Assembly (NCBI RefSeq): GCF_964204865.1
Contig: NC_135250.1
Location: 20,389,395 to 20,453,394, forward strand
DNA from: Styela clava
Taxonomy: Eukaryota; Chordata; Ascidiacea; Stolidobranchia; Styelidae
Direction of reading: 5' to 3'
DNA length: 64,000 nucleotides
Below, piece by piece: positions 1 through 64,000 of this stretch. Position 1 is the stretch's first letter. Each line of letters begins with the position of its first letter. A program made the translations under genes and the position numbers. Below the pieces are notes generated by a model. It did no database searches, was not told where the DNA came from, and was given only the letters and a program-made list of their open reading frames with translations.

Positions 1-1373
1 AATATAAAAATTTATTTGTATTGACTTATGATTGCAATCAAACAATCACTTGTGAATCAAATTATGTAAGACATAAATTTTAGACAAGCGAATCTTTTCT
101 GAATTGTATTAGAACAATGTTCAATTGTTAATTTACGGCACCAACCGAATATATTGAAGTTGTTGTCAACTTTGCGGTCATTTGTTTTTCATGTTAATGG
201 TGGTGACTACGTCAATCATATGGACCGCATTGTTGTCCGACTAAAAATACTTTTACATCAGGCGACTAAAAACACTTTTCGCATTGTTCAAATTTAATCA
301 TTCATCTTCTTACGAGTTCCTTCAACCAAATACACGAGAACGGATTACAGATTACAACCGTAATCAGATGTTACAGAGCGTGTTATTCAGGTGTATTCTT
401 AGAATCTCTTTTATTTCCACGGAATTTTAAAATGCAAACTTTACGTACTCCTTCAAACAGACAAACACTCGCTTCTTCGCAAGTAATTTTACACCATTGT
501 TACATTAAACAATTTTTCTTAGCACATTATTCAATACTTTAATGAGAAATCAGGTTCCGAAGATTAATAATTTTTCTGTTTTTTGTTTTGCTCTGATATA
601 AATTATACTGATATAAAAATTATATATTACACTGATATAAAAAGTATTTAATCAAGTTTTTGTTGTCAAAGTCCAGTGAAAACGGCAACGAAATAATTTT
701 CTTGATTGTCCTCGAAATTCCGATATTATGAATTCCGTGTTATGAATCAAAAATATGAGTTGCATCAAATAGCTTTTACGCGGAGTTTGGCGACACAATC
801 CAAAACTTGGGTAGGGATTGCCTCGCATTATTTGTAAAATTAGACTAATTTGATTACATTGTGACTTTAGACACATGCTTCCATAATAATATACTTTTAA
901 AAATAAATGAGCTCAGTGAAATTCGTTGTATCAAATCATAATCATCAGCAGCGTCTAACCGCAATTCACGATCATATTCAAAACAAAATAAATACCATAC
1001 TGCTCACATCTGACTATATCCATATGTATAGTGATATTTTTCTAGATAGCAATGCTATAATTTTAACTCATCACTGCCAGCTAACGTCTAGAATCCATGA
1101 GGATGTGGGGTGAGATAAAATGACCAAGTATGACCTCAGACTTGTATAGTCAGGGATTCCATTGATCTGGAACCCGAAATAAGGACGACTGAAAAAATTT
1201 CTGCATTGTGAGCAGAAATGGCTGGCTTGCCTATGGGCTCCAGGTAAATGTCACAATTACAGACGTCACAGTGTGCGAAGCACTCACCCTTCAAGCTTCG
1301 TTTAACTTTGAATTCTTTCCCGTATTTCCCGTACAATAAAACTTTGGCGACAAGACAAACAACACAAAGCTTC
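1..1373. other. Intergenic, no gene seen
   Basis: AT-rich sequence with only short open frames that overlap on opposite strands and show no recognisable protein motif or splice structure. I see no RNA gene or clear repeat boundary here. Confidence 0.6.
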
Positions 1374-1381
1374 CTTTATGA

Positions 1382-3049
1382 CAGGGGTGGGCAACCTATT
1401 TCGGCTCGCGTGCCAAAATCGGCTAAATTTAATGATAAAATTCTTCTGCGTGCCGATCAAAATCAAAAACAATGCTTTGCTACTTACAGAGCAAAAAATG
1501 CACAATAATAAACCTTTTAAACTTGTACAGACAGATTCACTATTCGGGAAAATATCAGTCCGACAAACAGATTTGATTACTTTTCTTATTCAATATCAGT
1601 GAGACTTCTGCTGCTGCATTACCGCTGATAGAGATTTTACATTGGGTTTATACATTGTACCTCTCTAAGAAATACAACAAACTACTGGTTTCATCTTTCA
1701 GGCTACTCCTAATATGAGACTTAATAAAGTTCATAACTTAGAACAAAGGTTGACACGCATATGTGGAGCGTATGGACATATGGCATAAACATGGAGAGTA
1801 ATGCAGTTACTAATTTTTTTAAGACACGAAAAATTTTCTGGAATGACATCCCAATCACGCAATCGACGCAACCACAGGTTAAATTGTAGACAATTAAATT
1901 AATAAACCAATACATTTAAATATGCCCGTATCAGCAATGGATTGATTACTTTGAACAACAGAAAAATCATTACTATCCGTTAAAAAAGTCGTCCCGCGGT
2001 GATTTCTCGGCGATTAATTTGTATTTTTGATTTACTAATATACTTTATATGTATTGAATTGTACTCAACGGGATTTTTCATATCAGATCTTGGGATTTTT
2101 CTGACGGTGTATCAAAACTAAATACAACAATAAGGCAGTTTGCCGCATATTTTTACGGCAACAGATTGACGTGACATTTTAGAGTGGTAATGTTTATGTT
2201 TTGACGCAAGAAGACTGTGAGTTTCGTTGGACACAATTAAATTAATATAAAAATAAATTACAGATTTTCGTAGTTGTCATGAATTGAATATTTTACGGGA
2301 CAGAAAAGTCGGTATACGCTGAAAAACTCGACTCTCTTAACAAGCGCGTAATCACGGCGACTGTTTCATAAAAGAATGCGAATTTCCAATTTCAAAATTT
2401 TTCCTATTTGAAAATCCTGACTGCGCGCCTGGTTACGTGAATCACTATCGATCAAATCACCGACTTCGGTACGATTAATGACCAGCAAACAAATGCATAT
2501 CTCACATTGAATAGCATCACCTTTGTTTTTGAATGTATTGTTAACATAAATTTTCTAACGCGTATAATTTATTACATAAGCTTAGTTCGTTTGTATGAGG
2601 TGGTCCCCCAAAATTTTGGTCAGGCTTTCCCCGTCCATCAACTTGAAAAAAGTTGCCGATCACTGCTCTAACCAGCATGAGTTGTACAACTTCATAAATT
2701 GGGCAGAAATGAAGAAGATGGTGGCACAAACAAAAAATATTACGTAAGAATGTAGCCAAACGCATGCTGCGCTCTTCTCGACAAAATTTCTTGAGAGCTC
2801 ACTCATTTGTTACGTCATAATATATTTCTTTGTAGTCATATGTCATGAAATAACGAAAAGAGTTAAATAAATAACGGATTGTTTACGAACCCTAATGAAT
2901 AAACAAACATCTAGTTTCATCAGATAATTCAGAGCCTTGAAACTTTTTATCTCAAGGAGAATGATCTCGTTTCCGAACCTCGCTCGCGTGCTGAATAAAT
3001 GGGCTCGCGTGTCAAGTTTGGCACGCGTGCCAGGGGTTGCCCACCCCTG
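1382..3049. mobile_element. hAT-type DNA transposon, non-autonomous or decayed
   Basis: The left end reads CAGGGGTGGGCAACC (1382-1396) and the right end is the matching inverted sequence GGTTGCCCACCCCTG (ending 3049). The element is flanked by a perfect 8-bp target duplication, ctttatga at 1374-1381 and 3050-3057. Terminal sequence of this kind and an 8-bp duplication are typical of the hAT superfamily. Both subterminal regions repeat the words 'gctcgcgtg' and 'cgtgcca'. No long transposase frame is present in the 1.67 kb interior. At about 2613-2668 is a second hAT-like end (gttgccgatcactg), suggesting an older nested relic. Boundaries are directly visible; the family assignment is inference from the termini. 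Confidence 0.85.
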
Positions 3050-3319
3050 CTTTATGAAGTACAAAAAAGACAAAATAAGGACACGCAAGCCAAAAATAAG
3101 GACGCAAGCTAAAAATAAAATAAAAATAAGGACAAACCTTAGAAATGCAATTGAAGTGCAATTGGTCGGCGAGAAATATGACTCTGATCAGTTACTGATA
3201 AACTTTGCGTGTATATGCGTGCTTATAAAGCATTATACCGTTATGACTCGGACATGACGTATTAATGTAATACTGATCCTAGGAATATTGCACTCTGATC
3301 CGTCAAATAAAAATAATAA

Positions 3320-3976
3320 AATGCCAAATACATATTTAATAGCTAAATGTCTTAACTCACCTAATTGCCAAAAAGGCACATTCATCGCTAAATGGCTCAA
3401 CTTACATAATCACCACTGCCTCACCTAATAGACAAAAACATATTCAATTGGCAAATGCCTAAACTTACTTAATCATATTTAATCGCTAAATGCCTTAGCT
3501 CCCTCAATCCCCACTGCCTTACTAAATCGTCAAAAACATATTCAATTGCTAAATGCGTTACCTTATTTAATCGCCACTGTTTCGCCTGATCGCCAAAAAT
3601 ACATTTAATTAACTTACTTAATCGCTACCTCTTACTTAATCGTAAATGCCTTAACCTACTTAACCACCAAAAGCACATTCAATCGCTGAAGGCCTTAAGA
3701 TACTTTATCGCCGTTTCCTCAATTATTTGTCAAAAAGTATATTCATTCACTAAATGACTTACTGAATCGCCAAAAACATATTTAGGTAATCGCTAAATGC
3801 GTTATCTTGCTCAATCTCTACTGCCTCACTTAATCGCCAAAAACAAATTCAATTGCTAAATGCCTGAACGTACTTAATCGCCACTGTCTTACCTAATAGA
3901 CAAAAAGCATATTTAATCGTTAAATGACTCAATTTACTTAATTGCTAAAAATATAAATTTAATCGCTAAATGCGTT
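3320..3976. repeat. Degenerate minisatellite, unit about 60-65 bp
   Basis: A run of about eleven imperfect head-to-tail copies built from the phrases 'aatcgctaaatgcctta', 'acttacttaatcgccactgcc' and 'aatcgccaaaaacatattc'. Some units are shortened by loss of the middle phrase. No coding potential. It abuts the left arm of the large inverted repeat. Confidence 0.85.
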
Positions 3977-5376
3977 AACAATACTCGTATAAATGTCGAT
4001 TAAGAACAATTATCATCATTTTATATTTAATATTATTAAAATATAGATATGGCGAGTCACCTGCGTTTGCCAACACTTCCGAAAATTTCAAAGGAATATG
4101 ACGATTTACCCTTTGACTGAGGAATCGCTAGTGAAATTACCAATATGCTTGTTAATAATGCTAGAACATTTGTAACCTACTAAAATATAACTTACCATCA
4201 AGAGCATTGAATGTGAACACGTCAGCCGACTTATCCGTTTTTTTGAAATAACTATACAAAGTAATACAAAATATAAAGTTATTCTCAAGGAGTAAATGGT
4301 ACTTGGACAAAAATTCGCTTTATGGTAAACTGAAATTGTATTCAATAATTAGCTGAATAACTAACAGAAATTAATTTTGTAATGGATTGTGGAATCGTAA
4401 ATTTCAAAGTTTAATAAAATTGGTTTTCATCTGCTGATATGCTCTTAATTGATGATTCGCAAATATTTCGGTGGGTATGACGAGAATGAGGGTGAAATAA
4501 GCAGCTTTTTGTTAGAGAAAATACGTCGCCAGGAACAATACAAAAAACTTTACCAAATATATATTGTATACGCTAGATTAACGATTAACCCCCCGTATTG
4601 CAAGTACTTTAATAACTAAGAACTTCCATGTACTGTACATCCAGTGTTCTTAAAATATATCAAGTACGACTTTGCAGACAGTATGAAGTATTTATCTAGT
4701 GATGTTTTTATTTGAATTAATTAACTAAGTTAACATGCATATTTGTAATACATGTGATGTGATCTTAAGTGAGTCTAAATCTAAAGTCTGAATCTATAAC
4801 CACATATTGAATAATAATAAATTATTTTCACACAAAATAATATAATACTCATATCATAATATTTTATCTCTAGAAAATATGTAATATTCACCTGAATTGT
4901 TGATTGAAGGTCGACCAAATGCTTGTATAGAGTGGCACTTGGTTTATTGCCTACAGATATTCTGTATGAAACGTGTGTATATATCAAATCATGCTCCTTT
5001 AAAACAAAATATCGCAGTATACCCAATTCATTAATAAGTATATTAGATTAAAGATGACTATTCAAGAATCTTGAATCAAATAGAATACTTATTTATCTTA
5101 GAAGTATTTGTGGATCGACCAAACCTTTGAAAAACATACATTTATTCGAAAGAGTTTAGTGTGACTGCTGAAATGTCGACAATAAACATTTATTGTTTCT
5201 ACAAAATAAATTTATCTCATATATACGTGAATAGTAACAACACGATATCTTGGAATGACATTGTAATAAAGACCAACGTTATTTAATAAATCAGCCGGCG
5301 TTTCAATCACATAGACATCCACGTAATATATATTTTTTGTTCGCGACGGTATTGAGACTGAATTCATATAACACGT
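3977..5376 (+). repeat. Left arm of large inverted repeat
   Basis: Reads as the reverse complement of 7090-8360 in collinear blocks. The 'ttgattgaaggtcgaccaaa' region near 4901-4921 pairs with about 7906-7926, 'aacctactaaaatataactt' near 4175 pairs with about 8155, and 'cagccggcgtttcaatcaca' near 5292 pairs with about 7155. The arm carries an extra block of roughly 4350-4690 absent from the partner. No coding frame is conserved between the arms. The two arms are diverged but clearly homologous. Confidence 0.85.
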
Positions 5377-6689
5377 TAACATCTGCTTACTGACTAAATA
5401 CTGTTAATCTAACAATGCTGAAAAGCAATAAACATTCTGGGAGAAATACATGTATAACCGTAAAAGAATCAAACACATTTTGTGTTTCATTGGTTGGTGC
5501 ATTTGAGAATAAATAAACCGAAGAATACTACTAGATGAATTAGAAAAAGCTTAGACCTGGATTTACTAATTGGTAATACTTTATATTACTTTTTGATTTT
5601 AAATTGTCTCCAACCCTGTTTAATATTGTGTGTGTTTTTTAACTTTGAAGGGCTGAGACTGAACCAACTGACTACCGTTATACAGTATAAGTGTATGTTA
5701 CTTACGTGTATTCTGATTTGAAGTGGTTTGGTCCGCAATATCCCTACACTCCAACTGGATTCATATGTCGAACTAGTAAGTTAATATTATTGATGTAAGA
5801 AGATTTTGTGTACATAATATAAATTTTAATGTTAATGCTTTTTAATTTTCAATTTTATGTTAATAATTTTAGGTCGTTATTGGTGTTTTTTTTCTTTCAT
5901 GATAGTAGGATATAAAAAACATCGATCAGAGGTTGGGATTCTTCAACGAGGATCGCTTGTTTTTGAACAATTTCAATAGCGCAGTTGAATTTTATACGTG
6001 ATATTTAAAAATATTTGTCATTTGTAGCAATGTTCTCTGACTAGTAAATTACTATTACAGAGTATAGATTTTAGTACTGTAATGTAAACACTTATTCTAC
6101 ATTGCAATGATGCAGTAATTGACACTTCAACCGTGGTACTACGCTGAATTTTCTTTTGGAGATACAAACTCTACAAACACAAGCGTTGAAACTATGACCT
6201 ATTGGGACGCACAGAAAATGTGAAAAAAGAATCAAAGTAGAATTGTAGACATTGTAAACGACAGGGCATTCTTTGAGATTCGTAAAAAGTGTGCCAGGTA
6301 TTTCAACTTTTCCCTAATGCTTTCTTTACGTATCGGGCAATTTCTGTTGTTTATTACATGGCGAAAATATCTGATATCATATATATTCAATATATATGTG
6401 ATAAACTATTGAATACTCCCCAAATATTTTAGAAATTTTTTATGCTTTCATCTGTATTATGGGTACGAGTATTAATAAAAACTCTTTTCAATAATAACTC
6501 GGCCTCCGATTAACAACATTGACGTAGCGTAGCTGAGATACGAGCCGCGTCTGTATTCATGGCAAATTTTCGCTCATAAAATAGATAATTAGGATTATAT
6601 TTTTTAAACCCCAATTTAACAAGAATGAAAAGAAAACATTGAAACTTTTGTAACTCTCATTTAGTGATAGGATAGGATTCACATATTTA
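5377..6689. other. Spacer of the inverted repeat, no gene seen
   Basis: AT-rich sequence between the two arms, before the SINE. No motif, transposase frame or splice-supported exon was recognised. Confidence 0.5.
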
Positions 6690-7013
6690 TCCAGGGGGAG
6701 AGGAAAGCCGATTAGACGGCCCAACCATGTGCCGAACCACGCCGGCCTCTCGTCCGGTTACCATTTCATGTCGGGTATGTGATTAGTTAGTTATTTGTTT
6801 TCGGAAGCATGGACTTAATGGTGGAAGGAGCCCTAAACGACCAGCGGTTACGAGAACCCCATTACGGCGGCGAGAAGTTCAGCAACCCTCTCGCACTTGA
6901 CCATTCATATATGGGATTCGGAACCTGTGAACCCACACAGAGTAATCAGAGGTGCGTTGGCGAGCGTATTCCTAACGCTTTTAGCACGATGAGCCACACC
7001 GCGGCGCCACTAA
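6690..7013 (-). mobile_element. Probable tRNA-derived SINE
   Basis: A GC-richer island in AT-rich DNA. Read on minus, it begins near 7013 and contains a sequence resembling a pol III A box (tggctcatcgtg, about 6985-6996), followed after an appropriate distance by a B-box-like ggttccgaatcc (about 6915-6926, one extra base against the consensus). The rest is a non-tRNA body ending in a short repeated tail (cctatcctatc). This layout is that of a tRNA-derived SINE. The open frame on + across it shows no known protein. Confidence 0.65.
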
Positions 7014-7089
7014 AGTATTGGATACGAAAAAGTGAAAACTTCAGAGACTGTTTAATTATGAGATGGTCTATCTACGTTATGTAATCTGC

Positions 7090-8360
7090 AAAGGTTATAT
7101 GAAGTCAGTCCTGCAAACGTTGCGAGCAAAAAATTATATTACGTAAAAGCCTATGTAATTGAAACGCCGGCTGATTTTCTAAATAACATTAGTCTATATT
7201 ACAATGTCATTCTGTAAGCTATGATGTTTTCACTGTTCACGCATATTTGAAATGAATTATTGGATTTTGTATAAACAATAAATGTTGATTGACGACATTT
7301 CAGCAATCTCATTGAACTATTACGAATGAATGCATTTGTGTTCAGAGGCTTGGTCGATCCGCAAATACTTCGAAAATGTATAAGTTTTCGATTTGATTCA
7401 AGGGTCATGAATAGTCATCTTGCTTCTTGCTAAGGCATCGCTTTATTACAATCACACTGATTTATTTGCGCAGAGGAATAAAGCAAGGAAAGGTCGCTTA
7501 ACATCGACTGAAAGTGTTGAGCTAAATAAGTATGTGATATTTGTGCGCCATAAAAAAATCGGTACTCCCGTAGTGTATGTACCAGGTCAGAGTTAGGCCC
7601 TAATTTTATTCTGATTTTTTCTATTTTATTTCTATTACGATCTACTTCTATTACAGTCGGGGACTGTCTGTGTTAGCCCAGTGAATTCACTTGTTGCTCA
7701 TAAATTTCAGTCCCCTTACACAACGTGATAACGTGATGTAAAGTAGGCGAACAAAATTAGTTACCTCCATATTGGTATATACACTTCTGGAGCGCCATAA
7801 AATCAAATATATTGTAATATTTTGATTGAAAATAAGATTACTTGAAAAACACTTTTCATACAGAATATCTGAAAGCAATAAACCAAGTGCCGCTCTACCA
7901 TCATTTGGTCGACCTTCAATCAACAATTTAGGTGAATATTACCTATTTTCTAGAAATAAATTATTTTTACATATTTATACGTACAGATCACATCACATGT
8001 AACACAGATATGAATATTAACTTAATTATTTACTTCAAATAAACTCTCTTCAAATTTTACTCTCTAGCGATAACTTTACATTTATTTATATAGTCATTTC
8101 AATAAAACAACGAAGTCAGCTGATGTATTCACATTCATTGCTCTCGATGGTAAGTTATATTTTAGTAGGTTACAAATATTCTAGCCCAATAGCAAGCACA
8201 TCGGCAGTTTCAGTAGTGATTCCTCAATCAAAGAGTAAACCGTCTAAATTCTCTAAAATTTTAGGAAGTGTTTGCAAACGCTCGTCGTATCTATCTCCAT
8301 ATTATTAAATATTTTAATGATGATAATTATTCTTCATCGACATTTGTTGGAGTATTGTTA
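7090..8360 (-). repeat. Right arm of large inverted repeat
   Basis: Reverse-complement partner of 3977-5376. Block order is conserved; about 7410-7680 is an insertion relative to the left arm. The outer edge meets a sequence matching 'tgtcgat...aatactc' next to the minisatellite on the left side. No protein frame is shared by the arms. Confidence 0.8.
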
Positions 8361-9234
8361 AATAAGGTACTCAAACACAGCGTTTACATTGCTCATGATA
8401 TTCTATATATATATATATATTTATTTCAGGAACAGCATATGCAAAAAATGTGACGCCGGATGCAAAATAATGCAAAAAAAAAGAAAATAGATTTATTTTT
8501 GTCTTCAGTATGATGAATAAAACAGTGTTGTGCTAAAAAATTGTGTTGATTTCGTATGTGTCAAAATTATTTTGTTTCTTTTATGACAAATAAAAAGAAA
8601 AATCAGTAGCGTATGTATGATATCTAAGAAGCAATTTGGAAATACTACAGAAAAATACATTGTAACAAATCTCGTCAAAATATAAAAGATCCTCTATCCA
8701 GTAAATTTTAAAGTGACAAGCAACGCCTTAAAATCTCATTAAAAATAAATTAATTATTCAAGAAAAAGGAATTGAGCCAATGGATGAATTTCAGCTACAG
8801 TGTAAAGTCTTATTTAAAGCTAAATGGAAAAATGATGTTATATTTATTATATGAAATATCATATTTATTCCAAGGAGAGTAAAAGTTCATCAGTATCGAT
8901 ATTCAAAATTTCGCTAAAAAATATTTTATGTCTCTTCATCGCTTATACAATATTAAAAATTATATATTATATTGTATAAATATTATACAATATTATTAAA
9001 ATTAGACAAATAAAAAAAATGTGTATTTCAAAATGTTATCATTATTCGTAATGGAAAAACGTCTCCACTTCAAAATTATTGCTAATTTTATTTTTAGTCC
9101 ATTTTATTTAAATGAATTTATTCATATTAACATTGACTATATATACTAAAGTTTAAACCTAAACAATAAACAATACTAATGTTTATTAATTGGGATATTG
9201 AAATCTTAAAACCAAACCCACTTAATTCACAAGC
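8361..9234. other. AT-rich intergenic, no gene seen
   Basis: Very AT-rich, including a short (ta)n run near 8407-8421. No coding or RNA signal recognised. Confidence 0.5.
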
Positions 9235-9566
9235 ACAAGAGAACCATGCTCAAATATAGGATAGACACGAAGACCGAAACAAAATAGTACGGGTATGCAT
9301 TCTGTCACAGTAGACTACCGGTAACGCCTGACTACCAGATCGCTAACGCGAAGGCGGAACCGCCACGAGGTGCGCAATTTTTGTGTTTGACGTCAACGCA
9401 CACACAATAAAGAGAATTCCTTGTAAGCCCACAGATATTTTTGAAATAAAAAAAAGGAATATTCCTCTAGAAATCTAGAGTACGCTTTTTTCCTGCCAAC
9501 AATAATTAAAAAAGAATTGTAAAACGATGACAAAACGATCTGTAAGTCCATTTCGTGTCCAATAAA
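9235..9566 (+). mobile_element. MITE-like repeat, copy 1
   Basis: Begins with a form of 'gagagcaatgctcaaatata' (here gagaaccatgctcaaatata) and ends with 'cgtgtccaat'. The same ends and interior occur at about 13060-13440 (inverted), 28991-29100 (partial), 41880-42117 and 43938-44342. A gacacg near the start and cgtgtc at the end suggest short terminal inverted repeats. No frame inside. Confidence 0.6.
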
Positions 9567-10192
9567 CGTTTATAAAGACATATCACATCCAATATGCTAA
9601 GGTTACATTCATCACAAAATCGTAGTTAGAGAAAAGTCATAAGCTATTCAGGTATTAGAAGCTGCATTGGAAATAGCAATAACCGAGTATTTGCAAGCGA
9701 GAGCTGACTAAATAAAAGCGATATATATTGTATGAGAGCAATATAAAAAAGAACGGCTGCGAGTTTGTAACAAACTTGAGTATCCCGTAAAAAGCCTGTT
9801 TTCGGCAAGCTATATTATTCTTCAAATTATTTGTACTTTTTCATTGATATTGGGATCAATTGTCAATTTTTGTTTTCTAATCACCATTGTCCATGGCATA
9901 CACTTCATAGACTTTTGATTGCAGTCAAAAAATGATTATTATTCGGTCAGTGTCGTGTACTAATAATGATCTACAATTGGTAATTTTGCGCGTGAAAATT
10001 GCCATGACGTTATCGTATTGAATTCGATCAAGCCAAGAAATTACACGCCTTGAGTAAAGTGAGTTCGACGCCGGAAATAATTGGCGAAAGAAAAACACAT
10101 CGATCGCTTTGAGATTTGCAAAAGTGCTATTTGTTATTTGAGTTTTGCGAACGAATCTTGCTCTGTATTGTGCAGTGAGTTGACGATTTAGA

Positions 10193-13100
10193 ATGGAATC
10201 GTTGTGGAGATTTGTGATTGTTTTGAATCTGCTGGTTATCACGTGTGGAAAAGAGGTAGGATTATAACTAAAATCTTTGCCAAGACCACATTTTGGCTAG
10301 CCTTGCTAAAGTCAAATATCGTAATTAAACATATTTATTCGATTTTCCGCGAAGCCTATGAGATGAGCCATTATTGTACTTTATTTATTGCATTGACAAC
10401 CTCACTGTATTATTTAATTTCACTACCGGCAACAACAGAACAGTGAAAGTGTTATTATTTCTATTGACATTGTCATGTTAAGCTAGCCTTACATAACTGA
10501 GTCATGCTCGCGCGCGAAGCTAGCAAGCAGCAAAATACGAACACTTGGGAAAGAATGACATCATTCTTACGCCATGCCATATGTTGTAAATATCTTCCCA
10601 AATCAACCACGGAATCGCAAGGCAATTTTGTGGGAAATGGGGAATTTCCCAGATAGATGAAGGCATCAGACACTAAGTATATATATAAGCGTCAAGAAAT
10701 TCGGAAAATTGCAGGACCTCACGGGAAAACTCTGAGAATGGGGGTAGTCCGTTAGGTTGCCATCCATGGGTTGGCATACTTTGGTGAAGTGTTGGGTGGT
10801 AATAGTGATGTAAAAAATTTGATTTCATATTCTGTTTGAAGCGAGTTCCACATTAAATAAGAAAAGGTATTATTTTGATACGATGTAATCTCATTTTTTC
10901 AGAGAATCAATGATTCGTGATTTGATTAAATAGCAATTGCCGAATTTGCCCATTTTACATTAATTGGTCCCAGCGAAATAATAAAGTCGTTCACTCATGT
11001 TTGAATTACAGATTCGCATCTCCATCAACGGTACGGAAGCCATCTACAATATCGATAAAAAATCTCCTTCCGTTACGCTAGGAATGGGAATTTTTAAATA
11101 CGGTGTCATCAAATATATGAAGTCAGTAACCTTAATGAGTTAGGCTTAGAGACTGTTATTAATTGTATTTTTGTTGAAATTTACTAATTGACTCGAATAT
11201 TTATTTCAATCTTCACTATTGTTCATAACCCAGGTGTGCCAGGAGATTAACTTGATCAGCTGTCACAGTCTGCGTAACCGTGCTATAATTATTCTAGTTT
11301 AAACCATGATGGTAACTTGTATATTTGTGTCGTAATCTCTGGTAGATCCATTTTTATATGCATTGAAATACAGGCAAAAAATTTATGAACACAAATTGTT
11401 GTAGTTTTCTTTTGATTTTTGCAATGGAAATGCTATGAGTATCGCTAATTTCGATGATGTCACTTTCTTTAACAGCAACACGAAACTCTTGACATTAGCA
11501 AAAGCTCTCGGTCCATCGTATGTTAGAATGGGAGGAACGAAGTCTGATCATTCACATTTTGTTCCAGGAAATATTGCCCGTCAAATGCGAGGTACTAGCT
11601 TATTTACAAAATAAAAGTTAATTTTTTTATGGTAAAAAATTAAAAATTAAAATTTGGAAATTTCTTTTATATAAACTGAGTACACCATTGAATTTAGATA
11701 ATGTACTTTCAATACCTATATTACCTTTCCATATTTCTAGATTTTTACCCTGATTTGGAAGCTGAAAGATTTTACTTCAACTGCGTGTTTGTATATTATG
11801 ATTTATAAGACAGCTACAATAAATGTTACCGTCATAGCTTCTATTTAACATATTCCTGTTCTTATAAGGAATATTTTTCACTAACTCTAGAAAATAAGTA
11901 CTATTTTCAAAATATGAAGCTTCCTCCCCTACTCGTTATATTAAGAATATAGTATTTTAATATTGATGTAAATATTAATTAAGTGTGAAGTTGACCCATA
12001 GTTGAAATAGATTTTTTCATATTTAAGAATATTCGGTGTAGAGAATGTGATATAATTCTTTGCTTTGTTTCTATTTTTTTTTCATTTTTCAGAACAAAAT
12101 TGTCTTGGAGAAATGCCAAATAACGAAGAATTTGTGCAACATATGTTGAAAGTTGCAGAATGGCAATTCGAAAATTCATTTGCGAAAGAAAGATACGGAT
12201 TATCTGATAATAATGTATCATACACAGGTAAGTTTTTGCATTAACCTCAAATCTAAAATACAAATGTGGATAAACCTCGTTATATTTGAATGCAGCTTTT
12301 TGTTTCTATCTTCTATCAACGTCGAAAATTTAGAAAATATTTGAAAATTACTCAACGCGACTTAAAAGCAAGGCCTCATTTTTAATTATTTTGTGGTACT
12401 TTAGTAGTAGTTGTAAAATTGTTATCATCAAAGCTGATCAGAATGAATATATGCAAAGTTTCAAAAACCACATATAGCCGCTATATAACTAAACTATTGT
12501 ATATATATTAAAATCGTAAAGATTTGGAATTTCTCATTAAAAAATTTAATCTAGGCGAGCATTTTTTTTGCTTGTCAACTTTGAGAAACTAAAATTTCTA
12601 CAAATCTCATCATATAAACTGATCTGTATAGTTCCTTCAATAATAGACTCTGTAGTGACGTATTTTTTAGTGAGTGTCCAGCCCTTTACATTTCTGGTTT
12701 ACAAAATGTACAAGATTACGCTTGGGCTCATCTCAAACTTATTGCTTTAGGATCAGAGTTCGACGATCTGATGTCCTTCGTAAATTGTGCGAATTGGGAA
12801 CTTATTTTTGGACTAAATCTGTTGGATAGAAAACATGGTAATAAAAAATGGAATTCCACAAATACTGTTCAATTACTCAATTATGCTAAAAGCCAAAAAC
12901 ATCGAGTGAATTGGGAACTTGGTAACGGTAAGTATGAAAAGCTTATTGCAAATTTTTCGCATTCATTGATTTGATTTCTACACAATTTCTTGAGCAGATT
13001 GTTTAGCATTTTCAAATGACCACTACCAGCAAAGCTTGAAGCGGAAACATCTTTTTGAAAGCAAATATTTTTATGTCGGATCGTTTTGTTTGTTATGTTG

Positions 13101-15665
13101 TTTTTGTTCTTTTGTTGTTAAAGTTGTTTTTCTTCTTGGTGTAAATAACTAATGACTCGCTCTTATACCTAATGGGACATATGCTTTGAAATTTTCAGTA
13201 GTTTAGGACTGTATTTGCTAGAAGGCTATTACTTTTTATTTATTTTCAAAATTTTCCATGGGCTCTATTGGATTCGTGTTTTTTTTGTGCGATGACGTCA
13301 TCAAAATTAAAAATGGCGCACCTTTTAGCTGTTTCGCTTTCAAGCGCTACCGGTATTCTTTTACTGTGACAAATTGCATACTCGTCCTACTTTGTTTGGG
13401 CTTCGTGACCATATATTAGAACATTGCTCTCATGCTTTCATTGTCATTCATTATTCTATAAAAATATATAGGTTTTGAAATAAAACGAAAATGTGCTTTT
13501 TCCATCTAGAACCGAATTCATATCATCATCATACAGGATTTTCTGTATCGCCGCGTGAAATAGCCACAGCTTTCTTTCAGCTAAACAAGATCTTGAAGTC
13601 AGACTCATGGTGGAAACAATCGAAAATAATTGGACCAGATGCCAACACGATGTTCAAAACTTCGAGCTTGAAATTTTTTAAAAAGTACATATATATTAAC
13701 TTTGTGGCTCCATAAAGTAGATTGTCTTCGGTGATAATTTACCACGCATTGAGTTATCGCCATATTTATAAAAAAATAAAAAAAAAACTATGTTACTGTT
13801 TTTCACAGAGTTGTTCATTACATGGGATCTATTTTGAATGCTGTGACATTTCACCAGTAAGATGTTTTTATTTTACTTCAGCCATGACACTAAATATGAA
13901 GATACATCATTTTAAAAAATATTAAAAACTCAAATGTATTTCATAGATAATCCATTTGGCAATTTATGACCGTTAATGAGTTCATTTGTTGTTTGTTTTG
14001 TTGCTTTGAAACTATCAGTGCTTTTGATAAAAGATAGACCATCATTTTAGCATCATCAACTCGATCTAGACAACAAACTTATTTTATGATTATCAATTAT
14101 CGGAGATAAAAACCATCGACAAATAGGTATGGCTTGACAAATGGTTGATGATCGTTTTAGGTACTACGTGGACAGTAGAGTGGCAACAATTTTTAACTTT
14201 ACGGATCCTGCTCTTTTGAACGAGTTACTACCACAGGTGATGCTAGAATTTTTTATGTAATATTTTAGTATATTTCTTTAGTTTTTCCAAGATCTGGTAT
14301 GAGTTATTTGTATGAAAAACACTCATTAACTTGTAACCAGATAGGAAATGTTATCTTCACTCTAGAAAAGTCAATATATATATACATCGCTATAAAAAAT
14401 AAGTTGACGATTAATCTACATTGAACCTTCTTATGTAACTTTTGTTAACGATTTTCAACTACAGGGCTGTAAGCAGAGTACCGACAAAATTAGTTTTAAA
14501 GTATATTTATGATAGTGCTATAAATTCACTTTTCAGCTGAAACATGTAAAAGAAATAGTTAATCGACAATTTCCAGATCTTCCCGTTTGGATTGGAGAAA
14601 CTAGCTCATCTTATGGAGGTGGAGCAAAGGGTCTTTCGGACACTTACGTTGCAGGATTCATGTCAGTATTCTATGATAAACGAATATATTTGAACTACTA
14701 AACTTATTAAATTGCACAATGTTCACCAGAAGGTGTTAAAATATATGATATAAATTCTGTGCAATTTTAGGTGGCTTGATAAGCTGGGTTTATCTGCAAG
14801 TAATGGGATAGATATTGTGTTCAGACAAACATTAGTAGAAGGAAATTACGCGTTGCTGGACGACAATTTCGATCCTAGGCCGGTAAGTACTCTATGAAAC
14901 TTAAAATACATAATACTGAATTTTCAGTTTGTGAGACTGTTTGTCCCATACAATTTTCCACGTTTTTTATTTTCGTATACAGAATAGCTGACAATTATGT
15001 TATAGTTTTCTTTTATCCTTTAGGATTACTGGCTGACATTGCTGTATAAAACATTGGTCGGAACTCAAGTTTTAAATGTTACGAAAACAGTTATCGGTGC
15101 AATTTCTAAACAACATACAAAGGTTCGAATATACGCGCATTGCACCAACACAGAAAGGTATGAAACCTGAATGATTTTGATAATTGAATGTTTTAATCAG
15201 TGCTGTTGTGGACTATATGCATATATCAGTTCTACTAAATATATCAATATTATTCAGAACAACATATCCAACAGGATCTGTGACGTTATATTATCTCAAT
15301 TTATCTACAAGTAGAAAGAAATTATCATTTGTACAACAAAGTGAACAAAACTTGACCATAGCAGTGACTTATATTTTGACTTCTACACCGGGAGTTTTGA
15401 ATTCAAGGTAAGATAATACCTATGAACATATTCCTTAATATTCTATTTATAATCATTTCTTGATTGAATAGGAAAACTAGTATTTCTTGTTTGCAGTGAC
15501 ATTTATTTGAACAACAAGAAGCTTCGAATGGTAGATATTCACACGATGCCAACTTTCAACCCACGTCAAGTTAACATCGGTGCAGGAAAAAAGATAAATT
15601 TGCCACCTTCGTCATTTGGATTCATAGTTTTGAAAGACTCTAAAATTAAGGCTTGTCTAAAATGA
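10193..15665 (+). CDS. HPSE: Heparanase (glycoside hydrolase family 79), 13 exons
   Basis: Endo-beta-glucuronidase that cleaves heparan sulfate chains in lysosomes and extracellular matrix (family knowledge). Exons: 10193-10255, 11012-11121, 11476-11591, 12093-12227, 12751-12927, 13510-13684, 13809-13856, 14161-14236, 14537-14661, 14771-14882, 15024-15157, 15258-15407 and 15497-15665. All junctions have GT-AG ends and phases agree, giving 529 residues, close to the usual length of about 540. A signal-like leader ([18 protein letters not shown]) starts at the first [17 protein letters not shown] matches the conserved N-terminal barrel motif. WELGNEPNS holds the proton donor (Glu201, codon split by intron 5), and [13 protein letters not shown] holds the nucleophile (Glu321). 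YAHCTNTE and the C-terminal beta domain are present. The 48-nt seventh exon ([14 protein letters not shown]) was found by phase and homology. Complete and apparently functional. Confidence 0.93.
13060..13440 (-). mobile_element. MITE-like repeat, copy 2, in heparanase intron 5
   Basis: Inverted copy of the family at 9235: the end 'gaacattgctctcatgc' near 13421-13437 is the reverse complement of the family start, and the interior shares the 'gaaattttcagtagt' and 'gatgacgtcatcaaaatt' words with the other copies. It lies between heparanase exons 5 and 6. Confidence 0.55.
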
Positions 15666-18600
15666 AATCGTATTCCTTGATTTATATTCGAATCAAACTC
15701 AACTCAATTAACTGATTCAAAAATACAAGAATACACCTATTTTGAAACCCAAGGATAGTCAATTGCCTTTTCGTTCTCAGTATTGAGAATTACAATGTCG
15801 CTGCTCGGAACCAGCCCATTATAATTTAAAGTCAATGTTTGTGGAGTCGATAAAAGTGGATTGTGCTATTGTTTGCGAAAAGTGGTGCTCGGAAATAATT
15901 TAGTAGCAACTCCTATATATATAATATATATATAACCTCTCGAAAAAATTGTATATGGGTCTCATATGCTCCGAAAATATTTGCTAGTTTCCACGCGGTC
16001 ACAAACGATGAGATGAATACAGGCGATTAGCGCTGGTAAACTAATCCGTAAATGTCAAATAAATCTATAAATAAAATAAACTTATGCCAGCTGAGGAATT
16101 CAAGAACGTGATTTTATTTATTTGCGCCGCGTTGTTATTAATTAGACGTTAGTGACGTTATAAGTGTCTGTCAGTAAGAAAATGGAGGTCTCTCATGAAA
16201 GACTGAAGTTTAACGCCGAGTTGTGAATGTTCAAGACTATCAAAGATGTGATTTGATCAATTTGTTCAAAAGTAGTAATGAAGGAGAATAATATCACAAG
16301 CAATACTAATGCGCAAACCATTCTGCCGATCAAGGCAGCATTGTGGGTCAAATACGGGCTGACGCAATGCAGCTGTTAATTTGATGAAACGCCGGAGTGG
16401 ATTTCATGGTTACAAGAAAGACCAGAGGCTTTCCAGAAAGTCAGCACTTCAAGACATCTAATCAAAGGTATATGAATACCTCCAATTGTCTCCATTTTTT
16501 GTTACGCGATTCTTTTATCTTGTAACGAATTGTAATGTATATATATAGAGAGATGAGGAGAGTTCTTTGAAATAGATATCAAAAATTAATGCCTCTATGG
16601 ATTCCACCGTACGTGTGAACGACTATTTTACTATGATAAGATGCACACGATGCAGGCTTTGCCCTAAAATAATGCACTAATGGTTGTTGCATTCTCGGTA
16701 AATTTTTTTGGTATTATTTGTAGTTCTCGAAGCCGTTCTTTTCGGACTTATTCCCCTGTGACGTCATAAAAAATCGTTATACACTTGCGAAGCAATCAAT
16801 ATCTAGGCCGGAAAGTAATAAGTCTGGTATATCAAACCGTACAGTTCGAACGTAAATCAGACAGTTACAGGAAACATATTTGACAAAATATGCATTGCGA
16901 ATGCCTCTAACATATCGATAGATCCACCAGTGTGCGTAGCCTGCTAGATGCTTAAGCTTCGAGAATCAAATCGTGGAAATCGCGTTACGATTAACTTTTA
17001 TTTGGAACATTTTGAATCATTGACCCACTTTTGCAGTTTCCCTTTACGAGATGAGTTTTATAGTTTTGAATATATGAAAAGAACTATGATACCATAATAA
17101 ACAATCTTGATTAGCTAATGATCATTGGCCGACCGAGGAAGTACGCGTTTAGGGATACCGAAATATAATTTCTGGAAAGACCGGACCCAAATAATTTTGA
17201 AGTTTTGTATGCGGATCTTCGGTAAAAATAGTTGAGTAGCCCTGGTGTTCATCATTTCGTCCGAGTATGTATATTTCTAATTCGACATTTAGGTCATAGT
17301 TTGTATCAATGGAAAGGACTTTATCTGTGACGTTGATCCAAAATCTCCGTCATTTACATGGGAGATGACTATATTTCTACGTCACCTAATTAAAAACTTC
17401 AAGTAAGCTCGCTCATTTTATTCACATTTATTCATTTAGTCATATTGCCTTTTGCTACTAATACGTAACATGACTATACTAGAGATGTACCGATGTATCG
17501 GTATCGGGTATCGGTATCGGGTATCTGTATCGGGTATCGGCAATATCGGCCATTTTTTCGGTATCGGCCATGTATCGGTATCGGTTGAATTAAGGCCGAT
17601 ATTTCCGATATATTTATCTTTTTGATATGGTTCAGAATGTTTTAAAAGATAAGTTGGAATACTACTTTTTAATTTATTTTTTGTCTGGAGAGACCGTGAG
17701 CTATGAGACATACATGTCCCCACCCCCGCGAAAGAATAGGATTCACGTGTTTTTTGCTATTTATCAGCCAAACTAGTTCAACTAATTTGGCTATTTTCGC
17801 TGTCAAATTATTTATATTGACATTTTTAATATTACATAGTAATTATGAAGAAATATATCAACACAGCACATAACAAAAAGCAACTAGGCGCCCAGTTTTA
17901 AATCATACAGTGGAATTGGGGTCCTTATTTACGGCACAAGGACTTTTGGCACGGCTATAAATGCTGACTGTTTGTCGACAAGTACGAGTGTCATTTAGTC
18001 CGTCGACATCGATAAACTAAATTCCGAATTTCAAAATTTATGATAGCAATTGTAAAATATTTTATATTATAAAATAGTGAAGTAAAAAAACATCCTCGAC
18101 GGTTATAGGTAGGCCTTCTTTTTGTCGGTGCTGATTGATATTCTTTCAATTTGGCTTTGACTTATTGCGTCGACGATTACGATTAGCCACGAAAAAAAAT
18201 ATTTGTAAAATGCTTTTAATTTGAACGTAGGACGGCGGCGCTAGAATGTGTGGGTGATATTCGATATTCTTTTAAACTCGAATAACGATATTCGAAGGTC
18301 GCGATATTCATATCAAGTTCAAATTTGACATCCCGGCTTACGTGCGTGTATGCAGGTCGTGTACTGTCCTCCAATGTCTTTTGGATTTATAGTTCTGGCA
18401 GATATGCATATCCGTGCATGTTTACAGTGAATTTTAATCAATATTTTTGACTTTCGTATAACGCCATATTGGATCTCTTTCAAGTATTAACGAGCCGTAT
18501 ACGCAATATGCGACTAAAGATGTTTCATTTGGTAAGATAAAATGCCCATTTCTTTGGGTATTAGAACGTTTATCTATAAATTTCATTTTCGTTGTATTCA

Positions 18601-19489
18601 ATAAACTGGCTTAATATCATGTTCAGTGACTGAACTTCAGTCTAATATACATCTATTAAGTAAGAAACACAATGAGTAGTGTAGTGTTTATTCATAAACA
18701 AAGCAAGTTCGCAAATTATACGAGGCGACTGAAAGGTTTATCAGAATATATCCAATATAGCGAGACCAACTTCACTATTCGAATAAATAGTGTCCTTCAA
18801 GAATGTCCGTAACACAACGTGATTGACGTTGACGTCATAGCTCTTAGTAACCATCTAGCGGTAATTGTCCAATTCCAAGTAGAACATTTGGATGATGGCA
18901 AGGGTCCTTGCCTCGCAATTCTTAATGTCAGCAATACTTAGAAAGTGGCACTCAACTGGGACCACATCGCCAACCCGTAGGAGATATCAATTTAAATGTA
19001 TCAAGGCAGTGATTTTGTCATGGTTCAAACTTTGAAATTCTGAAAGTCAGTTTACACTGAGTCGGTCTGAAACAAAATTCGTAAAACAGTTGCACTGCTG
19101 GTGTTCCACTACCCCTGCTTCGGGGCATCGACAAGCGGTCATAGAAATTGTGCGGATACAAGCGGTAGGCCACAGTATTTGATAAAAACCACAGATTGGA
19201 TTTATTAATAATGGTTAGTCAAAATAATTCCTAATAATGCGCAAAGTGTCGGTGCGTAACGTAACCCAATCATACTAAACTATACTAATACCCAAATATG
19301 CGATTCCAAACTTTATACAATAGAATTTTACAAGACACTGTTGTTTATATTTCAAAACTTACTAAACTCGAAAATTCAACAAATGAAACGTAAATAGGCA
19401 ATGCGTTCAAAGGATCAATCCTTTCAATACAATACAACAATGTAATCTTTCGGTGTAATATTAGCAGAACTGTTAACCTTGAAAGAAGG
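15666..19489. other. Intergenic between heparanase and cobalamin-binder cluster
   Basis: No gene recognised in 3.8 kb. A candidate polyadenylation signal for heparanase (aataaa) is at 16058-16063 with further A-rich forms just after. The interval includes a tandem tcggta/atcggg block (separate entry) and other transposon-like debris near 18230-18310 (cgatattc words in both orientations). Confidence 0.5.
17482..17600. repeat. Short tandem repeat of atcggtatcggg type, probably a transposon end
   Basis: Dense repetition of 'tatcggtatcggg' and 'tatcggccat' following 'agagatgtaccgatg'. Start sequences of this form occur at ends of some hAT-like elements. The matching opposite end was not found, so this is a probable relic. 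Confidence 0.5.
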
Positions 19490-22400
19490 CTAGTAAGTCT
19501 GCAGCTTAAATATGATTTGGTCTCCGTCGTGTGGTACGTAAGCACTTATTCCCACTGGTAGAATTTCACCCGTTTTTCCGTTTAACATCGCCCAGTATTG
19601 TCTTGCACTCGAATCAGCCATTACTCCTTGCAGACTTGTGACAGATTCTCCAAACGAATATGAAACCGTCTTGAACGTGCCAAATAGATAATATCGTTTT
19701 TATTGTGATAATGTATAATTTACACCTTGTATCAGTCTTGTGAAAATACTATAAATAAAAATAAGATAAAGTTTATTCATAGAAATGGTACAGTCCCAAA
19801 ATGAGAGACAGCAATGTTTTGAGCGGCTTTGTACATGCTGTGAAATCGGATACAGAATCAAATTCTAAAATGGTTACGTATTCATGACAGTTCTATTTTC
19901 AAATTTTCTTGATGTGTCTTGCGGACCTAAATGCTTGCAGTTATATATATATATATCGGAGATAGGAGGTGATTTTCTATTGAAATATATTTGAATTTTG
20001 ACGCTAACTTTAGTTTTGGCTTTGTTCCTAAATCATTGGCAGCAAGTGATACATACTTGCAATTGTAGAAAAACAGTTGGCCTACTATTTTGTAGTTTCT
20101 AACTATCTTACGTTATCAACCCATCGGCTTGTGCTTCAATCATTGCTTGGTGCAACTTTGTACCGTTTTTGATGATAACAGAAACATCTGTATTCGGATT
20201 TTCATTAACTGCATGGGGCATATCAGTAAAAATCGTCAACCTAGCGCTAATCGGAATTCCTCCAACAACGTTGGGAAAGCAGGTTTGTGGATCAATAGGA
20301 TTGCATTTTGGTTGATATCCTTGAGGTATGGAGACTGAAAATATAAAATAAAAACTATTGCTTCAACTATGTCTTCATTATGGATACAGACTGCGACCAC
20401 TTTGTTTATGTCGAAAGACATTTGATTTTGCGGTGCGAATCTGTGGGTAAAGAGCTTGGCATTTGACAAAAGACAAAAATCGCCAGAACAACATCACGTT
20501 CTATCAATAATATAGTAAAACCTTCAAATTGTATAAGGTCAACTACTCAGAAAATAGTTAACCAGTTTTAGATGCAGTATCATGAAATGGAATTTGACAC
20601 TTTGCAGTGACAATAATTTTATGTTGCATAGTTATACCAAAAATCACGTCCGGCTCAAATATTGGTATATACTAAAAATAATCTCTACCTAAAAGCAAAT
20701 AAAATATAGTTTCTTGTTTTATAGTTATAAAAATATTTTATTATAAACATTTTTTAACATTTCTTGAACCTTCAGCTTTACATGTCCACCCGACTTCCAA
20801 ATCAAGATAACTGTTGCCTGCCAGAGATGGTATACGCTGAGACAAAACACCCTCTGTCTCTGGTACATCAAAACCAGTCAGGCTTTTCATCACGTCCCTG
20901 TAAAAAGAATGTCGAATTATTGAGACACACACGCACAATTGAACATTTTAAGTAATCGCGTAGGAATCTATTCATTACGAACTTGCATTTCCAAGTGTCC
21001 GTAGAATCAATGTCGGCTTCACGTAAGGCGAGAGCTGATAGAGGAGACGAGTATTTGTTACCAATGAATGTATTCTGTTCTACAACTTTAACTTCGGAAT
21101 CCAAGAAATTGACCAATTTCTTTATCGATTCTCTAACGCGTTTCATTAAAAATCGTGGTCGAACTCCAGACCCGACACACTTTAATGCAAGGATCATCTG
21201 TGCGGCATCATCTGCAAAATGTTTTAAATATCAATATTGCTTTTATAGCAATCAACTATAATAGTGTTTTTCAAGCTTTTCCAGTTTGCGACTCACTGTT
21301 GGGAAGCACTGAACTATAAAAAAAAACTTGAAAAAAAAAAATACGATGTTTTCAAATCTACCTGTTTGTGGACGTTAGCTGCTGCGCTGTGGTCATAAAA
21401 AAAACTTTTTTAACGGGAACTGAGATTTTTCTAAAATGTTCTGGTGGTTGGTTTTTGTCAGCAATATTGAATTAAAAAACTTATTATTACTCACCAACGG
21501 AGTGTTTGTCGCCAAAACTTCCATCTTCATTTTGCTTTTTCAACAAATTCCTAACGACTGACATCTTGATATGACCTCCATTCACACAAACAGTTCCCAA
21601 TGCCAGACCAAAACTATAATACTGTTCATCCGGATTTTCTAAGAATTCAAACACAATGGTTAAAAATAAATGATAAGTCTTCATGGCAATTTTTGTCTGA
21701 TTGTGCAGCAAACCAACACAACAACAATTGTTTACCTTTCCGTATCCGCTTTTCCAATGTTTTCAGAAGGTTTCTTCCATCAAAATTTCTTGGGTTTTCA
21801 CACATCGATTGAATTGCAAGTATGTATTGTGCCAACTTACCGATGCTCATCCTGTAAAATTATAATTTTTAGTGTTTTCCCTCCTTCTTCATCTCCTTAT
21901 TTTGCGTACACTTAATCTTTATAGTCGTCATCAATTTCACTTCTCATCTTCTCCAGAGATTTTCTCCGTCCGTAAAATTTATTCTGAGCCGACAATTGTA
22001 ATCCTAATACAACTTCTGGTGTATTTGTCCATCCCCATGATGGGTGCCGCAATTCCATCAAGCGATCAACGGCGCTGTTGATAACCTTGGTTACAGACTT
22101 ATTGTTTTCTTCTCCTGGTTAAGAAATTGAACACAAATTGATGTTGCTTGTTTCTAGTTAATAAAAAAATATAGTTGGCATGAAACTGGCATAAGCTGGA
22201 CATCTCAACAATGTATTTACCGTTTACGTTCTTCCTATTTAGCAAGCTATTTTGTGCTAAAATTAAAAGATCAAGAAATATCCGCTTAATAAACCCTCTC
22301 ATGCATACCTAGATTTTCCATGCGAGTGTGAATAGTTTAATTTGAATAGTTGTAGGATCAGTTTCAATTGGTATCTCAAGGCATATATATCAATCCCAAT

Positions 22401-22633
22401 ATTGAATCCATGATCAGCTCTTATTTTGGCAGTGTAGCTTGCAGATTTTCCATTATCAAATTTGCAATTTAGTTATGGGCTTTCAGTTGAAAAGTGACTA
22501 ATGAAAATAATTGCATAAAATCACGGTAAAACACGAATTAAATCTTACCGCATATCTTAAACGTGACCCGTCTATTCCCGATGACATTTCCTAATAGTAG
22601 GAGAAGAGAGGTGACGAAGACCACATACTGCAT
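19490..22633 (-). CDS. Cobalamin-binding protein (transcobalamin/intrinsic factor family), copy A, two damaged splice sites
   Basis: Secreted vitamin B12 carrier by family. Exons on minus: 22549-22633, 21916-22114, 21736-21851, 21495-21638, 20983-21211, 20770-20897, 20112-20334 and 19490-19676, for about 436 codons (human members have about 420). Exon 1 encodes a signal peptide. LMELRHPSWGWTNTPEVVLG and QNEDGSFGDKHS lie in the alpha6-alpha6 barrel, IPSLAGNSYLDLEVGWTC is the conserved hinge segment, and QYWAMLNGKTGEILPVGIS lies in the C-terminal beta domain. Exon sizes 85, 199, 229 and 187 equal those of the intact paralogue at 27387. Two junctions fail: exon 2 has TT where GT is expected (next GT puts TAA in frame), and exon 8 is preceded by AC, not AG. 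Frames are otherwise intact. It is either a young pseudogene, non-canonically spliced, or affected by sequence errors. Confidence 0.75.
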
Positions 22634-23274
22634 TTTCACTCAAGTAAACGGAATCCTGGATGGCTATATTAAAACTTGCTGTCATGATAATGAATGCATT
22701 AAAATTTTCGCACATGTAACCTAGTGATAAATGTATCTACAATATTGTTGTATGCTTCTATATAGATTAGAATCACTGGTTGATATATTTGAACTTTATT
22801 CAAAGCACACCTCGAGAAAATATTAATACGGTTATGCTTGCTCGAAATCGGCCATTTTCTTCAAGCAGGGGCCGCAATGGAAAAATCGGTGCGGAGACGA
22901 CCAGAACTAACCTAACCCAAAGTAAGAGGTTGCAAGGGCGAGAGCGTATCGAATACGACCAGACTAACCTAACCTAACGGTAAGGGCAAAATCGGTGCGA
23001 AGACGACCAAAACTTCGGTCAAGGAATAGATTCATTGTCTTTAAAAAAGTATCACCAGAATCTTGATAAACATTTGAAAATACTTGATCTGGCCACTAAC
23101 TAATTTTGCAGTTATCATTTTGCCAAACTAATAATTATTACATCCTGTTCTAGACTAAGATTTATACAACGTAACACGACTGAATTGGTAACATGGTATA
23201 CATTTTTCATTTTTCAATATCCTTCTTCACATGCAAATTCTTATCAAAGAATAAACTATTAATCACGCGAATTC
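22634..23274. other. Intergenic with short duplicated block
   Basis: Between copy A and the duplicated block. At 22885-23020 the phrase 'aaaatcggtgcg(g/a)agacgacca' occurs twice around 'gaccagactaacctaaccta'. No gene seen. Confidence 0.5.
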
Positions 23275-24046
23275 AGATCATGACTGCTCAATGTCTGAAA
23301 ACTATTTTAAAGCTATTTTTTGTTGGTGTGTAAAAGAGTTTTGTTAAAACCATGTCTGTATCAGTTTGTATAAAAACCCGATTTTTCGTTTGAAAATTTG
23401 GTGGAAGTATTTTTATTTATCTCATTTTCATTTCTCTCTCCTATTTTGTTTGAACAAAACAAGTTCTCAGATATCGAGAACATACCTTGAAATGACTTAC
23501 AGGTCTTTTTGATTGACCAATCAGTATCAGTGTATCAAATATTTAATTTTAAACAAAATTGACTTTAATGCAGAATTAGTCTTGTCAAATTTCTTAAATT
23601 CATGAAATTAAAATAATATTCAAAAATAGCAAACACGAAAACAAAGACTTTGGTTGAGATTGATATCAGCCGCCAAAGTATAGTTAATGCTTGGTTGCGC
23701 TATAATAGTCTGGAATACTGGCCATACTGGAGAATTGTATATTTTTAAAACTATGGGACTTTCCTTTGTGGTAAGTTAAGTTTCGCTAATACTTGTGTTC
23801 GTACTAGTTTAAAAGCAGTATCAGTTGATACTTCGCCGCTGGGCACCACAATGATATTTTTCTTCCAGATATAAACATCTTTAAAAAAAATCTAACAGTT
23901 TTACTGTGTTTGAAGCTTAAAATCACTAAATAGTCCATTTTCTGTTTATAATTTACGTCGGTATCATTTGCATACCACAATGTCGGATACAACGCGAACA
24001 CTGGGAATAAGCTACCTCGGAGTTCAATTTCCTTGACCTGTTTCGA
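23275..24046. repeat. Direct repeat R1 (partner at 26205-26968)
   Basis: Collinear with 26205-26968 over almost its whole length, for example 'gtgtaaaagagttttgt', 'tttctctctcctatttt', 'cgccgctgggcaccacaatg' and 'cacaatgtcggatacaac'. The shared sequence ends at 'gacctgtttcgacaa' in both. The minus-strand frames in the two copies differ in length and show no known domain, so I do not call a gene. Confidence 0.8.
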
Positions 24047-24101
24047 CAAGAGAATAAATGATGCCGTTTATATTTTGATTAATGTGATAAATGATACATA
24101 C

Positions 24102-24662
24102 CATCATAAAAGAATTGTTCTTTAACTCTTTGGTCCAGAACCTTCACTGAATTTTTCCCTGCAAAGTATCTTGGATTTTTGCATGAAGATTTCACTGCCA
24201 TCACATAAAGAGCCACATTTCTAATATTCATGCTGAAAATATTAGTGTTTTTTTTTTCAATTATGATATCAGGATATTGTGGTGAATTTAGACACCAAGT
24301 AGTGATCATACTATTCACTAGTTTTTCAGTATACGAGTATTGTGTAATAAAGTACTTTGTCAACTATACAAATCTGAGCAAATTACCTCACCAATCACCG
24401 CCAAATATTATTTCAGAAAATATCAAAGCTTGTAAACAATTTGATATATTTGTGCATTGTTACCTATTTATGTCTCTACTAATTTCGATTTTCATCTGTT
24501 CCAGTGCTTTGCATCTATGAAAGAAATTGTCTTGAGCAGATAACTGTAAACCTAAAACCACTTCTGGGGTAATTGTCCAGCCTCAATTAGGGTGGCGCAA
24601 TTCCATTAATCTTCCTACCGTGGCATTGATAACTGAAATCACGCCCTCGCTGTTATCGTCTC
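24102..24662 (-). pseudogene. Cobalamin-binding protein pseudogene, copy B (exons 2 and 3 only)
   Basis: Exon 2 relic at 24464-24662 (199 nt) and exon 3 relic at 24102-24232 (131 nt) match exons 2 and 3 of the gene at 27387 in length and sequence, with GT-AG ends preserved. Exon 2 has TGA at 24583-24585 where the paralogues have the Trp codon of the NWGW / SWGW motif. The signal-peptide exon is missing: the flank jumps from intron 1 sequence (about 24735) to sequence that lies beyond exon 1 in the parent (about 30990). Exons 4-8 are absent too. It cannot make a complete carrier protein. Confidence 0.9.
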
Positions 24663-24739
24663 CTGTAAATGTTCTAAGGTATATTAATGTAGCTAAATTT
24701 AGACCGCGACAGTTTATGTGGGAAATATTCATATCTTTT

Positions 24740-25060
24740 TCTGATTTCAGACTCAGATGGCGTCACTTGTAGAGCCCTGCTTACGAGTTTATTAATAAAG
24801 ATTTAAACACTGTATAGTGATAAAATACATTTTCTCCCAAATAAATACGTTGAACAACTACTTTTCGTACAACATAAAGTGACGTTGTCGGAATTGAAAA
24901 AACATGTATATATATTTGTTTTATGACCAAATTCTACAATACGTATGTCATACTAATTGTCTGATAAGTTCGTTTTAGAAGATATTTAGTTTTGGTAATG
25001 AATAAGATTTATTTCTATCGTTATACTTGGAATTTGAATCCGCAAGCACAATACTAAATT
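24740..25060. repeat. Upstream flank duplicated from 30990-31300
   Basis: Collinear with the 5' flank of the intact gene: 'agatggcgtcacttgtagag', 'aacaacatatagtgacgtt'-like and 'tgaatccgcaagcacaatac' occur in both in the same order. This marks the extent of the segmental duplication that created copy B. Confidence 0.8.
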
Positions 25061-25232
25061 GATTTAATTGAAAATTTACATTGGTTCTTCGAAAGGTTAA
25101 TTTATCTTATTTTCCTAAACTGATATAAAAAAAAATCTGCATCGTTAAAAAATGTTTAATCGTAGCTTCCTTAGTAACATGCTAAACACTTCCAAAATAT
25201 GCTCGAATTTTTACAAGCAATGTGTTATTTGT

Positions 25233-25380
25233 TAGGCTAAAGTTGTTCTAGGAAAATTCGCCGTAGGAAATTTTGCCGTAGAAATTCTCGCCGCAGGAAA
25301 TCTCGCCGCAGGAATTTTCGCCGCAAAGCAAAAATCGCCGCAAGAGCATTTTGCTGTAAAACTGCGGCGATTTTCCATGC
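25233..25380. repeat. gccg-rich short repeat (partner at 31316-31627)
   Basis: Opens with 'ggctaaagttgttctaggaa' and then repeats 'ttcgccg(c/t)aggaaat' several times, ending with 'cgccgcaagagcattttgctgtaaaa' and an inverted 'gcggcgatttt'. The repeating word yields an apparent Ala/Ala-Pro-rich minus frame that I regard as a by-product of the repeat. Confidence 0.7.
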
Positions 25381-25390
25381 AACGCGAGAA

Positions 25391-26204
25391 AATATTAATA
25401 TAATGATGTTTTCTATGAATCGATGGGCCCACGAAGTAATTCAATGGGGTAATTCCACGACACAAGGCTAATAATTGATCATAAAGCGACTTCGTTTGCA
25501 TACTTTCCTTTTAATTAAAATAAAATTCACCGTTCAAGCTTTCACCGCAGTTTTATTACCTGATTCTGTGCGTGAATTGTTTGATCATAAGGGAATTTAA
25601 AATCTACCAATCAAAATAGTTCGCTGGTAGGCCGTCTAACCTGTCTCCAGATGGGCGGTTTCACTACACGGTGAGATAAACTTCAGTATCGTACTATAGA
25701 CGCAAAAACTCATTTGCACATTCCTAATGCCCAAAATACGAAAATGGAAGGCAGTTACGTTGGCTTTACTAAAATAAATCGGGATGAAAGAGAATGTGCG
25801 CAATACCTGCATTGCTCGTATGTAACGAGGAATGAATCATTACGTCTGTCTAAACTCCAGAACCAACGTGACAAAAGTGACAAAAAGCATTCACAGGTAG
25901 GGACGTTTACATCAGTTTCTTGGCTGCCACGCGAGTAACATTTGATTAGAAAACAACAGATCGGGTTTCTGTCAGGTGAAACAAAATTTAGAAACCATCT
26001 TGATGTGACATTCGTCAGGCTGTATCAAAGACGGTTCCTAATATAAGAAACCTCGTCAAACAGTCCCAAGCCCAAGATTCCCATTGATTGTATACTAAAA
26101 AGCTTCAACCCTTTTTTGTCTCTGGTTTGTTTTGTGCATTCCACAAAAGGTCGTAAAAACATAATACAATCAAACACGTATAGTTTTTTGGAATGGCGAA
26201 CAGG
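25391..26204. other. Intergenic, no gene seen
   Basis: No motif, splice-supported exon or recognisable repeat end. The open frame at 25714-25938 has no visible homology. Confidence 0.45.
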
Positions 26205-26968
26205 GGTCGAACATGAGTGTTCGATGTCTGCAAGCTATTTTAATTTCAGTAATTAGTGTGTAAAAGAGTTTTGTAAAAACCACGTCTGTATATGTTTTCA
26301 TAGAAACCCGTTTTGTCGTTTAAAAATTTTGTGGAAGTATTCCTATTTATCTCACTTTTATTTCTCTCTCCTATTTGTTTGAACAAAACAAATTTGCAGA
26401 TATCGAGAACATACCATGAAATGATTTACAAGTGTTTTTTCAATCAGTGTATCGAATATATAATTTTGAACAAAATCGACTTTAATGCAGAATTAGTCTT
26501 GTCAAATTTCTTAAATTCCTAAATTTAAAATAATATTCAAAAATAACAAACACGAAAACAAAGACGTTGGTGGAGATTGATATCATCCGCCAAAGTATGT
26601 TTAATGCTTGGCTGCGCTATTACAGTCTCATTTTTAATTGGGCCATACTGGAAAGTTGTATATTTTTAAAACTATGGGACTTTCCTTTGTGGTAAGATAA
26701 GTTTCGCTAAAACTTGTTGTTTTCGTACTAGTTTAAAAGCAGTATCAGGTGCTACTTCGCCGCTGGGCACCACAATGATATTTTTCCTCTAGAGATAAAC
26801 ATATTCAAAAAAACCTAACGGCTTTACTGCGGTTGAAGCTTAAAATCACTAAATAGTTCATTTTCTGTTTATATTTTACGCCGGTATCATTTGCACACCA
26901 CAATGTCGGATACAACCAGAACACTGGGAATAAGCTACTTCGGAGTTTTCCTTGACCTGTTTCGACAA
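26205..26968. repeat. Direct repeat R2 (partner at 23275-24046)
   Basis: Second copy of the R1 block, located downstream of the stop codon of the intact cobalamin-binder gene. Its position relative to that gene explains R1 as part of a larger duplicated locus. Confidence 0.8.
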
Positions 26969-27059
26969 ACATTCCATTTACCAAAATCAACTCGCTTTTA
27001 ACATTGAAATGAGTATTAAAAATTCGTTAGTTTGGGCAAAACTCTGCTTCCCAAGCAAT

Positions 27060-27203
27060 CATACGTTAGACACGAAACCATGATTGCTACCTCTTCGCTA
27101 GTGTGACCCACTTTTGCATTCGCTGCTTCATCATACGTTAGACACGAAACCATGATTGCTACCTCTTCGCTAGTGTGACCCACTTTTGCATTCGCTGCTT
27201 CAT
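27060..27203 (-). repeat. Perfect 72-bp tandem duplication, open on minus
   Basis: Two identical 72-bp units, 27060-27131 and 27132-27203. The unit is a multiple of three and on minus both copies stay open, encoding a 24-residue peptide unit that includes HTSEEVAIMVSCLTYD. The peptide is followed by CLGSRVLPKLTNF. I do not recognise it as a known domain; it lies 180 bases beyond the stop codon of the gene at 27387. Confidence 0.85.
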
Positions 27204-27327
27204 AGACCAAACCACCATGCTAACAAGTAGGAATATTATTTTTATTGACATAATTTCAGGATTTTTAAAATTGCCAACAAGTATTTAAATAAAGTTGAAA
27301 AAAAAAATAATAATAATCATGTCATTT

Positions 27328-27333
27328 TTTATT
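27328..27333 (-). promoter_or_regulatory. Polyadenylation signal AATAAA
   Basis: On minus, AATAAA lies 53 bases past the stop codon of the cobalamin-binder gene at 27387, a suitable distance for its 3' end. Confidence 0.6.
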
Positions 27334-27386
27334 CAGTAAAACTTTGCAATGTGTAAGTCTTGGTTCTCATCATTATATAATTATCA

Positions 27387-30300
27387 CTACCATGTTTTCA
27401 ATCTGAAAACTATCTGTTCTCCATCACTGGGAACATAACTGCTTACTCCTTTCGATAACAACTGTCCCGTGGCGCCATCTATCAGTGCCCAATATTCATG
27501 CGCCGTTGCGTTTGCTGCCACTCCTTGCATTGATGTAATATATTCTCCCCAAGTTGATGTTTGACTCACAAATCTGAATAACAAAACTACAGTTGATAAT
27601 AAAGGAGAAGGCAGAGGGGAAAAAGATGATCTGAATATGAATTCAGCTTACGTTATAAGTCCGTTATCTCTAGCTATGACCATTGCACCGTATAATGTAC
27701 TTCCATTATTTACAGTCACTGTGACGTCGGCATTAGAAACATTTCCAACGATTGGTGGAGGATCGGTGAAGATTGTAAGACGTACATCGATAGGAATAGA
27801 AGGTATCGGCTCGTTGGTGGGTGTGGCGGGAGAGCACGTTGACGGATCACTTGTGTTGCATTTCGGTTGATAGTCTGGTGGTATAGAAACTGCAACACAT
27901 AGAATGTTTGTTAATAAACTAAGGCTTGTGTGCAGCGTAGGATAACTTTTTGAATATTCGATTCTGGTGAAATATAGCTAATTAGTATAATAAAAAGATA
28001 CGAAACACATTTCTCACTCGTATTACCGCTCATTTTGTCGCAGTAAATCAAATAGCATGACAGAGTACTGTGAAACTTTATACAATGTTATCTATTACCT
28101 GGGTCTTGACATTGCCATTCGTCCATTAAATCCAAATAACTATCTCCTGCTAAAGCTGGTAGTCGTTGAGAAAATGCTCCTTCATTTTCGAGAGATCCAG
28201 GATTGACGGCCAGACTACCCATAATATCTCTGTAAAATAATCGAAATTAGCATAGTATAGCAAATGCAATATAATACTCAACAATGTATTTAGGGTTTGT
28301 TTTATTGTTAAACGAAACTTAACTTAACAAGCTTTATGTAACCCACCGACATCTCCATGTACTTGGTTCTTCCTCATCTTCTTCCATAAGCCCCAATACC
28401 GACGATGAAGATGAGTACTTATTTCCTATCCATACGTCGCCACTTTCAGTGATCACTTTTGACCTCAAGAAAGATACTAATTTTGCAATGGATCTTTTGA
28501 TTTTTCGTGTCAAATAACAAGGTCGAACTTCAGTTTTGACACAGGAAAGAGCAAGAAGAATTTGTGCTGCATCATCTATAAAAATTGTTATAGTGAATAT
28601 AAATTCGCACATAGAGGATTATTAAACAATAAAATGTTAACGACGAGAATTAATTAACGTTTGAACAATTTTCTATTACATATTGATAATAATACTCTCA
28701 AAGTGAGGGTCACTATTGACTCCATGGAATAGAATTTAGAAACTTACCGACAGAATGAACATCGCCGAAGCTTCCATCAGTATTTTGTCCTTTTAATAAT
28801 TTTCCAACAACCCAGTTCCTTGTCTTTCGCTTATTGACACACAATGCTCCCACTGCTAACCCAAACCGATAGTATCTGTCGTAAGGAATTGTTTGCGGTT
28901 TGCCTGAAAAAAAATCGTATTTTGCGTGGGTTCGTCATTTAGAAATATACATGAAAAAGAGAATTTGCAAGAGCGGCCTATTTTCAATAAAACAGGAGAG
29001 CAATGCTCAAATATATGGACAGGAAGATGCCGTAACGCTATCGGTAAGACCTCAGCTGCGCCCCGAATCGGAACGGAATGAAGTTTACCATTCACCATAA
29101 AAACTATTCCAATGAGGTAAAATAAAATCGAATATCGATACATCAATCAGAGGGAAAAGTGTTTACTTTGCGCCCAATAAAATAGACGCGTCCATGCCTG
29201 ATGTATATGGCGATTCATCTGCAGTTATACATTGTATGTATTTTATTTGTCTGAGGCTGTTGCCTGAAATCCACTAACTGGGGCTCATATCCTATCTTTA
29301 ACGTGAAGTGTTTGGTCAACAAATTCGTCATATTCACGGAATGGGATATGCCTGAATGACGTTGGAACGCGAATTTAAAAAACATGTTGTGTACTTTTAA
29401 GAGGCGACTACCAATTGTTTTGATCATGCGGGTGATATTCGTATCAATTTCAAGCATAAGTCAACAAGTCAGAAACTAATATTTATCAAGCGTATGTTGT
29501 TTATGGGAATATGATCACTCTCGCCTCCTGTTGCTCGAAGCACTCACAACCGAGACAGATCAAGATTTAAAAAATCAACTTTATTCTCGCGTAAATTGTG
29601 AATGCTAATCCTTTTCAACAAATGTTATCGGTTTTCCCCGGTTGAGGTTACACCATTTAGAATAATAGTGCGTCATCGACACACGTTCAAATATTTTTCA
29701 CTGGATTGAATCATTTGTTTTCCCCATAAATTCGTAATGCTGCGAAAAAACAGCAGTTCAAACAATTCACGCATGTTATGTTTGATTTCCATCATGTATC
29801 TGAAACTAATTTAGTAGGGTATTCACAGATCCAATGGTTTTTTTAATTCCCATTAAGCTTTTTAGTCCTATTTTTCACGTGATTCGATCACACGTAATCT
29901 TTGGGTTATAGAAAAAAAAATTTCCATTCAACATTTAAAAAAAATGATATTGTTTAGAAATTTTTGTCCAAGAGATAAGAAGATGCCGATTAGATTTTGA
30001 TAAGTGTAATCGATTATACTCACCATCATAAGAGAATTGTTTTTTAACTCTTTGATTCAGAACCTTCACTAAATTTTTTCCAGCAAAGGATCTTGGATTT
30101 TTGCATGAAGATTTCACTGCCATCACATATAGAGCCAACTTTCCAATATTCATGCTGAAAATATTAGTGTTTTTTTAAAATATCATATCATGATAATGTG
30201 GTTAATTCAGGCACCAAGTAGTGATCAAAATATTCACTAGTTTTCTAGAATACGAGTATTGTGTAATAATGTCATTTGTCAAACATTCAAATCTGAGCAA

Positions 30301-30816
30301 ATCACCTCACCAATCACTGCCAAATATTATTTCAGAAAATATCAAATCTTGTAAACAATTTATATATTTGTGCATCGTTACCTATTTATGTCGTTATTAA
30401 TTTCGATCTCCATCTGTTCCAGCGCTTTGCATCTACCAAAGAAGTTGTCTTGAGCAGATAACTGTAAACTTAAAACCACTTCTGGTGTATTTGTCCAGCC
30501 CCAATTAGGGTGGCGCAATTCCATTAATCTATCTACCGTGGCATTGATAACTGAAATCACGTCCTCGCTGTTATCGTCTCCTGTAAATAATTCAAGGTAT
30601 ATTAATGTAATTAAATTTGGACAGCGACAGTTTATGAAGGAAAAATTCATATATTTTTTCAATTTACATACGTCCCATATAAAAAAAAACTTAGCCAGAA
30701 GTAACTTAATAACTCAATTAAATTGTCTTACCGCATGTTTCATATGTGGATTCTTCCTCGCTTACTACAAACCCCAACAGCATACAAACAAAAAATATTT
30801 CCCTGAACATCTTCAT
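27387..30816 (-). CDS. Cobalamin-binding protein (transcobalamin/intrinsic factor family), copy C, intact
   Basis: Secreted vitamin B12 carrier by family. Exons on minus: 30732-30816, 30382-30580, 30024-30154, 28748-28903, 28347-28575, 28099-28229, 27652-27889 and 27387-27573. All have GT-AG ends and continuous phase, giving 451 residues. Exon 1 encodes a hydrophobic leader after MKMFREIFFVCMLLGFVV. Exons 2-5 form the helical barrel (LMELRHPNWGWTNTPEVVLS, QNTDGSFGDVHS, AAQILLALSCVK). Exon 6 has LPALAGDSYLDLMDEWQC, the conserved segment before the linker. Exons 7-8 form the beta domain (VRLTIFTDPPP, TAHEYWALIDGATGQLL, PSDGEQIVFRLKTW at the end). Cysteines are frequent, as expected for a secreted protein. 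Which vertebrate member it matches best cannot be decided by eye. Intron 3 holds a MITE fragment. Confidence 0.92.
28991..29100 (+). mobile_element. MITE-like repeat, partial copy 3, in intron 3 of the cobalamin-binder gene
   Basis: Contains 'gagagcaatgctcaaatata' and 'tggacaggaag', the start of the family seen at 41880 and 43938; the opposite end is not present nearby. Confidence 0.55.
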
Positions 30817-31315
30817 CTTTGTAGTAGATTTAAGGTTAAAATGATTCCGTGATTCGACAGCATTGTTATATACCGGGTGCCTTGTTTGTCAGATTCGACG
30901 AAAGTACCACAAGTATTGTTGTTTATGAGATTGGTCGAGGTGATTTTCCAACTTGTTCAAACAATGGGTAGATGATTCCAAACGTGAGTTGAACAGATGG
31001 CGTCATTTGTAGAGCCCTGGTTACGAGTTTATTGATAAAGATTTTACCACTGTAATATATACATTTTCTCCCAAATAAATTCACTCAACAACCATTTTCT
31101 GAACAACATATAGTGACGTTCGCGGAATTGAAAAATTATGTATATTTGTTTCATGACCAAATTCTACAATGCGTATGTCATAACAATTGTCTGATAAGTT
31201 TGTTTTAGAAGATATTTAGTTTTGGTAATGAATAAGATTTATTTCAATCGTTATACTTGGAATTTGAATCCGCAAGCACAATACTAAATTGATTTAGTTG
31301 AAAGGCTAAACATTA

Positions 31316-31627
31316 GGCTATAAAGTGGTTCTAGGAAAATTCGCCGTAGGAAATTTCACCACATAGGAAAGATCGCCGCATGAAAAATCGCCGCAAGAGA
31401 ATTTTGCTGTAAAACAAATATTTGTGATAAAAACAGTTAGATTTTTGAAGTACCTTTTTATTTAAAAAAGATTCGTTATCTAAGAGCATACCTAACCCTA
31501 TAAACCTAACATTTTTTTTTCATAAATACTTGTTTACAGCAAAATGCTCTTGCGGCGATTCTTCATGCAGCGAATTTCCTATGCGGCGAAATATACTGCG
31601 GTGAATTTTCCGGACACGGGCTAAAGT
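31316..31627. mobile_element. Palindromic gccg-repeat element
   Basis: Left half: 'ggttctaggaaaattcgccg' through 'cgccgcaagagaattttgctgtaaaa' near 31413. Right half, inverted: 'tttacagcaaaatgctcttg' near 31534 through 'gcggtgaattttcc' near 31609. The two halves form long inverted repeats about 90-100 bp each with a roughly 120-bp AT-rich loop, as in a foldback element or MITE. The related single half at 25233 lies in the duplicated locus. Confidence 0.7.
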
Positions 31628-32442
31628 AACTTGAAGAGTCCTATTATAAAAAAGGCAATATGCCGACTATTGCTAAATTCGATATGATGGACAACTTTCT
31701 TCTGATTCATAATGCCTTCTTTTAAATTTTTTCCCCCGTATTTTCCAGGTCGACGTTCTAACCAGTGTTTCAAATGAATATCATGATGTATTTGCTGCCT
31801 GTATAATATAGCTCAGTGTTTTCCAACGTATGGCTCGGACGCCTGAAAATTTTCCTGTGTTGCCTGTTTTTTCAACAATAACTAGAAAGTTACTGAGGAT
31901 ATTTTTTTTTAGATTTTGAGTTTGATATTAAAGTGCTGCTCAATAGTGTCACAGCGTAACAACTTGAGATTGCGCTCGTGATATTCTATTCTGGCTCATC
32001 AATGCAAAGTTAACCTTACTCGTACTTGTGTTCTTGCGTTAATTTTTGCAGAACGATTAGTACGGCGTATGCTACTAAGTCTGTTTGACAGAATTAGTTA
32101 CTATTGCAACGTTTGTCATTGTGATGACAGGATGTTCATATATTTTGGAGATTTGCATATGGCGCCAAGATTTATCCCCTCATACAGGATAGGATAACAG
32201 AAACATATTACATGTTAAAGTTTTGATGAATATTTAGACACCATGTGAAGGATTTCTAGCACATATGGGTACATGCACAAAGGAGAGTTGGTAGAAAATT
32301 GTTAGCAAATGTGTCAACCAGATATCATTGAAATAAACTGCAATTTCAACCTTTATTTTAACAACAGTTTTTGAATAAAAGTAGCGAAAAAGTGTAAAAT
32401 TCTACTTGAAATCTTAAATAGTGTAAAAATTATACTCTAACT
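31628..32442. other. Intergenic, no gene seen
   Basis: No recognisable exon. The stretch near 31811 (ctcagtgttttccaacgtatggctc) resembles a hAT end but no partner end was found. Confidence 0.45.
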
Positions 32443-33103
32443 CAGGGGTCTTCAACAAGCGGCCCGTCAGTCAATTTTTGCGGCCCACGTCATGGTTGGG
32501 ATTTTTCCACAAAAAAAATAAAATAGTACGATGTCAACTAATAGTAGGTTTTAGCGTGTCATTTATCATCAAGAGTCCGGTCCGACAAACTGTAAAAAGT
32601 GAAGCAAAATTCCCCCTTGTCCACGTCCATGTTTTATTATATATATCGTTATAATGCAATTTTAAATGGGATAATTTCATTTCGCATGTTTATTGTGACG
32701 AAATAAACGAGTTTCGATCAGTCCATTGTGCCCGGAGAAAGGTTTGCAAAGATAATTGCACATTCACTTCTCATATCTGGGGTTTTTGGCAGTTGTTATA
32801 TTTGCGAGCAATTTTTTCGACTATGCAAGTTAGCAAATCAGCCCTCCGCACACGACTACTAACGGACGAGCATTTGCATGTTGTTTCAACACTAGCACAC
32901 CAACGCAAAATAAGGCCAAACATCGAGACCAAATATCCAACACAAGTGAATGAATATGCTTCATGTCTCGTTTGCTGTGAGATTCAAGTGTAATTCAACA
33001 CAATACATTCAGATACCCATGTTTGTACTTAATTTCTTGGTTTGCGGCCCGAGTGGTCAATAAATTTCAAAAAGTGGCCCGCGACATGTTTGGAGTTGGA
33101 GTG
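32443..33103 (+). mobile_element. hAT element relic with transposase C-terminal fragment
   Basis: Left end CAGGGGTCTTCAACAAGCGG at 32443 with 'gcggcccg' subterminal, right end with 'gtggcccgcg...tttggag' up to 33103. It is flanked by an 8-bp target duplication with one mismatch (ctctaact at 32435-32442, ctttaact at 33104-33111). Inside, about 32790-32905 on + reads SCYICEQFF in one frame and, after a one-base shift, FSTMQVSKSALRTRLLTDEH in the next. This is the hAT dimerisation-domain signature. The transposase is frameshifted and mostly deleted, so it is inactive. Confidence 0.8.
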
Positions 33104-33111
33104 CTTTAACT

Positions 33112-34312
33112 TATATTACATATGTGTAAATGATGTGTTTACCAAGCAAAACTAAGTTAGTCATTATCATACGTCTCAGGTCTCATGACATACATCTGAC
33201 GTTATTGGGAATGAGTCGTTTCACGAGATGCAGAATAATACAATATGAGAACTGACGTCATTCGCCGCTAGTCAGCAAGAGCAAAACTTTGAACCCCAAT
33301 GCGTCAATCATTCAACTTCAGTATCGTGAATGATTTCATAACACCGGGGTAATCATGGTGCATATTGGATACGTTCATGTAACACCCTCGGAACAACAAA
33401 CACAGATCAATTTATTATTTGAGTTTATCCTCAACGCAGTTTAAAAAATAGCGACTAACACAGAATATAACACAGTAACAGTCAAACTGAAAAATGCTTA
33501 TTGCTTAGTTAGAATACCAATGTAAAATGCGCAACAACTGAATTTAAAATAGTGAAATAATAATTCAGAATTGTGTTCTCAAATCGAAAAGTTTGCATCC
33601 AACTAGCATTTCACTTTATAATTTTAATTTGGTCAATGCAAAAAATGCGTTTATCTTCATCCACACCCAGAAAAGATTATTGATCAGCTAGTTTGATCAC
33701 TATATTAGGGAGTTAAGTATCATATTTGATGGATATTTGGCAAAACGATTTAAAGTTCAAATTTTAATTGATTAATCTTATTACAATTAATCACTATTAC
33801 TCAAATATGCGAATAATAGTTACCAATGTACTGTTCAATCAATCGTTATCAAATATCTATTTCAACATAATGTATAATATAAGTTCAAATGTATTTTATA
33901 TTTACATTCACCAAGCAGTTCAAAAGTAAATAATAAATTCACAACACAGGTATGGCAGGTTTTAGAAAAAAAATTACAGCAATGAATATCTTCAACACCG
34001 TGTTTGACACATTTCATCATAGCTTTTGTCTATGCAGATGCCAAATTCGTAAAGTTAAAAAAAAACTTTGCTCAAAGCAGAACTGTAGCTTTCTGTATGA
34101 TATGGGAGCAAGTTTCATTTCCTCGGAGATGGTGTGTGTTGTCCTTCTCTAACCAAACTCCATAAGAATGCTCACTCGCGATATGAAAATTTCAGCATGT
34201 TGAAAAAACGAATAATAAAAGATGACAATTACAAAAAGTCTAATGTAGATAAAGAACAGTGGAATATGGGGACTGGTATCTTGAAACAGTGCGGTTTGTG
34301 TATTTCGATAAT
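33112..34312. other. Intergenic, no gene seen
   Basis: AT-rich flank downstream of the first receptor gene; probably includes its 3' UTR. Nothing else recognised. Confidence 0.45.
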
Positions 34313-37081
34313 CTAACGCAGTGGCTTTCTTTCCAATGAGCTACCGGGACTATGGGCGCTATTTACAGTTCCGGTGCTAGACCTACAACTGCTCAAAGTG
34401 TCGTAGTGTGTATTGGGCACTGGCTTCCACGATGCGCTAAGGTATGTATTTGCATTAGAATCTATCTTCGGGTTGTTCTTTTTTGCATCATATACGACCA
34501 CTCGCGCCGAGTTTGTTATGACGGATTCCCGTCTATTATATCGATGATGTGTAAATAAAAATCGAACATCACTGTTCCTCCATTTTCTTTTAACAATTCT
34601 CCAGTCCGCTTTGTTCACAACGCAATACAATAAAAATATTTGAAGTCCTTGGAGGCCATTTACTACGGTATGTGCTGTTAGAAGAGTAGTGGTCGCACCA
34701 GGTATATTACCTAGAATACCCAGTATCCACGGAATTGCAAGAACTGGCATTAATATTGCAAATGTTCGAGTCACAGATAGCATATGTTTCACATGCCTTT
34801 TTTGTCTGGCAGCCGACCCAAGAGGTATGGCACCGCTACCAATCGATGTGATCGAAGATCGATATCGTGGCGGGGGTGTACTGCCACGACTTTGGATGGC
34901 GTTCCCATTTGAGTAACCGTATTGAGTGTTGCTCGATTCAAAGTTTCTCACTCGGTAAGTTTGAATTTTTCTATTCATCTTCATAACACCTTTTGTTATG
35001 TAGCACAAAATGGCTATATTTGCCACAACGACAAATATAATTGGACCAACAGCAGTCCATACAATTCCGCTGTCAGCACTCAGCCAACATCTTTCATACA
35101 TTGGCGTTGAATATGATGTATTTTGTGATTTCTGTAGAGTAATTTTATAGGCTTCAGCCAAATCGATATACTTGTTGTTTGATATCCCGTATGCTGCCGC
35201 AGGTACCGTAAAAACTAGAGGCGCACACCAAGCAAATACAGTTTGCACTATTGTCAAAGTAGGATATTCCACGTTCAATGTTAGTTTCGGAAACATCTTC
35301 ACGAATATTCCGAGTCCTTCGCAAAAGGACCAAAAGCCCGTGGCAAGTAGGAAATAATGAGTCATTATGGTGGCTGCTACACATCCGTTATCATTATGAT
35401 TTCTTGCGAAATCGCTCCAAACAATAACTAAGTGGAGACACAGTAACGAAACACAAAGACTAACTTGCGAGTTTGTTCGGTTCGAGTTCATACCTGTTGC
35501 TTTTGGTGCGAATGTGGAATCAATACCAGCCCCGTGTCTCGCAATCAATATAAATAAAACTGTAAGTAACAAGCAGCATATGCTTGCAATCTCAAAAGCC
35601 AGAGAGATATAATGAACCTCGGCCGGCATAACCACCGAACTATTCAACATTAATAAAGTCACGAAGGTCGTCGTGTGTTCGCACTCGCACGTCACTCCGC
35701 CGGCATTTGATTTCGTGGATCGGCATCCTTTGTCACTCCACGTTCCGGTTGTTGTGAAATCAAACCAGACGCACACTCGCTGAACATTTTTGATTCTTTC
35801 GTTGGATTTCAAGCCTTCAAGTTCGGTGAAGTCATTTTGGAGATCCACAGAATAAGTAACTGGTAAACTTTCTTTGATCATATCCAATTTATCATTTTCG
35901 CGATAATAAGCAACCGTCACAGCAGTTACATTTTCCGGTATTCTAGCATCTGACCGCGTCAAGTTTCTAGGCATAGTACTCATGTCTTTCCATAATGCTA
36001 CAACCACGGTTAGTTTGGATACTTGTTTTCCACTAATTTTTGTCGCATTCAACACTTTTTTTATTGGAATTTGGACATGAACAGAACTAGCTTCGCTCGG
36101 CTTTATTTCCAGCGAAGAAACATTGTCGCTTGTTGTAACGTTACCATCATTATTTCTTGTAGAAATTGGATTCAAGGATATTGTTTGTACAACGACGGTG
36201 ACGTCTTCTCTAATAATTTCGTCATTATCGAGCTTTGCGAAATCTTCGGAAACAGATTCTTCAAATTTCCTTATTTTTGAGGCGGCGTCCCCAACGAGCA
36301 ATTCGAGATCTGTGGAAATGAAATAACTCAAATTCAACTGCGTGCTAAATAAAAACTACTTATCCACGAAATGAGTAATTGGAAATTTTAACGCGCTGTA
36401 CAAATTTTGTATATTATCCTACACTTATTAGAGAAAAAATATTTTATTGAATAAAAAATCATGCTTACGTACTTTTATGAGCTGTTTGTGTCGGATCGAG
36501 TTCTGGATATTCTGGTGATGTGCGATTCACTGGTTCTGCAATAATTATAGAAAGAGCAAGATTCAATCACTGATCTAAGTCGAATTTAAATCAGAAAACA
36601 AAAAGTCAAAATATGGATTAATTTCGAAGTAAAGTTTACTCTCGTTTATTTTTGCGTTAAGTTCAGATTGTGAATAAAGTATTTTTTAAGAAAGATCGCG
36701 TTATGGAGTATGGATGACAAAACAGGAAGCACCGTTAGTTGGCGATCCGCGAAAGTTTGACCACTAGATGAGCTGGTAATGTTCTTCTATTACGTATATG
36801 TTATTGCATTATTGATGATTGAACTATTACTTATAAACAATATGCTAGAATTGTGTATGTATATAATTGCCATGTATATTAATAATGAAAGAACTTACTT
36901 TTTTCATTTAGTGATTGAGAATTGATTCCGTCAACTATTAAATAAAAATGGCAAATTTAAAAAACAAATCAAGGCACACTCTGTAACAGCGACAATTTGA
37001 AAAGATTTCACAATAAATCGAAAATTTACCTGCGCCCAACGTTAAGAGTAGCACAATAATCAACATATGATAAACATCCAT
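34313..37081 (-). CDS. Adhesion-type GPCR with GAIN/GPS and 7TM in a single exon
   Basis: Cell-surface receptor of the adhesion (B2) family. Exons on minus: 37030-37081 (signal peptide MDVYHMLIIVLLLTLGA), 36899-36934, 36473-36535 and 34313-36309, for 715 residues with consistent phase 1 junctions. Exon 4 alone encodes the GAIN domain (about 60-265), the GPS (Cys230 to Phe266, with paired Cys and Trp and CECEHTTTF, so autoproteolysis would fall at His-Thr|Thr), seven hydrophobic helices (about 281-616) and a 95-residue tail. ECL2 carries the expected Cys-Trp (YERCWLSADSG). The third intracellular loop is long (about 65 residues, with a TPPPRYRSS stretch). The ectodomain before GAIN is short, with no extra adhesion domain. 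The ligand is unknown. It differs from the neighbouring receptor in having no introns in the core. Confidence 0.92.
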
Positions 37082-40000
37082 TACTTGTCTTCTTGTTGCT
37101 TCAAGCAAATAATATAAACTCAAAGTGTAACGAAAATCTTCAATCAAGCGCTTGCGTCATGTTTTCTATATATAGTTAGAACCTGCTGTAACCAATATAC
37201 ATGCGATTATGTCATAGTCTGACAAAAATATCAAGGCAAATTTGTAGACGAATAACGCCGTTTTTGGATTATGAAATACTGTAATGTGGGGAAACCCTTA
37301 ATATTACTTTGATAATAATTCATTAAGTTTAATGTAAGTAGTCGAAGTTTACTGAAAGAAACGCATTATTGTCCACGCTTGAATGTTAATAAAACGCCGG
37401 TCTGATCGTGAAAAAGACGTTTATACCAATTATTCACTGGTATAAGTCTCGGATATTACTGCTATAAGCACTGGCATAAGTCTTCTATATTACTGTGTTT
37501 TAACAATTTAGCACGTATGTCCTGTCACGTATAGGGAGGGTCGTGCTTTGATGGTTTCTCTGAACATGGCCTGAATCATTTTCTGCATGAAATCTGCAGA
37601 AAATATGATTTTCATCCTAATTTTTCATCAAATGAATTATTGCTCAATTATGTTTTTTTTCATAATTTATCCGATCCATAAAACAGTTAGAATAGTGCCT
37701 AATGTTAGTTATTCATATTGCGAATAGCTATAGAATATAAATAGTATATATAATATTGAGTACATATATAGAGTACTCTACAAAGTTTGCAAGTTTGCTG
37801 GAATAGTTCTTTTGCAAATTTTCATCAACTTTATATTTACATATTTTATTTCTTATTTCCTTCCTGTTCGGAGGAACGAGGATACAAACTAAATATACAT
37901 ATGCTACTGAATAACGACTGCTCAATTATAAAAAAGTAAGATGCTCTTCAATTTTTTTTTTGATTTATAACCAATAAAATATCATCAAGCGATATCAAAC
38001 AACTACTATGTTTAAGAATGTTTACACTCTTGGTATCTTATCCTTATTATGCCTTATGGACCATCACAAACTAATCTTGAAACTCTACGTATTATGTGAT
38101 GTGGCAGTTATGCCAACCACAGCTCGTCCACTGGAACCGTCACTGTTCTGTATTGTTTTGTATATTGAAAGCAAATGAACTGATGCTAGTGTTCAAATTT
38201 ATTTAAACCAGTCAAAAGTACCCTCTAAAACCTGTCTACCCTTTCTGTTGAGCGTAGTTTCACGAAAATCCATCTTTAGAATGTGACGCAGTAAAATCAC
38301 TTATTTCGATAGTATAGTCCGCTAATAATCTGGACGTATTCTTTTTATATTCACAGCACCGACAATATCATACTTGGTCTTGATAATCGACTGCACATTG
38401 AGTTCACACTATGACTAACGAATATTCATTCCATCTATTAACATACTGAAATATACATGTCATCAATTTCTCTAACCAGCAGTCAATTAGGATAATTTCA
38501 AAATAAAATTCTAAATCATCTCATAGCCTGTTTTTCTGCTCATAAAAGAAGTATTCGTAATATATAGCATATGGAAGAAAAAGGGACGCGGTAGGATTTT
38601 TGCATGACGTTAGACTATGCATATGTAGGAAGTGTGGTGACGCAGATGTTCAGTATTCAATACATAACCTAACAGAACTGTTCAGAAAATAATTGAATAT
38701 AATAGGAATTTCATGTAAATGCAGTTCATCAGCACAGACTAACTGTTCGGGAAAACAAAAAACTATGATTTCATGTCACTATTACGCACCATTACGCCAT
38801 TTTTTCAAGAATATAAAGGCATATCAGGCATACCTTGATGGTAAATATGCTAGTACCTCCCGTTTAATAAAATGGGTGTTCGGGCTATAGCTGTTTCTAA
38901 ACACTGACTACACAAGTGCATTCTCCAATCGCTATTGTCCTAATTTGCTCGTTTACTTAGAAACAATGCAGTCATCTGATTCTGATGATGTACACTTCCT
39001 TCTCGTTGCTAATTCATCAAGTCATTAGTATGTTTGACTCATTATATGGAACTTTGACATGATTTTTCAAAATCAGAAAAACTCAGACTATTAATATCGG
39101 AAACCCGGAATATATCTGATTCACGAAAGACAGTTGAAAATCCAAAACTCTTTGAAAATTATTTTTAGAATGTTGTAATCATGTTAATTTTCTTGTTACA
39201 GCATGTTTTTCGGTATCAGCGCAACTTCTTATTAAATAGAAAATCTTGCACTACTATTTTAAAAACCAGTATGTCACCAAAATGTTATTGCAAAAAGATC
39301 AGTTACTATTATTCAATGAGTATTTTTTACGTATTAGACAATTCGCATTTATTTTCATTCGTAACATAGAAACACTCACATTTTTGATTTTATATATAAC
39401 CTTTTGCGTAGAATAATGACCGCATGCATTTCATGAACCTTGAACTCGTCAAGACTATGCCATGAACTTTCATAGTCTTTCAAAAAAAGTTTCGGTCTTC
39501 GTAAAAACACAATTTGTCCAAAATCCAAAATATTTCATGAATAACATTCTTTTTTTCATGTACAGATATTTCAATCCATAAATCAATGTGGTTTTTGGAC
39601 TTCTGCAGACGAATATTGAAATTATGAATTTGAAAAATTGGTATTTAAAAATCGATAATGTGATTTTTTATATGTAACAAATAGAGTAACTGCATTACGG
39701 GATCCACTTGCTCAGTATCACTGTGCTACTTGTGCTGTGTTAAATTTGCCCAAGCACGCGCCAATTGTAATCTTCAACGAAAGATCAACAGCTCATTTAT
39801 GACCGTTGAACCTGGCAACGATTATGTTATTACTATTTTTACGACGTCACTAAGAGTTTCATTCAGGTCTTCAGATGCGTCATTATCATATCCGTTGAAC
39901 GATTTGGAAATTTTAACTCCATGAATATGATTCCATATTCAGTATTATAAAACGTCATTTCCGTTCAAATGGTCAGACACCAGACGAATGGACTTCTTCG

Positions 40001-40703
40001 TGACATCTTGTTGCAATACTTCGTGACTATCTGAATCGTATATACATATAAAGATAATCTGGACTCAAAAATATATTTATACGTGACTGCCCAACCGTTT
40101 CACCTCAATTACAATTCTTTGGTCTATCAAGTGAGTCAAATCTTTGTGTCGGCCAAACCTCATGCAAATTTAGTTTACAGATCTATAATCTTCTCAAAGC
40201 AGCTGTTCGGATCCCATATTATCAGTTCAAAATAGCCAAGTTTTCAAATGCTTTGCCATAATTTTAATTCGAGATTTTCATTAAAAACACATGCCAGGCT
40301 ATATGGCTTCAAATACTATATAGGGGTTATATTTAGCAGTGCATAAATGAGTATGTATTTGTGAATGGAACTGAATATTACGTATATGGAATTAAAAGTA
40401 ATAAAATTACAGATATCTGATTGAGCAAATTGTGCGATAAATATAGAAATTGAGTGTACATGATAATGTAAATCTATAACGGCGCAGTTGGAGTACCTAG
40501 TCGGGCCGAATATTTCGAATCAGCCTCGTTTTCGGATTAATGGCTTTAAAAAGAGATACCGGGTTCGAATTTTTTTCAAAATCATTCACAAGGATTACCT
40601 ATAGAGCGCAGATAGTCTTACGTTCAAAAATTGAATTTACAGTTCTTATTTGCAGATGTACTTTTGAGATCTGGGCCTGCATTGGACTCATATACATACA
40701 TAT
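37082..40703. other. Intergenic between two receptor genes, no gene seen
   Basis: 3.6 kb of AT-rich DNA. All open frames are short, unspliced and without recognisable motifs. Its left part should hold the promoter of the first receptor and its right part the 3' UTR of the second. Confidence 0.5.
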
Positions 40704-43700
40704 TCATGTTTCAAAAACTTCTTCTCCTGTAAATTCAACCAAATCTAGGCTGTGACCAAGATTTGTCTGCCCTATTTCTTCATTTGAATTTTTAACGTTT
40801 GGTTTTGCATTTTTTCCAGGTGATGTAAAAGTAGACCCAATCGATACCGTTGTTTTTCTTGTTGTTTCTGAAGCAGTCGAGGGGGTTAATGTTCTTCCAA
40901 ATCGCGTGGTAGCACTTTGTGGAGCAAAAGGTTGTGCAATTGTGGAACTGATGACATCTTCTGCAAAAACAAAGCGTTTTGAAGTAAGAAGCGTAAAATT
41001 CTACAGTATTTTACATTTTTTGTTCATTTATACTAGTTTAGTTTTTGCCAACTTAACAACATACAATTTCATCAATGTGTCATATTACCATTTTTGTTCT
41101 TTTGGAAATTACATCTTTGTGTTATGGCCGTCGTCCAGGCTTGCCTCACATCCTTTCGCCTTAAACAGAAGAAGTAGAATACAAATACTCCCTGGAAGAA
41201 AATGAAATGTTATCAAAAGACACCATGCAATTTCTTTCTCAGAATCAACAGCAAACGAAATAAAATTGCTCATTCGTTCATTATCCTATAATGTGATATG
41301 CAAGTTAGATACTTTAATTTAGAAACGATGCATAAAAGTGAGTATCAACGGACTTCATTGCAGGTGATGAATATCGTAACAGAGTTTGTCCAAAAAATTC
41401 GCTTTAAACTAAATGTTAAATTACGAAGATTCAAAATGCTTGACAGTAGTTACATTTTTATATTAAAATTTAGCATCATTGAAGGGCAATCGTGATTTAT
41501 GCTGAGTTTCAATGAAACGAAAACTAAAAAGTGCTAATAACCAATATTCACAAATATACATTTGCGCTATTGTATATATATATATTTATATATACTTATA
41601 TTCTCAGATACAGGATTTCTATATGTATGGCATTGTGTTTCATCGGCTATGATTCAGTCAGTTTCTAAATATATTTACCTGTGCCGAAGTCGTTATAGCA
41701 AAAAGCCATCCAAATACTTCCTGCACTAGGGCATTGCTTGATACGACCAGTGGTATAGCAAATATCCAAGCCACACCGAGAAGCAAGGCTACAAGTATAG
41801 CACGTAGAACATGGATAATGGGCTTCTCTTCAATCGAACACTGTACCTACAAGTAGATATTTTTTTGACTTGAAGTAAAACAAGAGAGCTATGCTCAAAT
41901 ATATGGACACGTAGAGTCACATAATTTTGATGACGTCATAGCGAAAAAAAGTCATAGCCCTCTGGAAAATTTTTATCTTTAACCACTGAAAATTTCAAAG
42001 CAATTGGTCCAGTATTCAAAGAGAAAGGCGATTTCTTCAAAACGTGTTAACGGAGACAAATAATAACAATAACAACAAAATTTTGAAACGATCGTTATGC
42101 CCACTACGTGTCCAATTATATCCTAAGACACATAAAAAAAAATAATCCTACTGATTTCCGACCCCATGTTATTGCTTTAATAATGACAACAGATAATACA
42201 ATGTTGAATGTTAAAAATATTCCAACAATCAGAAGAAATCCGAAATAGAGTGAATTCCCTTGCAACCAACAATAACTTTCGGCAACGTAGGTTGACCATA
42301 CATCAGTTTCGCAACCTGAAAATAGTGAATGAGTTTTAAGAAAATTAAAGGAGTTAATGTGTAATCGCCCAATGTAGATTTTGATAAAATACCAGTTCCA
42401 CTTTAAAAGCAAAGTGAATATTCCCATTTCAAAAACTATGTAACTCGAATAGCATAAGAGCTATCGAAAAATCAAATCAGTTATATGTGATGATTTTTGG
42501 TTACATATTATAGGTGGATATTTGAGCAGGTGGGTAGAAAGTTTTACCTGCGGGTACTCATCAAGGTATATTTTTACTTTATAAAATAGTTTCCGACTCA
42601 TGCTCTAAGACAGGGGTGGGAAAGGTTTTTGGAAAAAAGGTCAAAATACCTAGACTGGCGGAACATGTAAATCTGACGTAATAATTTGCCTATCATTCTT
42701 CACGAATTAGGGTGCAGAAAAGGTTTGCAGCAACAGATTATTAGAAAACATCAAAAACGATAGACTAAATTACATGGCGAGAATGCGTAAGCTATGAACA
42801 AAAAATACCGTGAAAAAAGAAAGGGAGAGCGTTATGAGGAATTTAACAAAACTTTTTCGGCACTAAATTGAAACTCAAGGGCTGCGCATGACCGCACACG
42901 ACAACGCACGAGGCACAAGGTGGAAAGCACGCCGTCGAGTCCAGTGAGCAAGAAAACGTGAAGTTTTGTTATCACCCCATAACATAAAAGTCTGTGGGAA
43001 CCTAAACTACACTTACCCAGACTACGATCACAATATAACAAGCCTACTGCACCATACAGATTTCAATAACAACAACTATGTAGTGCATGCAGAATTGGTT
43101 AAAAGCAGAAATTTATGGTAACATCAGGCGAGCCAGATTGAATCGCTCAACGGGGCGTAGTTTGTCCATGTAAGCTCTAAGCATATTGCAGGGATATCGT
43201 ATAATGAATTAGTCTTACCTGCTCCTTTATCCCATTGCATATACTGCGATAAAATCGAGAAACTTATAGTAGTGAGAACAATTGCTGCTGCGACAGCATA
43301 GACAACAATTGCAGATTTAACCCCTTCGTCTTTCGCGTGCCTTCTATCAAACGTTTGAACAAACATCCTGCGAAATTGTGGAAAAATTTTACTTCATAAT
43401 AGCAGTGGAATTCTGAGGTTCAGCCTAGTTAGTAGTAACCTATTACCAATGTTAAATTATGTCTGTCAAATTTAGTCAGCTTTGCGCAATTGATGTATGC
43501 TCAATGTACTGAAGCAGTACTGTACCGTACTTTCACACTCGGGGGCGCCAAAGTGCATTGCTGAGAACTTCGTCGAAGTAATGGATATTGACCACATCAA
43601 CATCTGACTGCTGAAAATCGATTGATTGAATATTTTGGTAGTAGAATGTAATACCCTAGCGGTAAGCGCACAGTATGGGTAATTAACAAAACGAAATGAC

Positions 43701-46700
43701 GTATTAAAGTGTCTTTTTGTGAACAAAATTTAATTAAAATTGGTCGGAAAACTGTGTATTTTCAAATCTTTGGAGGGGACGTTGCAGGTCTCGTCGCCCC
43801 AGCGAGGAATGAGAGCAGAGGAAAAGTGAAAAAAGGGTAATAGACTTCTAGGAACTTCTTCCTGGTACCGTAATCGAATAGCCCATTTACTATGAATAAT
43901 AGCGATTTTACCCAATAACAACAATCACCTAAACAACAAGAGAGCAATGCTCAAATATATGGACACGTAGACGAGAGCGAATCAGTCCTTACCGGTACCT
44001 TTGACGCTACCGGTACCATCAAGAAAATTTTAGATTTTCAGTAGCAGGAATTTTGCAGAATCGAAACGTACAGCCAGTCTCCACACGGACTAAAATCAAA
44101 ATCCGTGTTCCCATGGATAAAAAAAATTCGGACGAAATTTCAAATTTAATAGAATTCATACAAAATTTAAAAATAAATAAAAGTAATAGCCTTCTAGAAA
44201 AAATTCAATCTTCAACTACTGAAAATTTCAAAGCAATTGGTCCAGTAATCAAAGAGAAAAGCGACTTTTTAAAAACGTGTCAAAGAACAAGAACAACAAC
44301 AGAATATTGAAACGATCGCTGCTATGTCTACTACGTGTCCAACAAGAATAGCAACAACACGAATTCATCAAAATCATGTGTACACTAAGTGTCCAATAAT
44401 GTCTGAACAAGTATTCTCACCTGTACATTGTTATGCTCTCTACCGCCATCCATCCCCAAGCTGCTAGTAAGAAGAAATGTATAAGGGCAGATACAGCAAC
44501 ACAAACTTGTCTGTTACGCGTCGCTTCTATCCCAATCAAGAATATGAAGTAAGCAATGGAAAGGCAGGCACATAAGTTAATATGAGTGAATGCAGATCGC
44601 ACGCGACGAAGTTCTCTGTATAAACGAATTGAATATTACTGATATTTTGTTTTTGTCTGGCATAAAACTTTGAATCAACTTCAAATTCTGGAATACCCTT
44701 CCAGCTAGCAATTTTCTGACAGTGTTGACTGTTGAAGTTCTTCATATACCGCACCAAACACCATGCATATAATGAATGGAGCAGAGATCTTTCAAGAAAA
44801 CCCAATCGAAAATATAAAGACGGCTTTGTACACCAATTAGGCCCGTAATGCGAAATATTTTATTAGTAAAATACTTAAAATACATAGGATGAATTGCATA
44901 ACTCACGGTACAAACAAAAATATCCATATGGTTAATGCAAGGCATACAATACAGATAATCATTCCAATAGTGCTCACAACATCCAGAGCATAATTTGGTA
45001 GCACGTGTTCACTCTGAATAGAAAAATATTTGTTAACGTGCTATTTAATGCTATATTTATATATATTTCAATACAAAAATTCAATATCTATGATCAATTT
45101 GAATAACAAGTCAATTAAAACCAGCATGTTATAATTTAAGATGTACGAATATGATCAGCCACAAAAAATGACTCGTTTGGTTCATAGATGATTTTGCACT
45201 TTTCAACCGTTTGTCTGAACTAGAAAATAGCGGAACTTCTCCTCAAAGGCCGTACGCTATCCAAGCGAACCAATACATTTTTTCAGTAACTCCAATAAAT
45301 CGGCTGATGGGGATTAGATCCCAAAAAACTTCAGACAAAATATACACTAATTCAATTTATTTTTATAAAACGTATTTTCTGCTCTACATTGTAACGCGTC
45401 AAGAACTGAGCGCAGTCGTCTAAAATTGTGATATTGTATTTTAGATTGTCGAGTTTAAAACATTATTACTCAAAGTGAGATGGAAAACAAGTTTTTATAT
45501 ACACGGTGTTCATAAAGTCTTGTTACAATTTCATTTTTGTTATAAAATCTGTTCTCCATATGCCCGTTTATTTTAGTGATTCAGTGTTTATTTGAGCTTT
45601 TTCTTCAACAAATATAGCTATATGTGCAAAAAAACTATATCTGGTATCTATACTTGGAACCATAAACTTGGAATCAAACTTAGGTTCATTCAGATGTCTG
45701 TATACATCCAAATTGAATCTTACCACAACAACTGCAAAACTTGTTGTATGATCACATTTGCATCTGACAACATCGGTTCTCTGACCAATAACCGGAGGTT
45801 CAACGCGACACCCGTCTGTTTTCCATAACTGCTCTGGGTGATCATAATATCTACATTCCGTTTTGAGACACTAAATAGCGAGAGTACAAAAATGAAGCTC
45901 CACCTCCATTTATAATAGTGTAAATTTATTAATTTAATATTCTCTGAATTTAGACATTGAATATTTCTGACGTTGTGAAAAATAAGTGAGGTAAGTATTT
46001 GAATCATTATCGTATTCTTTAGCGTACCGTTCCTGAAGAAACATTCTTATTGTCCGCTATTTGCATCGAAAACTCGACTGGAACGCTGTATGTTTGTGTG
46101 CCGTCTGTAACTGTTGCTGATATAACCTAAGCATTTGAATAAATTGAAATATTTACACTGACAAGTCTGAGTAAAAATTAAACTATTTACAAACCGCAAA
46201 ATTTTCGGAAATTTCATCAAGAAAGTATTTATTTTTAATAAGTGAGAAAGCCAACGGCACATTTTTGGTTTCACTGACTAAAAGCTATGATCAATTTCAA
46301 TCGTCATTATCTTCATGATACACAGAATAATAAAGTCATTTGAGTTTTTTAGCAAGAGTTGGAACCGCCGTGATTTGTTACCAAACGTTTCAAATCTACA
46401 GTTGCCAGAAATTAGGCAGTACCTTAAATGTACTTACTGAATTCACTTCGACTTTTTCATCGGTTGGAAACAACTCATCATCATCATAAGACATAAAAAC
46501 AGCGCGAAATTGCTTTTGGTTTCCGTATCCTGGTGACTTTCCCGGCAACGGAGGATCAGCTAACACTTTTATATTTGATCTTCGATCATTACTTGAATGC
46601 TCCAACGCAAGGTCGTCTTCATGCTCAAGTTTTACAACCTGAAGTAAGAATTTATTTTAGCTTCTAAATTATTCCGGTACTATAGTCTCATACCAAGCAT

Positions 46701-49700
46701 AAATAGTAATGGCTTAGGAAGAAATTGTTCTTCTTGATCGCTATGGTCCCACAGCAATTTTAATCAGATACCACGTAAGCTACTGTCTAGTGCTGACTGT
46801 ACTCTTCGCAGTCTTCGTTCATGAATAAACAAATCGAGTTAAGGAGATTATTGATTATCTATACATCGATAATACATATTTGACTAATTGGGTGAGAGCG
46901 ACTGGTATATATGTACTTGAATGTTTTACATCACAGATGACTTATCCAATGACGTGTTATTCATTTGCATATTATACCACTGAATTACAATTGTCAATCA
47001 GTCCATGTAATTGATAAATCGCTGAGGTGTTCTCCTAATCCGAAAAGATTCAATTTCTGATATATTATATATATTATGAAGACCGAAAGTAAGGCCGAAT
47101 GATGGAATGATCGCCTCGCTGGCACATGTGATATATTTTCAAGTCAGCAATAAGAAATGATTTAAATTGAACGCAATCTTTTGGTTTAAATTAGCGGTTC
47201 TCAAACTGAATGCCGCGGCACCCTAGTCTGCAGGAAAAAATTTTAACGTGTGCCCCGAAGCCTTTGTTATTTTTAAGAAATTGATTGAGTTCAGTCGGAA
47301 TCAGTTATTCCGTCCGAACACAAAGAGATAGTTCAGCCGAAAGGTGAGGCAAATATCGAAAAGATCAAATTCATCATCAGTTAATTGCATTGTTTGGACC
47401 AATATTTTCGAGCACTGTGTTTTGAAGCAGCGTGTGGTGGTTTTGGTCATTTGCTTACAACCCCTACTCTACTAAATGATCAGTTTTAAAGCTAACAAAA
47501 TATTGTTTCCATTTGCATCTTTATGGCTCTACGAATTTAATTTTTTACTCTGATAGAAATCAAAAGCAAAACACGACATTTGGAAATCGAAAAGAAAATG
47601 TGAGTGCACTTGGCAATGGCGAGAGCAAGTTTAATTCTTATTTACTTCCAAAACCAAGCCCATTTAACGCATTAGTTTGCATAATAAATGACTTTTGTCT
47701 GTAATAAGTGACTCAATTATTTTACAATCGTAGTATTATCAATAAAAGGCCGGATCACATTCAAACTTAATTGGATCGAAAGCATGGCCGACGAGACTCA
47801 TCACTTAGATTCTAACAAATCTAGGCAAACCCGTACTGCAATCTTCAGCATGTAGCATATTATTAAACAATTGGCGATTTCGTATTGTGATTAAGACAGA
47901 TAAATCCCAATTGCAACAATATCATAATCTGTTTGCCCATCCCATTTCATGCCCATTTTAATACCTCAACTTCAATTCCATCCGCTTCAAATTTGTGTCG
48001 TGTATTATTCGAATCCATCTCGACATGTTGTGCAAATTTCTCCAATGCTTTTTCTAGTCGAGTTCTGAATCCCGGTCGTGCTTTGTGTGTTTTATTACGT
48101 CCGTGTCGTGATAAATATCTCCTGATCTTTGCAGTGGCTGCAATGATGTCAGAAAATACTTCAGGGGGTATCTGTAAAACATGCATTTAGTCAACATTTC
48201 AGTAGTGTTTTCCAGTTCTCTGAGTTCATAACTGTGGCTATTTCTGATTTATCCCTGTGTTTTTATCGATTTAATTTTACGATATATATACAATTAGCCT
48301 GATATTAAGCAAGCATCTTAGCTAGTTTTTGTATAACGACTACAGAGTATTCGACGTGTTTATTCAACTTCCCTGGTGCACAAATTGCTTCTTATTATCA
48401 AATTAAAAACTAGTACATTATACCAGTATCCTTTTCCTTTGACACATTTTAGCTTGTACATAAATTTATTTCATAATTGAGACGATGAGATGTACAATTC
48501 CTCAATTGCCATGATATTTACCTTTGTGCAATACGACATATGTATACACATAATAGGAAAGGGCGTCAGGATTCAAATATCCAACATATAATACTCCAAG
48601 CAAAAATTTTGTTGTAAACATGTGGCAATTGTAGTTTGCTATTCCACAAGTCGAGTCCTGGCGTCTTCATTATTTAAAATTTGCATAGTATAATTATATT
48701 CATATATTAAATTACTATATATGTTCATGAAGCCCTAATACAAACAAATTTCGGTTATTAAGTCAAAACCTATACATATATATTAACCAGGTTTGTTTTA
48801 TTTTAATCACTGTTTATTTAAGATCTTACTTTGATTGCAACATTGCCCAATATCAGTTGCACGAAGCATAAGTAAAGTGCTTTTACCTATGTACCTTGTA
48901 TTATGTAATTTATGTCTTAGAAAATTTCACCTTTGAATTATTTTCCGACATTTCGGATAATATTTCTATGATACGTGTTATATTATTTGTCGTGAAATTA
49001 CTCAGAAGTAAAAATATCGCGTGTAATTTTCTTGTCGCCTGCTTCATTGTTATATTTTTTTGTTTTGCATCAACAAATATCTGCAAATTAAAAAAAAAAG
49101 TGTGAAGATATAAAATAGTATACGCACCCCAAAAATAGAATCCCAGATTAATCTCAACCATTTATAGGTCATCACCCTTATAGTAAGTAACCTTATTAAA
49201 TAACACTTTATATAAATGATATACTTCGCTTAAAGAATCTGATAGACTTCTGTCGCATTCCATCCGAACCAAATCTGTGAACTCAACAACCGGTTTACCG
49301 CTACAGAACATTAATCCTTTTGGAATTCCTGTTGAGTTGTTTAAATATTATTAGGGTCTTGCAAAGATATATATTTGGTGATTTGTCAAACGATCCTATT
49401 CCAACTATTGACCGAATTCAGAGCATAACTTTTTAACCGTAAACGGTGAATCAAATGACAGAAAAATTATTTAATTAAGTTATATATCGTCACGCTAATA
49501 ACCGAATTGCGTGAGTCATTTTTGACGATTTTGAGTTTTTTTTTTTATAAAATAGGTATTTATGTAATGCTGCGCACCTGTATGTTAACTCAGATTTTAT
49601 TTTAAGAATTCCGAAACCCATAGAGATGGAGATTTAGTATGACATGCACATTTGTGCAATTGTTCGTCATAATGAATTATCATTGTTACCGCAGGACTAT

Positions 49701-52700
49701 TGTGACGTCACAAGGGCAAAATAACCTTGGCGAAGTATTTTCGAGTTTTTGCATCTCGGATTCTAGCTTAGCGCGTATTAATTTGAATTTTTACTACAGT
49801 ATAGGAAGACATGCACTTGTGATATTCACCATCCGAGTCAAATTCACCTTGGTTGGCTTTTATATTGGGTGAATTGCTGTTTTATTCTTTATATTTAATC
49901 TTAATCTTAGTCTTATTTCGGTGGGTGTGCAGAACGTGTTATATTGATGAAATATATATTTTTAAACATAAAAAATAATGCAAATGAAACTGATTAGCTA
50001 TTTTGAGGATTAGACTTTGTAGATACTGAAAATTACATTCGGTTTTGGAATGTTTCGTTTTCAGGACTGGTGCATATAATAAAGTTGCAAAATTGCGTAT
50101 GTCCCCAAATCATAGACACATTTCTGCCTAAGTCACAGTGCGCCATTATGACGTCACTTAACTGCGTCATACAAATTAACTTAAATCCGACTACGATCAA
50201 AAAATTGAACCATGGCAAATTATTGACTCTCAATGGCATAACATCATCATCAGGAAGTTTTTTACGTTTTTCTCAAAACTGCTAAAAATGACTTACGCAA
50301 TTCGGGTATTAGCGTGACGATACATAAGTTTCATATTTGGAGAGGTGCATGTACAAGCATCGGTGGTTTTAATAAATTGCATTAATGGCAGCCCTGGATT
50401 TGTTAACGACAAATTCATTAAAATAGTGAGTGGGGTCATAAATCGAAAGCCGCAATTGCTTAAATATATAGAAAAGCCTGTTATATAAAACAAATGTGAT
50501 GATTTCTATTTCTCCGATTCCAATGTAGGCTACTGATGGTTTGTTCTAAAGTTTATTGATTATTCTTTTTACGATTTCGATGTGATGCAAAGTTATAACT
50601 TTTGTAGTTTCGTTTCATCTACCACTTACCATTAGGGCATTTCTCCACAGAATATCCAAATCTTCTAACTTTTGTTCTTGGAAACGTAAGTTCGGACTCA
50701 TTTAAAAGAACGTATTTGTCACAAAATTTTATTGTTTTTTGGGGTCGTTTTGGTACAGAAAATGTGGGCATACTCGTATTGTAGAAATCGTCTTCTGGTC
50801 GATGTATAGCTGTTTCATTTGAGGTTTTATTTTTACCATCTGAATTCTTTTCCAGGCAACCTAAGTGGGGTAAATGTTATCGAATAGTTGATTAAAAGTA
50901 TTATTAAAACTCTTTTCATTAACATTCAGATTTTAACTGAAATTTACATTACGTGCACTCAGTCACCTACCGGCGTATAATGGTCGCTCACATATTAGAG
51001 TTGTTTCTACCTCATCACACGGTGCGGACGGTTCTGCTTCTTGTCTCTTGTGCGTGACCTCTGGCCGTTTTTCAATACAATTGCTATTTCTGTCAAAAAA
51101 ATGTTTACAATTTATTCGACATGTAAATTTACTGCTGTTGTATTATTACGCAGTTCAAATCCTGCCTTTCCGTCTACTCATTCAAAAACTTGGAATATGC
51201 AATCGGCATAATGGTCTGAAAATATAAAAGAATACAGAGTGTATACATCTATTGAAATAAGTTATTAATTAGTTGGCATCATTTAATAATTTATGTATAG
51301 TATAAATTCAAAATCGCTCACATAAAAAATTTCTCCGCAAGGTTGCTGTTTAGGGGAACTTTTCTCCCAAATGTTGCACAATGATTTGGCACATGTGGAA
51401 ATTTTCTTCCATCTGTAACGTGGGTGTAAATACTACTGTTATACACCACGGAGTTGTGCACGACATCATCTGTAAAAGTTTAAAGCAATTTCTAAAAGAA
51501 AATTTTTCCTTGATCGTTTTTCATATCAAATTATGTACAGTTGTTCCATGCTATCATAATATTAGTGGTAATTTATCGGCAATTTCCTGTTAGTTTTCTC
51601 TTCGGGATAGTAGTATTTAACGCACCAGAATATTGGAGAAAGCTGGTCTTACTAATTTTTGTAATTTTCAGTGTGAATCGGTGGGCATTAGTCAATATCG
51701 CAGAGACGTTCTTCGAGTAATTCCGTACGTCTGTCGTCACATCCTATCAAAGCACTTTCATTCATTTGAGACCCCTATTCTGGGAGTGAATACATTTCGC
51801 TTTAATTATTCAATATCATAAAAACAAAAAATCTTACTAGGATAATGGCAAAGATACGCCGGTAATTTACGACCACAGCTTAAACTTTCCCATCGACCAT
51901 TCTTTGCTCGTGATACAAATGCGCAGAGTTCGTCGTTTTTTGTTTCCACTAGTGGGTGTCCTGTTCTCCAGTGCTAAAAAACAAGTCATTGTATAATTAA
52001 ATGCAGTCAGACTGGGCTGTACATTTCAAATTGCAAACCTGGTAGTGCTGTGCTTGGTGTTCATGTTCGCAGTTCTCATCGACTTTTCCGACTGGCATGC
52101 CGTTATCTCCTCTAATCCATAATACTTCACCATCTTTAGGTGATATCAAATATCTTTTCAGTCCTATCCAAAATCCATTGATAGCCGAACTTTCGTTGGT
52201 GCCTTGAAGTAGTTAAATACGAACTCAGCATGCGTCACATGTATATTGTTAATATAAATTTTACTATTACTAGAATAATCAAAACAACACCGAGATCAGG
52301 TGCTGGACAATAGACATAAAACACATAATAAATGAATCTGAGTGAGCACTTGAAACTGGCATAAATTCTGTATTTATTTAACTTTCATTCACACTATATT
52401 ATGGTTTTTGAAAAAAATAGAACACAAAAGATTAAAAAAACCTCTGTTCAACATGATTTTTAGTTGTTTTTAGTGAAGATGCTCTATAACTTTTATGCTT
52501 TCTTACCGGTTTTTTGGGGAGCCATTTCAAAAAGTGATGCAACTTTGGCATTGGAAACAAAGTTTCTTCTTATAAATCTTTGAATTGTTTCTGAGTGGGA
52601 AGTTGCTAAAGTTCCGCCGTCCGATATGCACTTAAAACGAGCTTCCCAATATGTAGACAACCGAGTATACAAAACATACTTGCTGCCATTGGGAGCTCTT

Positions 52701-54580
52701 GCCGCATGAGTTTTTGATTGCTGAGAAGCTGAAAAGTATTTTAGATTGAATAAGAAGCCCAACAAAAAAAATAGAGCCAAGAAAGAACCAAAATTATCCT
52801 GCTATATATATTCGAGGCAAGCACTTGTCCATTGTAGACATTTACAGCAAATATTTCGTTTTGAGTATAAAAGCTACAGTATACGGTATCCTCATAACGC
52901 TCTAACAGTGATATCATGATATCCGTTAAATGCCTATATCCATTGCGATATTTTTACACATGATACAAAAAAAAACGTCACTTGATCCCCAACCTTGGCT
53001 GCATTAAAAATGAACTCGGATTAGCCTTCACATAATCAGCATGGTATTCATAATGCTATTTCTCCTTACCCAGATGTCCTTTGTCACCAAAATCATACGA
53101 ATTACATAAGTCTTCCGTACATTCTTGACATGGTGCGCCATCTCCGTCCCCTCTAGATATGGGACATGTATACATGCATCTTTTATAGAGACCATCAACA
53201 CGCACAGTTACGCATACCTGTGATTGAAATGGACCATATATTATGTAAATAAAACCTTGAAAACCACATAGATTGTAATAAAAATAACTGTAAAGGTCTC
53301 CGAAAAGACACTTCCAACTAAGCTATGTACAACTTGGAAGCGCTTGATCCTGCAGAAGAAAAGTGACTTTGGTTAAACATCAACAGTTTAGTAAACCACT
53401 TGAAAACCACTTTGTGTTCGATAATAGACACACTGAATACCAATATTGATCGAATAATCTTTCACTAAGCCTTAGTTTCCTGTGTTTGGAAAAAAATTCT
53501 TTCTTTATTATTTTTGCTGTTTAGTATATAGTTATCACAACGACATGGTTTCGCCCTAATTTTACCACAACAAATCTGTTAATTATCATCAATTCCGTGA
53601 GAAATCAGAACTGCACATGTTTCAGTATATCAGCAATTCGTAATTAATGGCTGTCTCCGATGAGTTTTAGTTTGATAGCAGTCATTAAAGTTAAGTCCAC
53701 AAAAACCGGCGATAGATTAGGCCGAGATTAGCTATCAGTACTTTTAAATTCAGGGTGATAAATATTTTGAATCAAATTGATGGTAAGGAACATGTAAAGA
53801 AATCGCGAATGAACTTTAATAATGGATTTCAAAAAGTCTGAATGGTACAGTATAAAAAGAATTTTTTTTAGGTCGGGGAAGCGTCCATCCTATGATTAGT
53901 TAAAAGATTTGAATACATATCATAACTTGGGGCAGCACATAGCTAGTACAGCGCTGTGCTAATTTTAGTACTTTTTGTTATTTCATTTAAAAACGAACTA
54001 TATGTTTTTAATGATATCCAAAATTTTGCTGATAATTTCAAAACGTTTACCTCGTTATCTTGACAACGAACTGGTTCTTTTTCGTTACATCTCCAGTTTT
54101 CATCTTCGCCTTCACAAGAGTAGCAATATAGGGCGGTTGCTGACAAAATACATATGATCGTAATCGTTCTGATACTAGTGGAAGGGACCAAAGATAGGAT
54201 AAAACTGGATCAATAGTAGTTAAAATCCCATTTGAATATTTTTAGTTTGTTTCCATTTTGCGTATTTGTCCGGTCATAAACACTGAGCTACTCACCCCCA
54301 ACCAATCTGTTACCTAGAAAAGCATTTGTTCGTGGCCTATCTAATGATAAAACCGCATGCCCATCACCTCGCCCAGTGGCCCGGTTTAGCCTTCGTAGTG
54401 GTCAACTCTTTTACTCAACCATTATCCTTATATATGAACATATTCTAAGTATTGTCTCTATCACAAAATGCACAAAATCTATCGCAACCTTTATCGCTTT
54501 ATGAATTTTAGCATAATAAAACAAAATTACATACCTCGACCGAGGAAACACAAAAGGATCGCGAATATTTTAGTCACCAT
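40704..54580 (-). CDS. Adhesion GPCR with N-terminal Ly6/uPAR-like and C-type lectin domains, 22 exons
   Basis: Exons on minus: 54535-54580, 54051-54139, 53070-53217, 52507-52728, 52039-52202, 51838-51973, 51322-51469, 50971-51089, 50630-50860, 49225-49328, 48931-49080, 47965-48171, 46438-46638, 46028-46126, 45724-45870, 44907-45013, 44421-44615, 43219-43367, 42152-42315, 41679-41846, 41113-41191 and 40704-40957. GT-AG ends and phases agree throughout, giving 1108 residues. Order: signal (MVTKIFAILLCFLGR); ten-Cys Ly6/uPAR-like domain (21-86, ending CTEDLCNS); C-type lectin domain (95-267, INGFWIGLKRY, LPAYLCHYP); linker; hormone-receptor-like Cys module (about 405-455, EKCPNGIPKGLMFC, VRMECD); GAIN (about 456-688); GPS (exon 15, CKCDHTTSF); 7TM (about 740-1005); helix 8; Thr/Ser-rich tail. 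The ligand is unknown; the lectin part suggests glycan or protein binding. The Ly6 exons could belong to a separate gene, but the phase and acceptor fit argues for fusion. Confidence 0.85.
41880..42117 (+). mobile_element. MITE-like repeat, copy 4, intronic
   Basis: From 'caagagagctatgctcaaat' to 'ccactacgtgtccaatta', sharing 'ctgaaaatttcaaagcaatt' and 'ggtccagtattcaaagagaa' with the copy at 43938. It lies in the intron between receptor exons 20 and 19. Confidence 0.65.
42612..42720 (+). mobile_element. hAT-like left end, partner not found
   Basis: Starts caggggtgggaaaggttttt, like a hAT terminus. No matching right end or 8-bp duplication was found. Intronic in the second receptor gene. Confidence 0.35.
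43938..44342 (+). mobile_element. MITE-like repeat, copy 5, intronic
   Basis: The longest copy, from 'caagagagcaatgctcaaat' with 'tatggacacgtagacgagag' to 'ctactacgtgtccaacaa'. The ends gacacgtag and ctacgtgtc are inverted. It lies in the intron between receptor exons 18 and 17. Confidence 0.65.
47193..47290 (+). mobile_element. hAT-like end fragment
   Basis: 'agcggttctcaaactgaatg' followed by 'ccgcggcaccctagtctgcagg' resembles a hAT left end; no partner end was identified. Intronic between receptor exons 13 and 12. Confidence 0.35.
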
Positions 54581-55454
54581 ATCTTCTAATTGTTTGTATA
54601 ATTGTACCTTCTAAACCTAATTCTGAATCTTTGCCAAAAACTTAAAACATGACTATATGCAAAACATAATTCTTTCAAACTAATTTCAATGCTCATACCT
54701 TAATGTCGTGGAGCATCAGAATCGCGGATATATGTCTTTCCGCTCTTTGAAAACTCACACCTTTGACGTGCAAAGGTTGGATGGGATTGCTTGATCTTTC
54801 AATATTAAACAACGCACTTTCGTGTTTGATCAGGCCAAATACAATATTATGTTGGACATTCAGGATGAAATTTACTTCCTATACATTTGTTGGACGTGAA
54901 ATGGATCTATGGATCGTTTTGTCTTTTTTTATTTCTGTTCATGTTGCTATCAAAAATCGATTTGTTCATTAACTACTGAACCATTTGCTTTTGGGACACG
55001 AAATGTACATATGGTTGTTGTGATTGTACAACGAATAGGATGAAATATAAGTCTTTAACTACACTATAGCTACAGGCCCACGTAGGTCTTAATATGGCCC
55101 CGTATGCAGACACCCAGGACGGACAACTTTTTTCATTTCCCCAAGATTGCTTGTAAGGAATGTCTCTCAAGTATCTGATGGAAAGCTTGTTGTTTACTTT
55201 GGGTTACGTAGCGCCCATTTTAAACTCTACCTATGTTGCTATTTGAACGCAAACGAAAAAATTCATTCTATTTTTATTTGTTTCAACTTAATTAAAATGA
55301 TACAAGTAACATTATTTTAACAACAAATAAACAAAATTTACCTATGGTAAAACTATTGTATCAATTGTTCAAAAATTGCACATAAAAATGAAATATATTT
55401 AATTGTATTGACATAATTCTGCAGGTTGTACGTATTCCTTATATTATATACTCT

Positions 55455-57999
55455 TCATGTACATCTCTCATGATGTCTTTCGCACACAACACCTTCGCAT
55501 TCCAACCTCTGAAAAATATGGAGTTTCAAATAAAATTTTTGCTCAGTTATAAGATCTATACCAACAAGTCTAGGCAGAGCACAGATATGTGGAGTTGATA
55601 TAAAATAGGTAGAGCTATAGTGTTTGTAAAAGTGTGTACAATCCGCATCTTTATTTTAATTTACTGTTTAAGAACGTTAGTGAACGCTAATTTGAAAATT
55701 GAATATACGTCAGCAATGTCGATACAGTGGTGTGAAACAGAAACGTATTCAAGATGACAAATTGGACTATAAATATGGTTTGTAAACAATTTTTTCTGAT
55801 TTCTGAGACAGCTGCAAATTCGTCTTCATATTTCATATGTGATTTATTTTGAATTATCATGCATTTACTATGTATGTGGAGTCAAAGTTGAGCGTTTTAG
55901 CTAGTATTGGGGGTCAAAGATGAAGTCCTATTTTTAAATTTCTGCAGCGGAAAATATTAATATGAAAACTCCAAACTAGCAAATAGTGTCGTGACCTTAG
56001 GGCAATAAATGTATCTGTGAATACACTTGCAAGTTTATGTTAAATTACTCATTTTTCTGAAATTTATTTTAACATCCAAAATATGTTCTAATGGGCTAGT
56101 TATACGCGCTCATCTCACCAAAATCATTTTTCCATCGCCAGTTAAAATCCATTCAATCTTTGTCTCTCTTTTCTTTTTGTCTTTTCCCTCTTCCCATCGT
56201 TGAATTTCTAGTAATTTGTCATCACCATCCCATACTACGGTGGTCTATTGTAAAGTATTAATTTGAGTTGAAAATTGAGGCTGTCGCTTTGTTCGCGTGT
56301 TTTTTATTTTATAAGAATAGACTGAGGTCTTTGTTCGGAATTTAGAATATATTGACATCCGATTTTCAGTTTTAACAAATCATCTGGGGTGGTGAGTAGA
56401 CACAGCATATCATTATTGAATAGTTTTTGTCATCTGAATCTCATACAGCTGATGCTGTCAGACAGAGCTAATCGAAGTAAAATGATAAAATAGTCAAACG
56501 GCCTCTAACAAACTACCGATGGTCTTCTAGGGATAAACGTTTTAAACTTAACTGTGTTGGCATCGCAGCTAACACATTTTGGGTTTCAATCTCCACTTCA
56601 CCCAGAGTGTGATAATCTGGGTAGCGTCATGCCGAAATGCGAAGATGCTAGTCTTCGAAAAATATTAGTTCACATCTCCTTACATGTCAAGTAATGCTTG
56701 TATATATCCGTATTCTAGTTCAGTAGTTTCACACTGTCAACAATATTAACTGAGTATAGTGTCTCTCGGGCCACCCTTCGTCGAATTAGACAGGCAACAG
56801 AGTAAAGTAATTTAAACAGGAAACCTTTACGTCCCTATCATCCATGGTATGTTCATCAATTTCCTTGCCGAGCGGGAACAAAACATTGGAACTTCTAAAT
56901 GTGCTTTGAGTATTTATTCTTATTTGATTTTCGCCTTCTTCGGTGATTTCGGATGTTGATGACACAATAAGAGCCATCTTCCTCAAAGCGATGTTCACTC
57001 CTGAAATACAGAAGATTATATTCGCAGGTTGGGTGTCAAAGTTTAATGTCTAACAGAGACGGTGTGGTCAGACTATAAATTTATGAGTTTTACTTACAAA
57101 TATCATATATATACAATTTTACAAGTACCCATGTACCCCTAAAATTTATATTTAATAAGAAGTTAAACAATAAAAGTTCGGTGTTTTTAATGTAATAGCA
57201 GAATCAAACGGTTTGTCCCCTATGGCCTTTACTCTTGAAAAAGTGTTTGCTGATCAGACATGAGTTGGACCTATGCATTGGTTTGCTAAATTGTTTTTGA
57301 TGTGAAAAATCGATTTTTTTTTCGAAGAAAAAGTCGCTAAAATACGATTATTTTTATTCAAATTGGAATCTCATATATTCTCGAAATGTGCGTTTCTCTT
57401 CTACTAGGCTATAGAAGCTAGCCAGCTGATATTATAAGCGCAAGTGCGTTATTAGTTGGAAAGCATCGGTAAAGAGAACACACTGCGACCTCAATAATCT
57501 CTCGTTTCTCACTAGATATACGATTTCCTACAAGCATGAATATTTCTTATTGTCGTTGGCACAGTTGTTATATATAATCGTTATCAGATTTGTGACAATT
57601 CTCAACAACGCCATAATAAATATGAGATAATGGGCATATGCTTTTGGCAGGGGTGAATAACGAGACAATTCTGGCCCGTGAGACAAAGTTTCACATGCCT
57701 GGACTCTGACCTGTAACGCATATATCGTTATGCAGCAAATTTTTATCAATATGCTTTCAAAATATCTCTCGTTGCAATCTAAACCCGCTGCATAAACAAG
57801 AAATCGTACATTAAAATAAGCGATTAATAATAATCAATAATAATTAATAATACATTAAATCCATTGCCAAATTTTAGATGAATTTAAAAACAAAATTCTT
57901 TTTATTACTTATATCCAACTTCTTACCAACTTGCTTCATATAATTATCGAAGTTGTCACTTTTGCCGAGTTTCCATTTTCCAAGAAGTTGAGAAGGCAT
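55455..57999 (-). CDS. Fatty-acid-binding protein (intracellular lipid-binding protein), 4 exons
   Basis: Cytosolic carrier of fatty acids or retinoids. Exons on minus: 57927-57999, 56825-57000, 56119-56244 and 55455-55508, for 142 residues. Intron positions after 73 nt and at the family's usual exon 2/3 and 3/4 points match the canonical four-exon FABP plan. Motifs: LLGKWKLGKSDNFDNYMKQVG at the start is written here in part only (GKWKL, NFDNYMKQVG); exon 2 has NQIRINTQSTFRSS and MDDRDVK; exon 4 has CEGVVCERHHERCT. Exon 3 is 42 codons, longer than the usual 34, because of a lysine/glutamate-rich insertion (EEGKDKKKRETKIEW). The C-terminal Arg-x-Tyr lipid-carboxylate motif appears as Arg-His-His, so the binding mode may differ. 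Candidate AATAAA on minus at 55273-55278. Confidence 0.9.
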
Positions 58000-59456
58000 G
58001 TTTCAGTTTTTAGTTTCTATTCAATACTTAACGTAAATTAGGAATTCTAGAATTTCATTCGACATTAATCAAATAATATAAATAAACATAGATGTGTAAC
58101 AAGAGCTGGAATAGGTCGCACCCAACAACCCGCCTCGAATCACATGCTGGGTGATTTTTTTGAAACTGTTCTTCAGTGAAAGTATGTTTGTACAATTGCA
58201 AATCGCAAATAATAAATTATTTCCAGATATTTCACTAAATTCAGAATTATAGGCTTCGATTTAATGAACGGCATATGGATTTGTTGAACAAAAGATAGTC
58301 TTCTCTAAAATGAAATATTATAATATACTTTATTAATTCAACCAAACTTACGTCGGTAGATATTGAAACTGATGAAATAAATAACACCTTCCCCGAATCT
58401 CTGATTTTTATACTTTTCAGCAGTCAATTCAGCTCAGTTATATAGGTATCAAATGCACTAACCATAGTTACGTTGACCATTCGACAGCCTTGGATATTAG
58501 ACAGTCAAATAGCAGCGACAGGATTGCCAGCGCCCTGGAGAAGTTACTGAGCATACTAATCAAATTTCTGGTAACTAATAAAACCGGTTGAACACGAACA
58601 CGGCAAATATTGGTTTGATAAAATTGATTTACTACAGTTAATTGCCATGTTAGCGTATTTTTTTCATCTGAACAACGATGCGCAGACAAAAATATGGACA
58701 CTTTTTCTCTGGCCAGGCATATAACATGTTTGGTTTCTTGAAATGAATTTTGATGATTGTGATGACATGAACATTGAATAAACGGTCATCATTTTTATTG
58801 CCTGTAAGTTAGTTTCATGTATGATCTCAACATACGCTTTGTGTAAACTGGCTCTTACTGGAACGTTTAAAACTGGTTTGTGCAAACTGATGATCCGACA
58901 TCTCTGTCATCAAAGATTGAGCACAATTCGATAACGATGGTACGACCTTGCACTAAACAATTAGTGATTTAGACAGGGGTGAAATGTTGAAAAAGTGTGT
59001 AATCAGTCAGGCGTGAGAAAAGCAAATATTCAACGTAGTTGTACCGATCAAAATAGTATACAAGTTAGGAAAATTCAAGTAACTCAAACATTAAATTCGA
59101 AAACTGGCATCAAATTTAACAATATGACATAAAAAATGAATTGAATTATTTCAAAATATGTTACATAAATCACAAAATGGTTTCACCACTAGATTTCACA
59201 ACAAAATATCAAAAAAGTTGAGCACGTTGATCATACCGTTATTGCCTTGTGTTTTTGTGAAATCTTTCAAGTGACAAGAGGAAGGATTATTTCATGTAAT
59301 ATGACCAATAAACTGATGATCATTCTGAATATCAACTGGTAACAAAGCATCTCATTGTAAACGGGTATTGAGTTATTATTGATTATATTAATTGTTGAAG
59401 TAGCTTAATTCGTGGCCCCATATTAGTACGGATCTAATTTGATTTTGATTACGTAC
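58000..59456. other. Intergenic, no gene seen
   Basis: Upstream region of the FABP gene; no recognisable exon, RNA or repeat end. Confidence 0.45.
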
Positions 59457-60780
59457 CAGGAGTTCTCAACCTGGGGTTCGCGACCCCCCAGGGGTTCACG
59501 AGAAGGTTTCCAGGGGTACTTGAACGGCAGTTGAGTTTTCATGTGTTGCTATTTTTTATGTCCTTTACTATCAGAGGAAAATGCGTGGATTTTCCCTGAT
59601 CTTGCGTTGCTGTGACTCAGCAATGTGAAATTCACAGCTTTGCAGCCAAACTGTGAAATCTCAAAAAGACAATGTGTGTTTGCTACTCGAATTGAAAACA
59701 GGGACAGCCTTCAAACTAATGTTCTGTATAAATAAAACGAATACTTTTATTTAATATCAGTTAAAATAGTGGTTCCCAACCTTTCTGTCGGACCGGTAAA
59801 ATTAAATAAAATGTACTCGCGAATCGGCAAAAAATTGAAAGGAATAACATATATTTGCGAAATGTAATGCAATGTTGGGCACTCACTGTGCTTCTAGGTA
59901 AAAAAGGCACATTTGAAAACATTTCACATGAATAAAAACAAAAAATGCGCCGACCTCAAATTGAGTGGAGTGAATGAGTGGATCAAACTCCTGAATTGGA
60001 ACTTTGTCATCGTTCTTGTTAAAAAATGTCAAAATGTTGGTTAACTCATATTAATCCCTCTGCAGTTAATCAACGCCTCAAACAAAATGAATTTGCATTA
60101 ATATGACAAAGTCGTCGGTAACTTGGAATTCACAGCCCTACTGTTCATCACCTGGAAAAGATCTCTGCGCCCCATGCTATTGTTGCGCGTCTTGTTACCA
60201 CATGCAGGGTTGCAGCAAGCTCGTATTTTACTGGATGTCAAGACGAAACCCTGAAATATTATACTGCTCATGACTGTTTTCTGGGTTGAACACAGAAATA
60301 TTCATAATCATAACCTTTTATTTGGATGTTCATATTAGGCAGAAAAAGCATGCAGAACAGAAAAAACACGTGTGTCGATCTTTGGGTTCTGAATATTGCG
60401 AGATTTGACGGACGCTTTTGCGATGAATCGGAACCGAAAAGTGTGGAAACTTGGCGCCAAAACGTCGTCGGCCATTAAAACCGCAAACAGCAATATGTCG
60501 GCGAAAGAGAAATTGCGTAATAAACAAATGCAACATCGTTATTTTGGGTTCGGTGAAGCGACAGAGACGGCAGAAAAACAACAAAATTTCTCTCAGACCG
60601 ACAAAAAAGCTTCTGGTGCCGGTCCGCAGACCAGCGGTTGGGATCCAATGCTTTAAAACACAGTTTAAAAATTGTTAGTCAATATATTACAACTTTGATT
60701 GGTGTCTGATTACTGGGGGTTCGTGTTGACAATTTCATGACTTCGGGGGTACTTAACGGGGGAAATGTTCAGAAACCCTG
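59457..60780. mobile_element. Outer hAT-like element relic
   Basis: Left end caggagttctcaacctgggg (59457), right end 'gttcagaaaccctg' (to 60780). The reverse complement of the right end begins cagggtttctgaac, an imperfect inverted match. The 8-bp flanks (ttacgtac, ctataaac) agree at only about half their positions, so the boundaries are probable and not certain. It contains the element at 59767-60650. Confidence 0.55.
59767..60650. mobile_element. Nested hAT-like element
   Basis: Left end tagtggttcccaacctttct with ggaccgg shortly after; right end ccggtccgcagaccagcggt then tgggatccaatg. Inverted, the right end reads cattggatcccaaccgctgg with ggaccgg at the same spacing. Flanks agttaaaa and ctttaaaa agree at six of eight bases. 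The open frames on + at 60396-60678 are short and unrecognised. Confidence 0.6.
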
Positions 60781-63497
60781 CTATAAACCATAGAGATTTT
60801 GGGCAAGTCGAATGGCAGAACGATCCAATTATTGATTACTGTATATCCAAGCAAAATCCGATTTGCACTCTCTATTCGGGTATCGGCTATTATCCGGAAC
60901 CAGAAAGCATACAAAATATACACATTTATGTGCATTGTGGAGCGCGGTTGGAGAGAGCTGTTCGACGGGCAGTGAAACGCGGGTTTCGGTATAGGTTAAT
61001 TTTACACGTACGCTATCTATCTTGCGTAAGGTTTGATCGTACATATTAGTAAGTGTTTCCGGGAGCAGAATTATGTTGTTTGTCGGTGTCCATGTTCTAC
61101 GCCCATCTATATACATTGGATGCTCAACCTGTACAAATCGGGTTATCAGCAGTGTTCCCGCAAAGAAAATTTCACACTGCGCAAATGTTGTTTTTACTGA
61201 GCAAGACCCATTTAAGGCTGAGCAGAACCCTAAATTATTTGCAAACTTTGTGAAAAGTTACAATAGTAGCCTATCATATATTATCGGAATGCGAACAAAC
61301 CACACGTTTAACTTCTTCTGTACTTAATGTATAGGCTTACCATACAGTCCCGCTTCTTAGCGCCTTGTCCCGCCGTCCCGACAAGTCAGCCAATAGTCCC
61401 GCTTTGGCGTTCAGCCATCCAGCATAATACACGAACATGTTCTCCTTACTGTTGTTGCTGTGTAGCGCAACGCTAGCCTACTTACTGAAGGTGAATGCGT
61501 TATTTTGTTTGTTTCGTTGTTTCCCGCCAACATTGTTAGCGAACTTATCACATGTAAAACCAATTCTAATTGGTCCTGTTCGGACATTCACGTGAATGTA
61601 ACATTAACCAACGTCTTTTTGAATGTGTTATCTACAGAAAAGCATGCTTGGGCGAATAGGTAAATTCTCAATGCTTGAAAACGGCAGACTATTCCATTAT
61701 TCTTTATACCTTTTGTTGTGCATAACCAAATCTAAATTCGGATCATTTGTATCGTTAGCGTCTTTCACGAGGACCTTTCACCGAGCATCGACTTCCTTGT
61801 TTACTTCGTGGCATTGGCCAATCAGCAAGATGCAAAAAGTGACGTAACAATGCTCCCTTTTCGCATCCGTTCAGACACTTTTCTCACTCAGACAGATTTT
61901 CAAGCGTGGTCGTAAACATTACCTTGTTTTCGCGTTTTTGAACTCTATTCGTTAGTTTTCAGTTTATTTCGGAAATTTAAAAAATAAATCAGATAATTCA
62001 ATGATCACTCTGTCTTCCTAGGAGTTTTAATTTAATTGTAGTAATAAAAAATTAGTGTGGAAATAGCTGTGATAGACTAGGCTAAAATTATTTACAGGTA
62101 CTTTTAAAAAACAGATTGTTGTATGCGATCAATCATGATGATGGTGTGAAACACATACCCCAGTTTACAGGCGCCAACTCGCAAAAGCACTCTTAAAATA
62201 GCCCCGAAAATTTTGCAATGGTAAAGTACAGGAAGAATTTTTCAGGGGTCAAAGGTTGGGGAAAGGTCCATTCATTTCTATTTTTCGAACTGAACCCGAT
62301 ATTCAGACGAAGAATATGCGCATGAACTTTCGATGACAAATATGGTCAATGAAGACAGCCGTCTTTAAATGTAGGCCCATGTACTAAAATCGGAAACTGT
62401 AAAGTTACAGGATCACAGCTAAGTGGTCATGTTTTTGAAAGCGTCCCGCTTTGAAGTCAAAAAAATATTCTAATCTCTAAATATTCTAACCCTATTAATG
62501 TACAATCTCAACATTTTTGTTGTTGAAATATCATTGCTTCCATCAAAATTAGGGCATGAAATTTTGCTTCAGCGGTCGGTATTGCGGTGAAAAAGTTCGA
62601 GTTAATGCATCTAGTGCGTCAATGTGCTTTCATGATTTAAATGAAGTTTTAGATAGTCAGTCCCGCCCACGATTTGCCTTCTCCAAATCACTATCTATTG
62701 CCACTTCCGACATACTTTGCAGAATATCACATTCCTTGACGCGGAATAGCAATAAATTTCGCAAATTTTAGTAGTTTGTTTTTTTTAGCTTATACATAAC
62801 GGTATCACGATTTTCTTATTTTTAGCCTTGCTTCCTTAAATATACATTATACTCACACGCCAAATAAAGAACACCGGTATATTGGTTTTGGTTGAAATGC
62901 CTAACACTCTTTTTAGTAATTTCTGGTGAATATACTTATTATATAATCATTCAGTATAAGCTCATGTGTCCCAATCTCGAGATTCAAGCAAATTTCCTGT
63001 AACAAGCAGTGGGCACATTTGATACCATTTAAAATTCCATCTTCATATGTGTTCAACTTCACTACAGACAATATAACAAGATTTGGCGGGGTTGACAACT
63101 CGAAATCCAGAGCGCGCGATGAAAATTTCGAAATGCGACACTGCCCCGTGCTGGCATACAGAAATCAAGGTAATTGAGCGTGACAGACACATGTGTGACA
63201 TCACAATGATCAGGGGTTACCCAAAATACGCGTGAAACATAGGAGTATTTTAGATAAGCGTGAATAAAATTACATATGAAAATATGAACCGCGCTTTAAA
63301 AAGGAAGCTGCGCGAGAATGAGATTTTACTGCGCAGATGTTCTGGTGGTACTGCGCAATTGCGCAGCTTAGAGGGAACCTTGGTTACCAGAAAAGCAAAT
63401 AAAATAAAATGCGTGGGTTAACCTATCTGTGTAAATATCGATCCCGTCTGAAATCTATCTCTATCGTTTGTTATTGTCGAAGCGTAGAGGTCTTGGT
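60781..63497. other. Intergenic, transposon debris, no gene seen
   Basis: Fragments resembling transposon ends (for example 'cagtcccgcttcttagcgcc' near 61345, 'gcgtcccgctttgaagtc' near 62441, 'caggggttaccc' near 63211 and 'cttagagggaaccttg' near 63368) are scattered but I cannot pair them into elements with confidence. Confidence 0.4.
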
Positions 63498-63700
63498 ATG
63501 GCGAGTAATGATGACCCTAATACGCGAGATATACTTACAGATGTGAGAAATGCAGACAGGGCAGGAGAAAGAGAAAATCTGTTCTATTTATATGTTGCTA
63601 CGCCAAAAAGACCGCCTTCTGCACTACATAAAAAAGTTATTCGGCCGTTTCTGATATCGAAAGGTTGGAGGAAAGTCAGCTATGAAAGGACAGGCTTCAG
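63498..63700 (+). CDS. Possible first coding exon of a gene continuing to the right
   Basis: From ATG at 63498 a 203-nt open stretch runs to a plausible donor (ttcag|gtgaaa) at 63700, ending in phase 2. The peptide starts MASNDDPNTRDILTDV and ends KGWRKVSYERTGF; it is charged and not repetitive, but I do not recognise a family. Without a splice the frame stops four bases later. Unspliced chance frame remains possible. Confidence 0.3.
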
Positions 63701-64000
63701 GTGAAATCATGTTGTTTATACTTTCATATCTGAAGGATAATATACTGTAACAACTATTGAATGATAAATGATAACATGAGCATATAACAGCGACGCAGCG
63801 ATGTTGATCTGTTAATCACGCAAAAAATAGGAGATGTCAGGGATTTAGTATCAATCAAAGAGCAGCCGAGGGCTGGTTCTGTTATTCTTTCATATTCTGT
63901 ATTCTATAGTTTATGTCCGATTCGACAATTGAAATTATACTTCATTTAAAGGTCCGTTTATAGCGTTACTTTTGTTGACACAGTCGTTCGACGTCTCGAT

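What the first reader, a model, noticed from the sequence alone, without database searches (positions are those of the whole stretch)
40704..54580. Receptor joining a Ly6/uPAR-like domain, a C-type lectin domain and an adhesion-GPCR core
Seen: 22 exons with consistent phase encode signal peptide, a ten-Cys domain ending CTEDLCNS, a C-type lectin fold (FWIGL, LPAYLCHYP), a CPNG Cys module, GAIN, GPS (CDHTTSF) and 7TM. Established: adhesion GPCRs carry diverse adhesion modules, some with lectin domains. Inference: a three-finger Ly6-type domain at the tip together with a C-type lectin is an unusual combination that I do not recall from standard members, so this may be a lineage-specific receptor, for example in recognition or allorecognition.
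Basis: partly seen in the sequence, partly recalled or inferred. Interest (0 to 1): 0.8.

Follow-up and report, generated by a model that had tools for sequence, protein, structure and literature searches.

The report
Three-finger plus lectin-fold adhesion GPCR
A sea-squirt-like animal genome encodes what looks like one cell-surface receptor that carries a snake-toxin-shaped (Ly6) domain and a C-type lectin-like domain in front of a self-cleaving adhesion GPCR, a domain combination whose halves are known separately in other animals.

Summary
The minus strand from 54580 to 40704 gives a 22-exon, 1117-residue model; all 21 introns are GT-AG and the phases fit, though I chose exon edges by hand with phase as a guide. 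Pfam finds 7tm_2 (89.5 bits), GPS (33.8), Lectin_C (30.7) and, on exons 1-3 alone, Toxin_TOLIP (26.4, cut-off 21.2). UPAR_LY6 stays below cut-off and no GAIN model matched. The tip is therefore LU-like. The lectin fold lacks the recalled calcium/sugar motifs. LU exons 2-3 and CTLD exons 4-6 are each flanked by phase-1 introns. No listed start exon resembling a signal peptide lies between them, so two genes are less likely, but no transcript was available and short LU-only splice products stay possible. The genome looks tunicate. Neither half is new: starfish LU domains predicted inside adhesion GPCRs (PMC9410279, PMC11595613) and amphioxus adhesion GPCRs with Lectin C (PMC2246102) are in print, and this genome has a shorter CTLD-7TM gene (L009). 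LU plus CTLD on one receptor is a new variant as far as my searches show. Allorecognition is unsupported.

The parts
54535..54580 (-). Exon 1: start codon and signal-peptide-like stretch (MVTKIFAILLCFLGR), ends phase 1
   Evidence: model; donor score 8.5 in leave-one-out matrix; no signal-peptide program was run
54051..54139 (-). Exon 2: first half of LU domain (ATALYCYSCEG...CQDNE)
   Evidence: Toxin_TOLIP over exons 1-3, 26.4 bits
53070..53217 (-). Exon 3: second half of LU domain, ends CQECTEDLCN; donor phase 1
   Evidence: shuffle control
52507..52728 (-). Exon 4: CTLD N-terminal third (WEARFKCISDGGTLA)
   Evidence: acceptor score 7.2 leave-one-out, 9.0 with all introns; Lectin_C
52039..52202 (-). 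Exon 5: CTLD middle (FWIGL)
51838..51973 (-). Exon 6: CTLD end (ELCAFV...WESLSC...YLCHYP), ends phase 1
50630..51469 (-). Exons 7-9 (51469-51322, 51089-50971, 50860-50630): linker; start of CPNG module
   Evidence: only Pfam match GPR128_N 19.9 bits, below 27.2 cut-off
49225..49328 (-). Exon 10: continuation of the CPNG cysteine module (IPKGLMFC...MEC)
46028..49080 (-). Exons 11-14 (49080-48931, 48171-47965, 46638-46438, 46126-46028): GAIN-like region
   Evidence: position before GPS only, no Pfam GAIN match
45724..45870 (-). Exon 15: GPS, CRYYDHPEQLW...CKCDHTTSFAVVV
   Evidence: GPS 5.1e-9 on this ORF
41089..45013 (-). Exons 16-21 (45013-44907, 44615-44421, 43367-43219, 42315-42152, 41846-41679, 41191-41089): seven-transmembrane domain
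   Evidence: 7tm_2 89.5 bits; best solved relative ADGRL3 2.8e-34
40704..40960 (-). Exon 22: Ser/Thr-rich cytoplasmic tail and stop
   Evidence: highest total codon score of the 22 exons, 18.2

Best explanation
This is a single adhesion GPCR gene of a tunicate. [quoted passage not shown] Shown by sequence: exon structure, phases, LU-like, CTLD, GPS and 7TM matches. Inferred from established adhesion-GPCR biology: the chain is cut at the GPS (CDHT|TSFAVVV), the two pieces stay together, and binding of a partner by the LU and/or CTLD modules shifts or pulls off the N-terminal piece so that the new N-terminus TSFAVVV acts as tethered agonist on the 7TM and triggers G-protein signalling. The CTLD probably binds a protein rather than sugar through the classical calcium site. 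Because each module is flanked by phase-1 introns, the ectodomain may have arisen by exon shuffling.
For: Phase-consistent 22-exon model. Domain matches. Shuffle control for LU. Full-protein search of the genome: 21 of 42 matches tile this locus, and the other 21 lie within residues 623-1021, the GAIN/GPS-7TM part. Between exon 1 and exon 4 no listed ATG exon (donor score over 4, phase 0 or 1) looks like a signal peptide; the best 10-residue hydropathy is 1.59, from out-of-frame reading of exon 3. The exon 4 acceptor scores 9.0; 5 of 657 other AGs in the locus are as good or better. LU exons 2-3 and CTLD exons 4-6 each have 1-1 flanks; 8 of 21 introns are phase 1, so this is modest evidence. 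A second CTLD adhesion-GPCR in the same genome also has a 1-1 CTLD exon (L009).
Against: No cDNA. Exon 3 donor is the weakest of 21 in leave-one-out scoring (1.9; 6.2 with all introns). Three other acceptors would splice exon 3 in phase into short LU-only products: 52901 (score 2.5) and 52720 (9.2), both with hydrophobic GPI-signal-like tails, and 52998 (7.0), with a shorter tail. Codon bias is weak and does not decide: exon 3 +0.08 per codon, a value that 5 of 147 intron ORFs exceed; the 52901 tail -0.14; intron ORFs mean -0.12; exon 1 -0.25. UPAR_LY6 is below cut-off; GAIN is not matched; no fold was predicted.
Confidence: 0.76

Rival explanations
1. Two neighbouring genes: a short Ly6 protein (exons 1-3 plus a tail exon in intron 3, for example 52901-52741, RYEDTVYCSFYTQNEIFAVNVYNGQVLASNIYSRIILVLSWLYFFCWASYSI*) and a separate CTLD adhesion GPCR whose start was missed.
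For: The tail ORF can join exon 3 in phase and ends in a hydrophobic stretch. Single-domain, often GPI-anchored LU proteins are the usual kind (PMC6600238 abstract and passages; PMC11595613 Discussion, first part). Exon 3 donor is weak.
Against: The 52901 acceptor scores 2.5, with 134 of 657 other AGs as good or better, against 9.0 for exon 4; the 52998 acceptor is better (7.0) but its tail is short. The 52901 tail has an intron-like codon score. No AATAAA lies in intron 3, though the gene's own 3' end has none within about 700 bases either. Exon 4 has no in-frame ATG before its domain (read) and no signal-peptide-like start exon was listed; starts upstream of exon 1 were not examined.
Confidence: 0.15
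2. One locus, two products: alternative acceptors after exon 3 give either the full LU-CTLD receptor (52728) or a short LU protein, for example by the acceptor 8 bases downstream (52720), which shifts the frame and ends in ...AIKNSCGKSSQWQQVCFVYSVVYILGSSF*.
For: The 52720 acceptor scores 9.2, as strong as 52728, and its product has a hydrophobic end.
Against: Neighbouring acceptor-like sites are common, and the shifted frame may be chance. No transcript data.
Confidence: 0.07
3. The cysteine-rich tip is not an LU domain but another small disulphide module.
For: UPAR_LY6 below cut-off; phmmer of the segment found no PDB chain up to E 10; C8 and C9 are separated by two residues instead of adjacent (consensus recalled).
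Against: Toxin_TOLIP above cut-off over the full profile, ten cysteines in order, C-terminal CN; 0 of 9 shuffles matched either LU family.
Confidence: 0.08

Closest known systems
Starfish LyAr2 (Asterias rubens) and LyAp2 (Acanthaster planci), LU domains predicted inside adhesion GPCRs; also XP_033635539.1 (PMC9410279, passages; PMC11595613, passages and first part of the Discussion)
   Same: One N-terminal LU domain on a GPCR-like, predicted adhesion GPCR
   Different: The word 'lectin' occurs 0 times in PMC11595613; different phylum; sequences not available here for comparison, so a CTLD there is not excluded
Amphioxus adhesion GPCRs with Lectin C-type domain (PMC2246102, passages)
   Same: CTLD in the ectodomain of an adhesion GPCR in an invertebrate chordate
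   Different: No Ly6/uPAR domain is named ('ly6' and 'upar' occur 0 times)
L009, second CTLD adhesion-GPCR gene of the same genome (C1:13291500-13301400)
   Same: Signal-peptide-like exon, CTLD flanked by phase-1 introns, 7tm_2
   Different: Three exons, no LU, no linker module; GPS 20.6 bits in the model, just below cut-off, 26.3 in the genome search; the overlapping GPS-7TM match is 27% identical
Ciona adhesion GPCRs (PMC2396169, passages)
   Same: Tunicate; 24 of 30 unclassified
   Different: 21 of those 24 had only a GPS; the other three had LRR or EGF; no LU or CTLD is named in the passages seen
ADGRL3 and ADGRG2 (solved structures)
   Same: GPS and 7TM match, E 2.8e-34 and 2e-27
   Different: The aligned part is GPS-7TM only

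Membership tests
Adhesion GPCR | Secretin-type 7TM (7tm_2) | tested here: met
   89.5 bits, cut-off 20.6
Adhesion GPCR | GPS motif | tested here: met
   33.8 bits, cut-off 22.5; CKCDHTTSFAVVV
Adhesion GPCR | GAIN domain | tested here: inconclusive
   No Pfam GAIN match on aa 470-738; the PDB search of the region gave only weak ADGRF1 matches (E 0.018, 0.033) covering the GPS end, and two unrelated weaker ones
Adhesion GPCR | Autoproteolysis and tethered agonist | not testable with these tools
   Sequence HT|TSFAVVV is compatible (recalled motif); needs expression
LU (Ly6/uPAR) domain | Profile match | tested here: met
   Toxin_TOLIP 26.4 bits (cut-off 21.2) on exons 1-3 alone; UPAR_LY6 20.8 (cut-off 24.8, not reached); full-length scan TOLIP 19.7, below cut-off
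LU (Ly6/uPAR) domain | Ten cysteines and terminal CN | tested here: met
   Read in the translation; consensus recalled
LU (Ly6/uPAR) domain | Three-finger fold | not tested
C-type lectin-like domain | Profile match | tested here: met
   Lectin_C 33.9 bits, cut-off 22.6, profile 3-106 of 107; tetranectin 1.1e-6 as the sum of two weak stretches
Calcium-dependent sugar-binding C-type lectin | EPN/QPD and WND motifs (recalled) | tested here: not met
   HPL and WES stand at these places (my alignment by eye)
ADGRG7 / GPR128 | GPR128_N domain | tested here: not met
   17.5 to 21.3 bits, cut-off 27.2

The most novel reading that the evidence does not exclude
A tunicate receptor class in which an LU domain has truly been shuffled, as a symmetric 1-1 exon module, onto a CTLD adhesion GPCR, so that two unrelated recognition folds act together as a cell-contact (possibly self/non-self or gamete) sensor; an 8-base acceptor choice (52728 or 52720) may also switch the locus between the receptor and a short membrane-anchored LU competitor.
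Probability: 0.06. Interest if true: 0.75.

Novelty: new variant of a known kind. Interest (0 to 1): 0.42.

Why it matters
LU has been called only a 'proto-module', found mostly alone or repeated and in a non-homologous setting in only a few proteins (PMC6600238, passage). A gene with LU and CTLD exon sets both flanked by phase-1 introns would be direct evidence that LU can be shuffled into multidomain receptors. It would also show how tunicates, whose unclassified Ciona adhesion GPCRs were mostly reported with only a GPS (PMC2396169, passages), equip such receptors with adhesion modules.

Tried and rejected
Allorecognition: no second LU or CTLD match is listed in the assembly, no population data; the one ascidian self-marker paper opened (PMC6916515, outline and abstract) concerns another protein. 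Nothing in favour, so not adopted.

ADGRG7 identity from the CPNG module: rejected, GPR128_N is below cut-off in each scan that showed it.

Tandem copy of the receptor in the window: the neighbouring ORF at 34316-36355 has GPS and 7tm_2 only; reading 36.0-40.7 kb by eye shows its own short first exons and no LU or CTLD exon that I could see.

Other LU-bearing adhesion GPCRs in this genome: 0 of 60 GPS matches had one of 8 Toxin_TOLIP matches within 40 kb; 1 of 60 had one of 149 listed Lectin_C matches there. This test is insensitive: the window's own LU and CTLD exons, being split, are in neither list, and 150 of 698 lectin candidates were scored. A regex scan of 10 kb upstream of 20 GPS sites and 5.5-9 kb upstream of 4 more gave no LU-end or CTLD-mid motif. 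One CTLD-end-like hit appeared in L019 (sense) and one in L022 (antisense; only the first 20 were scanned on both strands), both of doubtful meaning. The own gene gave all three motifs. In L009 only the CTLD-end motif fired, so the mid motif is not fully sensitive. In the window one further CTLD-end chance hit appeared. The remaining GPS sites were not examined.

Codon bias: too weak to separate the models; exon 1 and most transmembrane exons score like introns.

COX1 search for the mitochondrial code found nothing. PDB search with the LU segment found nothing. Rfam and ARAGORN found nothing in the window. No paper held both UPAR_LY6 and 7tm_2. The novelty statement rests, in an open-access library only, with most papers seen as listings. 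UPAR_LY6 (PF00021) did not complete for the own genome.

Change after the filing check: one search showed further in-phase short LU products (52998, 52720); best-explanation confidence went from 0.78 to 0.76 and the two-products rival from 0.05 to 0.07.
Full report
What is there. On the minus strand, 54580 to 40704, I rebuilt a 22-exon gene from the raw sequence. Twenty-one of 21 introns are GT-AG, the phases agree, and the product has 1117 residues. I picked the exon edges by hand and used phase as one guide, so the agreement is partly built in. The frame closes between exons 1 and 2 only with the acceptor at 54139, which also gives a plausible signal peptide, MVTKIFAILLCFLGRATA before LYCYSC (read by eye; no signal-peptide program was run).

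Domains. On the full model Pfam gives 7tm_2 89.5 bits, GPS 33.8, Lectin_C 30.7, Toxin_TOLIP 19.7 (cut-off 21.2) and UPAR_LY6 13.2. On exons 1-3 alone Toxin_TOLIP rises to 26.4, above its cut-off, over the whole profile, and UPAR_LY6 to 20.8, below 24.8. Neither LU family matched any of 9 shuffled versions, 5 of which kept the cysteines in place. The family name mentions snake toxins because they share the fold; nothing here suggests a toxin. The CTLD matches tetranectin in the PDB (1.1e-6 as the sum of two weak stretches). By eye, the places of the EPN and WND motifs (recalled) read HPL and WES, so classical calcium-dependent sugar binding is unlikely. The GPS-7TM part is closest to ADGRL3 (2.8e-34) among solved chains, with ADGRG2 at 2e-27. 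No GAIN model matched, and the region in front of the GPS is called GAIN-like by position. The CPNG stretch resembles GPR128_N below threshold (17.5-21.3 against 27.2).

One gene or two. The serious rival is a Ly6 gene next to a lectin receptor, or a locus with two products. Exon 3 can be spliced in phase to three other acceptors that give short LU-only proteins: 52998 (score 7.0, short tail), 52901 (2.5, hydrophobic tail) and 52720 (9.2, hydrophobic tail, 8 bases past the exon 4 acceptor). Against two genes: the 52901 acceptor is beaten or equalled by 134 of 657 other AGs while the exon 4 acceptor (9.0) is beaten or equalled by 5 of 657; the 52901 tail has an intron-like codon score; and between exon 1 and exon 4 no listed ATG exon with a donor over 4 looks like a signal peptide. 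Starts upstream of exon 1 were not examined. Against my own reading: exon 3 has the weakest donor of the 21 in leave-one-out scoring, the codon statistics are weak (5 of 147 intron ORFs score above exon 3), and there is no transcript. I put the fusion at about 0.76.

Module logic. Exons 2-3 (LU) enter and leave in phase 1, and so do exons 4-6 (CTLD). Such 1-1 sets can be inserted without shifting the frame. Since 8 of the 21 introns are phase 1, this is modest evidence. The same genome has a second gene, L009 at C1:13.29 Mb: a signal-peptide-like exon, one CTLD exon with 1-1 flanks, and one exon with a GPS-like motif and 7TM (Lectin_C 51.4, 7tm_2 85.1, GPS 20.6, just under cut-off). CTLD adhesion GPCRs therefore exist here without LU.

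Genome context. The window lies in a 376.6-Mb assembly of 379 contigs. A GH6 exon (42.4 bits) lies 1.8 kb downstream of a cellulose-synthase ORF (Cellulose_synt 28.3 bits) in one 9.6-kb stretch. Their fusion is, from memory, a tunicate hallmark, so I call the organism a tunicate, by inference. The full protein gave 42 matches (41 of 125 candidates scored): 21 tile this locus, and the 21 elsewhere lie within residues 623-1021; no LU or CTLD match elsewhere is listed. There are 60 GPS matches, 56 above cut-off. In 5.5-10 kb upstream of 24 other GPS sites I found no LU-end motif.

How it probably works (inferred). As in other adhesion GPCRs, the chain should be cut at CDHT|TSFAVVV, with the LU-CTLD head on the N-terminal fragment. 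Binding to a partner on another cell or matrix would expose TSFAVVV as tethered agonist. The partner and the G protein are unknown.

Comparison with print. In starfish, LyAr2 and LyAp2 are LU domains that automatic annotation places in adhesion GPCRs (PMC9410279, passages; PMC11595613, passages and first part of the Discussion, which reports two GPCR-like proteins among 48 LU proteins). In amphioxus, Lectin C-type domains occur in adhesion GPCRs (PMC2246102, passages). In Ciona, 21 of 24 unclassified adhesion GPCRs had only a GPS (PMC2396169, passages). The LU review calls LU a proto-module (PMC6600238, passages). I found no paper describing LU and CTLD together on one adhesion GPCR (open-access library only, most papers seen as listings).

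Verdict. A well-structured gene, predicted only from DNA; a new variant of a known kind; allorecognition unsupported.

Noticed in passing
34316-36355 (-), first exons by eye to about 37079: A second adhesion-GPCR gene, GPS and 7tm_2 in one open 680-aa frame, directly downstream on the same strand.
   Followed up: partly
L009 (C1:13291500-13301400): Compact three-exon CTLD adhesion-GPCR gene elsewhere in the same genome.
   Followed up: yes
19493-30713 (-): Several exons resembling cobalamin-binding proteins, apparently in tandem copies by eye (Cobalamin_bind 24 bits, cut-off 25, on 20871-21230; DUF4430 29.4 bits, above cut-off, on 27390-27647).
   Followed up: no
11405-14698 (+): Heparanase-like exons: Glyco_hydro_79n 19.2 bits, below cut-off 23.1, on 14516-14698; 11405-11611 looks so by recall only, no Pfam match.
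   Followed up: no
27058-27203: Perfect tandem duplication of a 72-bp unit (2.0 copies, 100% matches), overlapping a coding-like ORF.
   Followed up: no
52901-52741, 52998 and 52720 (-): Acceptors after exon 3 that would give short in-phase LU-only products, two of them with hydrophobic ends.
   Followed up: partly
G000:C10:10361678-10407481: Three GPS sites within 46 kb with near-equal scores, two of them identical.
   Followed up: no
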